The notes under the pieces were generated by a model that ran no database searches, had not been told where the DNA came from, and saw nothing but the letters and a program-made list of their open reading frames with translations. Below, one piece after another: positions 1 through 64,000 of a stretch of 64,000 nt of DNA. This stretch comes from Bacteroidales bacterium (GTDB lineage: Bacteria > Bacteroidota > Bacteroidia > Bacteroidales > JAIOZK01), in NCBI GenBank assembly GCA_021740625.1, contig JAIOZK010000009.1, forward strand, positions 62,001 to 126,000, written 5' to 3'. The position numbers and the translations under genes are program-made. The number at the start of each line of letters is the position of its first letter. Positions within the stretch are counted from its first letter, which is position 1.

Positions 1-1163
1 TCATCTGCTTCCACGGTATCGCCCTGCGACATGACAATGGCCAGTTCGATCACAGACTTCAGTTCGCGCACATTTCCGGGCCAGTCATAGGACAGCAGCT
101 TTTTCCTGGCTGCCTCTGAAAGGTTTTTGAGAACTTCCTTGTTTTCCCTGGCAAAGTTTTCCATGAAATAACGGGCCAGGATCAGCACATCTTTGTCGCG
201 CTCGCGCAATGGCGGCAATTCAATGGGAATTCCCTGCAGGCGGTAAAACAAATCCTTTCGGAACCTGCCTTCTTTCACTTCTTCCATCAGCTTGCGGTTG
301 GTGGCCACGATGATGCGGCAGTCCACTTTGATTTGCTGGTTGCCGCCGATCCTGGTGATCTCCTTTTCCTGCAATGCCCGCAGGAGCTTGGGCTGGAAAT
401 TCAGGTCGGTTTCCCCGATCTCGTCCAGGAAAAGGGTGCCACCCTGGGCCTCCTCGAACTTTCCAATCCTCCTGGTGACAGCCCCCGTAAAAGCTCCTTT
501 TTCATGTCCAAACAATTCGCTTTCGAACAGTTCGGAAGGAATGGCCGACATGTTCACCGGGACAAAAGGCTTTTTCTTCCGGACAGAATTAAAATGTATG
601 GCTTTGGCCACCACTTCTTTCCCCGTACCGGTTTCCCCGGAAATGCTGACGGTAATGTTGGAATTGATGGCTTTTTCCACCATACCCATCACCCGCTCCA
701 TGGCCGGGCTCTTGCCCACGATCAGGTTGGAAAAATCATATTTCTTCTGTACTTCCTTTTCCAGGTCATCAATCCTTTCCTGCATTCCGGATTTTTTCCG
801 AATGATGTTGATGGTGTTTAGCAGGCGTTCCTTGATGTCGTTGCTTTTGACGATGTAATCAAAGGCGCCCTGTTTGAGCAGGTCAACAGCGGTTTCTATA
901 TCCCCCTGCTCCGAGATGATCACCACTTCGATGCGCTCATCGAAATCTTTGATCTTTTTCAACAGTTCCGAACCTTTTGTATCCGGCAGGCGGTAATCCA
1001 GTGTGATGACATCCGGTTTTTCGTGGAGCTTATCGAGCAGGTCTTTTCCGGTAAAAAAACTTTCGACATGATAATCCGGGTTCAGCGAAAGGGTATGTAC
1101 CAGCAAACGATTGTACCACTCATTGTCTTCAACTGCAAATATGCTGAAATGCTTCTTTTTCAT
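1..1163 (-). CDS. Sigma-54-dependent response regulator (NtrC family), 3' end outside window
   Basis: Translation from the ATG at 1163 gives an N-terminal receiver domain with a phospho-acceptor aspartate in TLDYRLPD at about residue 54. An AAA+ sigma-54 interaction domain follows, with Walker A GETGTGKE at about residue 173 and the sigma-54 contact loop GAFTGA at about residue 226. The frame is still open at base 1, so the C-terminal Fis-type DNA-binding helices lie outside the window. The start is 3 nt downstream of the stop of the hybrid kinase, so the two are one transcription unit and probably cognate partners. Family knowledge says such proteins remodel closed sigma-54 RNA polymerase complexes with ATP after phosphorylation. 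The target promoters cannot be told from here. Confidence 0.95.
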   Translation of the reverse strand, partial: MKKKHFSIFAVEDNEWYNRLLVHTLSLNPDYHVESFFTGKDLLDKLHEKPDVITLDYRLPDTKGSELLKKIKDFDERIEVVIISEQGDIETAVDLLKQGAFDYIVKSNDIKERLLNTINIIRKKSGMQERIDDLEKEVQKKYDFSNLIVGKSPAMERVMGMVEKAINSNITVSISGETGTGKEVVAKAIHFNSVRKKKPFVPVNMSAIPSELFESELFGHEKGAFTGAVTRRIGKFEEAQGGTLFLDEIGETDLNFQPKLLRALQEKEITRIGGNQQIKVDCRIIVATNRKLMEEVKEGRFRKDLFYRLQGIPIELPPLRERDKDVLILARYFMENFARENKEVLKNLSEAARKKLLSYDWPGNVRELKSVIELAIVMSQGDTVEAD

Positions 1164-1166
1164 TAC

Positions 1167-3596
1167 TTATGCTTTTAGGGCGCTTTTTATGGAATTAAAC
1201 TCATTTTCGGCCTGATCCAGCAAATCTTTGATCCGTACTGTATCTTCTTTCCCGCTTTCCATGTTTTCTATTTCCTTGAGCAGTGAGATCAATTTGTTCG
1301 CTTTTAGGTGCCGGGCTGGGGAAACGATCTTATGGGCCTGGTCTTTTACCTCTTCAAGCTCATGATTTTCCAGATGCATTCTGATCACCTCGAAACCCGA
1401 TTCGGTATTCAGGATGAACAGATCGATCATCTCATGGTAAAACTTTTCGTCATCATTGCTCAGGCGTTTTAATTCATCCGTATCGAAATCAGCTTCGGGC
1501 TGCACGTTTTCTTGCCTGTCTTCAGACTTGCTTTCTTTAACATTTTCAATATTCCCGGCCAGCCTGTTGATCATCCCGATCAGATCTTCTTCCTGCACCG
1601 GTTTGGGCAGGAAATCATCCATGCCTGCCTTTTTATATTTTTCCTGGTCATTCCTGGTCACCGAAGCGGTAAGTGCGATCACAGGTGTTTTTGCTTTTCT
1701 TTCATCCGGCATCTGCCTGATCTTCCGGGTAAAATCCGTACCACTCATTTTTGGAAGCCGGATATCGCTAAGAACAATATCAAAATCAAGCTTTTCGAAA
1801 AGTTCCAGGCCTTCTTCTGCATTTTCCGCTTCGGTGATCTCAACATCCTGCTCGGAGAGCATGGCTTTAAGCAATTGCCTGTTATATTCCTCGTCATCGA
1901 TCACCAGGATATCCAGTCCGGCCGGCAGCTTCAATCCTGCTTTGTCTTTTTCTTCTTTCCGGATTTCATTTCTGTTGCCTTTCTTTACAGGAATTAGAAC
2001 TGATATTTCAGTTCCCTTGCCCTCTTCACTCTTGATATAGATGTTTCCACCAAACAGATCCGTCAGTTTTTTAGTGATGGCCAGTCCAAGACCGGTTCCC
2101 TTCGCAGATTGCTCTGAATCTGAACTGCTTTGCTCAAATGCATGGAATATCTTTTGGAGATCTTCCCTGGCAATACCCCTGCCATTGTCTTCAACGCAAA
2201 TCCTAATTTCTTCTGAACCTGCTACTTCGTCCGCAGATTCAACCCTGATCTCCACTTTTCCATTTCGGGTAAACTTGATCGAATTCCCGATCAGGTTGAT
2301 CAGGATCTGGCGCAAGCGGATGGGATCGGTTTTCAATACTTCGGGAATTCGTTCATCGACTTGCAAGAGAAGTTTATTGTTTTTCTCTTTCGCAGCAGGA
2401 CTGAAAAAAAGCACAATATCTTCCAGCAAGTCTTTCAGGATAATATTTCTTTCGATCAGGGACAGCTTGCCGGCCTCCAGCCTGGAGAAATCCAGGATAT
2501 CGTTCAGGATATGGATCAAATGATCGGCAGCATTTTGCATTATGTTGAGCTGTTCACGTTGCTCCTTTATCAATTTACCCTTGAGAAGTTGCCTGGTGAA
2601 GCCGGAAATCACATTCATGGGTGTTCTGATTTCGTGACTCATGTTAGCCAGGAAACTTTCCCGTGTTCTGGCCAGGTTGAGAGCCTCTGTCCGCGCACTT
2701 TCCAATGCAAGCTTGTATTTGTTGTTTCGCTTTACAAAACGAATGATCGTGAAAATTGCAATAATCAGCAAGAGCGAAGCTAACAATACAAAAGCCCCGA
2801 TGACCCAACTGATCTGCCGACTTCTCTTTTCTGCCATGTCGGTTTTTTTCTGCATGCTGGCCACCACAGCCCGGTCGAGAACCGTAAGCAGGGCCGATAT
2901 TCTTTCCATGATGACTCTGTCTCTGTTGATTAGCTTCAACTCCAGGTCACGAATTTTTTGTTCCCTTGCAATTTCTTCCCGCCTTATTTCATTTAGTTCA
3001 CGACTGAACGCTTCAATTTCCGCTTGCCGGGCCGACTCTTCTTCGGCTTTTCTTTTCTTTCCTTTGAACAGCCGCCTGAAAAAACCTTCCTTTTCCTCCT
3101 CCCAGAATTGCAGGCTATCCTCATGTATGGTACTTACCAAATTATCGAGCGCCTGCTGAACACGGTATTCATCCTGAATTTCCAGCAGGCTGTCCAGCAA
3201 TAAGTATTTTGTTTCAACCAGATTGCCCAGGGAATCCAGGTAAACTTGCAAGCTATCATCCTCATGAATACTGTTTTTCAAGGCATTCAAATGTCTGTCC
3301 GTATTCTGTGCCGATTGATAAAAGCCTTTCAGGTATTCATCATTTTGCGTAAGTGAAAAAGATTTCACATTGTTATCAGCTTCTTTTAATTCATTGCTGA
3401 TGGTCTTGGTCAGGATCAGGCGCCTGTCGGGTTTTATATTGCTGCTGATGTTTTCGAGGGTTCGGTTCAAAAGGATGAAGGAAATGATCCCTGTGATAAT
3501 GACCAGGATGAAGACAAGCACCATCGAGATGGAAGCAAGTTTACTATCCCTGCCTGTATCGTTTTTTATATTATTTTGAGTGTTGTTATCCAACAT
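1167..3596 (-). CDS. Hybrid sensor histidine kinase with receiver and HPt domains
   Basis: 809 aa inner-membrane kinase. One membrane segment lies at about residues 24-46, then a sensor region with a charged coiled coil at about 180-225, and a second membrane segment at about 264-288. The HisKA domain has the phospho-histidine in SHEIRTP near residue 320, and the HATPase domain has GTGLGLAI. A receiver follows with DILVIDDE near 560 and aspartate in VLSDIRLPK near 610. The C-terminal 100 residues look like an HPt domain with histidine in QAHKIVSPARH near 753. This is a BarA-like H-D-H arrangement, so phosphate may be passed through HPt to the NtrC-type regulator encoded 3 nt downstream. The sensed signal is unknown. 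The start ATG is clear and the frame is intact. Confidence 0.95.
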   Translation of the reverse strand: MLDNNTQNNIKNDTGRDSKLASISMVLVFILVIITGIISFILLNRTLENISSNIKPDRRLILTKTISNELKEADNNVKSFSLTQNDEYLKGFYQSAQNTDRHLNALKNSIHEDDSLQVYLDSLGNLVETKYLLLDSLLEIQDEYRVQQALDNLVSTIHEDSLQFWEEEKEGFFRRLFKGKKRKAEEESARQAEIEAFSRELNEIRREEIAREQKIRDLELKLINRDRVIMERISALLTVLDRAVVASMQKKTDMAEKRSRQISWVIGAFVLLASLLLIIAIFTIIRFVKRNNKYKLALESARTEALNLARTRESFLANMSHEIRTPMNVISGFTRQLLKGKLIKEQREQLNIMQNAADHLIHILNDILDFSRLEAGKLSLIERNIILKDLLEDIVLFFSPAAKEKNNKLLLQVDERIPEVLKTDPIRLRQILINLIGNSIKFTRNGKVEIRVESADEVAGSEEIRICVEDNGRGIAREDLQKIFHAFEQSSSDSEQSAKGTGLGLAITKKLTDLFGGNIYIKSEEGKGTEISVLIPVKKGNRNEIRKEEKDKAGLKLPAGLDILVIDDEEYNRQLLKAMLSEQDVEITEAENAEEGLELFEKLDFDIVLSDIRLPKMSGTDFTRKIRQMPDERKAKTPVIALTASVTRNDQEKYKKAGMDDFLPKPVQEEDLIGMINRLAGNIENVKESKSEDRQENVQPEADFDTDELKRLSNDDEKFYHEMIDLFILNTESGFEVIRMHLENHELEEVKDQAHKIVSPARHLKANKLISLLKEIENMESGKEDTVRIKDLLDQAENEFNSIKSALKA

Positions 3597-3796
3597 AATT
3601 TCAAAATTCCGCTAATGTCCGGTTAAAAACACCTGTGCTCCTGGGTTTCGCTGTCTCTGAGTAAAAGTTTATCAATGTTTTAATAACGAAAGCTGTTGAT
3701 CATTCATACAAAACCATAAAATTAACAAATTATAAACTGATCCGGTCGAATAGTAGATTGAAGCCATGCAGGAAAACACAATACGAAAAAAGATTT

Positions 3797-3804
3797 TACA
3801 TTTG
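3797..3804 (+). promoter_or_regulatory. Bacteroidota-type -7 element (TACATTTG)
   Basis: TACATTTG matches the TAnnTTTG consensus known for Bacteroidota housekeeping promoters and lies 31 nt before the ATG of the propeller protein gene. No convincing TTTG -33 box was seen at the usual distance, so this is a moderate call. Confidence 0.45.
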
Positions 3805-3835
3805 AAAGATTATATTAACTTATACAACAATTCTT

Positions 3836-6800
3836 ATGAAGTTTATAAAAATCCTTTTCAGCATTAGCCTGTCCTTGTTTTTGTTTAGCTTTTCTTATGC
3901 ACAGGATCAGGAAGATTCAAGTCTTTTTTCATCCAAAACCTTTGCAGGTCTTAAATTACGCAGCATAGGTCCTGCATTTAAGTCTGGCCGCATAGCCGAT
4001 ATTGCAATTCACCCGGATGACAACAGCATCTGTTATGTTGCCGTTGGTTCGGGTGGCGTCTGGAAGACAGTCAATGCCGGCACAACCTGGCAACCTATTT
4101 TTGACGACCAGTCTTCGTATTCCATTGGCTGTGTGAGCATCGATCCTAATAATCCTCATATCATATGGGCAGGTACAGGAGAAAATGTGAGCGGCCGGCA
4201 TGTAGGATATGGAGATGGTATTTATCGCAGTGATGACGGCGGAAAAAGCTGGCAAAACATGGGACTGAAAAAATCAGAACATATCTCAAAGATCATCATT
4301 CACCCTCAAAACTCCGATATCATCTGGGTAGCTGCACAGGGGCCGCTCTGGAACAAAGGAGATGAGAGAGGTCTCTACAAATCAACCGATGGCGGAAAGA
4401 CCTGGAAGAAAACCCTGGGGGATAACGAATGGGTAGGTGTTACCGATATCGTCATGGATCCAAGGAATCCCGACAGGCTGTATGCAGCCACATGGCAGAG
4501 ACACAGGAATGTTGCCGCATACATGGGAGGGGGTCCCGGAACAGGCATTTATCGCTCAGAAGATGGTGGCGAAAGTTGGATTAAACTCAAAAAAGGTCTT
4601 CCTTCTTCCAACATGGGAAAAATTGGACTGGCCATTTCTCCTCAAAAACCGGATATCCTTTATGCAGCCATCGAACTGGACAGGAGAACAGGGGGTGTTT
4701 ACAAATCGGAAGACAGAGGCGCTTCCTGGAAAAAACAAAGCGATGCCGTGGCCGGAGCTACCGGCCCGCATTACTACCAGGAATTGTATGCCAGTCCGCA
4801 CGAATTTGACAAGATCTTCCTGGTGGATGTCAGGATGCAGGTTTCCGAAGACGGCGGTAAAAACTTCGAACGCATGAACGAAAAGGATAAGCATTCGGAT
4901 AATCACGCCATTGCTTTCCGTAAAGATGACCCGGATTATATGCTGGTGGGAACGGATGGTGGTATTTATGAAACATTTGATGGCACAAAGACATGGCGTT
5001 ATGTGAACAACCTGCCGGTTACACAGTTTTACAAACTGGCCCTGGACGACAGCAAACCTTTTTATAAGATCGTTGGCGGAACTCAGGACAACGGCACTCA
5101 AGGGGGCCCGTCCCGAACAGACCGACGCGACGGGATCAGCAACGAGGACTGGTACCTGGTGCTGGGCGGCGACGGCCATCAGCCGGCAACAGAACCGGGT
5201 AACCCGGCAATCGTATATGCCGAATCCCAGCAGGGATACCTGAATCGAATCGATATGACCACGGGCGAAAGGCTGAACATTCGTCCACAGCCCGAAGAAG
5301 GGGAAGGTTTTGAAAGATACAACTGGGATGCTCCCATCCTGGTCAGCCCCCATTCCCCGAAACGCATTTATTTCGCTTCCCAGAGATTGTGGAAATCGGA
5401 AAACCGGGGCGACAGCTGGCAATCTATTTCGGGAGACCTTACGAAAAACCAGGAGCGGCTTGAACTGCCCATCATGGGAAAAACACAAAGCTGGGACAAT
5501 GCCTGGGACATGGATGCCATGTCGCAATACAATACGATCACATCCATTGCTGAATCACCCCTTCAGGAAGGACTCATCTATGTGGGCACGGATGACGGAC
5601 TGATACAGGTCACAGAAGATGGCGGGGAAAACTGGCGGAAAATTGCAGTGGGCGATATCGAAGGCATTCCCGAAACAGCATTCATAAATGATATCAAAGC
5701 TGATCTGCACGATGTCAATACACTGTATGTTGTCCTCGACAATCACAAGTTCGGCGACCTGGATCCCTACCTGGTAAAAAGCGAGGACAGGGGCAAAAGC
5801 TGGAAAGCCATAAGCGGCAATCTTCCGGATCGAACCCTGCTCTGGCGCATTGTACAGGATCATAAAAAGCCAGACTTATTTTTCCTGGCAACCGAATTCG
5901 GTATTTATTTCACCCTTGATGCCGGGGAAAAGTGGATGAAGCTGAATGGTGCACCAACCATCGCATTCCGCGACCTGGCCATCCATGAAAGAGAAAACGA
6001 CCTGGTCGGTGCTTCCTTTGGCAGGGGCTTTTATATTTTTGATGATTACAGTGTTTTGCGACATATTGACGAAGAAAAATTGAATGAAGAAGCTACACTT
6101 TTCCCGGTAAAAAATGCATGGTGGTACATCCAGCGCTATGGCAAGGGTTCGCAGGGAGCTTCATATTTTACAGCGGAAAACCCTCCTTACGGGGCAGTGT
6201 TTACCTATTATCTCGCGGAAGGATATAAAACGAAAAAAATAAAAAGGCAAAAAGAGGAAAAAAAGAAAGAGAAAGCTGATGAGCCTGTTACTTTTCCCGG
6301 TTGGGTAACTGTGGAGGAAGAAAGACGTGAGGAGGATCCGAGTATTATACTGACCATCAGAGATGAGAAAGGAAATGTGGTTCGCCGCATCAAGGGTTCC
6401 GCTTCCAAAGGTTTTCACCGGGAAAACTGGGATCTGCATTATAAAAATACAGGTGCCATCGATGTGCATGAAGATAATCCGGGTGGCTGGCCCAGGGGAC
6501 TGATGGCACTGCCGGATACCTATACGGTAAGCATGGCAAGTTTTGTTAACGGGGAATACAGGGAGTTGAGCGAACCTGTGAAATTCAATGTTAAGCAAAT
6601 GTACCAGCCATCACTGCAGGGTGCAAGCCAGGAAGAAACCCTTGCTTTCCTGGAAGAAGTACAGGATTTGCGGGAAGCCATCACGGCCGGAGCCATCGTT
6701 CTGAAAAATGCCAAAAAGAAAACAAAAGCTATGAAGGTTGCTTTGTTGAGATCCGAAAAAGTTTCCGACAGCCTGCTGGAAAACCTGGATGATGTCAGGA

Positions 6801-7093
6801 ATGAGCTGATGGACATAGAAGAACAACTTTATGGCAATAAATCCAAACGGGAGGCAGGGGAAGGTACTCCCCCGACCGTATATACCAGATATGGTTTTGC
6901 ATCTTCAGGTACCGGTAATTCATATGGTCCCACGGAAGCCCAGCAGCGAAGTCTGGAGATCGGAAAATTACAGATGGATCAGTTGAAAGAAGATCTCGAA
7001 AAAATTACAAATCAGGTATTGCCTGAACTGGAACAAAAGCTGGTTGCAGCAGGTGCACCATGGATGGAAGGACAGGAGATACCAAAGTACTGA
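3836..7093 (+). CDS. Secreted sortilin/VPS10-type BNR beta-propeller protein
   Basis: 1085 aa with a clear signal peptide ending in FSYA. At least eight Asp-box motifs (S/T-x-D-x-G-x-T/S-W type) are visible, for example SDDGGKSW, STDGGKTW, SEDGGESW, TEDGGENW and SEDRGKSW. These define a long beta-propeller across about residues 35-750. The last 300 residues hold a lysine/glutamate-rich insertion (about 800-820) and a helical segment with no sorting-domain ending. Such proteins in Bacteroidota are usually annotated as glycosyl hydrolase or VPS10-domain proteins, but no catalytic residues can be assigned here, so an enzymatic role is not claimed. It stands alone, with a kinase gene divergent upstream and a repeat-flanked methyltransferase downstream. 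Confidence 0.9.
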   Translation: MKFIKILFSISLSLFLFSFSYAQDQEDSSLFSSKTFAGLKLRSIGPAFKSGRIADIAIHPDDNSICYVAVGSGGVWKTVNAGTTWQPIFDDQSSYSIGCVSIDPNNPHIIWAGTGENVSGRHVGYGDGIYRSDDGGKSWQNMGLKKSEHISKIIIHPQNSDIIWVAAQGPLWNKGDERGLYKSTDGGKTWKKTLGDNEWVGVTDIVMDPRNPDRLYAATWQRHRNVAAYMGGGPGTGIYRSEDGGESWIKLKKGLPSSNMGKIGLAISPQKPDILYAAIELDRRTGGVYKSEDRGASWKKQSDAVAGATGPHYYQELYASPHEFDKIFLVDVRMQVSEDGGKNFERMNEKDKHSDNHAIAFRKDDPDYMLVGTDGGIYETFDGTKTWRYVNNLPVTQFYKLALDDSKPFYKIVGGTQDNGTQGGPSRTDRRDGISNEDWYLVLGGDGHQPATEPGNPAIVYAESQQGYLNRIDMTTGERLNIRPQPEEGEGFERYNWDAPILVSPHSPKRIYFASQRLWKSENRGDSWQSISGDLTKNQERLELPIMGKTQSWDNAWDMDAMSQYNTITSIAESPLQEGLIYVGTDDGLIQVTEDGGENWRKIAVGDIEGIPETAFINDIKADLHDVNTLYVVLDNHKFGDLDPYLVKSEDRGKSWKAISGNLPDRTLLWRIVQDHKKPDLFFLATEFGIYFTLDAGEKWMKLNGAPTIAFRDLAIHERENDLVGASFGRGFYIFDDYSVLRHIDEEKLNEEATLFPVKNAWWYIQRYGKGSQGASYFTAENPPYGAVFTYYLAEGYKTKKIKRQKEEKKKEKADEPVTFPGWVTVEEERREEDPSIILTIRDEKGNVVRRIKGSASKGFHRENWDLHYKNTGAIDVHEDNPGGWPRGLMALPDTYTVSMASFVNGEYRELSEPVKFNVKQMYQPSLQGASQEETLAFLEEVQDLREAITAGAIVLKNAKKKTKAMKVALLRSEKVSDSLLENLDDVRNELMDIEEQLYGNKSKREAGEGTPPTVYTRYGFASSGTGNSYGPTEAQQRSLEIGKLQMDQLKEDLEKITNQVLPELEQKLVAAGAPWMEGQEIPKY

Positions 7094-7098
7094 TAAAT

Positions 7099-7282
7099 AA
7101 CAATACTCAAACACCAAATAACAAAACATGTCTGCCTTCCGGGGGATAAATTCAAAATAACAATAAACAAAACATTTTCCCAATTCAAGGTTTTGGACGT
7201 TTAAATTTTGCTCATTTGGTAATTGTAATTCCTGAGGCCATCAGGCAAATTATTTGTTATTTGGTGCTTGTTATTTGTAATT
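7099..7282. repeat. Inverted pair of short intergenic repeats (ATTTGGTG-type)
   Basis: CACCAAATAACAA near 7114 is the reverse complement of the TTGTTATTTGGTG near 7254, so two copies of an A/T-rich intergenic repeat face each other within the gap between the propeller gene and the methyltransferase. A third copy is downstream of the methyltransferase at about 8131-8176. The arrangement suggests dispersed intergenic repeats rather than a promoter. Confidence 0.6.
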
Positions 7283-7308
7283 TCACCAATCATTCATATT
7301 TTCAGAGC

Positions 7309-8121
7309 ATGGCAGAAAAAAAGAATCAAAATAATTTCTACGAAAATGTAGCCAGATACTACGACAAGGACGCAGACCTGGGCTTTGAGCAATGGGCCGG
7401 AGAAAACCCCCTGCTGGAAAAGATCCGGGATGATTTCAGGAAGATCACCATAAAATATCCTTTCGAAAAAGCCCTGGAGATTGGATGCGGACCGGGGTTC
7501 GATGTGAGCTGGTTTGCACATGAGTTTCCGGATCGTGAGGTCACCGGGGTGGATATTTCTCCCAAAATGGTGGGTTTGACCCAAAAGAGAATCCGGAAAA
7601 TGAATCTTGATAATGCACAGGTATTGGTCAGCGATGAAAGGGACCTGACAAAGCATTTCAAATCGGAGGAATTTGATCTCATCTACGTTTATTTTGGGGC
7701 GCTCAACACGGTGGAAGATCTGGGATTTGCAGCCGATCAGATCCACAACCTGTTAAAACCACATGGTCATGCTGTACTGACTTTTGTGAATAAATGGTAT
7801 TTGCGCGAAATGGTCGTGCAAAGCCTCAAGTTGAATTTCAAGACTGCCTTTGCCCGCCTGAAAAAAGAATGGGGAGGATATTCGGTCGATCGTCACCTGC
7901 CTTCCAAGTGTTATAGCCCGGTAGAGATCAGAAAATCTTTCGTTGATTTCGAATTAATGGAAAAAAAAGGCTACAGCATTCTATTCCCCGCCTGGTATAA
8001 TTTTAAGAAATTTCTGAACCAGCAGGAAAAAATCAATAAACACTGGAAAAAAGACCAGCAACTGCAAAATACCCACTGGTGGTCAAAAGGAGAATATACG
8101 TTATTTGTATTCAGGAAATAG
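7309..8121 (+). CDS. Class I SAM-dependent methyltransferase
   Basis: 270 aa from the ATG at 7309. The longer reading frame starts inside an intergenic repeat, and its first 31 residues look non-coding, so the internal ATG followed by AEKKNQNNFYENVARYYD is preferred. The SAM-binding glycine motif ALEIGCGPGFD is at about residues 61-71, followed by the acidic VTGVDISPKM loop and the post-motif region DLIYVYFGALNTVED. This matches the Methyltransf_11/25 type of small-molecule or lipid methyltransferases. The substrate is unknown. It converges on the epimerase gene of the polysaccharide operon, 43 nt away, with repeat sequence between them. It has no operon partner. Confidence 0.88.
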   Translation: MAEKKNQNNFYENVARYYDKDADLGFEQWAGENPLLEKIRDDFRKITIKYPFEKALEIGCGPGFDVSWFAHEFPDREVTGVDISPKMVGLTQKRIRKMNLDNAQVLVSDERDLTKHFKSEEFDLIYVYFGALNTVEDLGFAADQIHNLLKPHGHAVLTFVNKWYLREMVVQSLKLNFKTAFARLKKEWGGYSVDRHLPSKCYSPVEIRKSFVDFELMEKKGYSILFPAWYNFKKFLNQQEKINKHWKKDQQLQNTHWWSKGEYTLFVFRK

Positions 8122-8130
8122 CTATCAACG

Positions 8131-8176
8131 AAATAACAAATAACAAATAGATATTTGGTGCTTGCTATTTGGAATC
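8131..8176. repeat. Third copy of the intergenic repeat, with hairpin between convergent genes
   Basis: Contains CAAATA-GA-TATTTG (8144-8157), a perfect 6-bp stem, next to TATTTGGTGCTTGCTATTTG, which matches the copy at about 7254. It lies between the convergent methyltransferase and epimerase genes and overlaps the end of the latter. It may act as a bidirectional transcription end. Confidence 0.5.
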
Positions 8177-9067
8177 ATCCCTTATCCTCTTCAGATTTTC
8201 CTCAACACTCCTGTATTTAAAAGATTCCAGGATTTCTGTATACACAGAGGACAGTTCAATATTGGAGTGGAAAGCTTCCAGCGCTTCTTTTTCAATTCCA
8301 TGGGAGAATATTTGCTTATGATCTTTAGATTCAACCCCAAACACTTTTGATACTTTCTCCACAAATGCCGCCTGTGTCAATAGCTGGTCCGAATACACAT
8401 TGTAAAGTCCCGGTGTTTTGGCCTGTTTGGCATAGCGATACATCAAAGCGGCAGCATCTTTTACATCCAGAAAATGCATTTTATTCTGTCCGTCGCCAAA
8501 CAATGGAATTGCCTGATGCTTCCTGATACTATCCAGGTAAAACCATCCGAACCAGGAGCCTTTGCCCAGCAACCAGGGAAAGCGCAGGATTTGCACCGGG
8601 AACTTTTTATCATTGCATGTTTCCAGCAAAGGTTTTTCACCTTTTGCATACTGACGCGCAAAGCTGATGGGATCCAACACGGATTCTTCATCCCTGGGGT
8701 ATGGATTGTTACCGTACATCAGGCTGCCTGAAGCAAAAATAAGCTTGGGATATAAATCACAACGCTGCATTGACCTGATCAGGGACCTGTTCATTCTTGC
8801 TGCCCACTGTGCTGCAATTTTCCGGCCAGCCCAGCGCAAGCCTGGCATGACAGGGCGGGCACAGTGAAATACAAGGTCCGGTTTTAATTTGTTGATCAAT
8901 TCTGTGCTCAGGGCAGAAATGCCACCTTTGATAATTTTATAATGATCGGATGTATTGATTTTTTCTTTGTGCTCAACTACGTGGATCTCCTCTTCCTGCT
9001 TGATTAGTTCCGACAACAGGTCCCTTCCTAAAAATCCTGTTGCACCGATTAGTATACATTTGCTCAT
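8165..9067 (-). CDS. NAD(P)-dependent epimerase/dehydratase (extended SDR)
   Basis: 300 aa with the N-terminal Rossmann glycine motif GATGFLG (residues 8-14) and a YAKGEK segment near residue 140 matching the catalytic YxxxK. An upstream FASGSLMYG segment supplies the serine region. Members of this family interconvert or dehydrate nucleotide-diphosphate sugars, and the exact reaction cannot be told from sequence. It is the last gene of the polysaccharide operon. Its ATG overlaps the stop of the nucleotidyltransferase gene by 4 nt (ATGA), implying translational coupling. The C-terminus runs into an intergenic repeat. Confidence 0.88.
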   Translation of the reverse strand: MSKCILIGATGFLGRDLLSELIKQEEEIHVVEHKEKINTSDHYKIIKGGISALSTELINKLKPDLVFHCARPVMPGLRWAGRKIAAQWAARMNRSLIRSMQRCDLYPKLIFASGSLMYGNNPYPRDEESVLDPISFARQYAKGEKPLLETCNDKKFPVQILRFPWLLGKGSWFGWFYLDSIRKHQAIPLFGDGQNKMHFLDVKDAAALMYRYAKQAKTPGLYNVYSDQLLTQAAFVEKVSKVFGVESKDHKQIFSHGIEKEALEAFHSNIELSSVYTEILESFKYRSVEENLKRIRDDSK

Positions 9068-9996
9068 AGCGACTGTTTTTGCGTTTGTTTTTGCGTTTCA
9101 TTTTCTAGTGATTGCAGTACTTTCTTTTCATAATCATCCGGATGATTCTTGGAAATGTGGATCTCAGTTTGAAAGGCACGCTCATAATCTTCTTCGCTGT
9201 AGTTGTGGCGTGCCCATTTTTTACGCCATTTGCGATCGGTCACCTTCATCCAGAAACGGTTCATATAATCGGGGAACAAGATATTCATTAAAGCTTCCAG
9301 CACAGATTTCAAGGGTCTTTTTCTGTTTTTTATAAGATATTGGAAATTTTTAATCCCGGGATGGTTCGGCAGAAAATTCCGACTCCAGTCATTCATTTCT
9401 GCATATTCAAGAATCATTTCCTTGTTGTAAACTGGCAACAAGGTGACTGTTTCAATGGCTCCGTACAAATTCTGATTCTGGTTCAACAATGCCCCTGTAT
9501 CCACGAAATAATTCATGCAGTAATAATGCTCATGCCCAATTAGGAAAGTTAACTTTTTAAACAGATGGAGAAAAGTCCTGGCAATCCAGAGCCTGTTTGC
9601 CCTGGTAATGATAAAATAATCAATGTCGGGATTTTTGGAAGCATAAAACTTGGAGAGGGAACCGCTGATGGCTATGGCTCTGACAAATGGGAAAGAAGCA
9701 ATAATCCTGACAAATTTTTTCGACCGATCCAACAATGCATAAGCCCGACGGTTGCCTCTTTTTCTTTCTTCAGCCCATGCCGCCTGATCCTGAAGCATGA
9801 AAAAATCATCATGTTTAAAGACTATTTCCTCCACCAACAATTCCTCCAGAGCGGCCTGTACATTTTCCATACTGGCCTCCATGGGATTGAATGTATGAAT
9901 TTCCTCCGGGGTTAATGGATATTTAAAGATTCCGAAGTACTTCAGACATTTGGCACACCCCTCTTTCAGCTGCTGATTTGTTTTGATTTCAGGCAT
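9064..9996 (-). CDS. Pol-beta-superfamily nucleotidyltransferase in the polysaccharide operon
   Basis: 310 aa from the ATG at 9996, which overlaps the end of the sugar-transferase gene by 8 nt. The longer open frame runs back inside that gene and is rejected. The N-terminal 75 residues are charged and helical and may form a winged helix. A nucleotidyltransferase signature follows: SGSLSKFYASKNPDIDYF near residues 107-124, with the GS and DxD residues of the pol-beta fold. The C-terminal half is basic and ends in glutamine-rich sequence. Such stand-alone nucleotidyltransferases recur in some exopolysaccharide clusters, but their substrate is not established. Its placement between the initiating transferase and the epimerase suggests a role in making or modifying the polymer. 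That role is inference. Confidence 0.75.
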   Translation of the reverse strand: MPEIKTNQQLKEGCAKCLKYFGIFKYPLTPEEIHTFNPMEASMENVQAALEELLVEEIVFKHDDFFMLQDQAAWAEERKRGNRRAYALLDRSKKFVRIIASFPFVRAIAISGSLSKFYASKNPDIDYFIITRANRLWIARTFLHLFKKLTFLIGHEHYYCMNYFVDTGALLNQNQNLYGAIETVTLLPVYNKEMILEYAEMNDWSRNFLPNHPGIKNFQYLIKNRKRPLKSVLEALMNILFPDYMNRFWMKVTDRKWRKKWARHNYSEEDYERAFQTEIHISKNHPDDYEKKVLQSLENETQKQTQKQSL

Positions 9997-10690
9997 TGAT
10001 ACCACGAATGATATGCACGATTGTTCCAAAGATAATAAAGATATCCCCGTACCAGCTCCAGTTTGCAATATATTCCAGATCGGAAGTAATCCTGTTGTAT
10101 AAATCCTTCTGATCATTGACCATACCATGATAGCCTCTCATCTGTGCCAGGCCAGTCAGGCCGGGTTTCACTTTGTGCCGGTCGTGGTAATTTTCGATCA
10201 ACTTGGAATCCCGCACATTATCCCATAACATAAAAGGCCTGGGCCCCACCATGCTCATATCTCCACGCACAACATTTACAAGTTGTGGTATCTCATCGAC
10301 AAAATACTTCCTCATAAATTCGCCTACCCTTGTAATCCTTTCATCCTTATCAGTAACTCTTTTTCTGTTGGCTTCATCGTTAACACGCATCGACCTGAAC
10401 TTTATACAATAAAAACTTTTCCTGTCCCGGCCGGTTCTTTTCTGGATAAAAAATACAGGTCCTTTCGAGTCCAGTTTGATAATGACCGCCATGATAGGGA
10501 TCAGCCAGGGAAGGATCAGCAATGAAAGCAAACTTGCACTGAGCAGGTCAAAAGACCGCTTAAGGAGACGATAATGTAATTTTTCCAGTCTGTTCCTCTC
10601 AACCGGTTTATAGGTAATCGGCACCCAGGTATCCAGGTAGGCTTTGCCAACCATTACTTCTTCACGATATTTTTTTAAAATCTTATTCAT
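9989..10690 (-). CDS. Undecaprenyl-phosphate sugar-1-phosphate transferase (initiating glycosyltransferase)
   Basis: 233 aa with the short, single-membrane-hairpin architecture of bacterial sugar transferases (PglC/WcaJ C-terminal type). A hydrophobic segment at about residues 33-55 (SASLLSLLILPWLIPIM) is followed by KLDSKGPVFFIQKRTGR, FRSMRV, FVDEIPQLVNV and MSMVGPRP. These are the family's conserved motifs. The enzyme loads the first sugar phosphate onto the lipid carrier on the cytoplasmic side of the inner membrane. It lies in the minus-strand polysaccharide operon, overlapping both neighbours by 8 nt. No N-terminal four-helix CpsE/WbaP module is present. Confidence 0.93.
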   Translation of the reverse strand: MNKILKKYREEVMVGKAYLDTWVPITYKPVERNRLEKLHYRLLKRSFDLLSASLLSLLILPWLIPIMAVIIKLDSKGPVFFIQKRTGRDRKSFYCIKFRSMRVNDEANRKRVTDKDERITRVGEFMRKYFVDEIPQLVNVVRGDMSMVGPRPFMLWDNVRDSKLIENYHDRHKVKPGLTGLAQMRGYHGMVNDQKDLYNRITSDLEYIANWSWYGDIFIIFGTIVHIIRGINA

Positions 10691-11942
10691 TTTTGTCAGA
10701 TTTCAAAACAACATCAGTTTTGAAAGTACATACCAGAAGGCAAAACATCGTAATACCTGCCTGCCGTTCCAAAACTGATTCGGTGAAGAAAAAGATTGTT
10801 GTGACTATATAGACAAAAATTGGCAAAATTAGTTGTATACGAATGCAGAAAAAAACATATATAAATATTAACAAAAGTATAACAAGTCCTGCAAGGCCTG
10901 TGCCAACTGCCGTTTCAACAAACTGGTTGTGAAAATTGTAACCCAGGTAACCGCGGTCGTCCAACTCTGGATTACCGGTATAAAGATTATACTTTTCATA
11001 ATAGGCATCAAGGATTTCCTGCCGGCTCCCCGCACCTGTACCGAAAAGCCATGCATTCTGATCCTCCAGTATCTTGTATGCCAGCCGCCACTGAACCAGT
11101 CTCAGGGTGATGCCGTTTAAGGGTGTATCGTATTTGTACTGATCCAGGGTAATAACATCCCAGTCCGTGTTTTTCAATTCCTTAAACCTTTTTATAACTG
11201 GAGATGCACCCAGGATTGCAATGATGATCAATACCCCAAGTGCCGCTATTTTCTCCTTTCTTTTAAATTGAAGAAAGATCCTGATCAACACAATTGGGAT
11301 TGTTATCATTACAAAGAGTTTTGAAGCACAAAGCAGCAGCAGGATTGCAAAGAAAACCAACAAATAATATTTCAATTTTTGGACAATGGCATCCTGTTTC
11401 GTATAAACAAGGCTGATCATTGCAATGGATATGTACCAGGAATAATACACTGCACCCAATGTGTTTGGTTCCGTAAACTCATGGTACATCCAGTATTTCA
11501 TTTCAAAACCATCCATGGAATGAAGCAGTGCATCGGCAATCATGTGCAAGCCGGAAATGACAAGACACGTATAAAATCCCCGCATGGACCACTTTCGCGC
11601 ATTATAGAGGATGTTATTCCCGAGAAGAATGATCAGGGGTATAACAAGCAAAGAAAGCTTCCTGACCAGTCCGTTCAGCAATTCCTGCCTGTGCGGATCG
11701 AAGAAAAAAGCAATGGCATGACTCAGGAAAAACAAAAAAAGCAAAAGGCTGATGATGAGCTGCTTTTTCCTGACAGGAGGTTTTTGTAAAAAGGATTGAA
11801 TGATCAGCAAAATTCCCAGCAACCAGATCGCAGCCACTGAGCCCTTGCGGGATAAAGGCAACATGAGCCAGAGGATTGCCCAGAGCCAGTTAATCAGGAG
11901 CGGAAGAATAGAGTGCTTCGTAAAAGAGTTTTTCATAGGCAT
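10683..11942 (-). CDS. O-antigen ligase/polymerase-like membrane protein
   Basis: About 419 aa with roughly ten hydrophobic segments (LLINWLWAILWLMLPL, LIISLLLFLFFLSHAI and others). A large soluble loop lies around residues 240-340 and contains WLFGTGAGSRQEI and GYNFHNQFVETAVGTGLAG. This is the pattern of the Wzy_C/O-antigen ligase family, with conserved GxGxG and HNxF. It polymerises or ligates lipid-linked repeat units in the periplasm. GTG at 11945, ATG at 11942 and ATG at 11936 are alternative starts, and ATG 11942 is chosen. It overlaps the upstream glycosyltransferase by about 50 nt. The operon carries a second Wzy-like protein (14071-15291), so one may be the polymerase and the other the ligase. 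Confidence 0.85.
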   Translation of the reverse strand: MPMKNSFTKHSILPLLINWLWAILWLMLPLSRKGSVAAIWLLGILLIIQSFLQKPPVRKKQLIISLLLFLFFLSHAIAFFFDPHRQELLNGLVRKLSLLVIPLIILLGNNILYNARKWSMRGFYTCLVISGLHMIADALLHSMDGFEMKYWMYHEFTEPNTLGAVYYSWYISIAMISLVYTKQDAIVQKLKYYLLVFFAILLLLCASKLFVMITIPIVLIRIFLQFKRKEKIAALGVLIIIAILGASPVIKRFKELKNTDWDVITLDQYKYDTPLNGITLRLVQWRLAYKILEDQNAWLFGTGAGSRQEILDAYYEKYNLYTGNPELDDRGYLGYNFHNQFVETAVGTGLAGLVILLLIFIYVFFCIRIQLILPIFVYIVTTIFFFTESVLERQAGITMFCLLVCTFKTDVVLKSDKNE

Positions 11943-13002
11943 CACAAACTATGTCCCAATGATAATGATTTTTGATCTTTTCGAGATTAGTCTCCCTGCA
12001 AGTCAGAAAATCATCTTCTTTTTTATTTTTAAAGATAACACTCAAATCCTTGCTATTGGAAAAATAAAAGGCATTATTACCGAGGACGGATCTGTTAAAA
12101 GGGTTGTTGTGGGCGATCACATTGCATCTGCAAGCCATGGCTTCCAGCAATGAGGGATTTGTTCCTCCCACGGAATGTCCATGGATATAGAAACGACTAT
12201 ACCTGCGAATGCTGTCGATTTTCTCCTTTTCAAAAACAGCCTCCGCGAAACGCACTGAATTGTGGGTGCCATATTTTTTCAACAGCTTCTGCTTGTATGG
12301 ATTGTCGCTGCCAAGAAGGACAAGAGGAATTTTATCATCTGCGCTTATTTTTGCCTGTATGGCAGTTTCTATACTATTCTCAGGCACGAAACGGGCAATG
12401 ATCAGATCATACTGCCCCGGGACAAGATGCAATGCTTTTGGATGATCTTCCTTAAAGGAGGATGGGATCACAGCCCCGTAGCTCAGGTATCGGACAGGCT
12501 TATCATAAGTTTTTTCCAGGTAATCTTTTATGGGAAAAGAATCCGCTATCAGGAATTTACTTTTGAGAGTGGCAAGTTTTTCAGCGTATAATAAGAATTT
12601 CCTGACATAGCGATTATACTTGGAACGCTTCCACTCCAGTCCATCCATATTGGTGAGGTGGGTGCTTTTGCCCGTCCACAGCCTGTACCAGACCGAATCG
12701 CTGGTATATCCCAGATGCAGTATGATATCGAATCCTCTTTTCCGGCTGTCGCGGTTGCAATACAGGTCATACAAAAACTGCCCAAAAGTACCCAGATCTG
12801 TTTCAGGATTCTTTATCAGTATACGTCTGATGCCTTTATAAAAAGGATCTTGAACAGGATGTTCTCGGACAGTGTACACAGAAACCTCATGACCCTTTTG
12901 CACAAGCCGAATTCCCAGCTCCGTTGCAAATTGCTCATATCCCCCGTAGTTATTGGGAATTCCTCTTGAACCCAGTATGCCAATTGAAAGTCTAGGATTC
13001 AT
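11890..13002 (-). CDS. Glycosyltransferase, GT4 type with DUF1972 N-terminus
   Basis: 370 aa. The N-terminal GILGSRGIPNNYGGYEQF and the following LGYTSDSVWYRLW and LTNMDGLEWKRSKY are typical of the DUF1972 family, which includes rhamnosyl- and other transferases of capsule loci. The C-terminal half carries the GT4 acceptor/donor site region FYIHGHSVGGTNPSLLEAM. It probably adds a sugar from a nucleotide donor to the lipid-linked repeat unit in the cytoplasm. The linkage cannot be predicted. It overlaps the upstream glycosyltransferase by 11 nt and the downstream polymerase/ligase by about 50 nt. Confidence 0.92.
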   Translation of the reverse strand: MNPRLSIGILGSRGIPNNYGGYEQFATELGIRLVQKGHEVSVYTVREHPVQDPFYKGIRRILIKNPETDLGTFGQFLYDLYCNRDSRKRGFDIILHLGYTSDSVWYRLWTGKSTHLTNMDGLEWKRSKYNRYVRKFLLYAEKLATLKSKFLIADSFPIKDYLEKTYDKPVRYLSYGAVIPSSFKEDHPKALHLVPGQYDLIIARFVPENSIETAIQAKISADDKIPLVLLGSDNPYKQKLLKKYGTHNSVRFAEAVFEKEKIDSIRRYSRFYIHGHSVGGTNPSLLEAMACRCNVIAHNNPFNRSVLGNNAFYFSNSKDLSVIFKNKKEDDFLTCRETNLEKIKNHYHWDIVCDAYEKLFYEALYSSAPD

Positions 13003-14074
13003 TGTTCATTACTTTTTTGTATGCCGAAAGCGTGGCTTCCGCCGCCCTTTTCCAGGTGAATTCCGATAAAATTTTATTCCGAACTTCTGGATTCACATCT
13101 TCTGTCAAAGCTTTCTCCACAGCTATTTGGATGCTTTTCATATCATCTGCACTGCAAAAATGAGCAATTCCATCGAAATAATCACGGGTATCTCCTCCCG
13201 CACCAACCACCAGGCTGCACCCCATTGCACCGGCCTCTAATGAGCTCAAGCCTGTAGTTTCAAACCAACTGGGCAGGGCATGCACTTTTGCTGAGGCATA
13301 ATGTTTTACCAAATCTTCCTGTGGCATAAAGTCGTAAAACTTCACTTTGTTGCTGGCGATCCTTCTGCAATAGTCATAATACTTTTTGTGGTTGGGCGGG
13401 GCTTTTCCGATGATCTCCAGGGGAACATCCAGGGCATTGCATACCTCGATCAGGGCATGCTGATTCTTCATTCCGTAAACCTGGGCCACACAAATCACCT
13501 TTTGTTCCCTGCAAATCCCTTCCGGTTTCTTACCAAAAACTCCGGCATCGATACCATTGGGGACCACGTGGTAAGGCACTTCAACATTCAGATCATACGA
13601 CAAGCGCCTATATTCCGACGCGGAATTGGGCAGTATCATGCTGGCATTTTCCAGCACTTTTTGCATGCTTCGTTTGTGCCCCAGCAAATATTCACGGCTA
13701 ACCAGCCTGTCCTGCTTTCTCACATAACGCAAAACATTTTTGATATATTCACTTTTTGATCTGCCAAGGATTTTGAGCAAATGACTGCTGAATAGTCCCC
13801 GACCAAATCGGTCAAATTCGGAATAATCCAGGTAAATGGTACTTACCAAATAAGGCTTCCGGCTTTTTTTAATATGGTAGAGATGATCAGCCGGGCGGAT
13901 GATATTGAAAAAGTGCAGGAGATCAAAATCTTTGTGAGGGATCTTTTGGGAGGAAAGAAAAACTTCGGCACTGATCCCCCTTTTTTGAAGTTCAGCGGCG
14001 GTTTTCAACACCTGTGTAGTATCTCCCCCACTGGTTTCATACAATGATGACCTGGCAATCAGCGCTACTTTCAT
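12992..14074 (-). CDS. Glycosyltransferase, GT4 family
   Basis: 360 aa from the ATG at 14074, which overlaps the preceding stop by 4 nt (ATGA). The longer frame lies wholly within the upstream gene. The start gives MKVALIARSSLYETSGGDTTQV, with the glycine-rich loop of GT-B enzymes. The C-terminal donor-binding region VHALPSWFETTGLSSLEAG has the E-x7-E pattern of GT4. It likely builds the polysaccharide repeat unit on the cytoplasmic face. The donor sugar is unknown. Confidence 0.93.
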   Translation of the reverse strand: MKVALIARSSLYETSGGDTTQVLKTAAELQKRGISAEVFLSSQKIPHKDFDLLHFFNIIRPADHLYHIKKSRKPYLVSTIYLDYSEFDRFGRGLFSSHLLKILGRSKSEYIKNVLRYVRKQDRLVSREYLLGHKRSMQKVLENASMILPNSASEYRRLSYDLNVEVPYHVVPNGIDAGVFGKKPEGICREQKVICVAQVYGMKNQHALIEVCNALDVPLEIIGKAPPNHKKYYDYCRRIASNKVKFYDFMPQEDLVKHYASAKVHALPSWFETTGLSSLEAGAMGCSLVVGAGGDTRDYFDGIAHFCSADDMKSIQIAVEKALTEDVNPEVRNKILSEFTWKRAAEATLSAYKKVMNNES

Positions 14075-15291
14075 CCCGAACTCCTTTTTAACCGATCGTA
14101 TTCGAAAGTGCTGATCCTGGATCCGAATAACAGCGCCCAAATTCCGATTTCGGCAACATTGGTGAGAAAACTTCCCGTAAACTGGTATATGAAAACAAAA
14201 ATGAAAAGGCTCAGGGAAAACAGGTTGTTATAAATTTTCATTCTTACAAAATAATAGATCTCGAAAAACAATTTCAGCAGAAAACCATAAAAACCATATA
14301 CGGCTAAGATTTCGCCCATGGCATTAGGGATACGGACCGTTTTTGCATCCACACCGTAATAATTATAAAAGTCGACAATGAAATCATGGGCCAGAATCTT
14401 CACCTGTCCGGGCCCCACACCCATCCAGACATTGTATTTATTAACCAGGTCGAAAGCGAACATAAAAGAATGCGTGAGCCTGCCTTTGGCAGAAGTATCA
14501 TCGCCGGCAAAAATATTTTCTATACGTTCGAAAACCGGGTTGGAAGGCCAGATGAAACTGATCACCACCAGGACGATTACAAATAGAATCAACAGGTTGA
14601 AAAGAAAGGAGCCGGATGAGGCAGGAAGTTTTTTATAATAGATCAATCCTGCAGCTATCACAGCCAGGAAGATTGCACCGATCACTCCAAATGAGAGGGA
14701 AAGGATCAGTGGTATGGCTATCCCGAGACTTGAAACCAGGGGATGTGTGGATTTTCCTGACAGGATCTTCAGGATAAAATAAATAAAAACCGGGCTGAGC
14801 AAAAGGGCATAATGCGAAGGTTCATACGCCAGCAACATCAATCTGGGGAATTCCTGTACACCAGGTGAGATGGGTGTATAATCCCACATGAACTCACTCA
14901 GGCCTTTGAATGGCAGCAGCAGCAATGCAATGAAAATCATAACTGCATTGATGATCATGATACGGGGAAACATCTCCTCCAGGCTTTCATTCATTTCCTC
15001 CACCGCCTTTAAACCTGTAAAAAGAAAGATCCATACGGCGAATACCATGAGGGTGGAAATGATATAGGATTTCATATCAATTCCTGTGAGTAAATGAAAT
15101 GGTATGGGGATCAGCAAAAGAACGCCCCATTTTAATAATCTGGAAAAGCGATGTTTTTTATAAAGCCAGTACAAAAACACCGGACTCAGGATGGAGGTGT
15201 ATAAAAGTCCCTGGGGCAAGAGAAAATTGTTCAGAAAAAAATACAACACCACAAAAGGGAAGAAAATATAATATGTCTCTCTTTTGATCAC
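14071..15291 (-). CDS. Wzy-type polysaccharide polymerase (candidate)
   Basis: 406 aa with about ten or more membrane segments, such as LYFFLNNFLLPQGLLY, LMVFAVWIFLFTGL, FLAVIAAGLIYY and LFVIVLVVISFIW. A periplasmic loop contains NVWMGVGPGQVK followed by NAMGEILAVYGFYGFL, matching the G-x-G...G pattern of O-antigen polymerases. A run SHYALLLSPVF around residue 165 is also typical. Wzy proteins are poorly conserved, so the assignment rests on topology and on its position next to the flippase. It is coupled to both neighbours by 4-nt overlaps. Confidence 0.82.
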   Translation of the reverse strand: MIKRETYYIFFPFVVLYFFLNNFLLPQGLLYTSILSPVFLYWLYKKHRFSRLLKWGVLLLIPIPFHLLTGIDMKSYIISTLMVFAVWIFLFTGLKAVEEMNESLEEMFPRIMIINAVMIFIALLLLPFKGLSEFMWDYTPISPGVQEFPRLMLLAYEPSHYALLLSPVFIYFILKILSGKSTHPLVSSLGIAIPLILSLSFGVIGAIFLAVIAAGLIYYKKLPASSGSFLFNLLILFVIVLVVISFIWPSNPVFERIENIFAGDDTSAKGRLTHSFMFAFDLVNKYNVWMGVGPGQVKILAHDFIVDFYNYYGVDAKTVRIPNAMGEILAVYGFYGFLLKLFFEIYYFVRMKIYNNLFSLSLFIFVFIYQFTGSFLTNVAEIGIWALLFGSRISTFEYDRLKRSSG

Positions 15292-16730
15292 TCCGCCAGC
15301 AGTTTAGGTTTAAAGTTTTTATCCCTGATATAGATAATCCAGTATAAAAGTACGGTAAAAACAATAAACAAAGCTTTCACCTGCCAGCCGGGAGAAAGGA
15401 TGGCCCCCATCACCATCAGGGGTGGTAAAAAATTCAGGATCGTTTCGCGGAAGGTATTTCCGCGGATGATCCTTTTATTCACAAAATAATATTCAAGGGG
15501 CATAAAACAGATCAGGGCGATGATCTGCCCCCATATCAGGCTTTCGGCTGTGTTGTATATTGAGAAAAGTATGATCATCCCAATGATGATCCCTGATTTA
15601 TACATCAGTTCCAGGAGGGTAATAAAAGAAAGGGAACGAATGGCATTCAGGTACAGCTTGGGTACGATTGACATGATCATGAATGCCTCGAAGATCATGA
15701 ACAATTCAAAGAAATGGATCATTTTTGAAAATTTCTCCGGCCCCAGCCAGAGCGTGAAGAGGGGTTCACTGATCAGGTATACCCCCAGGATCAGCAAAAG
15801 CGAGAAACCCACCGAGGCAGCACGGATGGTATGAAAATGCTGGCTGGTTTCCCTGACAGCCGCTTTCAACCTGGAAATTTTGGGCAGGAACCAGCTTACC
15901 ACCGCTTCGAAAGCCATGTGCAGGTGATTTGCTATGGTTGAGGCCAGTACATAATATGCCACCGTTGCGGTGCCCAGATAATAAGCAATGAGGAAGCGAT
16001 CCATCTGGTAAGAAGCCACGGCAATGATGGTTTGCAGCCAGGTCCAGAACCCGAAATGATATAATTCCTTTCTTTCTCTGAATCTTTTCACAAGCTGCAG
16101 TTTGAAGGATGGGAGGCTTCTGTATATCAGCACTGCCTGTACCAGCACGATGATAAAACTGACCCCGGCATTTGCTGCAAAAATTGCCAGGATGGAGTAT
16201 CCCTTCATCACCAGGAGGATATGAAACCCGAGTGACAACAACCTGTTGATTATATTGAAAAGGGAGGCTTTGTTGTAATATTCAAATCCCTTATAGATAT
16301 TTTGCAGCAATAGCTCAGGGAATTTAAGGGATATCACGAAAGTGGCCACAGTGATGGTATTCCAGGTATATTCATCAAAGAAACCGGTTTCATGCATGGG
16401 AGCCATCAGCAAAACAAGACCTGCGAAAGCAGAAACGATCATCATGATCCCAAGCACGCGTGTTGCGGCATTGATATAGGCATACAATTTCTGCCTGTTG
16501 TTTTTCCCGACAGCCTCGGAAACATGGGCAATGATGGAATGCGACAAGCCAAAACCCACAAGATGCACACTGATGAAAACATATGAGTTCATCAACATCC
16601 ATTCACCAAATACACTTTCGCCCAGCCTGTTGATAAAAAAGGGCGTGGCTGCCAGGAAGGCTGCCGGGTAAATCAGTATATTCGCTAAATTCCAGCCTGA
16701 ATTTCTTAAATTTGTTGAGGTTCTGGCCAT
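15288..16730 (-). CDS. Wzx-type polysaccharide flippase (MATE/MOP superfamily)
   Basis: 480 aa from the ATG at 16730 (MARTSTNLRNSGWNLANI). The frame extends 20 codons upstream but would overlap the divergent Wzz-like gene and lacks coding character. About 12-14 membrane segments are spread across the protein. The N-terminal NSGWNLANILIYPAAFLAATPFFINRLG and the later YQMDRFLIAYYLGTATVAYYVLAS resemble polysaccharide_synt/RfbX flippases. It moves lipid-linked repeat units across the inner membrane. It is the first gene of the overlapping minus-strand operon. Only 32 nt separate it from the divergent chain-length gene, so the two promoters must overlap or lie inside coding sequence. Confidence 0.9.
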   Translation of the reverse strand: MARTSTNLRNSGWNLANILIYPAAFLAATPFFINRLGESVFGEWMLMNSYVFISVHLVGFGLSHSIIAHVSEAVGKNNRQKLYAYINAATRVLGIMMIVSAFAGLVLLMAPMHETGFFDEYTWNTITVATFVISLKFPELLLQNIYKGFEYYNKASLFNIINRLLSLGFHILLVMKGYSILAIFAANAGVSFIIVLVQAVLIYRSLPSFKLQLVKRFRERKELYHFGFWTWLQTIIAVASYQMDRFLIAYYLGTATVAYYVLASTIANHLHMAFEAVVSWFLPKISRLKAAVRETSQHFHTIRAASVGFSLLLILGVYLISEPLFTLWLGPEKFSKMIHFFELFMIFEAFMIMSIVPKLYLNAIRSLSFITLLELMYKSGIIIGMIILFSIYNTAESLIWGQIIALICFMPLEYYFVNKRIIRGNTFRETILNFLPPLMVMGAILSPGWQVKALFIVFTVLLYWIIYIRDKNFKPKLLAE

Positions 16731-16762
16731 CAGTGCAAATTTGATAAAAAAAACAAAGCGAT

Positions 16763-17623
16763 ATGAACGCGGATCAAACGAACAATCCATACCAAAACGG
16801 GAAAAAGGTCTGGCAGGCTTTGCTGAACCAGATGGAAGAAGGCAGGGGTTTTCTTTCGGGCATGTTTACTTCATTCAAAAATTTCCTTAAAAAATACTTC
16901 CTTTCATTCCTTTTGTTCGGGATCATCTTCGGAGGGCTGGGTACAGGTGTATTTTTCCTGAAACCCAAAACATATACGGCAGAAATGACGGTCTCCTACG
17001 TCCACTATGAAAAAAAGATCTACGCGGATATGCTGGGAAAACTGAATGATCTGATCAAAGCGGATCAGCTTTCGGGCCTTTCCAGCTTGCTTGATCTGCC
17101 TGAAGACAAAGTCCGGTCGATTGTTTCGGTATCCGCTTCAAATATCAGGCGGGAGCCTTTGCTGGAAGACCTGAGCACCGATAAGATCCCCTTTTATATC
17201 ATCGTAAAAGTTAAAGATCCGGAAATTCTGACTGATCTGCAGCTCGCCCTGGTCAATTACCTCAATGGTACGGAATTTATCAGGGAAAGGCAGCAATACA
17301 TGCTTGAAAAATCCAAACAAGAACTGGCTTTCCTGGAAAAGAGGCTGGTCCTGGTGGATTCCCTCAGTAAAATTATTGTCATCAAAAACGAAGGCTTCAA
17401 AGAAAATGATGCCATCACCCGCATGGAATTGTTGGAAGAAACCCTCACAATTTACAACCGCATGCAGGAAGTGAAGGGCAATATCGCTTTCAACAAGAAT
17501 ATCGAAGTGCTGGATGGTTTCATCCCCTCGGGCAGGGAAAGCGAGAAAGACTGGATGCACTGGTTTATGTATGGATTTCTCGGGGGTGTGCTGCTGAGGC
17601 TGCTGTTGCTGGTTTTTAAATAG
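16763..17623 (+). CDS. Wzz-like chain-length determinant protein
   Basis: 286 aa with two membrane segments, at about residues 45-68 (FLLFGIIFGGLGTGVFF) and 266-284 (WFMYGFLGGVLLRLLLLVF), flanking a mostly helical periplasmic region. YTAEMTVSYVHYEKK after the first segment resembles the Wzz domain start. Wzz/PCP proteins set the modal length of O-antigen or capsule chains by acting with the polymerase. The gene is divergent from the polysaccharide operon, which fits this job. No C-terminal tyrosine kinase is attached. The ATG at 16763 is used; the internal ATG at residue 24 is an alternative. Confidence 0.85.
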   Translation: MNADQTNNPYQNGKKVWQALLNQMEEGRGFLSGMFTSFKNFLKKYFLSFLLFGIIFGGLGTGVFFLKPKTYTAEMTVSYVHYEKKIYADMLGKLNDLIKADQLSGLSSLLDLPEDKVRSIVSVSASNIRREPLLEDLSTDKIPFYIIVKVKDPEILTDLQLALVNYLNGTEFIRERQQYMLEKSKQELAFLEKRLVLVDSLSKIIVIKNEGFKENDAITRMELLEETLTIYNRMQEVKGNIAFNKNIEVLDGFIPSGRESEKDWMHWFMYGFLGGVLLRLLLLVFK

Positions 17624-17676
17624 AGCTTGCTTCAAGGGTTGATTCGTCACTCGCTTTAAATCGCATTCGGCTATGC

Positions 17677-17761
17677 TCATCCTTTGACTTCGGTCAGGAT
17701 GACAGACATTTTAAAGAGTAGTATCGGGTTTCGGCTTCGCTCAACCCTGAGCAAAGCCGAA
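17677..17761. terminator. Two hairpins between convergent genes
   Basis: Hairpin one (17677-17702) has arms TCATCC and GGATGA around an inner TGAC-TTCG-GTCA stem-loop. Hairpin two (17730-17761) pairs TTCGGCTT-GCTCA with TGAGC-AAGCCGAA around an ACCC loop. They lie between the convergent Wzz-like and sulfotransferase genes. They look like dispersed REP-type sequences and could end transcription in both directions. Confidence 0.6.
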
Positions 17762-17773
17762 GGGTCATCATGC

Positions 17774-18586
17774 TCATTGCTTCCCAATAGCTCTCGCGAT
17801 AATTCGGATCATTTTCTGTTTCAGCAAAAAGTTCCCCAGGCCCTGTTTGTTGGCATTTAGCAAAGCTATATCCAGTTTCTCCTGCCGGAAATAATTATAC
17901 AGTTCAATATCCCAGCGCAAAAAATGCTTTAGTTTCTGTAGAATATTAGCATCATATTGCGCCAGTCCCCTATTTCCCCGGGTAATATTGCTGGGACGGT
18001 AAACAGGGATGCCTTTCCAATTTAGCATCTTTGACAGGGCAAAAACCCCAGAGTCGAAACCGGAAAGATCCAACAATGCATCACAAGTGTGAAGGTTTTG
18101 TCTGGCAACTTCAAGCAATGCCGGGCCTTCCTTTTCCATGTTGGGAATACTGTTTGAGTGATCAATCAAAAACCGCATGGAATTTGAAAAATAACGGGTC
18201 AGTAAATTATCCTGCCCTTTACTGATTGCATATTCCAGGTATTCATCGGGTGATCGTAGTTTTTTTACCTCATCATAATATAAAGAAGGTGTACTTGTTT
18301 TGAGAAAACGATACTGCGAAAAAAATAAAGGAACGGGTTCTCTTAGAACACTTACAACAAACGGATCATTTACAAATTCAGCAAACATTTCAGCCCCATG
18401 CCCGGAAATGACCCTGAAGGATTTCCGTTCATGCGCACTCATTTTCCTGAATTCCCAGTATGAACTGCCCACATCGGTACTTTTAATATGATAGACCTTT
18501 TCTTCACCATACACCCGGTTGAAGATGATTCTTAAGGTAGTACCGCCGGTTTTGGGAATATGCCTAAAAAGGATCTGCCGCTTCAT
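17774..18586 (-). CDS. Sulfotransferase family protein
   Basis: 270 aa. The N-terminal FRHIPKTGGTTLR (about residues 7-19) is the 5'-phosphosulfate-binding loop of Sulfotransfer_2-type enzymes. FVVSVLREPVPLFFSQYRF near residue 77 matches the 3'-phosphate-binding segment (R-x7-S). These enzymes move sulfate from PAPS to sugars or other acceptors, and the acceptor is unknown. Its position beside the polysaccharide cluster suggests the surface polymer may be sulfated, which is inference. It is a stand-alone gene with convergent Wzz-like and divergent lipoprotein neighbours. Confidence 0.88.
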   Translation of the reverse strand: MKRQILFRHIPKTGGTTLRIIFNRVYGEEKVYHIKSTDVGSSYWEFRKMSAHERKSFRVISGHGAEMFAEFVNDPFVVSVLREPVPLFFSQYRFLKTSTPSLYYDEVKKLRSPDEYLEYAISKGQDNLLTRYFSNSMRFLIDHSNSIPNMEKEGPALLEVARQNLHTCDALLDLSGFDSGVFALSKMLNWKGIPVYRPSNITRGNRGLAQYDANILQKLKHFLRWDIELYNYFRQEKLDIALLNANKQGLGNFLLKQKMIRIIARAIGKQ

Positions 18587-18657
18587 AAATATTTACCTGC
18601 AATTAATTTTTAAATGTAAGAATTTCCTAATTTAGTTTTCCTAAAACCAAAACGATT

Positions 18658-18939
18658 ATGAGAAAGTCAAAGATCATCAGGTGGTTACCATTGATAATCA
18701 TCGCCTTATTCCTGTTAAGCTCCTGTGCAGCAGGCAATGAAAAATTTGATGTTGATCCTGCCGGGTTCTGGTATGGCCTGTGGCACGGATTTATTTCCCT
18801 TGTCACATTCATCATCAGTTTGTTCAATGAAAATGTGAGCATTTATGAAGTGAATAATTCCGGGTGGCCTTACAACCTGGGATTTATTTTGGGTGTTGCC
18901 ATTTTCTATGGGGGAGGTTCGAAGAGTAGTTGCAGATAG
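18658..18939 (+). CDS. Small membrane lipoprotein of unknown function
   Basis: 93 aa. The basic start (MRKSKIIRW) and hydrophobic stretch end in the lipobox LLSSCAAG, so it should be lipidated at Cys22. A second hydrophobic segment (WHGFISLVTFIISLF) and a C-terminal glycine-rich LGVAIFYGGG follow. The FWYGLWHGF motif is typical of small conserved membrane proteins seen in several Bacteroidota. No function is known to me. The gene is divergent from the sulfotransferase. Confidence 0.7.
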   Translation: MRKSKIIRWLPLIIIALFLLSSCAAGNEKFDVDPAGFWYGLWHGFISLVTFIISLFNENVSIYEVNNSGWPYNLGFILGVAIFYGGGSKSSCR

Positions 18940-18953
18940 CAAGGATAAAAGCT

Positions 18954-19053
18954 AACCGCAAGGTTCGCAAGGAAGATACAAAGTTCACAATGTTTTATTA
19001 CATTCTGACCGGCTGCGCGTGCCTTGCGCAAAACTTTGAGTTCTTTGCGGTTA
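18954..19053. repeat. Imperfect inverted-repeat intergenic element
   Basis: Starts AACCGCAAGGTTCGCAAGG and ends TTCTTTGCGGTTA, so the termini are inverted (AACCGCAA/TTGCGGTT), with further partial pairing of ACAAAGTTC with the facing AAACTTTGAG. It abuts the stop codon of the methyltransferase. The layout fits the dispersed palindromic intergenic elements common in this phylum, and other copies elsewhere in the genome would be expected. Confidence 0.55.
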
Positions 19054-19908
19054 TCAATCCCTTTTACTTAACCTGAAAGCAACCTGGTCAGAAAACTTCG
19101 TCGCCGGGCCGAACCGTAGCAATTTTCTGTCAATGGCTTTATGCAACTTAACGATTGCATGCCCCGGGTTATACCCTGTCTGGTATGGCGGGGTAAGTGT
19201 TAGTATAGCATATTTCTTTTCAAGCCTTCCTGTTTCTTTTAATAGTTTTCCAATCCTGCCGGATGATCGAAGGTACATGGTAAATTCTTCATCTTTGACC
19301 ACGATCGTCAGTGTTTTCTTCCAACGCATGCGGGCCTTGCTGAACCTGAAGTGAAGTATTTCGTACAAACTTTCAGCCAGGCAAAAAGGGGTCAGGTGGG
19401 CGGTCAGTAATTTGCCACCGGGTTTCAGCATATCCAGTAAAATGCGGTGTTCCCGCACAAACTCCGCATCATCCACATAAGAAAATCCACCGGTGGTGGA
19501 AAAGACCAGGTCGAATTTCCGACCCTCAAAACTATCCTGATCCATATCTTCCGCCATGCCGTGGTACAACTCCAGATGACCATTGTCGATCCGGTCCCTG
19601 AATTTTTCAAAAGCCACATTGAGCATACCCGCGGAACCATCACATCCCGTCACATGCCAGCCCTTTTCCAGGAAAAAAGAAAAATCATTACCACAACCGC
19701 AGTTGAAATCAAGCACATGGATATCCCTGTTATCAATACCAGGAAAGATATCCTTTTCGATCACCTCATACAAAAGTTCTTTCTTTAGCCTGAAAATCCT
19801 GTTCGTTTCCGGTAAACGGGCATATTCGATTGCTTTCTCATCCCAGCCTTCTTCTCTTTCCCGGGGGAGTTTTTTCGTAAGTTTTTGAAATGATTCAGCT
19901 TTTCTCAT
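19054..19908 (-). CDS. Class I SAM-dependent methyltransferase
   Basis: 284 aa. Motif I is HVLDFNCGCGNDFSFF (about residues 64-79), an unusual cysteine-containing form of the glycine-rich SAM loop, followed by VTGCDGSAGML and DLVFSTTGGFSYVDD. The C-terminal YQTGYNPGHAIVKLHK region resembles methyltransferases linked to polysaccharide or lipid metabolism. The substrate is unknown. The gene is divergent from the TonB receptor gene and ends against an inverted-repeat element. Confidence 0.85.
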   Translation of the reverse strand: MRKAESFQKLTKKLPREREEGWDEKAIEYARLPETNRIFRLKKELLYEVIEKDIFPGIDNRDIHVLDFNCGCGNDFSFFLEKGWHVTGCDGSAGMLNVAFEKFRDRIDNGHLELYHGMAEDMDQDSFEGRKFDLVFSTTGGFSYVDDAEFVREHRILLDMLKPGGKLLTAHLTPFCLAESLYEILHFRFSKARMRWKKTLTIVVKDEEFTMYLRSSGRIGKLLKETGRLEKKYAILTLTPPYQTGYNPGHAIVKLHKAIDRKLLRFGPATKFSDQVAFRLSKRD

Positions 19909-19942
19909 CCTTAATTTTTTTCGGAGAAAAAATATCCGTAAA

Positions 19943-19950
19943 TATATTTG
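19943..19950 (+). promoter_or_regulatory. -7 element (TATATTTG) for the TonB receptor gene
   Basis: TATATTTG fits TAnnTTTG and ends 34 nt before the receptor ATG at 19985. A T-rich run about 25 nt upstream may serve as the -33 region. Confidence 0.45.
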
Positions 19951-19984
19951 TAATTTTGGATTATTCTAAATAATCGATGTCTTT

Positions 19985-22144
19985 ATGTTGCCAAATGTTA
20001 AAACCTTTCTTTTTTTAGCTTTTCTTGTTTTTCTGATCTATTATCCGGGAGGTGATGGCAATGCTCAGGAAGTCAGGCAAACAGACACAAGCATCATTCT
20101 TTTTCAGCAGGATACCCTCAAATCAAGCCTTGATGAAGTAGTAATCACGGGCACCCGCATGCCCAAAAAGATCATCGACATCCCTTATCCCGTCTCCAGA
20201 ATCAAAACCATCGGTTACCGGCAGGGCAAGCTGGTTGGCATCGACGATGTGCTGAGTAGTGTACCGGGATTATTCATGCAATCCAGGTATGGCAATCACG
20301 ATGTAAGAATCGCGATCCGTGGATTTGGCAGCCAATCCAATTCAGGGATACGGGGAGTGCGTATCTTGCTGGACGGTATCCCTGAGTCGGAACCCGACGG
20401 GCAAACCCGCATCGAAGCAGTTGATTTCAATTCCATCAGCAGCATCGAAGTGGTAAAAGGAAACTCCTCCTCTCTTTATACCAATGCACCGGGTGGTGTT
20501 GTCAATTTTATCCATGACATGGATTTTGAGCATTCCATTGTCAGCCAGATGAACCAGTTCGGATCTTTCGGTCTGAGCCGGAACAGCATCAAAACCGGGA
20601 TCAGAACGGACAATTATCGCTTGCTGAATACATACACTTACCAGGGATACAAGGGTTACCGCAAGCACAGCAACGAATACTGGCATATCCTGAATACCGT
20701 AGTGGAAACAAAACCTTCCGACAATACCAGGCTGACCCTCTATGGGTATTTCGTAGATGGCATGATCAAATTGCCGGGATCCCTGACAAAAGAAGAATAT
20801 GAAGAGAATCCTTACCAGGCGGATCAGCGTGCCGTCGACCGCGATAAAAAGCGCATCAGCACCAAGGGAAGGCTGGGTATACGATACAATGCGTATTTCG
20901 GGGATTTCCGCAACAACGAGATCGAGATTACGACCTATGCCACCATCAAGTATTTCGAACGGACTTCGTCCCAGTACCGTATTATCAACCGCAACGGGCT
21001 GGGATTTAGCGGGAAATATATCAATCGCTCAAAATTCCTGGGGAAAAAGAATGAGTTCTCTGTCGGAGGGGATCTTTTGTTCCAGCCAGCACGAACCGAA
21101 TATTATGATAACCTGGGCGGAATGAAAGGCGATCAGTTGCTGCAACTTACCGATGAAAAGATCAGCAATACCGGTTTTTACATTTCCGAGAATTATGAGA
21201 TCCTGGAGAAAAAGTTATTTGTGCTGCTTACCGGCAGATATGATGATGTAACTTACAAACTTTCAGAGGAAACCCTGCCACTGCGGGATGATGAAAGAAA
21301 GTTCCATGCCTTCACACCCAAATTTGCTTTTAATTATAAATTAACACCCAACATTGCCGTATACTCTTCTTTCGGGCTCAGTTTCGACAGCCCGGCAAAG
21401 AATGAACTGGAAAGCGAGGATCCCGGGTTCCTTTACAACAAAGAACTCCAGGCGCAGGAATCCAAAAATTTTGAAACAGGGATCAAAGGGAACCTACTCA
21501 GGGAAGAAAGGGATTTCCTGAAACGGATGTTGTTCGAATTCACAGCATTCAACATTATCGTTGAGAATGAGATCGTACCCTACGAAGTGCTGGGGAATGT
21601 ATATTTCAGGAATGCAGCCCGGACCAACCGCAAAGGGATTGAAGCAGGGACTTCAGTAAAGCTGCTAAAAGGACTGGACCTTTCAGTTGCTTACACCTGG
21701 TCTCATTTCAGGTATACCGATTATGAAGCCCTGACCATAGAGATCGACAGCAGCGGGAACTTTGTGAGAAAAGAAAGGAACTTCTCCGGAAATACGGTTC
21801 CCAGCGTACCCGAAAACAACCTTTATCTGGCGCTGAATTACGCACATCCGCTTTACCAGGATAAAATCAACTTATTCTCAAAGCTGAGTTATCGCAATAT
21901 CAGCGGCCTATGGGTAGATGATGCAAATACAGACAAAACCGACCCGTACCAGATCCTGAACGCATTGCTTGGGTTGGACATGCGGTTTGGAAATTTCAAC
22001 TTACTGCTGTCGGGCGGGATTAACAATATTTTTGACGAGATATACGTGGGTTTCACCAACACCAATTCAGCCGACAAAAGATTCTACGAAGCCGGGGCGC
22101 CGCGTAATTATTTCGTCTCCCTTAAACTGGGATATACATTTTGA
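19985..22144 (+). CDS. TonB-dependent outer-membrane receptor
   Basis: 719 aa with a signal peptide (hydrophobic to about residue 25). A TonB-box-like SLDEVVITGTR precedes the plug domain, which contains VDDVLSSVPG-type sequence, IAIRGFGSQSNSGIRGV and ILLDGIPESEPDGQTR. The 22-strand barrel ends in the aromatic residue typical of outer-membrane proteins (KLGYTF). The plug resembles FecA-type siderophore or citrate receptors rather than SusC, since no carboxypeptidase-like N-domain is present. The next gene starts 5 nt after its stop and encodes a secreted Asp-box protein, so they are co-transcribed and may act on the same substrate. Confidence 0.93.
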   Translation: MLPNVKTFLFLAFLVFLIYYPGGDGNAQEVRQTDTSIILFQQDTLKSSLDEVVITGTRMPKKIIDIPYPVSRIKTIGYRQGKLVGIDDVLSSVPGLFMQSRYGNHDVRIAIRGFGSQSNSGIRGVRILLDGIPESEPDGQTRIEAVDFNSISSIEVVKGNSSSLYTNAPGGVVNFIHDMDFEHSIVSQMNQFGSFGLSRNSIKTGIRTDNYRLLNTYTYQGYKGYRKHSNEYWHILNTVVETKPSDNTRLTLYGYFVDGMIKLPGSLTKEEYEENPYQADQRAVDRDKKRISTKGRLGIRYNAYFGDFRNNEIEITTYATIKYFERTSSQYRIINRNGLGFSGKYINRSKFLGKKNEFSVGGDLLFQPARTEYYDNLGGMKGDQLLQLTDEKISNTGFYISENYEILEKKLFVLLTGRYDDVTYKLSEETLPLRDDERKFHAFTPKFAFNYKLTPNIAVYSSFGLSFDSPAKNELESEDPGFLYNKELQAQESKNFETGIKGNLLREERDFLKRMLFEFTAFNIIVENEIVPYEVLGNVYFRNAARTNRKGIEAGTSVKLLKGLDLSVAYTWSHFRYTDYEALTIEIDSSGNFVRKERNFSGNTVPSVPENNLYLALNYAHPLYQDKINLFSKLSYRNISGLWVDDANTDKTDPYQILNALLGLDMRFGNFNLLLSGGINNIFDEIYVGFTNTNSADKRFYEAGAPRNYFVSLKLGYTF

Positions 22145-22149
22145 AGCAT

Positions 22150-23760
22150 ATGAAAATCAAAAACATCCTATTTACGATATTAATCATTTTGCCCCTACTT
22201 ACCTGTGGACAGCAAAACCCTGAAAGCCACACGGGTATTGAGGTTTTCAACAATTTCAGGATCTACCCGAGCGAAGTAACCCAGACGGAAGTATTTATTG
22301 TAAGAAGTCCCATGAATCCCGAGCTGCTGTTTTCATCTTGCAACACCCTTAACTTTATCCCTTTCTTTGTAAGTGAGGGCATTTATGTTTCAGGCGATGG
22401 CGGCAACTCCTGGCAAGGCAACGACACCTGCATCGGCGATCCCATATCCTTTCACGGGGGCGATCCCGGCATTGCCATCGACAAAAACGGAAGTTTTATC
22501 CTGACCCGCCTGGGCAGGGCGCCTTTCACAGGATTGTATTCTCATTATTCAGATGATAAGGGGCAGAGCTGGTCTAATCAACAGGTGATTTCCACAGATG
22601 ATCTTGAAAGGGCATCCGTAAGCACCGACGCAGTACCAGCTAGTTCATATTATGGCAGGACTTACGCCAGCTGGGTAAAATTCGCCCAGCCCTACCCGGT
22701 CATGTTTTCCTATACGGATGATGGAGCGGAAAGCTGGAGCGATCCTGTTCCCGTGAACGATCCGCCGAACCGGAGTGCCGGAGGGGATGTTACAGTGGGA
22801 CCGGATGGGGAAGTTTATGTTTGTTGGGCAGGCGTGACCAGCACCTCTCCTTTTAAAGAAATATATGCAGGTTTTGCAACTTCAGCAGATGGTGGGCAAA
22901 ACTGGCAAGTACTGGAAAATGCGTTCCCCATGAATGGCATCACGGGCATCCTCCCTGAAAAAGGAAATATAAGGGTAAACGGATTGCCACTCATTGCAGT
23001 TGATTCGACGAACGCAACCAGAAAAGGTTGGATCTATATCGTTACGGGGCAAAAGGACCTTCCTCCTGCCGGTAACGATCCCGACATCATTCTGAACCGC
23101 TCCACCGATGGCGGGCAAACCTGGTCGGAAGGCATCCGGGTGAACCAGGATGCGCTGAACAACGGAAAGATACAATATTTCCCGGCTGTTCATGTCGATA
23201 AATTCGGGGCAGTGAATGTGCTTTTTTATGACGACAGGAATACCACCAGCGATTCCACGGGAGTTTTCCTCGCCAGGTCGACCGATGGCGGAGATACATG
23301 GAAAGAATACGAGATCAGCGATCATAACTTCAAACCCAATTCCATCGGCGGACTGGGCCAGGGCTACCAGGGCGACAACATCGACCTCACTTCCAATGAT
23401 GAAAAGATCTTCCCCGTTTGGATGGACAATTCAAGCGGTATTTACCAGATCTGGACGGCGCCAGTGGATTTTTCGGTGATCGGGGGGGTGAACGATATTT
23501 CCAGCACAGAAACTGAAATATCTGTATTTCCAAATCCCTTTTCCCAAGAAACATCAATCCGTTTCAACCTTTCACATCCTTCTGAAATACAGCTCAGGAT
23601 TTTCAATATAAATGGTGTTGAAGAAGCAAAGATCGAAATGAAAGGCAAAGCCGGCAAAAATCATATCAAATGGGATGGTAATGAATTGTCTTCGGGTATC
23701 TACTTTGTCCAGATTTTAATCGGAAAACAAAATCTTACCGGAAAAATCATCAAGATTTAA
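22150..23760 (+). CDS. T9SS-secreted sialidase-like (Asp-box) protein
   Basis: 536 aa from the ATG at 22150. The TTG at 22141 would overlap the receptor gene and is less likely. The signal peptide has TCGQ near its end and could make this a lipoprotein, although a C-terminal T9SS sorting domain is also present (VFPNPFSQETSIRF ... LSSGIYFVQI, last 80 residues). Six Asp-box motifs, such as SGDGGNSW, SADGGQNW, STDGGQTW and STDGGDTW, define a six-bladed propeller like exo-alpha-sialidases. Catalytic arginines cannot be assigned confidently, so enzyme activity is uncertain. It pairs with the upstream TonB receptor. Confidence 0.85.
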   Translation: MKIKNILFTILIILPLLTCGQQNPESHTGIEVFNNFRIYPSEVTQTEVFIVRSPMNPELLFSSCNTLNFIPFFVSEGIYVSGDGGNSWQGNDTCIGDPISFHGGDPGIAIDKNGSFILTRLGRAPFTGLYSHYSDDKGQSWSNQQVISTDDLERASVSTDAVPASSYYGRTYASWVKFAQPYPVMFSYTDDGAESWSDPVPVNDPPNRSAGGDVTVGPDGEVYVCWAGVTSTSPFKEIYAGFATSADGGQNWQVLENAFPMNGITGILPEKGNIRVNGLPLIAVDSTNATRKGWIYIVTGQKDLPPAGNDPDIILNRSTDGGQTWSEGIRVNQDALNNGKIQYFPAVHVDKFGAVNVLFYDDRNTTSDSTGVFLARSTDGGDTWKEYEISDHNFKPNSIGGLGQGYQGDNIDLTSNDEKIFPVWMDNSSGIYQIWTAPVDFSVIGGVNDISSTETEISVFPNPFSQETSIRFNLSHPSEIQLRIFNINGVEEAKIEMKGKAGKNHIKWDGNELSSGIYFVQILIGKQNLTGKIIKI

Positions 23761-23784
23761 AATATCTTCAATAGAATAAACCCT

Positions 23785-23865
23785 GTATTTCTAAAGTACT
23801 AATTCGGAATTTGCCTTGTATTTCTAAATTACTTTTACTATATTTACCTTGTATTTCTAAAATAC
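23785..23865 (+). promoter_or_regulatory. Three palindromic 15-mers at exact 33-nt spacing upstream of the ATPase gene
   Basis: GTATTTCTAAAGTAC (23785-23799), GTATTTCTAAATTAC (23818-23832) and GTATTTCTAAAATAC (23851-23865) repeat with a period of exactly 33 nt. The last is a perfect GTATTT-CTA-AAATAC palindrome and ends 5 nt before the ATPase ATG, covering the ribosome-binding region. The phasing, about three helical turns, suggests a multi-site operator or RNA-level control. This is inferred from sequence only. Confidence 0.6.
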
Positions 23866-23870
23866 AAATT

Positions 23871-25187
23871 ATGTATAGACTATTTATCAAACAGTTAGAG
23901 GATTGGAAGGGATCTACCAATCGCAAGCCACTAATTGTAATAGGAGCGAGACAAGTTGGGAAAACATTTATCATCAAACAATTTGGAGAGAAGAATTTTA
24001 AGGGCAAAGTTCATGCGCTAGATTTTGAAAAGCATCCCGATCTGCATAGTGTTTTTGATAATAATCTTGACCCGCAAAGAATTGTTAGTGAACTTGAGGT
24101 TATATTTAATGATTCCATTGAGCTGGGAAAAGATTTGTTGTTTATGGATGAAATTCAAGCTTTACCAAAAGCACTAATGTCATTACGCTATTTCTATGAA
24201 AACATGCCAGACTTGCATGTTATTGCTGCCGGATCACTTCTCGATTTTGCCATTAAAGATATTAGCTTTCCTGTTGGGAGAGTGAATATTAAAAGCATGC
24301 ATCCAATGAATTTTTATGAGTTTCTACTCGCTATTGGTAGTGATAAACTGGCAGAGAAAATAGTATCCAAACCGGAAAAACTCCCTGATTCAATACACAA
24401 AGTGCTATTGGATAAACTACGTCAATTTTTATACATAGGTGGCATGCCTGAATGTGTTGATGTTTGGAGTAAAACACAAAGTTATAATGAAGTTTTTCAG
24501 GTTCAATCGGATTTGTTGGAGTCCTACCGCCAGGATTTTTCAAAATATACCCCTTACACGGATAAGCAAAATCTTAGAAGTATTTTAAGTGTTATTGCAA
24601 AAAATATTGGGCATCAGTTAAAATACACCCGCTTATCAGATGAGTTTTCCGGACCAACCAACAAAAAAGCATTTGAACTACTGCAGCTTGCCAGAGTAAT
24701 TCACAAAATAAAATCGAGTTCTCCGGGTTCGTTACCTTTTGAAGCCTCAGCCTCGGAAAGAAGATTTAAAGCAATATTGGTGGACATCGGTTTAATGCGT
24801 GCTTTAAATGAAATACCTGCCAGTATTGAGTTTAAGAAAAAAAACATTCTTTCAATGTACAATGGAGCAATGGCAGAGCAATTTGTTGGCCAGGAATTCC
24901 TTTCCTTAGGTATGAGTAACTTATATTGCTGGATAAGAAATGTCAAAAGCAGCTCGGCAGAAGTAGATTACCTAATTAACAAAAAAAATTCAATTGTTCC
25001 CATTGAAATAAAGGGAGGATCAGCAGGTAAATTAAGAAGTCTTCATTTATTATTAAAAGAATACCCAAGCATTAAACAGGCTTGCGTTTTTTCAGAAGCA
25101 CCTTTTGGCAAAATACCCGAACAAAAAATAACATTTTTGCCACTTTATTATGCTTATGGTCTAGTTTCTAACTTATTTGAAATTTAA
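23871..25187 (+). CDS. AAA_14/DUF4143 ATPase
   Basis: 438 aa from the ATG at 23871 (MYRLFIKQLEDWKGS). The frame extends 20 codons into the upstream repeats and is not used. Walker A GARQVGKT lies near residues 25-32 and Walker B LLFMDEIQ near 92. The arginine/serine sensor AAGSLLDFAI follows, and the C-terminal DUF4143 region includes YWIRN-like YCWIRNVKSSSAEVDYLI and PIEIKGGSAGKLRSL. That last segment is a PD-(D/E)xK-like arrangement (E-x-D ... EIKGG). These proteins are widespread and often strain-variable, and their role is not settled. The gene is more A/T rich than its neighbours, consistent with horizontal acquisition. Confidence 0.9.
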   Translation: MYRLFIKQLEDWKGSTNRKPLIVIGARQVGKTFIIKQFGEKNFKGKVHALDFEKHPDLHSVFDNNLDPQRIVSELEVIFNDSIELGKDLLFMDEIQALPKALMSLRYFYENMPDLHVIAAGSLLDFAIKDISFPVGRVNIKSMHPMNFYEFLLAIGSDKLAEKIVSKPEKLPDSIHKVLLDKLRQFLYIGGMPECVDVWSKTQSYNEVFQVQSDLLESYRQDFSKYTPYTDKQNLRSILSVIAKNIGHQLKYTRLSDEFSGPTNKKAFELLQLARVIHKIKSSSPGSLPFEASASERRFKAILVDIGLMRALNEIPASIEFKKKNILSMYNGAMAEQFVGQEFLSLGMSNLYCWIRNVKSSSAEVDYLINKKNSIVPIEIKGGSAGKLRSLHLLLKEYPSIKQACVFSEAPFGKIPEQKITFLPLYYAYGLVSNLFEI

Positions 25188-25206
25188 CTACAATCCTATG
25201 TAATTT

Positions 25207-25221
25207 AGACCTGTCAGGTCT
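25207..25221. terminator. Palindrome AGACCTGTCAGGTCT
   Basis: A perfect 7-bp stem around a central T, 20 nt after the ATPase stop. The core CCTGTCAGG recurs in the terminator at 33627-33659, so it is a dispersed hairpin probably acting as a transcription end. Confidence 0.5.
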
Positions 25222-25292
25222 ACAACACCTATCCCCTTTCAATCCCCTTCTTTTTTTTTGTATATTTATCATTCATACCAAACCAGACATCA

Positions 25293-28200
25293 ATGCGTGG
25301 GTGGATAAACATCGTATTCAATTTGATAATAACTTTTATCCTGCTAATTCCATCTGGGTTCTCGCAGGAAGAACACCTCAGGTTCCGCCACCTGACTACA
25401 GAAGACGGCTTACCCTCAAATTATACCTGGAGTATTTTGCAGGATTCAAAAGGGTTTATGTGGTTTACAACCAGAGCAGGGCTCTGCAGGTATGATGGAT
25501 ATGAGATTAAAACCTTTCGCTATGACCCTGAAGATAAAAATTCCCTCTCTGATCTTTATGTTAAATCAACCATGGCAGAAGATACAAAGGGTAATATCTG
25601 GGTAGGAAGCCAGCAAGGCTTGAACAAATTTAATCCCAAAACAGAAAACTTTACCAGCTACATTTATGATCCCGATGATCCAAAAAGCATCAGCTCGAAC
25701 AGGATCAGGATTACTTATCTTGACAGAGATGGGGTGATATGGATAGGAACAGAAGCAGGAGGACTGAACAGATACATTGCTTCAACAGATCAATTTGAAA
25801 GCTTTTTACCAAGTCCCGAACACATTTATAACAATACCATCCGCGGTATTTATGATGATGGCTCAGGAAAACTCTGGGTAGGCACCGGGCATGCGCTTTA
25901 TCAGTTTGATAAGAAGGCCTTGAAATTCAAAATGATCCATCTTCTTACATCAGATAAGCGGAAAATTGATAATCGCTTCACCACCATTACAGAGGATAAA
26001 GACGGAAAACTTTGGTATTGTGCTGATAAGATATATACGATTGATAAAAAAATCTGCGAAGTCCTGCCTTTTAGAAAATTCAACATTTACCTTGAGGATA
26101 GTCCCAATCCCAAGTATATGAGCATCATGATTGATACCATGGATAACAGCTCAATACTCTGGATTGCAAGAAACGGATTATACAAATATGACCTGGATAA
26201 TGAAAAGTTAAGTCATGTTTTTAGTGATCCGTCCCGTCCAGAAGATTTTGTCGGGAGAAACCCACGGGCAATATACCGGGATGTATCCGGAACCATTTGG
26301 ATTGCAACAATCTCGGGGATCAGCATTTTCGAATCAAGGTCTAAAGAGGTAGCCCATCATTATGATTTTTACAAGAATTTTCAATTTAATTCTCAATCAT
26401 TTTTGCATGATAGCAAAGGTTATTTCTGGTTTGGTGGCCCCGGAGGAATCGTTGAGTTTGATAATAATATGAGGCTGATTCAATGGTATAAGACTGGTAA
26501 TGATAATGAATTCTCAGATGAGGCTGCCAATTATAAAATATTTGAAGATAGCCAGGGTGATATCTGGATAGTAAGGAACCGGGAAGGGATATACTACCTG
26601 GATAAATCCATGAACAAATTCATAAAATGCAAACTTCTTATGAATGGAAAGGAATACATCCCGAGTAATCTTTATGATATATATGAGGATAGCAGGGGTA
26701 CTATCTGGGTGGGCAGTGTAGGCCTTTTTAAACAGCAGAAAAGTACAAATGATCCAGTATACTTCAATTTAGATACAACTTGCCAGTTTACCCGCTCATA
26801 CACCATAACAAGCATTGTGGAGGATGCTGATTACAACCTATGGATTGGTTCACTGAACAGAGGTATGATGCAAATATCAGTGACGGGAGAGGGAATGGAC
26901 ACTGTCAGCCTTTACAATCACAGTCCTGATAACCCACTTAGTATAAGCAACAATTATATATGGTCGGTTTATATTGATGAGAATAAGGAAATATGGGCAG
27001 GCACAAATCATGGTTTAAATAAATACATCCCGGAAAAAGACGGGTTTCAAAGGTATCTTATGGATGCTCCTTCCGGAGCTGGGTTCATTTATGATGTGTG
27101 CATGGATAAAAACGGTATTTTATGGCTCCTTACTGAAAAAGGCCTGGTATCTTTTGATCCTGAAGCTAACGGGCAGCAATCTCATTCAGAGAACCAGGTA
27201 AAGCAATACCTGGTATATGATAAGGTGTTCTCGATGAGATTATACCAGGATCGTGATGGAATCATTTATGCGGGTTCCAGATCGGGATCAAAGAATGGTT
27301 ATTACAGCATAGATCCTGACCAGATCAAAAAAAACACCTACATACCTCCTATTGTGATAACTGCGTTCAATGTCAGAAGTGAACCCTTTATACTCGACAG
27401 CAGCATTATGTTTATCAAGAAGCTGGTTCTTGAACATGACCAGAATTTCTTTTCCTTTGAGTTTGCTGCCCTCGATTACGTAAACCCTGAGCAGAACCAA
27501 TATGCTTATATGTTGAGCGGCCTTGATGAAAGCTGGGTATATTCCGGAAATAAGCGATTCGCAAATTATACGAAAGTCTCTCCAGGTGATTATGTTTTCA
27601 AGGTAAAGGGATCTAACAGCAATGGCATTTGGAACGAAGCCGGAACCTCCTTAAAGCTCACAGTGCTGCCTCCACCCTGGAAAACATGGTGGGCAATTAC
27701 CCTTTATGCAATGCTTTTAAGTTCCATATTGATCATCATTTTACGATTCTATACAAGGAGACAAAAACTGCTACATAAGCTGGAGCTGGAGCAGGTACAG
27801 ACCGAGAAACTCGAAGAGCTGGATAAAATGAAATCCCGCTTCTTTACAAATATTTCCCATGAATTCCGCACCCCCCTGACCCTGATCCTTGGGCCGGTTG
27901 AAAAGATACTGAACTCAGTAAAAGACAAGGCCATTGCAAGTGACCTGGGTCTGGTTCAGCGAAACGCCCGGCGCCTGCAAAAACTCATCAACCAGTTGCT
28001 CAGCCTGTCCAAACTGGAATCTGGCAAACTGGAGCTGCATGCGCAGGAAACAGATGCCATCCCCCTGGTCAAAGGTTACGTACAATCTTTCGAATCCCTG
28101 GCAAAACAAAAGGGGATTGAGCTGATCATCGAGGCTGATCAAAACAATATCAAGGCCTGGCTGGACCGGGAGAAGATCGAGGCGATATTGAATAACCTGT

Positions 28201-28745
28201 TCTCGAATGCTTTTAAGTTTACCCATGGAGGTGGCAGGATTGAAGTGCAAGTCGGCAGCCGGGAGTCGGCAGATAATAATCTCATGGATAAAGAAAGAAT
28301 AAAAGACTGGTTGGAAATATGTATTCATGATACCGGTAATGGCATTCCACAGGATAAACTGCCTCATATCTTCGATCGCTTTTACCAGGCAAATGACAAT
28401 TACAGCAAAGACCAGGAAGGCACCGGTATCGGTCTGGCCCTGACCAGGGAACTGGTAGAATTGCATCACGGGAAGATCTTTGTCGAAAGCAAGCTGGGTA
28501 CAGGAACTATGTTTACTGTGGTTTTACCACTAGGGAAAAATCATTTGAAGGAGGAGGAGATTACAACTGATCAGCAGCTGGCAGTGGATATCCTTCAGCC
28601 TGATCCCCGACCAGAAGACGAACCTGAAGGTGCATCTGGATGTCAATGCCTGAAATATGTTGACCGTTTTTTGACAAATGTAAATCCAAAAAATGGCAAC
28701 AATTTCAGAATTCAGAAAAACCTTCGATCAAAGAAGATTACGTAG
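25293..28745 (+). pseudogene. Hybrid two-component system protein, N-terminal sensor/kinase part, interrupted by IS3 element
   Basis: After a signal peptide (LLIPSGFSQ) come repeated Reg_prop segments (for example GNIWVGSQQGLNKF, GVIWIGTEAGGLNRY, GTIWVGSVGLF). A Y_Y_Y domain lies around residues 725-800, a membrane segment near 805-825, HisKA with SHEFRTPLT near 855, and HATPase with NNLFSNAFKF, DTGNGIP and GTGIGLALTREL. The native coding part ends at 28640 (residue 1116). The remaining codons to the stop at 28745 are read from the transposon. The receiver and AraC output domains are stranded at 30036-30926, so phosphotransfer to DNA binding is broken unless the element leaves. Intact homologs sense periplasmic glycans and switch on utilisation loci. 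Confidence 0.92.
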
Positions 28746-29106
28746 CTTTAGTGAACAAATCAGAAAAGAGGTAGTACGCAAGATAGAAAAGAATCAATTA
28801 AGCGTATCGGAAGCCTCACAGGAGTATGAGGTATCAAGGACCTCCATATACAAATGGGTATATAGATATTCTGGTCTGTATAAGAAAGGACATCGTCAAA
28901 TTATTGAACCCATGAGCAGTTCAGAGCAAATAAAATCCTTAAAGCAAAGGATAAAAGAACTTGAGCAAATAGTTGGTAAGAAGCAAATAGAACTGGACTT
29001 TTATAAGAAGATGATAGAACTCGCAGAAGAAGATCTGGGAGTTGAAATCAAAAAAAAAGCTGGTTCAAAACTCAGTTATGGTTCTGGGAAAACAGACACA
29101 CAATGA
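28693..29106 (+). CDS. IS3-family transposase OrfA (helix-turn-helix)
   Basis: 137 aa. The helix-turn-helix region KNQLSVSEASQEYEVSRTSIYKW (residues about 33-55) is the IS3 OrfA DNA-binding domain, which recognises the terminal repeats. A leucine-zipper-like coiled coil follows (IKSLKQRIKELEQIVGKKQ). Near its 3' end is a run of nine A residues suited to -1 slippage. Its stop overlaps the orfB start as ATGA. The usual products are OrfA alone and an OrfAB fusion transposase. Confidence 0.93.
   Translation: MATISEFRKTFDQRRLRSFSEQIRKEVVRKIEKNQLSVSEASQEYEVSRTSIYKWVYRYSGLYKKGHRQIIEPMSSSEQIKSLKQRIKELEQIVGKKQIELDFYKKMIELAEEDLGVEIKKKAGSKLSYGSGKTDTQ
29052..29058 (+). other. Candidate -1 frameshift heptamer A_AAA_AAA in the IS element
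   Basis: In the orfA frame the bases read A AAA AAA GCT. The -1 frame is open from here to the orfB start at 29103, so slippage would give an OrfAB fusion, the known mechanism in IS3 elements. No downstream pseudoknot was modelled. Confidence 0.55.
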
Positions 29107-30023
29107 GCTATTCATTAAATAGAATGTATAATGCTCTTGACACAACCAGGCAAGCCTTCCATAGCAAATTGAATCACTTTATGAGAAAACAGGAAGAGCT
29201 TGAACAATTGAGTTTGATCATGGATCAGTTTCGATCAGATCATCCAGGGATGTCATTAAGAGATGCCTATTATGTAATAAAGCCAACTTGCATTGGGCGG
29301 GATAAATTTGAGTCATACTTTCAGCAACATGGCTATGGTGTGGGCAGGAAAGCTTCTTTTATCAGAACAACAAATTCCCATGGAGTTATCAGGTTCCCCA
29401 ACTTGATCAGTGGGATTAAGTTGACAGGTGTAAACCAGGTTTGGGTGAGTGATATAACCTATTACTTGATGGGAGAGTCCTTTTATTATTTAACCTTTAT
29501 TACTGATTTATTCTCAAGACGGATACTTGGATATATAGCAAGCAAAACTCTTTTGACAGAATACACAACCATTCCAGCTATACAAATGGCTTTGAAAGAA
29601 AGGGGTAAAACAAAAATCCCTGGTTTGATTATTCATTCAGATGGAGGAGGACAATATTACAGCAAAGCATTTGGTAAGATAACCAAGGCAGCTGGAATGA
29701 AAAACAGCATGGGAAAATCCGTCTATGAAAACCCACATGCTGAGAGAATTAACGGTATAATTAAAAACAACTACCTGAAGTATTATAATCCTGGCTCTTA
29801 CAGTGAACTAGTCAAAAAACTCAAAAAAGCAGTTAAAATGTACAATGAGCAGAAACCCCATGCTGCTTTAAAAAGATTGAGTCCAGTGGAATATGAGGAA
29901 AAAATTAATATTGAAATCCAGAATAACTTTGCAAGTTATTTCCGGATTTCAACATTAAATCATCATAAACAAAGTATATTTGAAAATAAGTTTTTAATCC
30001 AAAAACCAGTCAACGTTATTTAG
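29103..30023 (+). CDS. IS3-family transposase OrfB (DDE integrase core)
   Basis: 306 aa with the rve/DDE catalytic triad: Asp in WVSDITYY, Asp in IIHSDGGGQYYS, and Glu in ENPHAERINGIIKNNYL with the following K/R. An N-terminal HTH_21-like region (LRDAYYVIKPTCIGRDKF) is present. It lies in the -1 frame relative to orfA and overlaps it by 4 nt. It should carry out strand transfer of the element. The frame is complete, ending 9 nt before the right terminus. Confidence 0.94.
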   Translation: MSYSLNRMYNALDTTRQAFHSKLNHFMRKQEELEQLSLIMDQFRSDHPGMSLRDAYYVIKPTCIGRDKFESYFQQHGYGVGRKASFIRTTNSHGVIRFPNLISGIKLTGVNQVWVSDITYYLMGESFYYLTFITDLFSRRILGYIASKTLLTEYTTIPAIQMALKERGKTKIPGLIIHSDGGGQYYSKAFGKITKAAGMKNSMGKSVYENPHAERINGIIKNNYLKYYNPGSYSELVKKLKKAVKMYNEQKPHAALKRLSPVEYEEKINIEIQNNFASYFRISTLNHHKQSIFENKFLIQKPVNVI

Positions 30024-30035
30024 GCATAGACAGGA

Positions 30036-30926
30036 TACAAATCGAACATCGAACATCGACAATCGACAATTTTAACAGACGAAGCTTTAGCGAAGTCTGT
30101 CGACAATTTATCCAAACCTGCTAGCAGCGAAACTCAACAAAGCAGCAAGCCAATCCTCCTCATCGTTGAAGACAATACAGATCTCCGCGCTTACATCCGA
30201 AGTTATCTTGATCCTTCCTACATTATCCTGGAAGCAGAAAACGGAAAACAAGGATTGAAAGCAGCTATTGAGCATATCCCCGACCTGGTGCTGAGTGATG
30301 TGATGATGCCCAAAATGGATGGGTTTCAACTTTGTCATAAATTGAAAACCGATGAACGAACCAGTCACATCCCGCTTATCCTGTTAACTGCACGAGCCTC
30401 CTCAGAAAGCAAGATTGAAGGCCTGGAAACCGGGGCCGATGATTACATTGCAAAGCCTTTCAATCCAACAGAGTTAAAGGCCAGGATTAAAAACCTGGTA
30501 TTGCAGCGACAAAAACTCAGGAAAATATTTGCTGGCGATTTCTGGAAGGAGAATAAGCTACCCATACAACAATTTACCACATCCGGACTCAGCCAGCCAG
30601 ATATAAACTTTTTACAAAAAGCTCTGGATATTGTGACCTTACATTTATCTGATACCGATTTTAATGTAGTGGAATTTGGCCAGGAAATGGCCATGAGCCG
30701 TCAGCAGATGTACCGAAAATTCAAAGCACTGGTGGATCAGTCTGCAACCGAATTCATACGTACCATAAGACTGAAAAAAGCTGCGGGACTGCTCGAACAA
30801 AAATCGGGGAATGTGAGTGAAATTGCCTTTGATGTTGGATTTAATACACTTTCCTATTTCACTAAATGTTTCCAGGAATACTATGGTGTCACACCCTCAG
30901 AATACCTGTCAAAATCACCAGACTAG
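30036..30926 (+). pseudogene. Hybrid two-component system, stranded receiver and AraC output domains
   Basis: This is the 3' part of the gene that begins at 25293. A linker (30036-30150) leads into a receiver domain with ILLIVEDNTDLRAY, phospho-aspartate in LSDVMMPKMDGF and KPFNP. A C-terminal AraC/HTH_18 domain follows (VVEFGQEMAMSRQQMYRKF ... VSEIAFDVGFNTLSYFTKCF). It is in the same frame as the N-terminal part; removal of the IS plus one GGA gives an uninterrupted 1412-residue protein. No ATG precedes the receiver, and the first possible start (TTG at 30255) is inside it. The fragment is therefore probably not expressed as a working regulator. Confidence 0.9.
30042..30104 (+). repeat. Short tandem repeats and hairpin inside the kinase-receiver linker
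   Basis: TCGAACATCGAACATCGACAATCGACAAT is a run of degenerate 7-9 nt repeats, followed by ACAGAC...GTCTGT (30075-30100), an inverted repeat with an inner GC-TTTA-GC. All of it is read in frame as linker, so repetitive sequence has been absorbed into the coding region. Confidence 0.6.
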
Positions 30927-31167
30927 CACTTTGAAACCCTTGCCTATGCTTTGTTTTCCGGGCATGAGACATTTGTGGTAAAGCCTGAGACATATGAAGA
31001 AACCCAGAATTTGATTCCATTCTAATTTTACCTCAAACATTTTCCTGATAAATCAATGGAAGACCAAAACATGAATAAATCAACTCTGCTATTACTCTAT
31101 GTGCATTTCACAATTTATCAATCATTTCTAAGACAAATGAATGATGTCAAACCAAAAATAAACAACA

Positions 31168-33327
31168 ATGAAAAAGCTATTCACAATTATCTTTTCACTT
31201 TTTATTTCAATTTCTTTTGCTCAATGGGAGTGGCAGAATCCACTGCCTCATGGCAATTCAATGAATGATGTATGCTTTATTAATGAAAGCGAAGGATGGA
31301 CAGCAGGTGGTTCTGTAATTATGCATACTAATGATGGAGGAATCACATGGACCAAACTATATACATTTGAAGATTCATATTATGCATATGGTATCGAAAG
31401 TATATTTTTTATGGATAGTAACCTGGGATGGGCCGTTGGATTTGGTGTATATACATGGCCTTCAAGTGGTAGAATATGGAAGACGACAGATGGGGGGAAT
31501 AGCTGGGAAGAACAGGTATACATTAACTCGCATATAATGTATGATGTGCATTTTATAAATAGCAATGAAGGATGGGCTGCCGGAGTCTTGATTGAGAATT
31601 ATCAGTATCATAATGCAAAGATCCTCCACACTACAAATGGTGGGGCAAGCTGGCAGTCACAGTTAGACAGTGATTATCACCGATTACAAGGTATATATTT
31701 TACCGATGCAGACCATGGCTGGGCTGTAGGAGATTCAGGTACTATTGTCCATACATCAAATGGCGGAGAGAACTGGTCTTCACAAGAATGCGGAACCGAT
31801 GAAAATTTTTCTGCTGTCAAGTTTATTGACCAGTACATTGGCTGGGTGGTTGGTGAGTCAGGCAAAGTGGTATCTACCTTTGATGGGGGTGCAACATGGG
31901 GGGAACAATATAATAACCCGCAATTGTCACTCACGGATGTATGTTTTATCGACCAGGATCATGGATGGATTACCGGTTGGTCTGATGGCGGAATCATTTT
32001 AAACACGCTGGATGGAGGGTTAAACTGGGAGATTCAATGTGAAACAGAGAGGGGAGAATTGATGGGTATTTGTTTTCTGGATATTGATAACGGCTGGGCA
32101 GTAGGAGATAAAGGAGCCACCTTAATTACCAGCAATGGCGGAATTACCTGGGAAACAGCAGGCTATGCAACTTTGAATAAACTATGGGCAGTCGATTTTG
32201 TTGATGAATTGAACGGTTGGGCTGCAGGAGATTCAGGAACTATCGTTCACACTGATGATAGTGGAAATAGCTGGGATACCCTGTCAAATAGCATAACTCA
32301 GAATATAGTGGATTTAAAATTTATTGATTTAAATAATGGTTGGCTGATCGGGGATTCACCTGGAATAATAATGCATAGCACAGACGGTGGAATGTCCTGG
32401 GAACCACAATACAGCGATACAAACTTTTATCCCCGGAGCTTGTGTTTTACCGACTTGAACAATGTGTGGGTCATCGGAAATACAGGTTTACTTAATGGGA
32501 TTCTACTACATACTGAGGACGGCGGATTGACATGGGAAAATCAATACAATTATGAATATAGATTAGAGGATGTTTTTTTTATTGATAATGAGTTTGGATG
32601 GATGGTGGGAGAAAGCAAAACCCTATATACATTAGACGGTGGTGATACATGGGTAGTTAAGTTCTCTGACCCAAACGGAGAGACAACCTTCTATGATGTT
32701 TTCTTCTCTGACCAGAATAATGGATGGATACTTGGAAGTTTTGAACAGCTGCCCTTTCCGGCTTATTTCATCACTCATACTTCAGATGGCGGAAATTCCT
32801 GGGAATCTCTCAATGAACCTCCTGCAAGTTATTATTCTGATTTATTCTTTGTAAATTCAGATACTGGTTGGATTATCGGGGGAGGTAGAATCTATTACAC
32901 TTATGATGCAGGTGTCAACTGGATTCAACAGGCTGGCACCAATAACTACCTAAGCTGTGTATATTTTAGCGATGCAAACAATGGCTGGGTTGTTGGTTCA
33001 AATGGGACTATTCTGCATACTAATAATGGGGGTATGGTTGGAACTGATGAGACAAAAATAACTGTTGACAAATTGTATTTGAACTGCAATCCAAACCCAG
33101 TTGCTGACATTAGCACCATTGAATTCCATTTGTCGGAATCAGGTTATACCTCCCTGGAGATTTTCAATATTTCGGGCCGGCAAGAACGAACGCTCTTTTC
33201 AGGAGTTTATTCACAAGGGAAACACCAGGTTCAATGGAATACGCAGAACTTACATTCAGGCTTGCATTTAATTCGCCTGGTAACAGGCTCAGGACCAGCG
33301 GTCCAAAAAATTATGGTAATAAAATAA
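31168..33327 (+). CDS. T9SS-secreted protein with tandem YCF48/BNR-like repeats
   Basis: 719 aa with a short signal peptide (MKKLFTIIFSLFISISFAQ). About twelve repeats of roughly 45-50 residues follow the pattern (x)FID..NGWAVGDSGTI.HT.DGG..W, as in photosystem II assembly factor YCF48-type propellers. The last 80 residues are a type A T9SS sorting domain (NPVADISTIEFHL ... NLHSGLHLIRLV). It would be exported across the outer membrane and attached or released. No enzymatic signature was seen. It starts 241 nt downstream of the split regulator. It is a paralog in architecture of the gene at 33641-34906. Confidence 0.9.
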   Translation: MKKLFTIIFSLFISISFAQWEWQNPLPHGNSMNDVCFINESEGWTAGGSVIMHTNDGGITWTKLYTFEDSYYAYGIESIFFMDSNLGWAVGFGVYTWPSSGRIWKTTDGGNSWEEQVYINSHIMYDVHFINSNEGWAAGVLIENYQYHNAKILHTTNGGASWQSQLDSDYHRLQGIYFTDADHGWAVGDSGTIVHTSNGGENWSSQECGTDENFSAVKFIDQYIGWVVGESGKVVSTFDGGATWGEQYNNPQLSLTDVCFIDQDHGWITGWSDGGIILNTLDGGLNWEIQCETERGELMGICFLDIDNGWAVGDKGATLITSNGGITWETAGYATLNKLWAVDFVDELNGWAAGDSGTIVHTDDSGNSWDTLSNSITQNIVDLKFIDLNNGWLIGDSPGIIMHSTDGGMSWEPQYSDTNFYPRSLCFTDLNNVWVIGNTGLLNGILLHTEDGGLTWENQYNYEYRLEDVFFIDNEFGWMVGESKTLYTLDGGDTWVVKFSDPNGETTFYDVFFSDQNNGWILGSFEQLPFPAYFITHTSDGGNSWESLNEPPASYYSDLFFVNSDTGWIIGGGRIYYTYDAGVNWIQQAGTNNYLSCVYFSDANNGWVVGSNGTILHTNNGGMVGTDETKITVDKLYLNCNPNPVADISTIEFHLSESGYTSLEIFNISGRQERTLFSGVYSQGKHQVQWNTQNLHSGLHLIRLVTGSGPAVQKIMVIK

Positions 33328-33452
33328 TCCAGGCTTGTTCATTGAATAAAGGTGACGGTAATTTAGTGGGGAAGAAGCCTTTGTTTGTAAAAATCAGAAA
33401 TTATAATTTTTCCAGACAGGAATTTCATATTCAAATTACAAACTTTATGTGA

Positions 33453-33560
33453 GAATCATTAGAAATGGATAATTCACATCTAAAGAGTGGTCTTTACATA
33501 CTGTATATTGGAGATGAAGATCTAAAAAACAATCAATTTAAGTTTATTAAAGCATATTAA
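33453..33560 (+). pseudogene. Remnant of a T9SS sorting domain
   Basis: The in-frame segment reads LKSGLYILYIGDED ... FKFIKAY followed by a stop, which is the typical last strand pair of a T9SS C-terminal domain. It is preceded in the same frame, beyond a TGA, by a poorly conserved coding-like stretch (about 33380-33452). There is no complete gene. It may be the decayed tail of a former tandem duplicate of the upstream gene. Confidence 0.4.
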
Positions 33561-33626
33561 TCCCTGCATATCGGCATTTGTACTGCTGCTTTCAAAAGAA
33601 TTTTTTTGCATGAATTGACAGTACGC

Positions 33627-33659
33627 AAACCTGTCAGGTTTTAAAAACCTGACAGGTTT
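33627..33659. terminator. Strong inverted repeat AAACCTGTCAGG.../...CCTGACAGGTTT
   Basis: A near-perfect 16-bp stem. It ends transcription from both sides in principle. The minus-strand T9SS gene terminates inside it: the stop codon is at 33641-33643, and the residues NLSGF before it are encoded by the repeat arm. Confidence 0.8.
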
Positions 33660-34906
33660 AACTTGACCAGCCTTAGTATTCCTTTATTTCTTTGTTGCTT
33701 GATAACAATGAAATAAATGCCAGGCAGATAATCTTTTCCTGAAATCCTTATAATATTATTACCCTTTTGTCCTTGATGATTTTTCATCGCCAGCATGCTA
33801 CCCGATTGATCATATATCATAACCTGACAAGTCCCTTCTTTCGACAATTTAAGTTCAAGGGAAACAAAATCCTGGAAGGGATTGGGCCAGGCCCTTAGCT
33901 GAATAGCAGGTATATTTTGTAAATCATGCTCCTGCACCGATACCGGAAAAGAAGCATCAAACCTGATAAAGGCCCCATCCCTCCCAACACCATAGCCGTG
34001 TAGTGAGTCCGGAAAACACATATCAAAGATCTCAAGGGAATCGGGCGTCGGTACGGGGGTCCAGCTCTGACCTGCATCAAAACTGACGATCAGTTTCCTC
34101 TGCGGTCCCAGGGGGCACCATGCCTCATATGCAATGCGGAAATCGATATCATAGGCATTTCCCTGTATGCCCGGCTCATTATATTCCCAGCTTTGCGCAC
34201 CGTCGGTCGTTTCTATGGTAGCCATGCCATAGGCAAAGTCGGGATCGCCTCCGGCGCCCAGAGCATGAAGAGAATCGAAAATATGAATGCCATGCACCTC
34301 ATCGGCCGGGGCATATTGCGGTTCTATGGCTGTCCAGTTCTCTCCTCCATTGTTTGTATGCCATATTACTCCGGCAATATCAAAGATCCCCCCGGTGGCA
34401 TACCCCACATTTTCATTCAGGAATTTTACCTCCAAAACCGGAAAGAAAGCAAGGGTGCTGGTATCGATATTCGCCTGCTGCCAAGAATTTCCTCCATCGT
34501 TGGTTTTTACCAGGGCATGAGGACTGCCGCCCATCCAACCGTTCAGGGAGTCCTGGAAAAGGATGCAGTTCATGAAAATATCGTTTTCGGGGTATGGCTG
34601 TTGCAACCAGTTGTTGCCTCCGTCTGTCGTTTTCAGGATCACGGTCCCGAATGGCTGCCCGGTATAATTGATGGCTGTGGCCCAGCCCAGTTCCCGGTTC
34701 AGGAAGAAGATATCGGAAATGCGGTTGTCGTTGCCGCTGTTTTGCTGTATCCAGTCCTCCCCCCCATCCATGGTATGCAGTATAGTTCCCGAATCCCCGG
34801 CGATCCATCCGTACAGGCTGTCGGTGAAATACACGGATCTCAGGTATTGTTCAGTGGGGACTTCCACAGCTTCCCAGGGTCCTTGCGCAAAGGAAATATG
34901 CGCCAA
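33641..34906 (-). CDS. T9SS-secreted YCF48/BNR-like propeller protein
   Basis: 421 aa from the TTG at 34906, but the true start is probably 42-45 nt upstream. In frame from 34951 comes IIRFRKISVIAGFVLLAHIS-FAQ, a normal signal peptide, and an AGGAGG sits at 34963-34958. The only codons at a proper distance are ATC (34951) and ATT (34948), not ATG/GTG/TTG. Repeats such as GWIAGDSGTILHTMDGGEDW and GWMGGSPHALVKTNDGGNSW form a propeller. A sorting domain (RAWPNPFQDFVSLEL ... YLPGIYFIVI) ends the protein, with five extra residues from the terminator repeat. Function unknown. Confidence 0.82.
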   Translation of the reverse strand: MAHISFAQGPWEAVEVPTEQYLRSVYFTDSLYGWIAGDSGTILHTMDGGEDWIQQNSGNDNRISDIFFLNRELGWATAINYTGQPFGTVILKTTDGGNNWLQQPYPENDIFMNCILFQDSLNGWMGGSPHALVKTNDGGNSWQQANIDTSTLAFFPVLEVKFLNENVGYATGGIFDIAGVIWHTNNGGENWTAIEPQYAPADEVHGIHIFDSLHALGAGGDPDFAYGMATIETTDGAQSWEYNEPGIQGNAYDIDFRIAYEAWCPLGPQRKLIVSFDAGQSWTPVPTPDSLEIFDMCFPDSLHGYGVGRDGAFIRFDASFPVSVQEHDLQNIPAIQLRAWPNPFQDFVSLELKLSKEGTCQVMIYDQSGSMLAMKNHQGQKGNNIIRISGKDYLPGIYFIVIKQQRNKGILRLVKLNLSGF

Positions 34907-35041
34907 AAGGACAAACCCGGCTATGACTGATATTTTCCTGAATCGAATGATGCTTATCCTCCTTTGATTTCCGGAATCTCAAAGATACGATTATATGTAT
35001 TCAATTAATTTAGAGGCATGGCGATTTTTATTTGTAGTATC

Positions 35042-35072
35042 TTGGAAACAGCAGAAAAATTTCTTAACTTTG
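35042..35072 (+). promoter_or_regulatory. Bacteroidota promoter (TTG - 20 nt - TAACTTTG)
   Basis: TTG at 35042-35044, 20-nt spacer, TAACTTTG at 35065-35072. The -7 box is identical to the one before susC. The expected start site near 35079 lies just before the palindromic operator and 49 nt before the ATG at 35128. Confidence 0.65.
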
Positions 35073-35081
35073 TTTGTTTAA

Positions 35082-35100
35082 TATGTATGAACATATGAAC
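35082..35100 (+). promoter_or_regulatory. Candidate GntR operator (TATGAACATATG core)
   Basis: The 12-mer TATGAACATATG at 35086-35097 occurs in the same orientation and a similar distance after the -7 box as in the susC promoter. It is self-overlapping (TATGAACA repeated) and partly palindromic. Binding by the GntR regulator encoded at 37431 is inference. Confidence 0.55.
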
Positions 35101-35127
35101 AAAGTATTAATCACAAAAATTCATCAA

Positions 35128-35976
35128 ATGAAAAGAATCTTTACATTACCAAAAGAAATTACAACAAAAAATGCAGTGATGCCAACACTGGCGATACTGT
35201 TGGTTTCCTTCCTCTTTTTCGTGGGATGTTATGAATGGAGAAACATTTTCCAGCCGGAGGAGGTTGCGGTGAACAGCTATTTTGATGTTTGGCTTTCGGC
35301 CCATGATGATGGCAATCCCGACAATGACTGGACCAATCCCGACAACCACGACATAGGTCTGTTTGGTGTTATGTTGCCCGATGGCTGGACGGTTCAGGAC
35401 AGCATTCCCTATTTCATCAAAACAACTGAACCGGGTTATGATAATAATGGAATTGTCATTCACAATGATGAACATTCGCAAACGCTAACGGACTCCATAC
35501 CACCACCTCCAGGTTATTACTGGTGGGGAGCCAAAACAGATGGAGAGGCAAGCCTGGTATATTTTGACAGCCTCTACCTTGAGCCCAGGATTTTTACCAA
35601 TGATCAGACCGGTAACTTCGCCCTGCGGTATGCCATCGGAGATGAAGATTACTGGGATAGAAATCCAGCGGATGATGTCAGCGATCCCATCCCAATCACG
35701 GTTTATGATCCTACGGGTAAAAAAGAGATCTTTGCCGAAACCAATATCTCTATTTACCCCAATCCGGCGGTTGAATATTTCACTGTAAATTTCGAAAATT
35801 ATCTGAACCAGGTGATAGAGCTAAGCATTACCGATATGACCGGGAAAACAGTAATGGTGAAAAAACTTTACCAGAACAAGAATCAAATTCAGATCGGTGA
35901 TTTGACCCGGGGTATGTATTTCATCAATCTGCAAAGTGGTTCTGATAAGATCACCAAAAAGATCATTGTAAAATAA
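35128..35976 (+). CDS. T9SS-type secreted protein, DUF4961-like (tentative)
   Basis: 282 aa from the ATG at 35128 (MKRIFTLPKEITTKN). The frame is open from 35074, but that start lies in the promoter/operator. A hydrophobic segment ending LLVSFLFFVGC suggests a lipoprotein or signal peptide. The middle (about residues 60-180) is an Ig-like region with GLFGVMLPDGWTV and a proline-rich SIPPPPGYYWWG. The last 80 residues are a T9SS sorting domain (ISIYPNPAVEYFTVNF ... LTRGMYFINL). The N-terminal family assignment is a weak recollection. Its operator matches that of susC, so it is likely induced with the mannoside locus as a surface binding protein. Confidence 0.75.
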   Translation: MKRIFTLPKEITTKNAVMPTLAILLVSFLFFVGCYEWRNIFQPEEVAVNSYFDVWLSAHDDGNPDNDWTNPDNHDIGLFGVMLPDGWTVQDSIPYFIKTTEPGYDNNGIVIHNDEHSQTLTDSIPPPPGYYWWGAKTDGEASLVYFDSLYLEPRIFTNDQTGNFALRYAIGDEDYWDRNPADDVSDPIPITVYDPTGKKEIFAETNISIYPNPAVEYFTVNFENYLNQVIELSITDMTGKTVMVKKLYQNKNQIQIGDLTRGMYFINLQSGSDKITKKIIVK

Positions 35977-36054
35977 AAGGATCTGATCCTTTAGGATATT
36001 ATTCATCAATTCCAAAAGCACCATGATCCGCCGATAACAGGAGATGGTGCTTTT
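35976..36054 (+). terminator. Two hairpins after the secreted-protein gene
   Basis: AAAGGATC-T-GATCCTTT (35976-35992) overlaps the stop. AAAAGCACCAT (36014-36024) then pairs perfectly with ATGGTGCTTTT (36044-36054), followed by a T-rich stretch. The second is a good intrinsic terminator, so the next gene probably needs its own promoter. Confidence 0.75.
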
Positions 36055-36074
36055 GTCTTTATATTCATATTAAA

Positions 36075-37418
36075 ATGACATCAACACCTCTCTCCAAGAT
36101 TTTTCTGAGCAGCCTGTTTATCATTCATTTCTTTGTGCTAAAGGCACAGGTCCATGAAGATGATTATTTTAACGAGCTCTTCCGTTCGCCTTGCGGTGGA
36201 TGGATTGCAGGTGATGCCACTTATTCCATTGAGCTTCCGGATGACAAAACACTATGGCTCTTCGGAGACAGCTTTATCGGAACTGCCATGCCCGATAGTT
36301 CCATTGCCCTTGGTGCCCACATGATCAGGAACTGTGCTGTCCTGCAGCATGGGGATTCACTGCAGGCTTTCTTCAACGGAACATTTGAAGACCCGGAAGA
36401 CTTTGTACTGACCCCCCAGCCGGATTCGTCCTGGTTCTGGCCCGAACATGGTATTCTGGAAAACGACACCCTTAAAATCTTCATGTCGGAATTCATCGAG
36501 GGCGAAGGCGCACCTGGCTGGAACTTTGAATATCATAATGCATACCTGGTTTATTTTACCTATCCCGGAATTGAACTGACTAAAATGGAACTCATTCCTT
36601 ATTACCAGCAAAACGAGGTGCGATACGGAAACCAGGTATTGGCGGGTGAAAACTACAACTATATTTACGGACGAAAAAGCTTGAGTGGAAATGTTCCGTA
36701 CATTCACATTGCCAGAGTACCGGTGGGAAATCTTGGAGTTGACTGGGAGTTTTATGACGGAAGCTCATGGACAAATGATGCCAGTCAGTCGGCCAGGATC
36801 AGCTTTGAAAGCGTTTCACAGCAGTATGCGGTGTTCAGTCACCAGGACAAATATGTCCTGCTCACCCAACAGATCTGGCTGGGAGCCGAAATCTATACCC
36901 TCACCGCTGATCAGCCGGAAGGCCCCTGGGATAACAAACAGCATGTTTATACCACTCCTTACCCTTTCCCTGATATGTTTACTTACAACGCCTTCGCCCA
37001 CCCCCAGTTCAATGAAAACAACGAATTGCTTGTTTCCTATAACTCCAACGGAGATTTCTGGGAAATCTTCAAAAACGTGGAACTTTACCGGCCAAAGTTC
37101 ATCCGGATACCTTTTGAGTTGATAGACACAAGCTTTGTGAATACACTTGCTGAACCAATATATGATGAAATGCTTATCAGCGGGATCAGGAACATTCCAA
37201 ATCCTGCAGGCAAAGAAACCCGCATAAGCTTTAATCTGAGAGAGAAAGTTTTTATCAGTTTGCATCTTTATAACAGCCAGGGTGTTGAATTAAATACATT
37301 TATCAATCAAAGCCTGCCAGCCGGGAAACACAGTTTCATTTTAAATTTACGAAATTTGCCACCTGGGATTTATCATTACAGGCTTAAGGATAAAAGCAGC
37401 ACATTGATTCATTATTAG
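36075..37418 (+). CDS. Secreted five-bladed-propeller-like protein (DUF4185/DUF5005-like) with short T9SS domain
   Basis: 447 aa with a signal peptide (FFVLKAQ). The body shares many segments with the lipoprotein at 39017-40144. LWLFGDSFIG matches VWIFGDTFLG, and both have SSWFWPEHG/SLWYWPGDG, YNYIYGR/YTYIYGA, FYDGSSWTND/FYTGESWVND, and a C-terminal YRPKFIRIPFELI/YRPVFIRVPLELI. They are therefore paralogs, probably glycoside-binding or glycoside-active propellers. This copy adds about 75 residues resembling a T9SS sorting domain (NIPNPAGKETRISF ... LPPGIYHYRL). Its stop is 12 nt before the GntR gene, so they are probably co-transcribed. Confidence 0.78.
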   Translation: MTSTPLSKIFLSSLFIIHFFVLKAQVHEDDYFNELFRSPCGGWIAGDATYSIELPDDKTLWLFGDSFIGTAMPDSSIALGAHMIRNCAVLQHGDSLQAFFNGTFEDPEDFVLTPQPDSSWFWPEHGILENDTLKIFMSEFIEGEGAPGWNFEYHNAYLVYFTYPGIELTKMELIPYYQQNEVRYGNQVLAGENYNYIYGRKSLSGNVPYIHIARVPVGNLGVDWEFYDGSSWTNDASQSARISFESVSQQYAVFSHQDKYVLLTQQIWLGAEIYTLTADQPEGPWDNKQHVYTTPYPFPDMFTYNAFAHPQFNENNELLVSYNSNGDFWEIFKNVELYRPKFIRIPFELIDTSFVNTLAEPIYDEMLISGIRNIPNPAGKETRISFNLREKVFISLHLYNSQGVELNTFINQSLPAGKHSFILNLRNLPPGIYHYRLKDKSSTLIHY

Positions 37419-37430
37419 AAAGCAAGTAAG

Positions 37431-38171
37431 ATGTCGAAGCGATTAACAGTAAATCACAACAGCCCGGTTCCCCTGCATGCCCAGTTGGAATCAAAGCTGC
37501 GTGAACTGATTGACAATGCAGAATTCAAACAAAACGAATTCCTGCCCAATGAGGTGAATCTCGCCAAACAACTTGGCATTTCGAGGAATACCGTCCGGCA
37601 GGCCATAAACAAACTGGTTTACGACGGATTGCTGATCAGGAAAAAAGGGGTGGGAACCCAGGTGGCGGACCGAAGTGTGAATACGAAGATCCAGAACTGG
37701 CTGAGCTTTTCACAAGAGATGAAAGCCAAGGGTATACATATCAAGAATTTTGCAATTTCGATTGACTGGGTGGAAGCAGACAAAGATGTGGCAGCTTTTT
37801 TCAACATCAAAACGGGCAGTAAGATCCTGAGAATGGAAAGGATCAGGGGCAAGGAAGATTTTCCTTTTGTATATTTTGTTTCCTTCTTCCATCCAAGGAT
37901 AGGCCTGACCGGCAAAGAGGATTTTTCACGTCCCCTATATGATATCCTGGAAAAAGATTATTCAGTTGTGGTAAAGCTTTCCAAAGAAGAGATCAGCGCC
38001 GCCAATGCAGATGCTGACATTGCCGAAAAGCTGGATATGAAGAAAGGAGCTGCTGTTCTGAAACGTAAACGTTTCGTGTTCGATCCGGGCGGAAGACCTG
38101 TGGAATATAACCTCGGCACTTACAGAGCGGACAGCTTCGTATACACCATTGAAAGTGAACGCAAAGTCTGA
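37431..38171 (+). CDS. GntR-family transcriptional regulator with UTRA ligand domain (HutC type)
   Basis: 246 aa. The N-terminal winged helix (about residues 10-75) has LPNEVNLAKQLGISRNTVRQAI and LIRKKGVGTQV. The UTRA domain (about 95-240) has ILRMERIRGKEDFPFVY and VEYNLGTYRADSFVYTIE. Members bind sugar phosphates or related metabolites and usually repress nearby sugar operons. It is encoded convergently with the eight-gene mannoside operon, 12 nt from its end. The shared palindromic motif at the susC and 35.1-kb promoters is its likely operator. Mannose-6-phosphate is a plausible effector, but that is inference. Confidence 0.93.
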   Translation: MSKRLTVNHNSPVPLHAQLESKLRELIDNAEFKQNEFLPNEVNLAKQLGISRNTVRQAINKLVYDGLLIRKKGVGTQVADRSVNTKIQNWLSFSQEMKAKGIHIKNFAISIDWVEADKDVAAFFNIKTGSKILRMERIRGKEDFPFVYFVSFFHPRIGLTGKEDFSRPLYDILEKDYSVVVKLSKEEISAANADADIAEKLDMKKGAAVLKRKRFVFDPGGRPVEYNLGTYRADSFVYTIESERKV

Positions 38172-38183
38172 AGACATTTATCA

Positions 38184-39020
38184 TTACTTCCGAATAGATT
38201 CCCGGAAAAATTCAAAATGTTCATCGATTTCCCGTCGCCAGTAATCGCTGTTGTGAGCACCCGGTCCTTCCGAAAAAATATGTCTGATGTCGTATTTCCT
38301 GCAGGAATCTACAAATCGCAAATTGGTATCGTAAAAAGGATCCTCTGTACCACAACTCACAAGAATTGCTTTATCCGTGGCTGATATTTTCCCCAGGTTT
38401 CCCATGACCGAATATTTCCTGAGCACGGATCCTTCACGTATCTTTTCTTCATCCAGCCCCAGGACCCTTTCAAGTGCATAATGATTTTTCCATGCTTCAA
38501 ATTGCAATAGTCCGCTGATACTCCCGGCACTTTTAAACTTTCCGGGATGCTGCGCAAAAAGATATAGTGCTCCATGCCCGCCCATGCTAAGGCCTGTGAT
38601 GAAAACAGTTTCAGGATTGACATGATAATTTTCCATCACAAATGGGTAAAGATCCTGGAAGAAAAAATCCCGGTACTGGTTTTCACTTTTCACCGGACTG
38701 TTTATATACCATGAGTCATACAAACCGTCGGGGCAAACAATGATCCATCCATACCGATCAGCATAATCCTGGCAATCGATCATCAGATCCCAATGGCGGT
38801 AATTGCCGCTCCAGCCATGCAAAAGAAATATAAGGGGGTATTTGCCATCCGGCGTATTTTCAGTAGAGGCAGGGGTGAAAATCCAGACCGTATCCGCCTG
38901 ATCCAGATACACTGATTGAAAAACCTCCTGATCCTGAGCTGGCATATCAAGACTTATGAAGAGCAAAGCAGCAAAGCAAAACAAGAATATCTTATACAAA
39001 GATTTCATAACACGCATCAT
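38184..39020 (-). CDS. Secreted alpha/beta-hydrolase esterase (esterase D / CE1-like)
   Basis: 278 aa with a signal peptide (FISLDMPAQ). It has the oxyanion-hole FLLHGWSGN, nucleophile elbow GLSMGGHGA, an acidic residue in CGTEDPFYDT and the catalytic histidine in GPGAHNSDYW. It resembles feruloyl/acetyl-xylan esterase-type enzymes that remove acyl groups from glycans. It is the last gene of the mannoside operon, with its ATG overlapping the previous stop (ATGA), so it probably deacylates the incoming mannoside. ATG codons at 39020, 39017 and 39008 are alternative starts. Confidence 0.9.
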   Translation of the reverse strand: MMRVMKSLYKIFLFCFAALLFISLDMPAQDQEVFQSVYLDQADTVWIFTPASTENTPDGKYPLIFLLHGWSGNYRHWDLMIDCQDYADRYGWIIVCPDGLYDSWYINSPVKSENQYRDFFFQDLYPFVMENYHVNPETVFITGLSMGGHGALYLFAQHPGKFKSAGSISGLLQFEAWKNHYALERVLGLDEEKIREGSVLRKYSVMGNLGKISATDKAILVSCGTEDPFYDTNLRFVDSCRKYDIRHIFSEGPGAHNSDYWRREIDEHFEFFRESIRK

Positions 39021-40144
39021 TCAAGAATAAGCTCAAGCGGCACACGGATAAAAACCGGGCGGTATTTGCTGGCATCTTCGAAAAGGTCCTGCAGCTTAAA
39101 ACTGTTCACACAATACGACACCAGCAGTTCATCATTTTTAATAAAGTATGGATGAGCCACCGGATTGTAGGCAAAAAGATCTTTTTCAGGTTTCAGGGGT
39201 TTCAGCTTATACAATTCCTTTTTGTTTTCCCAACCTGTGTAAGGAAGGTCTGATACTGCAGAATAAAGGCTGCTTTCCAGAAAGTCGCCCGACTGTGTTA
39301 ATAGAACAAATTTGTCTCTCAGCCTGATCACACTGAATTGTTCAGAACCTTTCCAGTCGGTCATGGGTTTTGCCTTGCGGGAATCATTCACCCAGCTTTC
39401 GCCCGTATAGAATTCCCAGCCGGCCATGACATCACCTTTTGGCGCCCTGGCCACATAAGGGTATTTTTCACCGGCACCATAAATGTAAGTGTAATCAGGG
39501 GCTTCATCACAAAGGGCGTGACCCCAGTGAATCTCCACTTCCCCGGGATAGTCAAAATGTTCGATTTTTTCAAGTTTGATATCCGGCAAAGAAAAAACAG
39601 CCAGGTTGGCGCTCACCCAGCGGAATCCCCAGTTTCCTTCTTCAGCCTGGTAAAATGCGCTCATAAAAACCTTGAGTTTCCCGTTTTCAATAAATCCGTC
39701 TCCCGGCCAGTACCATAATGAATCTTCCGAAAACTCTGTTCCCCTCACAGCATCCGGCGGGATGACCAGGGAAGATTCCCAGCCGTCGATGACATTGTAC
39801 AGGGTTTGCAATGAATCTCCATCCTGCACAGCAAAGGCATTGCGTATAAAGACAGGGCTTCTTTTCTCACGGCTCCCATCCGGCTCAACCTCTCCCAGAA
39901 AGGTGTCTCCGAATATCCAGACCACTCGCCCATCGGGAAGGGGTACCGAGTAAAAGCCATCGGCACCGGTCATGCCGCAACAATCCCGGGCGAAGAAACT
40001 GGTGAATTCCTGGTCCACATAAACCGAATCTGCCTGCTTTGCCTTTTCTGATCTCTGTTCCCTTGCCTGATTGCATGAAAATAGCAAAATGAGTGGGATC
40101 AACATTAACAGCTTATAAAGCGAATTGTATATTTTCATTGGCAT
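39017..40144 (-). CDS. Lipoprotein with five-bladed-propeller-like domain (DUF4185/DUF5005-like)
   Basis: 375 aa with the lipobox ILLFSCNQ (Cys near residue 24). The protein starts its domain with CCGMTGADGFYSVPLPDGR and VWIFGDTFLGEV and ends YRPVFIRVPLELILE. It is a paralog of the secreted protein at 36075-37418 without the sorting domain. The lipid anchor would keep it on the cell surface or in the periplasm next to SusCD. Its activity is unknown; propellers of this kind occur beside glycan-degrading enzymes. It lies in the operon 9 nt after the GH92 gene. Confidence 0.82.
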   Translation of the reverse strand: MPMKIYNSLYKLLMLIPLILLFSCNQAREQRSEKAKQADSVYVDQEFTSFFARDCCGMTGADGFYSVPLPDGRVVWIFGDTFLGEVEPDGSREKRSPVFIRNAFAVQDGDSLQTLYNVIDGWESSLVIPPDAVRGTEFSEDSLWYWPGDGFIENGKLKVFMSAFYQAEEGNWGFRWVSANLAVFSLPDIKLEKIEHFDYPGEVEIHWGHALCDEAPDYTYIYGAGEKYPYVARAPKGDVMAGWEFYTGESWVNDSRKAKPMTDWKGSEQFSVIRLRDKFVLLTQSGDFLESSLYSAVSDLPYTGWENKKELYKLKPLKPEKDLFAYNPVAHPYFIKNDELLVSYCVNSFKLQDLFEDASKYRPVFIRVPLELILE

Positions 40145-40153
40145 AGGTTTTTA

Positions 40154-43100
40154 TTACTGTACATATTTTTCGATCAGGCTTTTCCACAGCAGGTAACCTT
40201 CACCATTGATGTGCAGGCCGTCGAGGCTGTATTTTGTATCCAGGATGCCCTGATCATTTTCAAAAGAAGTATACAAATCGATGTAAACCAGCCCCTTTTC
40301 TGCAGCAAGCTCATTCAGCCCCCTGTTGATTTTCATGATATCATCATTGCTTCGGTCGGGATAAAAGCCATCATCGGTTGGCAAAACACTTTGAAGGTAA
40401 ATCTTTGTTTCCGGAGATTCCTCCATGATTCTTTCAATGATCTTCCTGTAATTACTGAGGATAACATCTACCGTTTTTCCATAGGCCAGGTCGTTGGTTC
40501 CGATCATGATAAAGATCTTTTCCGGCCTGGAAGAAGTCACCTCATCAAGCCTTTCCAGGACGCCATCGGTATCGTCGCCGCCAACACCCCGGTTTTTGAT
40601 GTTCGGGTTCCCGAACAGCTCGGCCCAGTTACAATTATCGGTAAGGCTGTTGCCCAGGAAAATGATCTCACCCTCTGTATCGGGCAGGCTTTCAAAGTGT
40701 GATTTTTTATGATGGTAATATGCTTTCATTCCCAGGTTCCACCTTTTCATATCTTCTTCAAATTTATCATAAGCCATGATCTCTGCAATTTCTTTTTCAG
40801 ATAAAATTTTACTCATGGAAGGGGGTGCATCCTCCGGATCACTGCCCCATGCTTTATTGGGTTCCGGACCCATTTGCAAAATCAATTTGCCCCCGTCTAC
40901 CAGTTGATCATGATAGAACCAGGGTTTGTCAAGGGGTTTCCCGTCCAGTTCGGCCCATTGAATATATTTGTTTTCGAAAGAAACATCTTTTGCTTCGATC
41001 ACAAATTTATCCCCGGGGTAATAATCGGCATCCAGGTGAATGGTAATCTTTTCAAAGATGGGGCTGCCGATCTCATAAACGGGATCAACAGCAGCTCCAC
41101 CATCCATCTGGAACAATCCCATGGCGCTCATCACGTACCAGGCTCCCATTTGTCCCTGGTCTTCATCCCCCGGCCAGGCATATATATCATCGCCGTAATA
41201 TTCATACAGGATCTCCCGCACCCACTTTTGTGTAAGCCAGGGTGCACCTGCATAATTGAAAAGATAAGCTGCCTGCATATTGGGCTGGTTCCCGTGATTG
41301 ATGGGCAATATCCCAACCCCGATCAGGCCATTTTCATGCAGGTGTTCCGAATTGAAGCGGTGGGGTTTTGATTTCTCAAATCCCGCTTCCAAACGGGTAA
41401 TATACTCATCTTTCCCGAGTAAATTCAACAAACCCTGTTGGTCATGCGGGACAAACCAGGTATATTGCCAGGCATTGCCTTCTACAAATCCCGGACCCAG
41501 AAAAACGGAATGCCCGTAAGGAGAAAAGTCCTCCCTCCAGCTTCCGTCGGCATTTTTCATCCAAACATACTTCAGATCTTCGTTAAAGACATTTTTATAA
41601 TTGAAAGCTCTTCTGGTGAAAGTCTTGTAATCCGACACCTTTCCCAGGGCTTTTGCGAATTGTCCCAGGCACCAGTCATCATATGCATACTCAAGAGTAT
41701 TGGAAACAGGACCTTCTTCGTTGGGGACATAACCCAGCTTCATATACGAAGCCAGGTGTCTGTTCCCAACCATTCCACCTCCTTCGTGAAGTTGTCCCTG
41801 TGTAGTTTGTATATGTTTGATAGCCTGATAGGCCTTATCAACATCAAAATCCCTGATCCCTTTTTGATAAGCACTCACGATCAGGGGAATTTCATGTGAT
41901 GCTACCATGATACTTGAATATTCTATCCCGGTAGGGCCTTTTGGCAGCCAGCCTCCTTTGTCATAGATCTCCAGCAGCGAACGCACCCAGTTACCGGCAA
42001 TTTTTGGCTGGGAAAGTGTCCAGAGCTGGTTCAGGTTCCAGAAGGTATTCCAGAAGGCATCGCCCCCGTATACAGGAGAATCGGGATCGTCAAGTTGCTG
42101 AACTTTTTCATACATATCCACATATTTCCCGTTAACATCGCTCCAGATGGTCCGGCCGCAATAAGCCCGGTACATATTGGTGTAGAATTTTTTGTAGTCC
42201 GTTTCACTGCCTCCTTCCACTTCGATGCTGCTGAGCAGTTTGTTCCAGGTATCCTGGTTCTCTTTTACTGCCCGGTCAAAATCCCAGTCGAAGGGGTCTA
42301 ATTCCGTTTCCAGGTTCAGGCGGGCCTGTTCAATGCTCACCAGGGATATTCCACTCTGGACAAGGATTTGCTCACCTTCTGTGGTCTCAAAACTCACAAA
42401 AGCACCTGTGTCATTGTCACCAAAGATGTTCCATACATCATCTGTATCCATATGTATTTCATCATGCACCCAGCCGTTAAAGCTTTCAAAGTCTTTGTTA
42501 AAGCGTATCACAAAATGCAGGGTAAACTGGTTGTAGTTTGCACCCCGCATACTTTGTTGCACCGAAAAACCTTCAATCTCCCTGTTTGAAACTTTTGTGA
42601 TCCTGGCTTCGAATATCTCATATCCATATTCGGTGGGGATCTTCAGATCGATCAGCACCCTGGCTTCGTCAGATTCCGGGAAGGTATAACGCTGGAAACC
42701 TGCCCGAATGCTGGAGGTCAGTTCAGCCTTGATATTGTAATCTTCAAGGAAAACGGAATAATATGAAGCTTCTGCAATTTCATTATCATGAGAAAAACGG
42801 GAACGGTACCCCAGGTCCGGATCTTTCTCTGTTCCGGGAGCAATGTGCAAGGGTCCTGTGGCCGGCATGGTGAGCAATCCGCCCATGGTCCAGGAATGCA
42901 AATGGCTGAAACCGGCGATGTTATGAATTTTATATTCATAACCTGCCTTCCAGCCTTTGCGCTGATTATCAGGGCTTAACTTTACCATTCCAAAAGGCAT
43001 GGTAACGCCCGGGAACAATATCCATCGCGAAAAGGTGGTACCCATCATGGGATCGACATAATCCACAGGCCTTTTCGATGGTTTCTGAGGATGGGCCATG

Positions 43101-43168
43101 GAAATTGATCCGGCCAAAACCAGCAGGATCATAAAATGTTTCAGTTGTATTATGGTATATTTCTTCAT
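40154..43168 (-). CDS. GH92 alpha-mannosidase fused to a C-terminal SGNH/GDSL esterase
   Basis: 1004 aa with a signal peptide (to about residue 28). Residues about 35-770 are a GH92 exo-alpha-mannosidase: DYVDPMMGT, FPGVTMPFGMVKLSPD, GFSHLHSWTMGG, TLEYAYDDWCLGQ, and DEDQGQMGAWYVMSAMG, which carries the catalytic base region. These calcium-dependent enzymes release terminal alpha-mannose. Residues about 835-1004 are an SGNH hydrolase: IIFLGNSLTD (nucleophile Ser), GVGGDD, MIGTNDLA and DGLHINGEGY (Asp/His). One secreted protein would thus deacylate and trim mannosides. It sits between the kinase and the propeller lipoprotein in the operon with gaps of about 10 nt. Confidence 0.94.
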   Translation of the reverse strand: MKKYTIIQLKHFMILLVLAGSISMAHPQKPSKRPVDYVDPMMGTTFSRWILFPGVTMPFGMVKLSPDNQRKGWKAGYEYKIHNIAGFSHLHSWTMGGLLTMPATGPLHIAPGTEKDPDLGYRSRFSHDNEIAEASYYSVFLEDYNIKAELTSSIRAGFQRYTFPESDEARVLIDLKIPTEYGYEIFEARITKVSNREIEGFSVQQSMRGANYNQFTLHFVIRFNKDFESFNGWVHDEIHMDTDDVWNIFGDNDTGAFVSFETTEGEQILVQSGISLVSIEQARLNLETELDPFDWDFDRAVKENQDTWNKLLSSIEVEGGSETDYKKFYTNMYRAYCGRTIWSDVNGKYVDMYEKVQQLDDPDSPVYGGDAFWNTFWNLNQLWTLSQPKIAGNWVRSLLEIYDKGGWLPKGPTGIEYSSIMVASHEIPLIVSAYQKGIRDFDVDKAYQAIKHIQTTQGQLHEGGGMVGNRHLASYMKLGYVPNEEGPVSNTLEYAYDDWCLGQFAKALGKVSDYKTFTRRAFNYKNVFNEDLKYVWMKNADGSWREDFSPYGHSVFLGPGFVEGNAWQYTWFVPHDQQGLLNLLGKDEYITRLEAGFEKSKPHRFNSEHLHENGLIGVGILPINHGNQPNMQAAYLFNYAGAPWLTQKWVREILYEYYGDDIYAWPGDEDQGQMGAWYVMSAMGLFQMDGGAAVDPVYEIGSPIFEKITIHLDADYYPGDKFVIEAKDVSFENKYIQWAELDGKPLDKPWFYHDQLVDGGKLILQMGPEPNKAWGSDPEDAPPSMSKILSEKEIAEIMAYDKFEEDMKRWNLGMKAYYHHKKSHFESLPDTEGEIIFLGNSLTDNCNWAELFGNPNIKNRGVGGDDTDGVLERLDEVTSSRPEKIFIMIGTNDLAYGKTVDVILSNYRKIIERIMEESPETKIYLQSVLPTDDGFYPDRSNDDIMKINRGLNELAAEKGLVYIDLYTSFENDQGILDTKYSLDGLHINGEGYLLWKSLIEKYVQ

Positions 43169-43178
43169 GCTAAAAATT

Positions 43179-44282
43179 TTATTTCATCATTTCCAGTGCA
43201 AATGCATACGCCCCCAGGGCAACTGCCCTGCTTGCTCCAAGTTTTGAAACACCAATCCCCGTTCGCTGGTCGGCATCATATGATATTTTCCTTTCACTTC
43301 CAGGAACGCTGAGCACTTTGATCTTGCCCAGGGCAAACTGTTTAAATTCCTTCTGCTCCTCCAGGTTATACACTTTGAAAGGAAGTCTTTTAAATTCATT
43401 GCCCCTGAAATCCTGCAATCTCCGGTTCAGCTCCCCGAACATGCTTTCGGAGAACAGATCCCAGGCTGCAGTAATGCCGCCGCCCAGAACAACAATACCA
43501 TCGATCAGGGTGCTGATGTTGGCAATGGAACTACCCAATGCTTCGCCAAAAGCCCGGAAAGATTCCTTTGCAGCCTGTTGATCTCCTTCTTTCTTTCCCG
43601 CAGCGATATCATGGATATCTTTGGGCATCAGGTTTTCATCAAAAGCATGTCCACTGGCTTCCGCATAAACTCTTTGAATTGCGCGTGTGCTGACACTTTC
43701 TTCAGCATACCAGTTGTTGTTGTACTTATTTAAAGTTGCATGTATTCCGGCATCACAGGAATTATCACCCTTCAGCAAGCGCTTTGAATCCGTTACGATA
43801 CCACAGCCAAAGCCAGTTCCCAGGGTCAGGCCGACCAGGTTGTTAAACTGCTTGATACCACCCTTTTGTCTGATCTTTTCATTCAACATGGGCAGATATC
43901 CTGAAAGGGCTTCTCCATATGCAAACAGGTTTCCGTCATTGTTGATAAAGACCGGCATTTTGAAATGATCCTCCAGCATAGGGCCCAGGGCCACACCATC
44001 TTTAAAAGCCCTGAAATTCGGCAGATCACCGATGATGCCTGCCGGGTAATCTGCGGGGCCAGGAAAGGCAAAGCTGATCCCGTCGGCCTTGCCGGGCAAT
44101 TGACTGCCCACAGCTTCAAAACCATTTATGATCGCATCCAGGCATTTGTCCAGGTCATGGGGCCAGGCTTTTTGACGGACCTCTTCCACGATCTCCCTGT
44201 TTCCCTGTATGGCAGAAAAAACAAAATTTGTCCCTCCCGCATCCAGGGTCATGATGATCCTTTTATCCTTTTCATTATCCAT
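43179..44282 (-). CDS. ROK-family sugar kinase
   Basis: 367 aa from the ATG at 44282 (MDNEKDKRIIMTLDAGGTNF). The frame continues into the permease gene and is cut here. The ATP-binding MTLDAGGTNFVF, PGPADYPAG and GLTLGTGFGCGIV match the ROK fold. The catalytic aspartate is in FINNDGNLFAYGE. The usual zinc-binding CxCGxxGC motif is absent; GDNSCDAGIHATL stands there. It probably phosphorylates mannose (or another hexose) released by the locus, giving the substrate of the neighbouring mannose-6-phosphate isomerase. Substrate identity is inferred from the operon. Confidence 0.9.
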   Translation of the reverse strand: MDNEKDKRIIMTLDAGGTNFVFSAIQGNREIVEEVRQKAWPHDLDKCLDAIINGFEAVGSQLPGKADGISFAFPGPADYPAGIIGDLPNFRAFKDGVALGPMLEDHFKMPVFINNDGNLFAYGEALSGYLPMLNEKIRQKGGIKQFNNLVGLTLGTGFGCGIVTDSKRLLKGDNSCDAGIHATLNKYNNNWYAEESVSTRAIQRVYAEASGHAFDENLMPKDIHDIAAGKKEGDQQAAKESFRAFGEALGSSIANISTLIDGIVVLGGGITAAWDLFSESMFGELNRRLQDFRGNEFKRLPFKVYNLEEQKEFKQFALGKIKVLSVPGSERKISYDADQRTGIGVSKLGASRAVALGAYAFALEMMK

Positions 44283-44289
44283 AGAGGCA

Positions 44290-45438
44290 TTATTTTTTGA
44301 CAACATAATAGGTAGCAAAAGCAACATAAAGTGTACAGAACAACAAAACAAAGATGCTTGCTGATATCCCGGCAAGATCTGTCAACACCCCTGCAATGGG
44401 TGGAACGATAGCACCACCGCAAACTGCAAGGATGATCAGCCCTGATAATTCGTTGGCATAGTCAGGTTTTCTGGCAACGATGAGTGCGAACATCAGGGGA
44501 AAGAGGTTGGAAAAACCAAATCCAGCCACAAAGATCATCACCCTGGTAAGCATAAGATCCTTGCTTAACAGTATGCCTGCCAGTCCAATGAGGGTAATGA
44601 TGGTACTGATCACCATGAACAGGCTGTTGTTGATTTTCCTGAGAAGAATAGCACCCAGAAAACGTCCGATCATCAGCGAAACAAAATAAATACTGATCCC
44701 GAAGCTTGCAGTTTCTATGCTGAGTGAGAAACGATTTTTCAGGAAGAGCGCAATGTTGGTATTCATGGTTACATCAAAACCCACCATAAAAAAAATACCG
44801 ATCACGGCAATCAGTATGAAGGGGTTTTTCAAAAGCGCGAAAACACTTTTGAGTGTTGCAGGCGGTTTGACCGATCTGGGTTCTTCTATCTTCACAGAAG
44901 CCAGCCAGGCTGCAGCCAGGAAAGAAATTACAGCGTAGATTGGAAATATCAGTTTCCAGTCGCCGGTATAGATGGCGAGACTGGCGGCAATGATGGGCCC
45001 CAGCATGGAAGCAATGGCTTTGATGAACTGGGATAAACTGAGGTTGGCCGCTTTGCTGTTTTCGGGTGAAATACCGATAAGTAAAGGATTTGCCGAAACC
45101 TGGAGGATGGTATTCCCGATCCCCAGCACTGCAAAGCCAATGATGGCTGTAGCCAGCGAATAGTAAACAAAAGGGATCAGGACACCAATCCCGGTTACGA
45201 TCATCCCGATGTTTACCGTCAGGCGTGTTCCCTTTCTGTCCTGGAACATCCCGGTGGGTATTGAAGCCAGCAGGAACCAGATAAAAACCCCGAAGGGCAG
45301 CAACTGAGCCAGGCTGTTGGGCAATTCAAAGTCCTGTTTTAAAAAGCCGGTGGCCACGCCGACCACATCCACAAAGCCCATCACGTAAAACGAAACCATG
45401 ACGGGTAAAAAATACTTCAGCGATGTTTGATTTTTCAT
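44290..45438 (-). CDS. MFS sugar permease, FHS (FucP/GlcP) type
   Basis: 382 aa with twelve predicted membrane segments. The N-terminal FYVMGFVDVVGVATGFLKQDF, LPFGVFIWFLLASIPTGMFQDRKG and LGIGNTILQVSANPLL match fucose/glucose-galactose:H+ symporters of the FHS family. It should carry the monosaccharide released by the GH92 enzyme across the inner membrane. It is sandwiched between the isomerase (19-nt gap) and the kinase (7-nt gap), which makes mannose the likely cargo. Confidence 0.92.
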   Translation of the reverse strand: MKNQTSLKYFLPVMVSFYVMGFVDVVGVATGFLKQDFELPNSLAQLLPFGVFIWFLLASIPTGMFQDRKGTRLTVNIGMIVTGIGVLIPFVYYSLATAIIGFAVLGIGNTILQVSANPLLIGISPENSKAANLSLSQFIKAIASMLGPIIAASLAIYTGDWKLIFPIYAVISFLAAAWLASVKIEEPRSVKPPATLKSVFALLKNPFILIAVIGIFFMVGFDVTMNTNIALFLKNRFSLSIETASFGISIYFVSLMIGRFLGAILLRKINNSLFMVISTIITLIGLAGILLSKDLMLTRVMIFVAGFGFSNLFPLMFALIVARKPDYANELSGLIILAVCGGAIVPPIAGVLTDLAGISASIFVLLFCTLYVAFATYYVVKK

Positions 45439-45457
45439 ATCAGTTTATTTGATCAGA

Positions 45458-47230
45458 TTATGGATTTGTTCTAACATAAGCTTTGATGGTAGCGCACTCT
45501 TTTCCCAGGGATTCACCATGCGGACTGATGGTGTACCTTCCGACAGCAGCAGGGACAATGAATGTTTCTGCATAATGCACTACAAAAGGATCGAAGACAT
45601 TCCCGGGGCTTTCCACGATAATTTCCCGGCCTTCCACCAGGGTCATTACATTCACTCCTCCTCCGGTATCATGCTCTGTTTTTCCGGTAAACCAATGTCT
45701 GCGCGTTTCAATAAACTCCCTTTCATGCAGGCCGGTTCTTTCTTCTTTCCAGTGATCTCCTTCTGCCACCGTTTCAATCTTGTTGATCAGTTGCTCTTTC
45801 ACCCAGTCGGTATCCCTTTCCCACTGTATTACATTGCTGCCATGGTCGATATTGATGGGGCGGGGTTTACCGTCCAGGCCATTTCTTCCCCAATCCCAGA
45901 GTTTGAATGTAAAGATATAAGGCGTTGCGCTTATTTCCAGCACCATGGAATTTCGTCCGGAACAATGCACTGTACCGGCGGGAATCAGGAAATGATCATG
46001 TTTGCGGGCAGGCCAGTTGTTGATGTATTTTGTATCATCAAAATGAACAGCTTCTTTTTCAGATCGCTTCAGATCCCGGATCATCGCATCCGGTTCAACA
46101 TCCTTTTTCAGACCCAGGTATACCGAAGCATCTTCTCCTGCATCCATCAGGTAATAACTTTCATCCTGCGTATAATGAATTCCAAATTGTTCCTGGATAT
46201 ATTCCGTTAAGGGATGCACCTGCAAGCTCAGGTTTCCGCCTCCCATGGTATCCAGGAAATCAAAGCGGATCGGGAACTCATCACCAAATCGTGCGTGTAC
46301 CGCTTCCCCAAGCAAAGCCCTGGGCTGGAAAAAGACCACATTCCCAGAAGGGGTTTCGAATCGGACCTTCCCAAATTTGAGATAAAGACTATTCTCTTCA
46401 GGAATGCAGTTAAAACACCAGGCCGAATTTACCATAGCAGGATCCAGGTCACATACTTCTTTCATCCAGTGGCCACCCCAGGGTCCGGCATCAAAATAGG
46501 GCACTACACTAAATGGCTGTCTGGCGGTTTGCTCAAGACCGGCCTGCCATGCCTGCCTGCTGATCATCCTGGGATGGTTTCTTGTATTGGTATCCATGAC
46601 GAAATCCCATGAGGTCATGGTCTTTTTTTTCAAACGGTCACAAATCCTCCAGTCAAAGAAATACCCTCTTTTGTACAATGTTTCCAGGGAATCATGCTTA
46701 TTTGATATCCCCAGGTTGTCCACCTCATTCCTGCGCATACGCAATTGTATCTCCCACCTTGCCATATCGGCGTACACAAGAAGGTCAGGTTTTTCACAAA
46801 TAAGAGATGCACCATGCCCATAAACCAGGATGGTGCCCTGTTCAATGTCAGCAAGCTGAGATACAAAAGATTTAAGCTTATCCTGATCCATCAGATCATC
46901 CATCTTCATTCGTGTCATATATCCAAAGATCCTGTGATCCGTCACATCGGGATGGCTGATGGAACGTATTTCATTTTCCGGCAGGAAACAATTATGAGAA
47001 AGAAATGTATGATCAGGATTTACAGCTTTAATTATGCCATCCAGGAGCTCGTCATGGTAAACGCCCTGGTAGCATTCCAACACGATGACCTTCTTTTGCT
47101 TTTCGAGTTCCTCACATGCCTTCGAAAGCCTTGCAGTAATATCCTCCCAGCCTTCAAAGGCCTCCTGCTCAAACCCTTTCACCTTTACGAAAGGATCCTT
47201 GTTAAAATTAGATATTTGTTCTGTAAACAT
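45458..47230 (-). CDS. Class I mannose-6-phosphate isomerase with N-terminal extra domain
   Basis: 590 aa from the ATG at 47230, whose first base overlaps the susD stop (TGATG). The C-terminal half (about 250-590) has the type I isomerase metal-site motifs SLQVHPLTEY and IPAGTVHCSG plus YYLMDAGEDASVYLG. It interconverts mannose-6-phosphate and fructose-6-phosphate. The first 230 residues are not part of the usual 300-400 residue enzyme. IVLECYQGVYHDELLDGI and later LVYGHGASLICEK look like a P-loop kinase-like fold that has lost the Walker A GK[ST]. The extra domain may be regulatory. The enzyme closes the catabolic pathway encoded by this operon. Confidence 0.88.
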   Translation of the reverse strand: MFTEQISNFNKDPFVKVKGFEQEAFEGWEDITARLSKACEELEKQKKVIVLECYQGVYHDELLDGIIKAVNPDHTFLSHNCFLPENEIRSISHPDVTDHRIFGYMTRMKMDDLMDQDKLKSFVSQLADIEQGTILVYGHGASLICEKPDLLVYADMARWEIQLRMRRNEVDNLGISNKHDSLETLYKRGYFFDWRICDRLKKKTMTSWDFVMDTNTRNHPRMISRQAWQAGLEQTARQPFSVVPYFDAGPWGGHWMKEVCDLDPAMVNSAWCFNCIPEENSLYLKFGKVRFETPSGNVVFFQPRALLGEAVHARFGDEFPIRFDFLDTMGGGNLSLQVHPLTEYIQEQFGIHYTQDESYYLMDAGEDASVYLGLKKDVEPDAMIRDLKRSEKEAVHFDDTKYINNWPARKHDHFLIPAGTVHCSGRNSMVLEISATPYIFTFKLWDWGRNGLDGKPRPINIDHGSNVIQWERDTDWVKEQLINKIETVAEGDHWKEERTGLHEREFIETRRHWFTGKTEHDTGGGVNVMTLVEGREIIVESPGNVFDPFVVHYAETFIVPAAVGRYTISPHGESLGKECATIKAYVRTNP

Positions 47231-48672
47231 CAATAACCTGTATTTTGTGAAAGATTCGGATTGTTGTTTCGTTCACGCTGTGGTATGGGAAACAGATTAT
47301 TGAATTCCTGGGGGTTGGCTTTATCTCCTTTTGCCTCTTTCACATACTCCACAAGATTGCCAGTTCTCACAAGGTCGAACCATCGCTTGCCTTCATTCAC
47401 GAATTCATGCCTTCTTTCGGCCAGCACGGCTTTGCGAAACTCATCCTGTGTCAGGCCACTCAGGTCGGGTAGTACTCCTGTTTGCCCGTTTCTAGCTCTT
47501 TCCCTGACCTGGTTGATGGCGTCATAGGCTTCCTGGGTAGGTCCTCCATTTGCCTCATTCAGGGCTTCTGCCAGGATTAAGAGTACTTCGGAATAACGCA
47601 TCACCCAGAAGTCTGCACCGGATTCACTGGTTTCGTCCGGTTCATAAGCTTCCTGGTCCCAGTATTTCCAGATATGAGGTTCGAAAGTATCAAACCAGTA
47701 ATGATCGAAGAAAGTGACCTCATAACGGTAATCGCCTTCCTCAAAGCTGTTGAGCAGATCTTCCGTCGGCAGCATAATCTCTACCCCTGCCGGGAAAACG
47801 CCCTGTATGGAAGGCAGGCCGGAAATGACCATTTGGGAATTTTGTGAAACATCGTTGCGGTAAAACTGCACTTCAAATACGGATTCCATACCATTTTTGT
47901 TAACTTCCTTGAAGTTATCGGCATAATCGGGCCAGAGCTGGTAAACACCCAGGTTGATGGTCTGCCGGGCAAAATCGGCCGCCAGAGACCAGTTTCCAAT
48001 ATGCAGATGTACATTGGCCAGCATGGCCAGGGCAGCACCTTTGGTGGCCCTTCCTTTATTATCGCTGGTATAGTATTCCGGTAAGGACTTGCTTGCCATT
48101 TCAAGATCCGCGATGATTTTTTCGTAGACCTTTGAAGTTTCTTCCCGGAATGGGTAAAGTTCATCATCATTCATTTCGGGAGACAGGGGTTCCAGTACGA
48201 GGGGAACATCCCCAAACATCCTCACCAGGTTAAAATAAAAGATTGCTCTCAGAAAGCTTGCCTCCCCCAGTATCCTTTTGTTCAAGGTTGAATCCATGTC
48301 GATGGGAGGAACCCGGTCAAGCACAATGTTGGCCCTGCTAATGCCCAGGTAGGAAGCTTCCCACACAGCTGCAAGGTAAATATTCGTAGCATTCAGATTG
48401 TATTTATTGAATTCATGCAGATTGGGATCATTGAGCGTTGCACGGGCATTGCAGTCATCCGATGCAATGTCCTGGATCAGCCATAAGGTGCTCGAATACT
48501 GGTCGACATAAGCCAGCACATCATAAACGGCATTCACAGCATTCAATGCATCTTCCTTTGACTGATAAAAATTATCATAATAAATTTCATGAGGTTTGAT
48601 TTCCAGCTCCTTTTCGCAGGCGGTGATTGCCAGCAAAAAAGTAGCGATGAGGTATATATTTATCTTTTTCAT
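47230..48672 (-). CDS. susD: SusD/RagB-family glycan-binding lipoprotein
   Basis: 480 aa with the lipobox LLAITACEK (Cys19). The typical N-terminal region YYDNFYQSKEDALNAVNAVYDVL is followed by TPR-like helices and the C-terminal family signature RYSEVLLILAEALNEANGG, INQVRERA, LAERRHEFVNEGKRWFDLVRTG and FPIPQRERNNNPN. SusD proteins cap the SusC barrel on the cell surface and present oligosaccharides to it. It starts 11 nt after susC and overlaps the isomerase gene by 1 nt. Confidence 0.96.
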   Translation of the reverse strand: MKKINIYLIATFLLAITACEKELEIKPHEIYYDNFYQSKEDALNAVNAVYDVLAYVDQYSSTLWLIQDIASDDCNARATLNDPNLHEFNKYNLNATNIYLAAVWEASYLGISRANIVLDRVPPIDMDSTLNKRILGEASFLRAIFYFNLVRMFGDVPLVLEPLSPEMNDDELYPFREETSKVYEKIIADLEMASKSLPEYYTSDNKGRATKGAALAMLANVHLHIGNWSLAADFARQTINLGVYQLWPDYADNFKEVNKNGMESVFEVQFYRNDVSQNSQMVISGLPSIQGVFPAGVEIMLPTEDLLNSFEEGDYRYEVTFFDHYWFDTFEPHIWKYWDQEAYEPDETSESGADFWVMRYSEVLLILAEALNEANGGPTQEAYDAINQVRERARNGQTGVLPDLSGLTQDEFRKAVLAERRHEFVNEGKRWFDLVRTGNLVEYVKEAKGDKANPQEFNNLFPIPQRERNNNPNLSQNTGY

Positions 48673-48683
48673 GATCTGTTGTT

Positions 48684-51600
48684 TTAAATGTTAAGGATGA
48701 TACCGAAAGTGTATGTTTTAACTGCCGGATAAGCCCCATAATCATAGCCCATGCGGGTATTGTCTTTCCCGAAATGTCCGACCTCCGGATCAAAACCGGT
48801 ATAATCGGTAATCGTTAGCAGGTTGGTAGCTGTGAAATAGACCCTGGCACGCTGTATCTTTAAAAAGTTAAGGGCTTTGTCGGGCAGGGTATATCCAAGT
48901 GTTATGGTTTTTAACCGGATGTAAGATCCATCCTCCAGGTAACGATCGCTCATGTGCAGGTAATCGGCATCGCGATTGGCCCGGGGATATTCATTGCTCG
49001 GGTTTTCAGGGGTCCATCGGTTGAGCATGTCGACAGAAGCATTGGATAGGCCGTTGCCTGATTCCAGCTCAAAACGGTTGCTGTTCAGGATCTGGTTCCC
49101 GTGAACACCCTGGATAAAAATATTCAGGCTGAAATTCTTAAATGAAAAATCATTGCTCAGCCCCCAGGTGAAGTCCGGCAGTGCATGCCCGATGATCTTT
49201 TTGTCTTGATCGTTGATAATGCCGTCATTGTTAAGATCAACGTATTTAAAGTCTCCGGGTTCGGCACCATACATGGCTGCTTCTTCCACCTCATCCATTT
49301 GCCAGATGCCGTCGGAAACCAGGCCATAAAAACTTCCCATTTCTTCTCCTTCCCTGATTACGGACCAGTCACCAATTTTCAGTTTGTAGGTATCATTGTT
49401 GATGTAGAGGTCGCGACCCTTCAAATCCAGGATCTCATTTTTATTGGTGGAGAAGTTGAAGGAAGTATTCCACCGGAATTCACCCACAAAATTCGTTGTA
49501 TTCAGGGCAAACTCAAAACCCTTGTTTCTCATGCTCCCGATGTTCTTGATAAAAGAATCATAGCCGCTTGTCCAGGGCAGACTGAAATTATACAGCATGT
49601 CCTCGGTGGTTTTGATATAATAATCTGTTGTGATAGAAATCCTTCCCCTGAAAAATCCTATGTCAAGGCCCAGGTCGAATTGCCTGGTAGTTTCCCAGCC
49701 CAGGTTGTCGTTGCCTGGCACATCAGGTGCAAAGCCTGCCCCGGGAAAGGAATTATTGAAGTAATAAAGCGTGGGTGCCAGGGTACTAATATATCCGTAA
49801 AGCGGTATCCTGTCGTTTCCGCTGGCACCATAGCTCAGCCTGAATTTCAGGTTTGAAAAAACATTCAGCTTGCGGATAAAATCCTCTTCTGAAGCCCTCC
49901 AGGCTATGGCTGCCGCGGGAAAGAAACCATAGCGTTTATTCTTTCCAAACCTGGAGGAACCATCAACTCTTCCGGTAAGTGTCAAAAGATATTTCTCTTT
50001 CAGGTTATAATTGATCCTGCCCAGGTATGATGCCGTTGCAGATTCACTGAAAGTCGAATAAATAGTAGGCAGGTTGGTTGCATTCTCGATACCATAATAT
50101 CCCAGTATGTCGTTGGGAAATCCTGTCACGATATCAACAAATGTCCTGGAATTATCTTTTTGGAAGGTGATTCCTCCCAGTACATTGAGTTTGTGGTTCC
50201 GGCCAAACTTTTTATCATAAGTCATTGTATTCTCAAAAAGATATGTACTTACTTCAGAAGTAATAAATCGGGCCTGACCGTCATTCCAGGAGCCCGAATA
50301 AATATATCGTGGAGTATACATGTCCTGTACATTGCTGTAGTGATCGAGGCCGAAACTGCTTTTGAAATCAAGCCCACTGAGCAGGTTATACTCAAGGAAA
50401 AAATTCCCGATCAGTCTGTTGGTCTTGCTCACCGCTTCCACATCACGCGTAACTGCCACGGGGTTATCAAGCCATGCATCTGCATTGGGATCCGTCAGGG
50501 TATATTCTCCGTCTTCATCATAAACCGGAAGGATGGGACTAAAGATAAGGGCAGTGTTCACAACACCAGGGAAAAAACCACCCGGCGTACTTGTCGGGAC
50601 GGTATTGGCTTGAGTATGGGTATACATGATACTGCTGCCTATTTTTATTCTCTTACTGAGATTCCGGTCGAGATTTGCCCTGAAGGAATAACGTTTAAAA
50701 TCAGATCCATGGATGATTCCATCCTGAGAAAAATATCCGGCGCCCAGCAAATAATTGCCTTTTTCATTTCCTCCGGAAAATGATAATTGATAACTGCTGA
50801 TGGGGGCATCCCTGTATATCTCGGATTGCCAGTCGGTGCCTTTTCCGAGGGAATCAGGATTCGGGTATTTGGGCGTATAATTGGGATTTGCATTTAACCC
50901 CGCTTCATCATAGAGCCTGGCAAATTGTTCAGCATTCATCACATCGATGCTTTTGGCCTTGCTTTGAATTCCTGTATAAGCTTCAAAAGAAATCTTATCC
51001 TCACCTGCCTTCCCTCTTTTTGTTGTAATGATCACCACGCCGTTGGCTCCCCGCGCACCATATATGGCAGTAGCCGAAGCATCTTTCAGCACATCGATGG
51101 ATTCGATGTCATTCGGATTGATAGAGCTTAATCCATTTTCAGATGGAGAACCGATGAAAGAAAAATTCTTATCACCCTCCATGATCACACCATCCACCAC
51201 GTAAAGGGGTTCGGTTCCAGCCATGATGGAATTTCCACCCCTGATCTTTATGGAAGTAGCTCCCCCGGGCTGGGCAGAGAGCTGTGTTACGTTCACACCT
51301 GAGATTCTTCCCTGGATTTCCTGGTCAAAGGAATTGGAAGGTATTTCCTGCAGTTCATCTGAACTCACCGATGAAACGGAACCGGTGAGATCCCGCTTTT
51401 TGACCGTACCATATCCGATCACTACGACCTCATCCAATCCAACCTGCTGGCTTTCCATCGCCACATCCAGCACTCCTGAGGCGGGTATCTGTTTTTCAAG
51501 CGTTTTCATCCCGATGAAGGAAAAAACAAGGATTTCTGAATCACCGGGAACACTGATGCTAAATTTCCCATCCTGATCGGTTACAGTCCCCTGATCAGTG

Positions 51601-51740
51601 CCTTTGATCCGGATACTGACCCCAGGCAGGGTGCTGCCATCCGACTGGTCGGTAACAGTCCCCCTGACAATCCGCTCCTGGCCGAGCGTTTGCTGAGCAA
51701 GCAGCAGCATTGTCAGACTAAAAAGTAAATACTTTCTCAT
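48684..51740 (-). CDS. susC: SusC/RagA-family TonB-dependent outer-membrane transporter
   Basis: 1018 aa. A signal peptide (LLLAQQTLGQ) is followed by the carboxypeptidase-like domain (GTVTDQSDGSTLPGVSIRI ... GKFSIS). The TonB box region VVVIGYGTVKKRDLTGSV, a plug with IRGGNSIMAGTEPLYVVDG and DVLKDASATAIYGARGANGV, and a barrel ending in YTFGIILNI complete it. It imports mannoside oligosaccharides with SusD, energised by TonB. It is the first gene of the eight-gene operon. Its promoter overlaps a palindrome shared with the 35.1-kb promoter, so GntR control is likely. Confidence 0.97.
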   Translation of the reverse strand: MRKYLLFSLTMLLLAQQTLGQERIVRGTVTDQSDGSTLPGVSIRIKGTDQGTVTDQDGKFSISVPGDSEILVFSFIGMKTLEKQIPASGVLDVAMESQQVGLDEVVVIGYGTVKKRDLTGSVSSVSSDELQEIPSNSFDQEIQGRISGVNVTQLSAQPGGATSIKIRGGNSIMAGTEPLYVVDGVIMEGDKNFSFIGSPSENGLSSINPNDIESIDVLKDASATAIYGARGANGVVIITTKRGKAGEDKISFEAYTGIQSKAKSIDVMNAEQFARLYDEAGLNANPNYTPKYPNPDSLGKGTDWQSEIYRDAPISSYQLSFSGGNEKGNYLLGAGYFSQDGIIHGSDFKRYSFRANLDRNLSKRIKIGSSIMYTHTQANTVPTSTPGGFFPGVVNTALIFSPILPVYDEDGEYTLTDPNADAWLDNPVAVTRDVEAVSKTNRLIGNFFLEYNLLSGLDFKSSFGLDHYSNVQDMYTPRYIYSGSWNDGQARFITSEVSTYLFENTMTYDKKFGRNHKLNVLGGITFQKDNSRTFVDIVTGFPNDILGYYGIENATNLPTIYSTFSESATASYLGRINYNLKEKYLLTLTGRVDGSSRFGKNKRYGFFPAAAIAWRASEEDFIRKLNVFSNLKFRLSYGASGNDRIPLYGYISTLAPTLYYFNNSFPGAGFAPDVPGNDNLGWETTRQFDLGLDIGFFRGRISITTDYYIKTTEDMLYNFSLPWTSGYDSFIKNIGSMRNKGFEFALNTTNFVGEFRWNTSFNFSTNKNEILDLKGRDLYINNDTYKLKIGDWSVIREGEEMGSFYGLVSDGIWQMDEVEEAAMYGAEPGDFKYVDLNNDGIINDQDKKIIGHALPDFTWGLSNDFSFKNFSLNIFIQGVHGNQILNSNRFELESGNGLSNASVDMLNRWTPENPSNEYPRANRDADYLHMSDRYLEDGSYIRLKTITLGYTLPDKALNFLKIQRARVYFTATNLLTITDYTGFDPEVGHFGKDNTRMGYDYGAYPAVKTYTFGIILNI

Positions 51741-51776
51741 AAGTTCATTTTTTCAATTTCAGTTTTAGAAGGAGCG

Positions 51777-51804
51777 CATATGTTCATATGTATGAACATA
51801 CATC
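51777..51804 (-). promoter_or_regulatory. Candidate GntR operator at the susC start site (TGTTCATA-TG-TATGAACA)
   Basis: An 18-bp inverted repeat (51781-51798) with 8-bp arms and a 2-bp spacer. Read in the direction of transcription it contains TATGAACATATG, identical to the motif at 35086-35097. It begins about 8 nt after the -7 box, covering the expected transcription start, where a bound repressor would block RNA polymerase. Assignment to the locus GntR is inference. Confidence 0.65.
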
Positions 51805-51805
51805 A

Positions 51806-51837
51806 CAAAGTTAAGAAAAAAATACTACGAAAAGAAA
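51806..51837 (-). promoter_or_regulatory. susC promoter (TTTC - 20 nt - TAACTTTG)
   Basis: On the minus strand TTTC (51837-51834) is followed after 20 nt by TAACTTTG (51813-51806), a TAnnTTTG match. The spacing equals that of the 35.1-kb promoter. The box is close to the stop codon of the upstream metallophosphoesterase gene (51839). Confidence 0.65.
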
Positions 51838-51838
51838 C

Positions 51839-53455
51839 CTAATTCATATCGTGATAATCAGCCTCGATACTTTCCTCACTGATCAGTTCCGGTTGATATT
51901 TTGGCCCCGAATGATGCGGATTATACTGGAACAATGAAACAACATCCAGCTCCGATCCCGTCCAGTTGGCCGGCCTGATCATCAGGTAGGTTCTCACCTT
52001 GTGACTGCTTTCCTCTTTGTTCAGCCAGGATCCCGAGTTCGCATAAATACTGCTATAATATTTCCCGCTGGGATAAACCTCAAGCATGGGTTCATGGGTG
52101 TGACCAAAAGCCACAATATTATACTGATGCGGAGCAGATGATTCCAGATACTCCATTCTGGCAGCTCCGAAAAGATCGCTGTGCCCGTTCCAGATGGCCA
52201 TCAGGCAACACTTGATATGGACCGGAACCTGGTTCCGGTCCTGGGTGGCCGCCCAGTTTTCTTCGATGCTGGCCGCATACATATCCCTGGTTCCGTGAAA
52301 AGACAAAGGATCATCATAATTATTAACACCACCCATCAGTATGTTCTTTTCATTCATATCGGGAGGCAGCATTTCGAAATGCAGGAAAGTATAAAGGAAT
52401 GCTATTTCCCAGGCAGCCAGGAATTCAAAATCTCCCTGGTATTCCCAGAGTCCTTTTTGAGCCGGGTTATTCTTCTCCATCAGCCCCTGGGCATACATGC
52501 GCGAAATGAAATATCCGGGCGGAAGCATATGCCCTGGATTCACCAGTGGATGGGGACAATTGAAGAAATCGTAACGGTGACCGTGTTCAAAGATCATATG
52601 GTTGAAAGGGGAATACTCTCCAAGTCCATCAGGTCCTCCTTTCCAGGTGATGCCGGGAATGATCTCACCGATGATCGCTTCGGTATTCAACATATCATGA
52701 TTGCCGGTAACATAGATCAGTTCGATATCCGGATCCAGGGCGATGGCCCTGAACTTCTCAATGATCGGGGCATTGGTGGCGTTCCCGGCAATGGCCTTGA
52801 AATAATCTTTTGTACTCTGTATGTTCAGGCTGGTATCGAAGGGATTGATGTTGTATGGGATCATCCATTCGTCGAACAAATCGCCCAGGATCACTAGCTG
52901 CCGTACCTGGTTGCTGTCTTTCACATAATCCAGGAAGGCCTTCAGGGCCCCGGCGTTTTCATAAAACCAGCTGTATTTCTTGTCGATGGCCCTTGCATCT
53001 CCCATGTGGATGTCACTGATGATGGCAATGGATTTTCGTACAAGGGTATCTCCCGTTTGCCCACTTTGCAGGCCGGCTGAGTGGCCATGGTTCGTCAGGG
53101 TCCTCAACTGGAATTCGACATCTTTTTGCAGAGCTGATCCGCTGGTGGATCGAATACCATTCCTGATCCTTACATTATATTTCCATCCATCCCTGAACCG
53201 AAACCCATCCCTCAGTGTGAGCAATACTTTCCGGTGATGAAAATGCAGATCATAATGATCCTCCAACAAACCATTACGGTCTTCCAGGATAATATTTTCA
53301 CCATGGGTATTTTCATCAAGGGGTTCACTGAATTCCAGTTCGATCATGCGTTCGTTGTGATGCAGGCTGTAATAAAGATCGTGTTTCAATTCTAAGCGGT
53401 TGATCTTCACACACAGGAATTCATCCTGCATGCTTTTTACAATCTTTTGCTGCAC
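51839..53455 (-). CDS. Calcineurin-like metallophosphoesterase with N-terminal Ig-like domain
   Basis: 538 aa without a signal peptide. Residues about 25-115 look like an SbsA/Big-type Ig domain (MIELEFSEPLDENTHG ... YNVRIRNGIRS). The phosphoesterase domain has all the metal motifs: ISDIHMGD, LGDLFDEW, TGNHDML, and GHTHEPM near residue 460. A family of large proteins like this acts on phosphate esters, but the substrate is unknown. It precedes susC on the same strand, but an apparent promoter lies between, so it is probably a separate unit. Confidence 0.9.
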   Translation of the reverse strand: MQQKIVKSMQDEFLCVKINRLELKHDLYYSLHHNERMIELEFSEPLDENTHGENIILEDRNGLLEDHYDLHFHHRKVLLTLRDGFRFRDGWKYNVRIRNGIRSTSGSALQKDVEFQLRTLTNHGHSAGLQSGQTGDTLVRKSIAIISDIHMGDARAIDKKYSWFYENAGALKAFLDYVKDSNQVRQLVILGDLFDEWMIPYNINPFDTSLNIQSTKDYFKAIAGNATNAPIIEKFRAIALDPDIELIYVTGNHDMLNTEAIIGEIIPGITWKGGPDGLGEYSPFNHMIFEHGHRYDFFNCPHPLVNPGHMLPPGYFISRMYAQGLMEKNNPAQKGLWEYQGDFEFLAAWEIAFLYTFLHFEMLPPDMNEKNILMGGVNNYDDPLSFHGTRDMYAASIEENWAATQDRNQVPVHIKCCLMAIWNGHSDLFGAARMEYLESSAPHQYNIVAFGHTHEPMLEVYPSGKYYSSIYANSGSWLNKEESSHKVRTYLMIRPANWTGSELDVVSLFQYNPHHSGPKYQPELISEESIEADYHDMN

Positions 53456-53580
53456 CCTATGGGAAATCAGGCCGTATGAAACATCAGCACAAATCCAAAA
53501 AAGATTTTTTTTTGACTTGATGAGGATACTGTTGTATTTTTAGCTCAAAATCATTTTAAGATTTACCAAACCTGATTCCA

Positions 53581-54066
53581 ATGGAAAAAAGATTGATCAT
53601 TCCCACCCTGGCTATCTTCATGCTGATAATGGCCGGCAACCCGGGCTGCAAAAAGGCCGGTAATCCCACAATAATCAAGGATAAATCCATTGAAATTGGC
53701 GTGATATTACCCCTTGACCAGGAAGTATCTTCCTACAATGCGCAATATTATGATCTCGGATAACTCTATGCCCTGGCCGTGGAAAAAACATTACAAAAAG
53801 TAGATCCGGATGACCTTCCCATCTTCCGTAAAACACTGAACACCTTGATCAGACCTTTATCAAAAGGACCGGGTGAAATTCTTTCACCGGACATGGGCTG
53901 GGCCAAAATGAAATCAGAGTGCAGCAAGGATGAGATCAATTATTCCGGAGCGAGCGGAAATTGTGATATCGATACCGAAGGAAATGCGTCAACAGCATAT
54001 GCTTTGTTTGCAGTTGAGAAAAGCGGGGAGAAATTTTATTTCAAGATCCTGAAGATCATTCCCTGA
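53581..54066 (+). pseudogene. Substrate-binding-protein-like lipoprotein gene interrupted by an in-frame stop
   Basis: The frame from 53581 reads a lipoprotein signal (MAGNPGCKKAG) then IEIGVILPLDQEVSSYNAQYYDLG, the start of a periplasmic Leu/Ile/Val-type binding protein, and hits TAA at 53761-53763. The same frame continues without further stops to 54066 (LYALAVEKTLQKVDPDDLP ... KFYFKILKIIP). The total of about 160 codons is far shorter than the 370-400 residues of such proteins, and the tail is not recognisable as that family. It is probably a fusion of decayed fragments. The second part could be translated from a GTG/ATG start near 53779, but evidence is weak. Confidence 0.55.
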
Positions 54067-54125
54067 TCAACATTTAGAACGGTGAGATGCGTCCTTAAGC
54101 TTGTTGAATTAAATCCAATCGCTTA

Positions 54126-55310
54126 TCAATACATTGCAAAAGCATAATGACCCAGGCGGTGGGGGGAAGCATCTGCCCTGGTAAAACACAGCGCTTCAGC
54201 GATCACCTGATCAACCTGCTGCTCCGGGTCATCAGTTTCATTGGATATCTGCTGAAGGAATTCACTGAACAGTAGCATCCTTATTTGCCTTTCTTCCGTG
54301 GTGGATACAAAGTTCAATTTCTCCAGTTCCGCAGTCCACTGAAACCTGCGGTCTTCCATAATTGAAGCAAGTTCACGCATGGAAGCTGGTTCTAAAGCGT
54401 CATCCGGCCGAAGCTGAAATATGAGTTGCTGCAATTCCGAACGCACATTCTCAAAAAGTCCATCCGTGATATGCCTGCAGAAATCATGAATATCTTTCGA
54501 TGAAAGATGCATTGAACGGGGAATGACAATAAGCTCACTGAATTTCGTATCCCAGACTGCTGCCTGTCCCGGCTGATTTCCCCGAACATAATGATCACCT
54601 GCAATTTCCACGAATGCAGTGAGGACTTTCTGAAAAAGATCGAATTTTTGCTGAATACCAAAGAAAGGTACTAAATTTCTGTTGTGGTGCTTACCGATGG
54701 ACAGGGCTGCCAGCAGATAACCGACTTCATTAATTTCCATAATGCACTCATGGGAATAGCCGCTTTCAATCATATCGCAGGCATACTGATCAAAATAACA
54801 AAGTAATTCTTCAGATTTCCGGAAAAGTCCTTGGTCCCATATCTTTTTCATGCGAATGGAATAGGAAAGATCCCCGGGAAGGATCATAATCCTGTTGGTC
54901 ATAATAAGCGGTTTCCATTGTGCTATTCGGGTCAGCCAGCTTTTCAGGCCGTCAAAACGATACCCGACAGTATAACCTTTGATGGATGACTCCACATAAT
55001 GCTTCAGGTGATCATGGATCAAAATGCTATGGTGGAAAAGAAGTGCATTGGCAACCTGATCATCACCCGGCCAGTGCATTTCCAGGTCTGCACCGGCCTT
55101 GTATGTATTAAAACTGCCGTTCAGGATATCGGGCAGGGATAAAAAGCAGCATAAGGCCTGGTCATCGGCAATTGGATCCCAATGCTTTTTTAGTGAAGCA
55201 AATGCATGCAACTCCGACAACAATTCATCTTTGAATTCCATTCCTTTTATCGAGGTCTCTTCCAGGGAAAATCCGATAATGTTTTCGATACCTTCTATAT
55301 AAGATTTCAT
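54126..55310 (-). CDS. Protein of unknown function
   Basis: 394 aa from the ATG at 55310 (MKSYIEGIENIIGFSL). The 37 extra codons upstream are cysteine/leucine-rich and look non-coding. It is soluble, mostly helical, with no signal peptide or membrane segment. Notable segments are LHAFASLKKHWDPIADDQALC, LEMHWPGDDQVANALLFHH and AGDHYVRGNQPGQAAVWDTKF. I do not recognise a family. It is a single gene, convergent with the decayed 53.6-kb gene and followed on the same strand at distance by the endonuclease-like gene. Confidence 0.7.
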   Translation of the reverse strand: MKSYIEGIENIIGFSLEETSIKGMEFKDELLSELHAFASLKKHWDPIADDQALCCFLSLPDILNGSFNTYKAGADLEMHWPGDDQVANALLFHHSILIHDHLKHYVESSIKGYTVGYRFDGLKSWLTRIAQWKPLIMTNRIMILPGDLSYSIRMKKIWDQGLFRKSEELLCYFDQYACDMIESGYSHECIMEINEVGYLLAALSIGKHHNRNLVPFFGIQQKFDLFQKVLTAFVEIAGDHYVRGNQPGQAAVWDTKFSELIVIPRSMHLSSKDIHDFCRHITDGLFENVRSELQQLIFQLRPDDALEPASMRELASIMEDRRFQWTAELEKLNFVSTTEERQIRMLLFSEFLQQISNETDDPEQQVDQVIAEALCFTRADASPHRLGHYAFAMY

Positions 55311-55585
55311 ACAGTAAAAAGTACATAAAAATAGTATTTTTACCAAGCCGTTTGAAGTATAAAAAAGCCGGCAGCCCAATACCAAAATGTTCTGAGTTTT
55401 TTTAATAAGCGGTAAGAGCATCCATTCCCTTATCCTTCCCAGATGCTATCATCACCTTGAGAAGATGTATTTAGAAGTAAGTTTTTGGAGAAAGCAATCC
55501 CATTGCAACCAATACAACATCAGAAGGAAAAGCCAATAACAGGCGAGTTGAGTTTGTCAGGCTCTGAGATCAGAAATTTTGATGA

Positions 55586-56443
55586 TCAATCCTGATTTTC
55601 ACTCAAGGCCCTTGCCTCCTTAATGATGCTGTTTTTTCGCCTCTGGGTCAGGTCCAGCAAATCCAGGGATGCAGGTTGTTCAATGATCTCCCTGCAAAGT
55701 ACGACCCCCTCTTTCATCAAGGTCTTTAATTCTTTTTTGGTAATTGATTTTAAAACTGTAAGCGGATGAAGGCCCGAACGGTCGATCCAGTCTTTCAGAC
55801 TATTCCCCTGCGGATGATCCCATGCCATCAGCTTCAGGCCCGAACATTCCCCATACTTTTCAGCATCCATCGTAAAACGGGTATTGGTGATCAGCATGGG
55901 CGTAAACTGCAATGCAACAGGCGAAGTATCCTTTCCGAGTCGATCCCGGATATCGTCAAAACGAGCTTTCACATAGAGGCTGGTCTTTACATCGCTTTTC
56001 ACATGGGCAGCATGATGGAACTTGCATTCCGCCATCAATATTTTCCCCTGCATTTCCGCCACTACATCCACCTCATGTTGCACACATTTCCCCTGGATGA
56101 CCTGACCTGTTTTTACCCGGTAGCCTTCCTTTTCAAGCAGCCTGGCAACAAAGTATTCAAAGGGGTAACCGGAGGGACCCAACTGGAAGATGGCCTTCTT
56201 CAGTTTATAGCGTCCTGCACTGCGATGAGATACTTTTCTCAACTGGTTGTAAGCGATCTGATAGATCTTTTTGGTGGTGATGCCATCGTACAGTTCAGAC
56301 TCAACATGCCGACTGACCTTTTCAATATTGGATTCACCCGCACCTGACCTGCGAAGCGCTTCCCTGAGTTTTTCCGGCTCATAGGGAAGCAGTTCACCTG
56401 TATTTTTTCTGACTTTGATCTCCCTGCTCAATTTTTCGTTCAT
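55586..56443 (-). CDS. ATP-cone domain fused to Mrr-type PD-(D/E)xK endonuclease
   Basis: 285 aa. Residues about 8-95 form an ATP-cone (VRKNTGELLPYEPEKLREALRRSG ... TTKKIYQIAYNQLRK), the nucleotide-sensing module of ribonucleotide reductases and NrdR. Residues about 105-230 resemble restriction_endonuc/Mrr: FEYFVARLLEKEGYRV, HEVDVVAEMQGKILMAECKFH (E, D, E-x-K active-site pattern). A short C-terminal helix-hairpin-like segment follows. It may be a nucleotide-regulated DNA nuclease. There is no modification gene beside it, so it is not a standard restriction-modification pair. The gaps on both sides show no other gene. Confidence 0.85.
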   Translation of the reverse strand: MNEKLSREIKVRKNTGELLPYEPEKLREALRRSGAGESNIEKVSRHVESELYDGITTKKIYQIAYNQLRKVSHRSAGRYKLKKAIFQLGPSGYPFEYFVARLLEKEGYRVKTGQVIQGKCVQHEVDVVAEMQGKILMAECKFHHAAHVKSDVKTSLYVKARFDDIRDRLGKDTSPVALQFTPMLITNTRFTMDAEKYGECSGLKLMAWDHPQGNSLKDWIDRSGLHPLTVLKSITKKELKTLMKEGVVLCREIIEQPASLDLLDLTQRRKNSIIKEARALSENQD

Positions 56444-56551
56444 ATGACTTCATTTACAGTTGATACAACAAACTGATTAACTCACTGCAGGTGCAAGATA
56501 CACAATAAACAGGAAGCCAGGGGCAATGCCGGAGTATGGCTTGTTCAAATA

Positions 56552-58969
56552 TTATTGTATTAATAACTTCCGGCTTCCGGATCGATTATTCGTTGTAAGC
56601 TTAATAATGCAGTATCCTGTTTTAAGTACAGCTCTTTTGTTCAATCCTTTTTCGATCCCGAATGAGTCCAACAGTCTGCCCGAAAGATCATACAGTTGCG
56701 CATTTGCTTCTGAGTCTTCAGTAAGATCAATATAGATATTTTCATGATCAGTCCAGGCCCTGAAAGGAAGCATTTGATTTTCAACGATTCCTGTACCGCC
56801 TTTCTTCAGTACGATGCCTACAGTCTCCCTGCCTGAAGTTTCACAGCTAAAACTGCCGTACCAGTCGGCACTGACCGGTACAAGCCATTTCAGCACTTTC
56901 TCTGTTTCACCTTCGAAATCTTCCGATTCCAGGATATTATCTTCATAATACCACTGGTAAGTTTCCGCTTCCAGCATGGCATTAAAATATACAGTACCTT
57001 CTATGGGCTTGTCATCGATCAATTCAATGTATTGTTCATCCTGAACATTCACCATGGTAAGGTAATTCGTCCAGCTTCCATTGTTGGAAATATTACCTGA
57101 AATATTCAACTGCAGTTTTTCACCCAGATCATGGTTTTTAATCACACCAATGTTGATCACATTCCCGCTCACATCCAGCACATAAGTCTTGGCACCTCCA
57201 CCGTAAACATGACATTGCAGGGTATCACTCACTGTCAGGTTTCCATCAATTGCATTGCCCTCATCACAGGTCACTGTTCCATAAATCCCGGTATTTCCTA
57301 AAAAACTAACATCCTTTAAATATGCATTATGAAGTTCCACTTCCTCTGCATATCCATTTTGCAGCCATCCCGTTACTTTCAGATCATGCCCCCCCATCAT
57401 TATCCTGGATCGATTCAAGTGCAAATCTCCGCCAAAGGAAAGCCCGGAAGCAGCTGTGATCGTATTGTTGCTGTCGAGAATACTAAAGGTACCCCCAAAA
57501 TAATGATCTTCTGCCTGTTCCAGTTCCTGCCCGGAAGTGCCGTTCAGATGGGTTTCCTGGTTCATCCATTCTCCCGCATTGTGTACTTTCCCAGAAACAA
57601 TAATCCTGAGCATATCACCATCATTATAGTTTTGGATTACGCCCTGGTTATACAGATCACCCTCAATGATAAGATCGAAGAAATTGCTACCACCTCCGTA
57701 TTCGTAGCATTGCAATGTATCCGAAACGGTCACGGTATTTTTAAAAACATTGCCCTCATCACAACTAAGTTTACCCAAAATGGTCAGGTTTTCCGTACAG
57801 GTCATGTTCTGTAAAATTCCATTCCTGATGATAGCATCGTGGCAAAAACCGTTTGTCAGCCAGCCACCGATTGTCAGGGGATGCCCCTGCATATCAAGGG
57901 TGCCTCTGTTCAACTCAAAATTTTGGGTAATCTCTATGTCCGAATCTGCGATTACCATGCTTGTTGAATCAAGATCGTAAAAATTACTCTCAAATCTTTT
58001 CCCGGCTGATTGCAGAAGATATTGATCTCCGGTACCGACAAATTTTACATACCCGCATTTCCATACACCGTAGTTGGTAATATTCCCGGTCAGGAGGATG
58101 CTCAATTCATCGCCCGTATCTTCCCGGTTGATGATATATCCCTCATTGATAATATTCCCATCCACAAAAAGATTCTGAATTCCGTGTCCCCCTCCATAAT
58201 CGTGGTTCTGAAGCGTATCGACAATGGTAACAGTGCCCGTAAACCGCATCGTATCAGTTACATGCTTGTTCACATCAAAAATTCCTTTGATTTCAAAAGC
58301 GCCTTTAATTGTACCATTATAAAGCACAGTGCCTGTTGTTTCAATGGATTGAAATTCCCCCATATCAAGGGTTGATCCGTTTAAATTGAAATCCCCCGTA
58401 TTCCAGGTATTGGTAAAATAACGGCAATCAAACACCAGGTCCGATCCTGCATAAATTGTTGTTTCATCCGGGCATTCCCAGAAACCTCCGAAAGTACTGC
58501 TTTCGCCCAGGATCAGGGTTTGACCGGAACCTGTAAGTTGCGTTTTGTAGGGTCCCCAGTACCCATCGTTTGTAATATCTCCTTTCACATTGATGGTGAG
58601 ATATTCATAATAATCTTCATCATAGGGGTTTGTCAGGGTACCATGGTTGACAAAATCATGTTCTACAAAAAGAGTGTATGTACCCAGTCCGCCCCCGTAT
58701 GAATGCGGAATAAGTTTCCCTTCTTCTTCCACAATCACCCAACCACCGAATGAATTGTACTGTGTGTAACCATCATTGTATCCGATGGTCACCGGACCGT
58801 TGACAATTGCGGTATCGTTGATACCGGGTATGGCACCCCCGATCCAGGTTGATTCATCATCCCACAAACCACCCAGATTTGTTGATTCTATTGTGGCAGC
58901 AGGTAAGTTTTGGAAAAAAAAGACCATTAATATCATGATCTGGACTCTTAAAAATAGGTTTGGTTTCAT
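56552..58969 (-). CDS. T9SS-secreted tandem-module (beta-solenoid-like) protein
   Basis: 805 aa with a signal peptide (FFFQNLPAA). Four modules of about 150-190 residues repeat. Each carries a line like DTLQxHxYGGGxxxxxLxVxGNIINxGxI, then a GDxLxINISGNITNxGxWxN line (for example DTLQNHDYGGGHGIQNL, DTLQCYEYGGGSNFFDL, DTLQCHVYGGGAKTYVL). This pattern fits a beta-helix. Near residues 660-720 is an Ig-like ETYQWYYEDN segment. The end (AQLYDLSGRLLDSFGI ... CIIKLTTNNRSGSRKLLIQ) is a T9SS sorting domain. Function unknown; possibly a surface adhesin. Confidence 0.85.
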   Translation of the reverse strand: MKPNLFLRVQIMILMVFFFQNLPAATIESTNLGGLWDDESTWIGGAIPGINDTAIVNGPVTIGYNDGYTQYNSFGGWVIVEEEGKLIPHSYGGGLGTYTLFVEHDFVNHGTLTNPYDEDYYEYLTINVKGDITNDGYWGPYKTQLTGSGQTLILGESSTFGGFWECPDETTIYAGSDLVFDCRYFTNTWNTGDFNLNGSTLDMGEFQSIETTGTVLYNGTIKGAFEIKGIFDVNKHVTDTMRFTGTVTIVDTLQNHDYGGGHGIQNLFVDGNIINEGYIINREDTGDELSILLTGNITNYGVWKCGYVKFVGTGDQYLLQSAGKRFESNFYDLDSTSMVIADSDIEITQNFELNRGTLDMQGHPLTIGGWLTNGFCHDAIIRNGILQNMTCTENLTILGKLSCDEGNVFKNTVTVSDTLQCYEYGGGSNFFDLIIEGDLYNQGVIQNYNDGDMLRIIVSGKVHNAGEWMNQETHLNGTSGQELEQAEDHYFGGTFSILDSNNTITAASGLSFGGDLHLNRSRIMMGGHDLKVTGWLQNGYAEEVELHNAYLKDVSFLGNTGIYGTVTCDEGNAIDGNLTVSDTLQCHVYGGGAKTYVLDVSGNVINIGVIKNHDLGEKLQLNISGNISNNGSWTNYLTMVNVQDEQYIELIDDKPIEGTVYFNAMLEAETYQWYYEDNILESEDFEGETEKVLKWLVPVSADWYGSFSCETSGRETVGIVLKKGGTGIVENQMLPFRAWTDHENIYIDLTEDSEANAQLYDLSGRLLDSFGIEKGLNKRAVLKTGYCIIKLTTNNRSGSRKLLIQ

Positions 58970-59462
58970 AACAATTGGTTTTGTTGATTATAAAATTAGG
59001 ATATCCATGGTTATATTATCTTTTATGCTTTTCAATAATATTTTCATAAAACCCTATATGTTTTGCATAAACATCATTTCCTGTTCTTTCTGATATCATT
59101 GGAGTAGTATAGAATAAACAAAATGCTTTTTGCCCGGCAAATTCAACTGCGCTTGGTTCGTTGTTATTGAGGTAAAGATAAGCAATAATTTCATATAATA
59201 TGAATGCATATGTAATGAATGTATGATGGAAAGATTTAGGGGCAGGCCAGCATTTCGAATATCGAAAAGAATAACATGATTGTGCAAAGTAACGACCTAA
59301 CGATTTAAGGAGCAGCCCTGTATTTCGGATATCGCGCAATCGTAAAATCGCGCAATCGTTACATCTTTTGGTTCCTTATACCGAAAGCACCCCACCACAT
59401 GATCACTCATAATTTTTTCAGGCAAACAATATAAATATACTTTTATTGAGGAGGGTTTTATT
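58970..59462. repeat. 493-base gap with direct repeats and a possible gene remnant
   Basis: Two imperfect 34-nt direct repeats are present (about 59230-59263 and 59299-59333), both containing GATTTA..GCAG..C..ATTTCG.ATATCG. They are followed by a CGCGCAATCGT repeat pair (59333-59363). On the minus strand about 59016-59160 encodes FAGQKAFCLFYTTPMISERTG ... FYENIIEKHKR, which looks protein-like but lacks a credible start. It may be the tail of a lost gene. Confidence 0.4.
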
Positions 59463-60887
59463 TTATTGAATTATCAAAATCCTCCCTGAGTCCTTAACAT
59501 CATCATTTATAAAATCATAGAAATAAATCCCTGCCGGTACATTACGCACATCCCAATCAACATTATGTTTTCCTGATTCCCGGACATTTTCAAAAACCTC
59601 TACCTTTCTCCCATACTGATCAAAGATCCTGATGACCACTTTTGAGTGTTCTCTCAAAGTATATTCAAAATAACATTGATCTTTTGCAGGATTGGGATAG
59701 ACTTTTACTTTTTGATCATTCGATATTGCTTCTTTTGCGGGGATGTTTGTTAAAAGGTCGTCGCGGTACCAAAGGCCGCTTTGTGGAACACCTGCAAAAA
59801 TGCGGTTACCAATTTTCTTAACCTGCCTGATGGGATCGTACATATATTCATGTACAGGAAGGTTATCATAAATATCGATCCAATTTTCACCCATATCCTC
59901 CGACAGTTGAATAATGGGATTGTCAAACCCATAATATATGCCACCGGCCATAACAAGGGAATCTCCCTGCCTGGCAATGCAAAAAGCCTCCCTGTCTTCA
60001 ATAAAGGGAAAGCTCTTCCAGCTTTGGCCCAGGTCTTCGGAATATAGAATGCTATCCCTGAATAGATAATAAACCTGATCCAGCTTAGTGAAATCACATA
60101 AGTCAGAGTGTTCAATAAAAGTCTCGCCATAATCATTTGAATAGTAAAGGTAAAAATGTGGATAGGCGTAACCTTTGGCAAAAACAGTGCTGTCAATTGT
60201 TTTGACAATGCTTATATTGAAATCCATTGAAGGTATCATTTCCCAGGAGACAGAATCGGAAACTGAACGGAATAAACCCTGATAACTTGCCAAATAATAA
60301 TAATCCTGATTGATATCAAGATACCTTAGAACCTGATATATTCCAACATGGAGACTGTCAGAAATTTCCTGCCAGCTTTCCCCTTCATCCCACGACATTT
60401 TAAATTCATGCGGTGCGATCATATAAAATACCGAATCAGTCGTAATAATTTGAGAACCCCAGGCATGATCCATTTTTTGAAAATTTAAACCACCATCTTC
60501 TGAGCGGAATAATTCATTGCTTGCTGTAACAAAAATTTTATCCTCAAATGTTTCTATGGATGTTATTTCCCGTTGATGCAAACCCTCGTTAAATGATGTC
60601 CAGTTACCATTGGTATCCAGAGAGAAAGCACCCTGATCTGTTGCGCAAAAAAGCGCTCCATTATGTTCCAAAAACTGATATACATTTTTGGATGCATCTG
60701 CAAATACGCCTTTGATTCCGGAATACCCTCCACCTTTTCCACAAACACCTATCAAAACAGAATCAATGCTGATCATGCTGGTTATCCTGCCCCCTTCCAG
60801 CCCTTCCGCCATCTGCCACTGCGAAAACAAAAACTGCGGGAATAAAAATCCGTATAAAAACAGGATAAAGAAAACTTTTTTCATCAT
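59463..60887 (-). CDS. T9SS-secreted propeller protein
   Basis: 474 aa with a signal peptide (FLFPQFLFSQW). Degenerate Asp-box repeats (RSEDGGLNFQK, MSWDEGESWQE, YSNDYGETFIE, YSEDLGQSWKS, LSEDMGENWID) form a propeller of about seven blades. The C-terminal 80 residues are a classic type A sorting domain (VKVYPNPAKDQCYFEY, VVIRIFDQYGRKV, VPAGIYFYDF). It is likely a surface protein of unknown function. It lies upstream of the gap at 59 kb, alone in its unit. Confidence 0.88.
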   Translation of the reverse strand: MMKKVFFILFLYGFLFPQFLFSQWQMAEGLEGGRITSMISIDSVLIGVCGKGGGYSGIKGVFADASKNVYQFLEHNGALFCATDQGAFSLDTNGNWTSFNEGLHQREITSIETFEDKIFVTASNELFRSEDGGLNFQKMDHAWGSQIITTDSVFYMIAPHEFKMSWDEGESWQEISDSLHVGIYQVLRYLDINQDYYYLASYQGLFRSVSDSVSWEMIPSMDFNISIVKTIDSTVFAKGYAYPHFYLYYSNDYGETFIEHSDLCDFTKLDQVYYLFRDSILYSEDLGQSWKSFPFIEDREAFCIARQGDSLVMAGGIYYGFDNPIIQLSEDMGENWIDIYDNLPVHEYMYDPIRQVKKIGNRIFAGVPQSGLWYRDDLLTNIPAKEAISNDQKVKVYPNPAKDQCYFEYTLREHSKVVIRIFDQYGRKVEVFENVRESGKHNVDWDVRNVPAGIYFYDFINDDVKDSGRILIIQ

Positions 60888-61038
60888 GGTTCATTTGGTT
60901 CTTGCAAGTTAAGCAAATAATTGTCTGAAATCAAGCATGGATTTGTTGGGTTGGGCTGCAATTTTTTTTGATGCGTGCAAAGAATTTTTTAAGGGTTCGC
61001 TACTGTATGGATGCATAAACGAAATTAAACACCGGAAT

Positions 61039-62145
61039 CTATTCGAAAACAATCTCATCAAATCGCTTAAAAACATGGTCGCTGCGCACACCATCTTCAT
61101 CCAGGTTACAATTAAACCATACGATGATGGTGCAGTTCTTTTCGTTGGAATGCAGCATGGTAGAGGCAAAACCGGGCAATCCGCCATTGTGCCCATAATA
61201 ATCCCAGAACCAGGCAGCCCCAATGCTGTAATAAATACCGGGCTTCTGGAGGAGAACCTTTTTGGCCATGCGCCTCTTTTGCAAGCTGTCCGATAGGAAT
61301 GTGCCCCAATTCAGGGCTTCCACATAAGTTTTCAAATCCCACAGGGTCGAGATCATGCTTCCGGCTGCCTGTGCCCAGGAAATGTCATAATATTCAGCAT
61401 ATTCCGGGAATCCTTTTTCATAAGTCCCCTCGTAATAAGCTTTGGGATGCGGGGCCGGCATCTTTTTCCCGGAAGACAAATAGTAAGTATGTTCAAGACC
61501 CATGGGAGCCAGGATATGCCTGTGGATTTGATGCTTCAGCGAATCTCCTGTGATCATTTCTATGATGCGCCCAATCAGTTGCAGGTTGGTATTGCAATAG
61601 TTTATGCTGTCGCCGGGGGAATAACGAAAGGGCTGCCGGCGAGAAATGTCAATCAGCTCGTCCATGGTCCAGACCTTGCCAGGATCATGTAGCATTTGCT
61701 TCTGAAAGGTATCGGTTTCGGTATAGCTCCATATCCCGGAAGTCATATCGCTAAGCATTTCCAGGGTGATCTGTTCACTTTTGGGAAAGTCCGGGTAAAA
61801 ACGGCTGAGCTTATCCTGCAGGGAAACATAACCCGAATCCACCAGTTGCAACAGGCGGGTAACCACAAAGGTCTTGGTATTGCTGCCGATGCGAAAATGC
61901 ATGTTCTCATCCATGGTGATCTTGTTTTCCACATCGGCAAGGCCGGCATGATAAACAAAGTCAATGTTCCGGTCGGGGGCCCAGAGTCCGGCAACCAGGC
62001 CGGTGACATGCGTATGCTCAATCATAGAATCGCACACGAACTGTAGCTTCTTATAAACAGCTTCCCGGTCGTCCTTTTGTTTGTTAACCGGATTACAGGA
62101 AAAAAGGAAAAATGGGAGCGCCAGCAGTAAGAATAATTGCTTCAT
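61039..62145 (-). CDS. Serine hydrolase lipoprotein, beta-lactamase/class C PBP family
   Basis: 368 aa with the lipobox LFSCNP (Cys17). The catalytic SxxK is in IGSNTKTF (about residue 88), YxN is in NYCNTNLQ (about residue 184) and the third motif HNG is in GHNGGLPG (about residue 319). This is the D-aminopeptidase/esterase-like branch of class C beta-lactamase relatives, found on many Bacteroidota surfaces. The substrate may be a peptide, ester or peptidoglycan fragment. It is a single gene and not linked to resistance genes. Confidence 0.9.
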   Translation of the reverse strand: MKQLFLLLALPFFLFSCNPVNKQKDDREAVYKKLQFVCDSMIEHTHVTGLVAGLWAPDRNIDFVYHAGLADVENKITMDENMHFRIGSNTKTFVVTRLLQLVDSGYVSLQDKLSRFYPDFPKSEQITLEMLSDMTSGIWSYTETDTFQKQMLHDPGKVWTMDELIDISRRQPFRYSPGDSINYCNTNLQLIGRIIEMITGDSLKHQIHRHILAPMGLEHTYYLSSGKKMPAPHPKAYYEGTYEKGFPEYAEYYDISWAQAAGSMISTLWDLKTYVEALNWGTFLSDSLQKRRMAKKVLLQKPGIYYSIGAAWFWDYYGHNGGLPGFASTMLHSNEKNCTIIVWFNCNLDEDGVRSDHVFKRFDEIVFE

Positions 62146-62320
62146 TGGGGTTGATTTTTATGGATGAATAAATATACAATAATTCCTGATATTTATGGAA
62201 CAGGGGTAAAGCGGATCGGGCGAAGAAATCACAGATAATGGTATTTTTTGGCGTACAGGAGCGTCAGCCGGCGGATACTAAAAAAATATCATTACCTTGT
62301 GAACAAAAACCGGATCAAAG

Positions 62321-62389
62321 ATGAAAAAACTTACATTAATTCTTTTATCATTCGTCTTCTTCCAATTCAATCTTTATTCACGAACCTGA
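62321..62389 (+). pseudogene. Orphan signal peptide, remnant of a deleted secreted-protein gene
   Basis: ATG at 62321 begins MKKLTLILLSFVFFQFNLYSRT and stops at 62387-62389. The 22 residues have the charged start, hydrophobic core and polar exit of a signal peptide, but nothing follows. It is probably the 5' stub of a lost gene, or a very short peptide of unknown role. The rest of the gap 62146-62494 holds no gene. Confidence 0.4.
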
Positions 62390-62457
62390 AAATCCATTAC
62401 AATCCCATGTTGTTAGCATTAAAACATCATTCCTTATACTGACACTTAATATTGGTT

Positions 62458-62486
62458 TAACTTTGTATGGTGTTTCAGCGTGAAAC
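62458..62486 (+). promoter_or_regulatory. -7 box TAACTTTG and palindrome GTTTCA-GCG-TGAAAC before CHAD gene
   Basis: TAACTTTG at 62458-62465 matches TAnnTTTG. The perfect 6-bp inverted repeat at 62472-62486 sits at the expected transcription start, 8 nt before the CHAD ATG. It may be an operator or a 5' leader hairpin. Confidence 0.5.
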
Positions 62487-62494
62487 TTATGTGA

Positions 62495-63400
62495 ATGAAA
62501 AGCAAGGAATTAGAAATAAAGAAGAAGGAAGATTTTGCAGATGGAATATTCCGCCTGTTCGATACCTTGCATGAGGAATCTGCCAGATACATACTGGCAG
62601 GTTCAAAGCAGCATTTATCCGTACATGAATTGCGCAAGAACATCAAAAAGATCAGGGGGATTCTGCGACTGATCCGGCATGATATTGGTCATGCCAGATA
62701 CCACGAATTGAATGCGGCCTACCGGGAAATAGCGCAGCAGTTAGCTGTTCTTCGCGACGACACCTCCCAAATAGAACTGCTGGAAGGCATGCAAAAGAAT
62801 GTGAATGATAAGGCCATCAAAAGGACCATCGGGAAGGCCATCCGGCAGATAGAACAAAAGCGGAAAACGGAATTTGAAAACTTCTACCGGCAGAACAAAC
62901 ACAATGCTGTTTGTAACGACATTCTGCTTCGCTGGACGGAAATCAGGGAACTTGAGCTGAGTGGAAATCCGGATCTCTTTATCCTGAAGAGCCTGAAGAG
63001 GATCCACAAAAGGGCCAGGAGTGCCATGGAATCATCGGGTTTTCTTAAGATCGATGAAATTTATCATTACTGGCGCAAACAGGTAAAATATCTCATGTAC
63101 CAGCTCAATGTATTGAACCTTGCCTGGCCAACCTATTTCAATGTATACATCAAGGAGTTGAACAAACTATCCGATATGCTGGGCGATCTGCACGACCTCA
63201 ACCTGCTCAATGAACACATAAACAATGATACGCTGATTGTTTTAAAACCTCAACAAAAACAAATGATCCTGAATTTTATTTACCGGCGGAGGTCCATCTT
63301 GAAAAGGCGGATCGAAAAAGCCGGCAATATTTTATTCAGCGAAAACAGCAAGGCCTTCAGCCTTCGGATCCATGAAATCTGGGTGAATTCGAAGGAATAG
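62495..63400 (+). CDS. CHAD-domain protein
   Basis: 301 aa, all helical and rich in Lys/Arg. The N-terminal VHELRKNIKKIRGILRLIR (residues about 43-61), WRKQVKYLMYQLNVL and LGDLHDLNLLNEHI are the conserved charged helices of the CHAD family, which bind polyphosphate and localise to polyphosphate granules. There is no CYTH triphosphatase domain and no polyphosphate gene beside it. The start at 62495 follows the -7 box by 29 nt. Confidence 0.92.
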   Translation: MKSKELEIKKKEDFADGIFRLFDTLHEESARYILAGSKQHLSVHELRKNIKKIRGILRLIRHDIGHARYHELNAAYREIAQQLAVLRDDTSQIELLEGMQKNVNDKAIKRTIGKAIRQIEQKRKTEFENFYRQNKHNAVCNDILLRWTEIRELELSGNPDLFILKSLKRIHKRARSAMESSGFLKIDEIYHYWRKQVKYLMYQLNVLNLAWPTYFNVYIKELNKLSDMLGDLHDLNLLNEHINNDTLIVLKPQQKQMILNFIYRRRSILKRRIEKAGNILFSENSKAFSLRIHEIWVNSKE

Positions 63401-63520
63401 GCACATTGGTTTTACTGCAGGTTTTAATCACCCCTGTATATGAACTACCCAGCCGCAGAGCAGCTGGTATCAAAAGAAAAAACTTGTCCGCCTACTGGCG
63501 GATTAAAAGAAATTAAGAAA

Positions 63521-63664
63521 CTGTCCAAAAAGTCCGATATTTCGTCAGGCTGAGCGCCTTGCCTGCCGGCCAGACAGGGAGTCGAAGCCTAAGGCTCATT
63601 GATTATCAGCGCATCTCGATTTCGCTCGATGTGACCAAATTGCAATAAGGCACTTTTTAGACAG
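63521..63664. mobile_element. MITE-like element, 144 bp
   Basis: Terminal inverted repeats CTGTCCAAAAAGT (63521-63533) and ACTTTTTAGACAG (63652-63664) match at 12 of 13 positions, with weaker similarity extending inward. The inside has no coding capacity but contains short hairpins (CATCTCGATTTCGCTCGATG). A CCGCC-TACT-GGCGG hairpin lies just outside at 63489-63502. It is probably mobilised in trans by an IS with similar ends. Confidence 0.55.
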
Positions 63665-63700
63665 CCCCTTATTAAAATTTCAATATTTCATAGCAGCAGA

Positions 63701-64000
63701 CTACCTGATTAACTGCAGCTTTTTAATGTATGTATTGTTTTCTGTTTTCAACTGGTACAGGTAGATTCCTTCCGGAAGACATTCATCCTGATTGTTAGAA
63801 CCGTTCCATTGTATTTCATAATCACCGGCCGGGTAGTATTCATTGCAAAGCACAATGATCTCCTGTCCCAGCAGGTTGTATATGGAAAGATTTACGTTTG
63901 AGCCTTTTTTCAAAGCAAAGGGTATCACTGTATGGTTTTTTACAGGATTTGGATAATTCTGACCCAGAACTGTTTCTGAGAAGCCCGGTGATTCGTAAGC
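63701..64000 (-). CDS. T9SS sorting domain, C-terminus of a secreted protein (5' part outside window)
   Basis: The frame is open to the right edge. It reads LGQNYPNPVKNHTVIPFAL, then VNLSIYNLLGQEI, YPAGDYEIQWNGS and LPEGIYLYQLKTENN, a complete type A sorting domain ending in LIR-stop. The functional part of the protein lies beyond base 64000. Confidence 0.9.
   Translation of the reverse strand, partial: AYESPGFSETVLGQNYPNPVKNHTVIPFALKKGSNVNLSIYNLLGQEIIVLCNEYYPAGDYEIQWNGSNNQDECLPEGIYLYQLKTENNTYIKKLQLIR

Follow-up and report, generated by a model that had tools for sequence, protein, structure and literature searches.

The gene at 40154–43168 on the minus strand of the 64,000-nucleotide stretch of Bacteroidales DNA analysed here (the window) encodes a single polypeptide in which a complete GH92 α-mannosidase is followed by a complete SGNH hydrolase. 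We read this protein, with a probability of about 0.6, as a bifunctional exo-enzyme, probably periplasmic, that belongs to a SusCD-type locus and would first deacetylate an oligosaccharide and then release α-mannose for use by the operon. Both families are already known, and their combination is new. The portions of the literature on GH92 with SGNH or GDSL domains that were accessible to us describe no such fusion, an absence that is in itself no proof of novelty.

Architecture of the fusion protein

The gene and its parts are as follows.

40154–43168, minus strand: fusion gene (1004 aa) for a signal peptide, GH92N, GH92 catalytic domain, linker and SGNH hydrolase
43088–43168, minus strand: signal peptide-like stretch, residues 1–27, read by eye from the sequence
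40865–43060, minus strand: GH92 domain, residues 37–768, with acid E563 and bases D668/D670 (Pfam and alignment)
40736–40813, minus strand: linker, residues 786–811 (gap between the Pfam and the structure-matched regions)
40157–40735, minus strand: SGNH hydrolase domain of the PvSAE type, residues 812–1004, with S841, G864, N892, D983 and H986

The first 27 residues contain no lipobox cysteine, and the protein is expected from its sequence to be exported to the periplasm. Pfam assigns GH92N to residues 37–275 (PF17678, E = 3e-66, 224 bits, curated cut-off 34.5), the GH92 catalytic domain to residues 281–768 (PF07971, E = 2e-152, 508.9 bits, cut-off 24.6; the match spans the full profile, 1–464 of 464) and Lipase_GDSL_2 to residues 837–992 (PF13472, E = 3.5e-27, 96.5 bits, cut-off 32.9). 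NCBIfam concurs on GH92, whose N-terminal β-sandwich and (α/α)6-barrel domains are both accounted for by the Pfam matches. An AlphaFold2 model built from a shallow alignment (mean pLDDT 77.5, pTM 0.74) places both domains in one chain, with residues 31–790 fitting GH92 structures and residues 818–1004 fitting PvSAE, a sialate 9-O-acetylesterase. Among solved sequence relatives, GH92 mannosidases cover residues 32–790 and PvSAE covers residues 815–1003. A first-pass annotation had claimed that SGNH motifs follow a complete GH92 domain in one frame; the Pfam matches and the model bear this out for two complete domains, and the three motifs it named (GNSLTD, 839–844; GTND, 890–893; DGLH, 983–986) are all part of a complete SGNH domain.

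Distribution and origin of the fusion

A search of a genome collection returned 29 loci. In 12 of these (L003–L012, L027 and L030) the SGNH domain follows GH92 in the same frame, with L010 stopping at a contig end inside the SGNH part. Together with L033–L035, this makes 15 further Bacteroidota loci with the architecture, within a conserved SusC/SusD locus. The idea that the apparent fusion is an artefact of a lost stop codon, an assembly error or chance motifs has next to no chance of being right: it is refuted because these loci, from independent assemblies, carry the identical single-frame layout, and the domains are complete by both Pfam and structure matches. In the sampled genomes of the phylum, the fusion occurs in 4 of 395, the present one counted.

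GH92 proteins without SGNH (62–68% identity) make up 16 of the 29 loci (L013–L026, L028 and L029; the 5′ part is missing in L026 and L028) and belong to Planctomycetota and Saprospirales-type Bacteroidota. The remaining locus, L031, matches the SGNH domain alone. A Rosetta-stone test by tblastn with the SGNH domain found no free SGNH gene beside the unfused GH92 genes in those loci. Planctomycetotal GH92 proteins (L014, L018, L021, L022, L025 and L029) have about 300 extra N-terminal residues and no C-terminal SGNH.

In the GH92 tree all fused proteins fall into one clade (support 100/98) along with seven unfused ones. This tree requires three changes, so the fusion may have been gained once and then lost twice, or it may have arisen repeatedly. 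The SGNH tree (198 columns) is poorly resolved and cannot decide the number of fusion events. Overall, many relatives have the fusion, a distribution that suggests that mannosidase and esterase act as a pair. The Saprospirales loci count against this pairing, since they keep SusC/SusD and the isomerase-like gene described below with a GH92 that has no SGNH domain.

The GH92 domain

Residues E563, D668 and D670 align with the general acid E533 and the base pair D642/D644 of BT3990 (residue roles: PMC10167667, PMC5930347) and are invariant in a 28-sequence family alignment. The modelled domain has the same fold as the Bacteroides thetaiotaomicron exo-α-mannosidases BT3990, BT2199 (α-1,2), BT3130 and BT3965 (Z 35–42 over residues 30–805; the best matches are BT2199 and BT3990, Z 40–42), with which it shares the general acid and bases at about 30% identity but not the 580-loop of the +1 subsite.

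BT3990-like α-1,2-mannosidases have a +1 subsite triad of Trp88, His584 and Glu585. In a pairwise alignment W93 of the fusion protein matches a BT3990 tryptophan and the letters H-E are present, but close orthologues have DE, DA, NE or GS at this position. The pair is not conserved, and we do not assign a BT3990-type α-1,2 specificity. Because this loop varies among orthologues, we claim no linkage for the GH92 domain.

Characterised GH92 enzymes consist of the catalytic core alone, as in BT3990, or of the core with added binding modules (PMC10167667). In NnGH92 of Neobacillus novalis (7nsn), too, the GH92 polypeptide contains further domains, namely CBM32s, a helix bundle and a CBM-like domain, but a second enzyme is not described there (PMC10167667).

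The SGNH domain

The nearest solved SGNH structure is PvSAE (E = 3.5e-53), a sugar O-acetylesterase from Phocaeicola vulgatus that acts on 9-O-acetyl sialate (6njc, 7pzg); with EstA of B. fragilis it is the nearest known relative of this domain. The SGNH domain is 43–46% identical to PvSAE (Z about 24 over 185–187 residues), and the two agree in GNS block I, the catalytic triad and the oxyanion residues: Ser841 in GNSLTD, Gly864, Asn892 in GTND, and Asp983 and His986 in DGLH correspond to S52, G75, N103, D199 and H202 of PvSAE (residue roles: PMC9063846). All five are invariant across 15 aligned full-length fusions, the present one included, and the loss of catalytic residues that would have spoken against the fusion as an active esterase is thus not seen. 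As these residues are invariant despite only 59–66% identity between the SGNH domains of the other fusions and the present one, the comparison points to purifying selection on a predicted SGNH activity.

PvSAE is a dimer (PMC9063846). The fusion protein keeps the interface residues E61 and R71 as E850 and R860, and its SGNH part has a PvSAE-like N-terminal helix, so dimerisation through this domain is possible. Q31 and F28 of PvSAE are replaced by H and Y, and E58 by N, although the remaining fusions keep E at the latter position. In contrast to the present domain, PvSAE has no second enzyme attached.

Most members of this SGNH subfamily in the sampled genomes are free-standing proteins. In four genomes, however, the frame is longer and also encodes an apparent GH20 β-hexosaminidase (L101:9722–12355, the same gene as L073; and L079, L080 and L084; the GH20 partner is confirmed by Pfam for L101 and read by eye for the other three). 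Here the partner is likewise an exo-glycosidase, and the SGNH domain, 41–50% identical to the present one, precedes GH20 in three frames and follows it in one. L101 also contains a GlcNAc 2-epimerase and a SusD-like gene. Since the same subfamily is joined to GH20 too, the joining of esterase and exo-glycosidase arose more than once or was reshuffled.

Gene neighbourhood

The fusion gene is surrounded by the following genes.

35074–35976, plus strand: T9SS-tailed protein, syntenic with the fusion in close relatives
36075–37418, plus strand: second DUF5005 protein, secreted, with a T9SS C-terminal sorting domain
37431–38171, plus strand: GntR/UTRA regulator (Pfam), syntenic with the fusion
38184–39020, minus strand: CE1-like esterase (PF00756, E = 3e-23)
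39017–40144, minus strand: lipoprotein with a DUF5005 domain, a five-bladed propeller of GH183-like type in which D62 and D80 are invariant
43179–44375, minus strand: ROK family sugar kinase (Pfam), syntenic in relatives; the true start lies perhaps inside the listed ORF
44290–45438, minus strand: MFS sugar transporter, GluP/FucP/NagP-like (Pfam, NCBIfam)
45458–47233, minus strand: 591-aa protein, conserved in the locus, in which residues 239–468 (approximate limits) form a distant type I phosphomannose isomerase domain
47230–48672, minus strand: SusD-like glycan-binding lipoprotein (Pfam)
48684–51740, minus strand: SusC-like TonB-dependent transporter (Pfam)

Adjacent SusC and SusD genes thus lie upstream of carbohydrate-active enzymes on one strand, the arrangement of a SusCD locus. 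The minus-strand genes run in the order SusC, SusD, isomerase-like protein, MFS transporter, ROK kinase, fusion, DUF5005 and CE1, with short gaps or overlaps; the regulator, the second DUF5005 protein and a further T9SS protein lie on the opposite strand. This order is mostly preserved in close relatives. A DUF5005 protein occurs downstream of the fusion or nearby in 11 of 11 informative relatives, and the CE1 gene is kept in 4 of the 11 (L004, L005, L007 and L027).

Ahead of its isomerase domain, the isomerase-like protein carries an N-terminal extension of about 240 residues; no part of the protein scores above the Pfam cut-off. For the T9SS-tailed protein at 35074–35976 the best hint is a sub-threshold CBM_21 match (E = 0.043). 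In a second subclade of fusions, proteins of about 775 aa are encoded directly upstream of the fusion (L009:7626–9953, L011:7642–9963, L012:7609–9930, L103:12261–14591 and L104:13115–15448). They have no convincing Pfam match, nor does the L009 copy have one in the PDB; grouped by similar length and place alone, they are possibly a new enzyme family. Elsewhere the window contains a polysaccharide biosynthesis cluster (8165–16790: flippase, two O-antigen ligase-like proteins, glycosyltransferase and epimerase), large BNR/YCF48 or Vps10-type propeller proteins (3836–7093, 31168–33327 and 33641–34906; two are T9SS-tailed) and two ORFs without a Pfam family above cut-off (54126–55421, 431 aa; 56552–58969, 805 aa).

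The DUF5005 partner

One further genome ties the DUF5005 protein to the task of the fusion, because in L011 (positions 9962–14059, from a MAG labelled Bacteroides sp. SpSt-1244) GH92, SGNH and DUF5005 are joined in a single frame. This triple fusion comprises about 1366–1371 aa (1371 residues from stop to stop), and its SGNH part reads on into DUF5005.

A structure model of the neighbouring DUF5005 protein (pLDDT 87) is nearest in fold to 4hbs, an uncharacterised putative hydrolase (Z 37.1), followed by the GH183 endo-D-arabinanase EndoMA1 (Z 27.6), against a GH43-like background of about 20. With the GH183 endo-D-arabinanases (DUF4185; EndoMA1 8ic1/8hhv) the DUF5005 neighbours share the five-bladed propeller and, judged by sequence spacing, a pair of aspartates. 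The invariant D62 and D80, putative catalytic residues, lie at a distance of 18 residues, which also separates nucleophile D33 from acid/base D51 in EndoMA1 (PMC10509167). Identity between the DUF5005 neighbour and EndoMA1 is 14%. The two DUF5005 proteins score 30.7 and 33.3 bits against the DUF4185 profile, below its cut-off of 39.5, and for this reason we do not file them as GH183, though the model suggests that DUF5005 probably acts like a GH183 enzyme.

Proposed function and substrate

Beyond the observed architecture, intact catalytic residues, conservation and gene neighbourhood of the fusion, we infer a sequence of reactions. The SGNH domain would cleave an O-acetyl ester on the non-reducing terminal sugar of an imported oligosaccharide or on its neighbour, after which the Ca-dependent, inverting GH92 domain would free the terminal α-mannose. 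Acetyl is the presumed acyl group because the SGNH domain resembles PvSAE, and it would sit on or next to mannose, perhaps on the primary O-6, which chemically resembles the sialate O-9 attacked by PvSAE. The MFS transporter would import the freed mannose for phosphorylation by the ROK kinase and isomerisation by the phosphomannose isomerase-like protein; the specificities of kinase and isomerase are presumed from family membership. The succession of these steps is part of the proposal, as is the use of mannose as the product. With both activities in one chain, esterase and mannosidase would stay close together in a 1:1 ratio.

A close functional precedent, by analogy, is the xanthan locus of B. 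intestinalis, which encodes a GH92 α-mannosidase as well as a CE module that removes acetyl from xanthan oligosaccharides (PMC10881899). In that locus the fusion partner of the esterase is a polysaccharide lyase instead of GH92.

The first-pass annotation had further proposed that the fusion, together with a separate CE1-like esterase in the operon, points to an acylated mannoside as the true substrate. The CE1 gene does exist and the mannose-type catabolic genes of the operon fit this substrate, which is plausible from gene content. As a pointer, however, CE1 is weakened by its retention in 4 of 11 relatives, and the nearest characterised esterase acts on sialate. For these reasons, and because DUF5005 is GH183-like, the substrate may not be plain mannan. 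The glycan may have a non-mannose part, since DUF5005 is the more conserved partner of the two.

Several named substrates were weighed against the gene content of the genome, whose assembly is about 95% complete. Yeast-type α-mannan is disfavoured, as this assembly contains no GH76 endo-mannanase. Xanthan is disfavoured too, with only weak GH88 matches in the genome. Mycobacterial lipoarabinomannan, prompted by the GH183-like partners, finds no GH172 match and, again, no GH76; the GH172 search says little, as it found no match in any control genome either. Use of sialate appears unlikely because the genome contains weak BNR_2 matches and a nanA match below cut-off, that is, no convincing sialidase or NanA.

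These observations bear on the view that the SGNH domain deacetylates a different sugar of the same glycan, such as an O-acetyl sialic acid or an O-acetyl sugar beside mannose; the glycan would then be a heteropolysaccharide or a glycoprotein glycan in place of an acetylated mannoside. Its identity of about 45% to a 9-O-acetyl sialate esterase speaks for this view, as do the missing GH76 and the GH183-like proteins that accompany the fusion and are joined to it in L011; we nevertheless consider it a possible but rather unlikely explanation, given that the genome lacks a nanA-level lyase and has only weak BNR_2 repeat matches, and that the operon has no sialate gene and catabolic genes that suit mannose. 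Quite improbable is a mainly structural SGNH domain that dimerises or stabilises GH92 with little catalysis. NnGH92 does need its appended domains for stability (PMC10167667), PvSAE is dimeric, and E850 and R860 are invariant in the fusions; yet structure alone would not need the five catalytic residues that are invariant in the full-length fusions.

Building on our preferred reading of a deacetylating mannosidase, we tentatively consider an undescribed O-acetylated, mannose-capped glycan, on which a GH183-like propeller glycosidase, an O-acetylesterase and an exo-α-mannosidase (one frame in L011) might act in sequence on one oligosaccharide, the SGNH module being paired with GH92 or GH20 to match the acetylated end sugar. 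This extension is doubtful in comparison with the bifunctional activity itself.

For the families concerned, the DUF5005 partner points to another, as yet uncharacterised family of GH183-like glycosidases that would act on this glycan too. The GH92 and GH20 fusions also caution against taking the name sialate O-acetylesterase literally, since SGNH proteins that bear it may have other sugars as substrates. Finally, an esterase built into an α-mannosidase predicts that some natural α-mannose is capped by acetyl and would have to be uncapped first.
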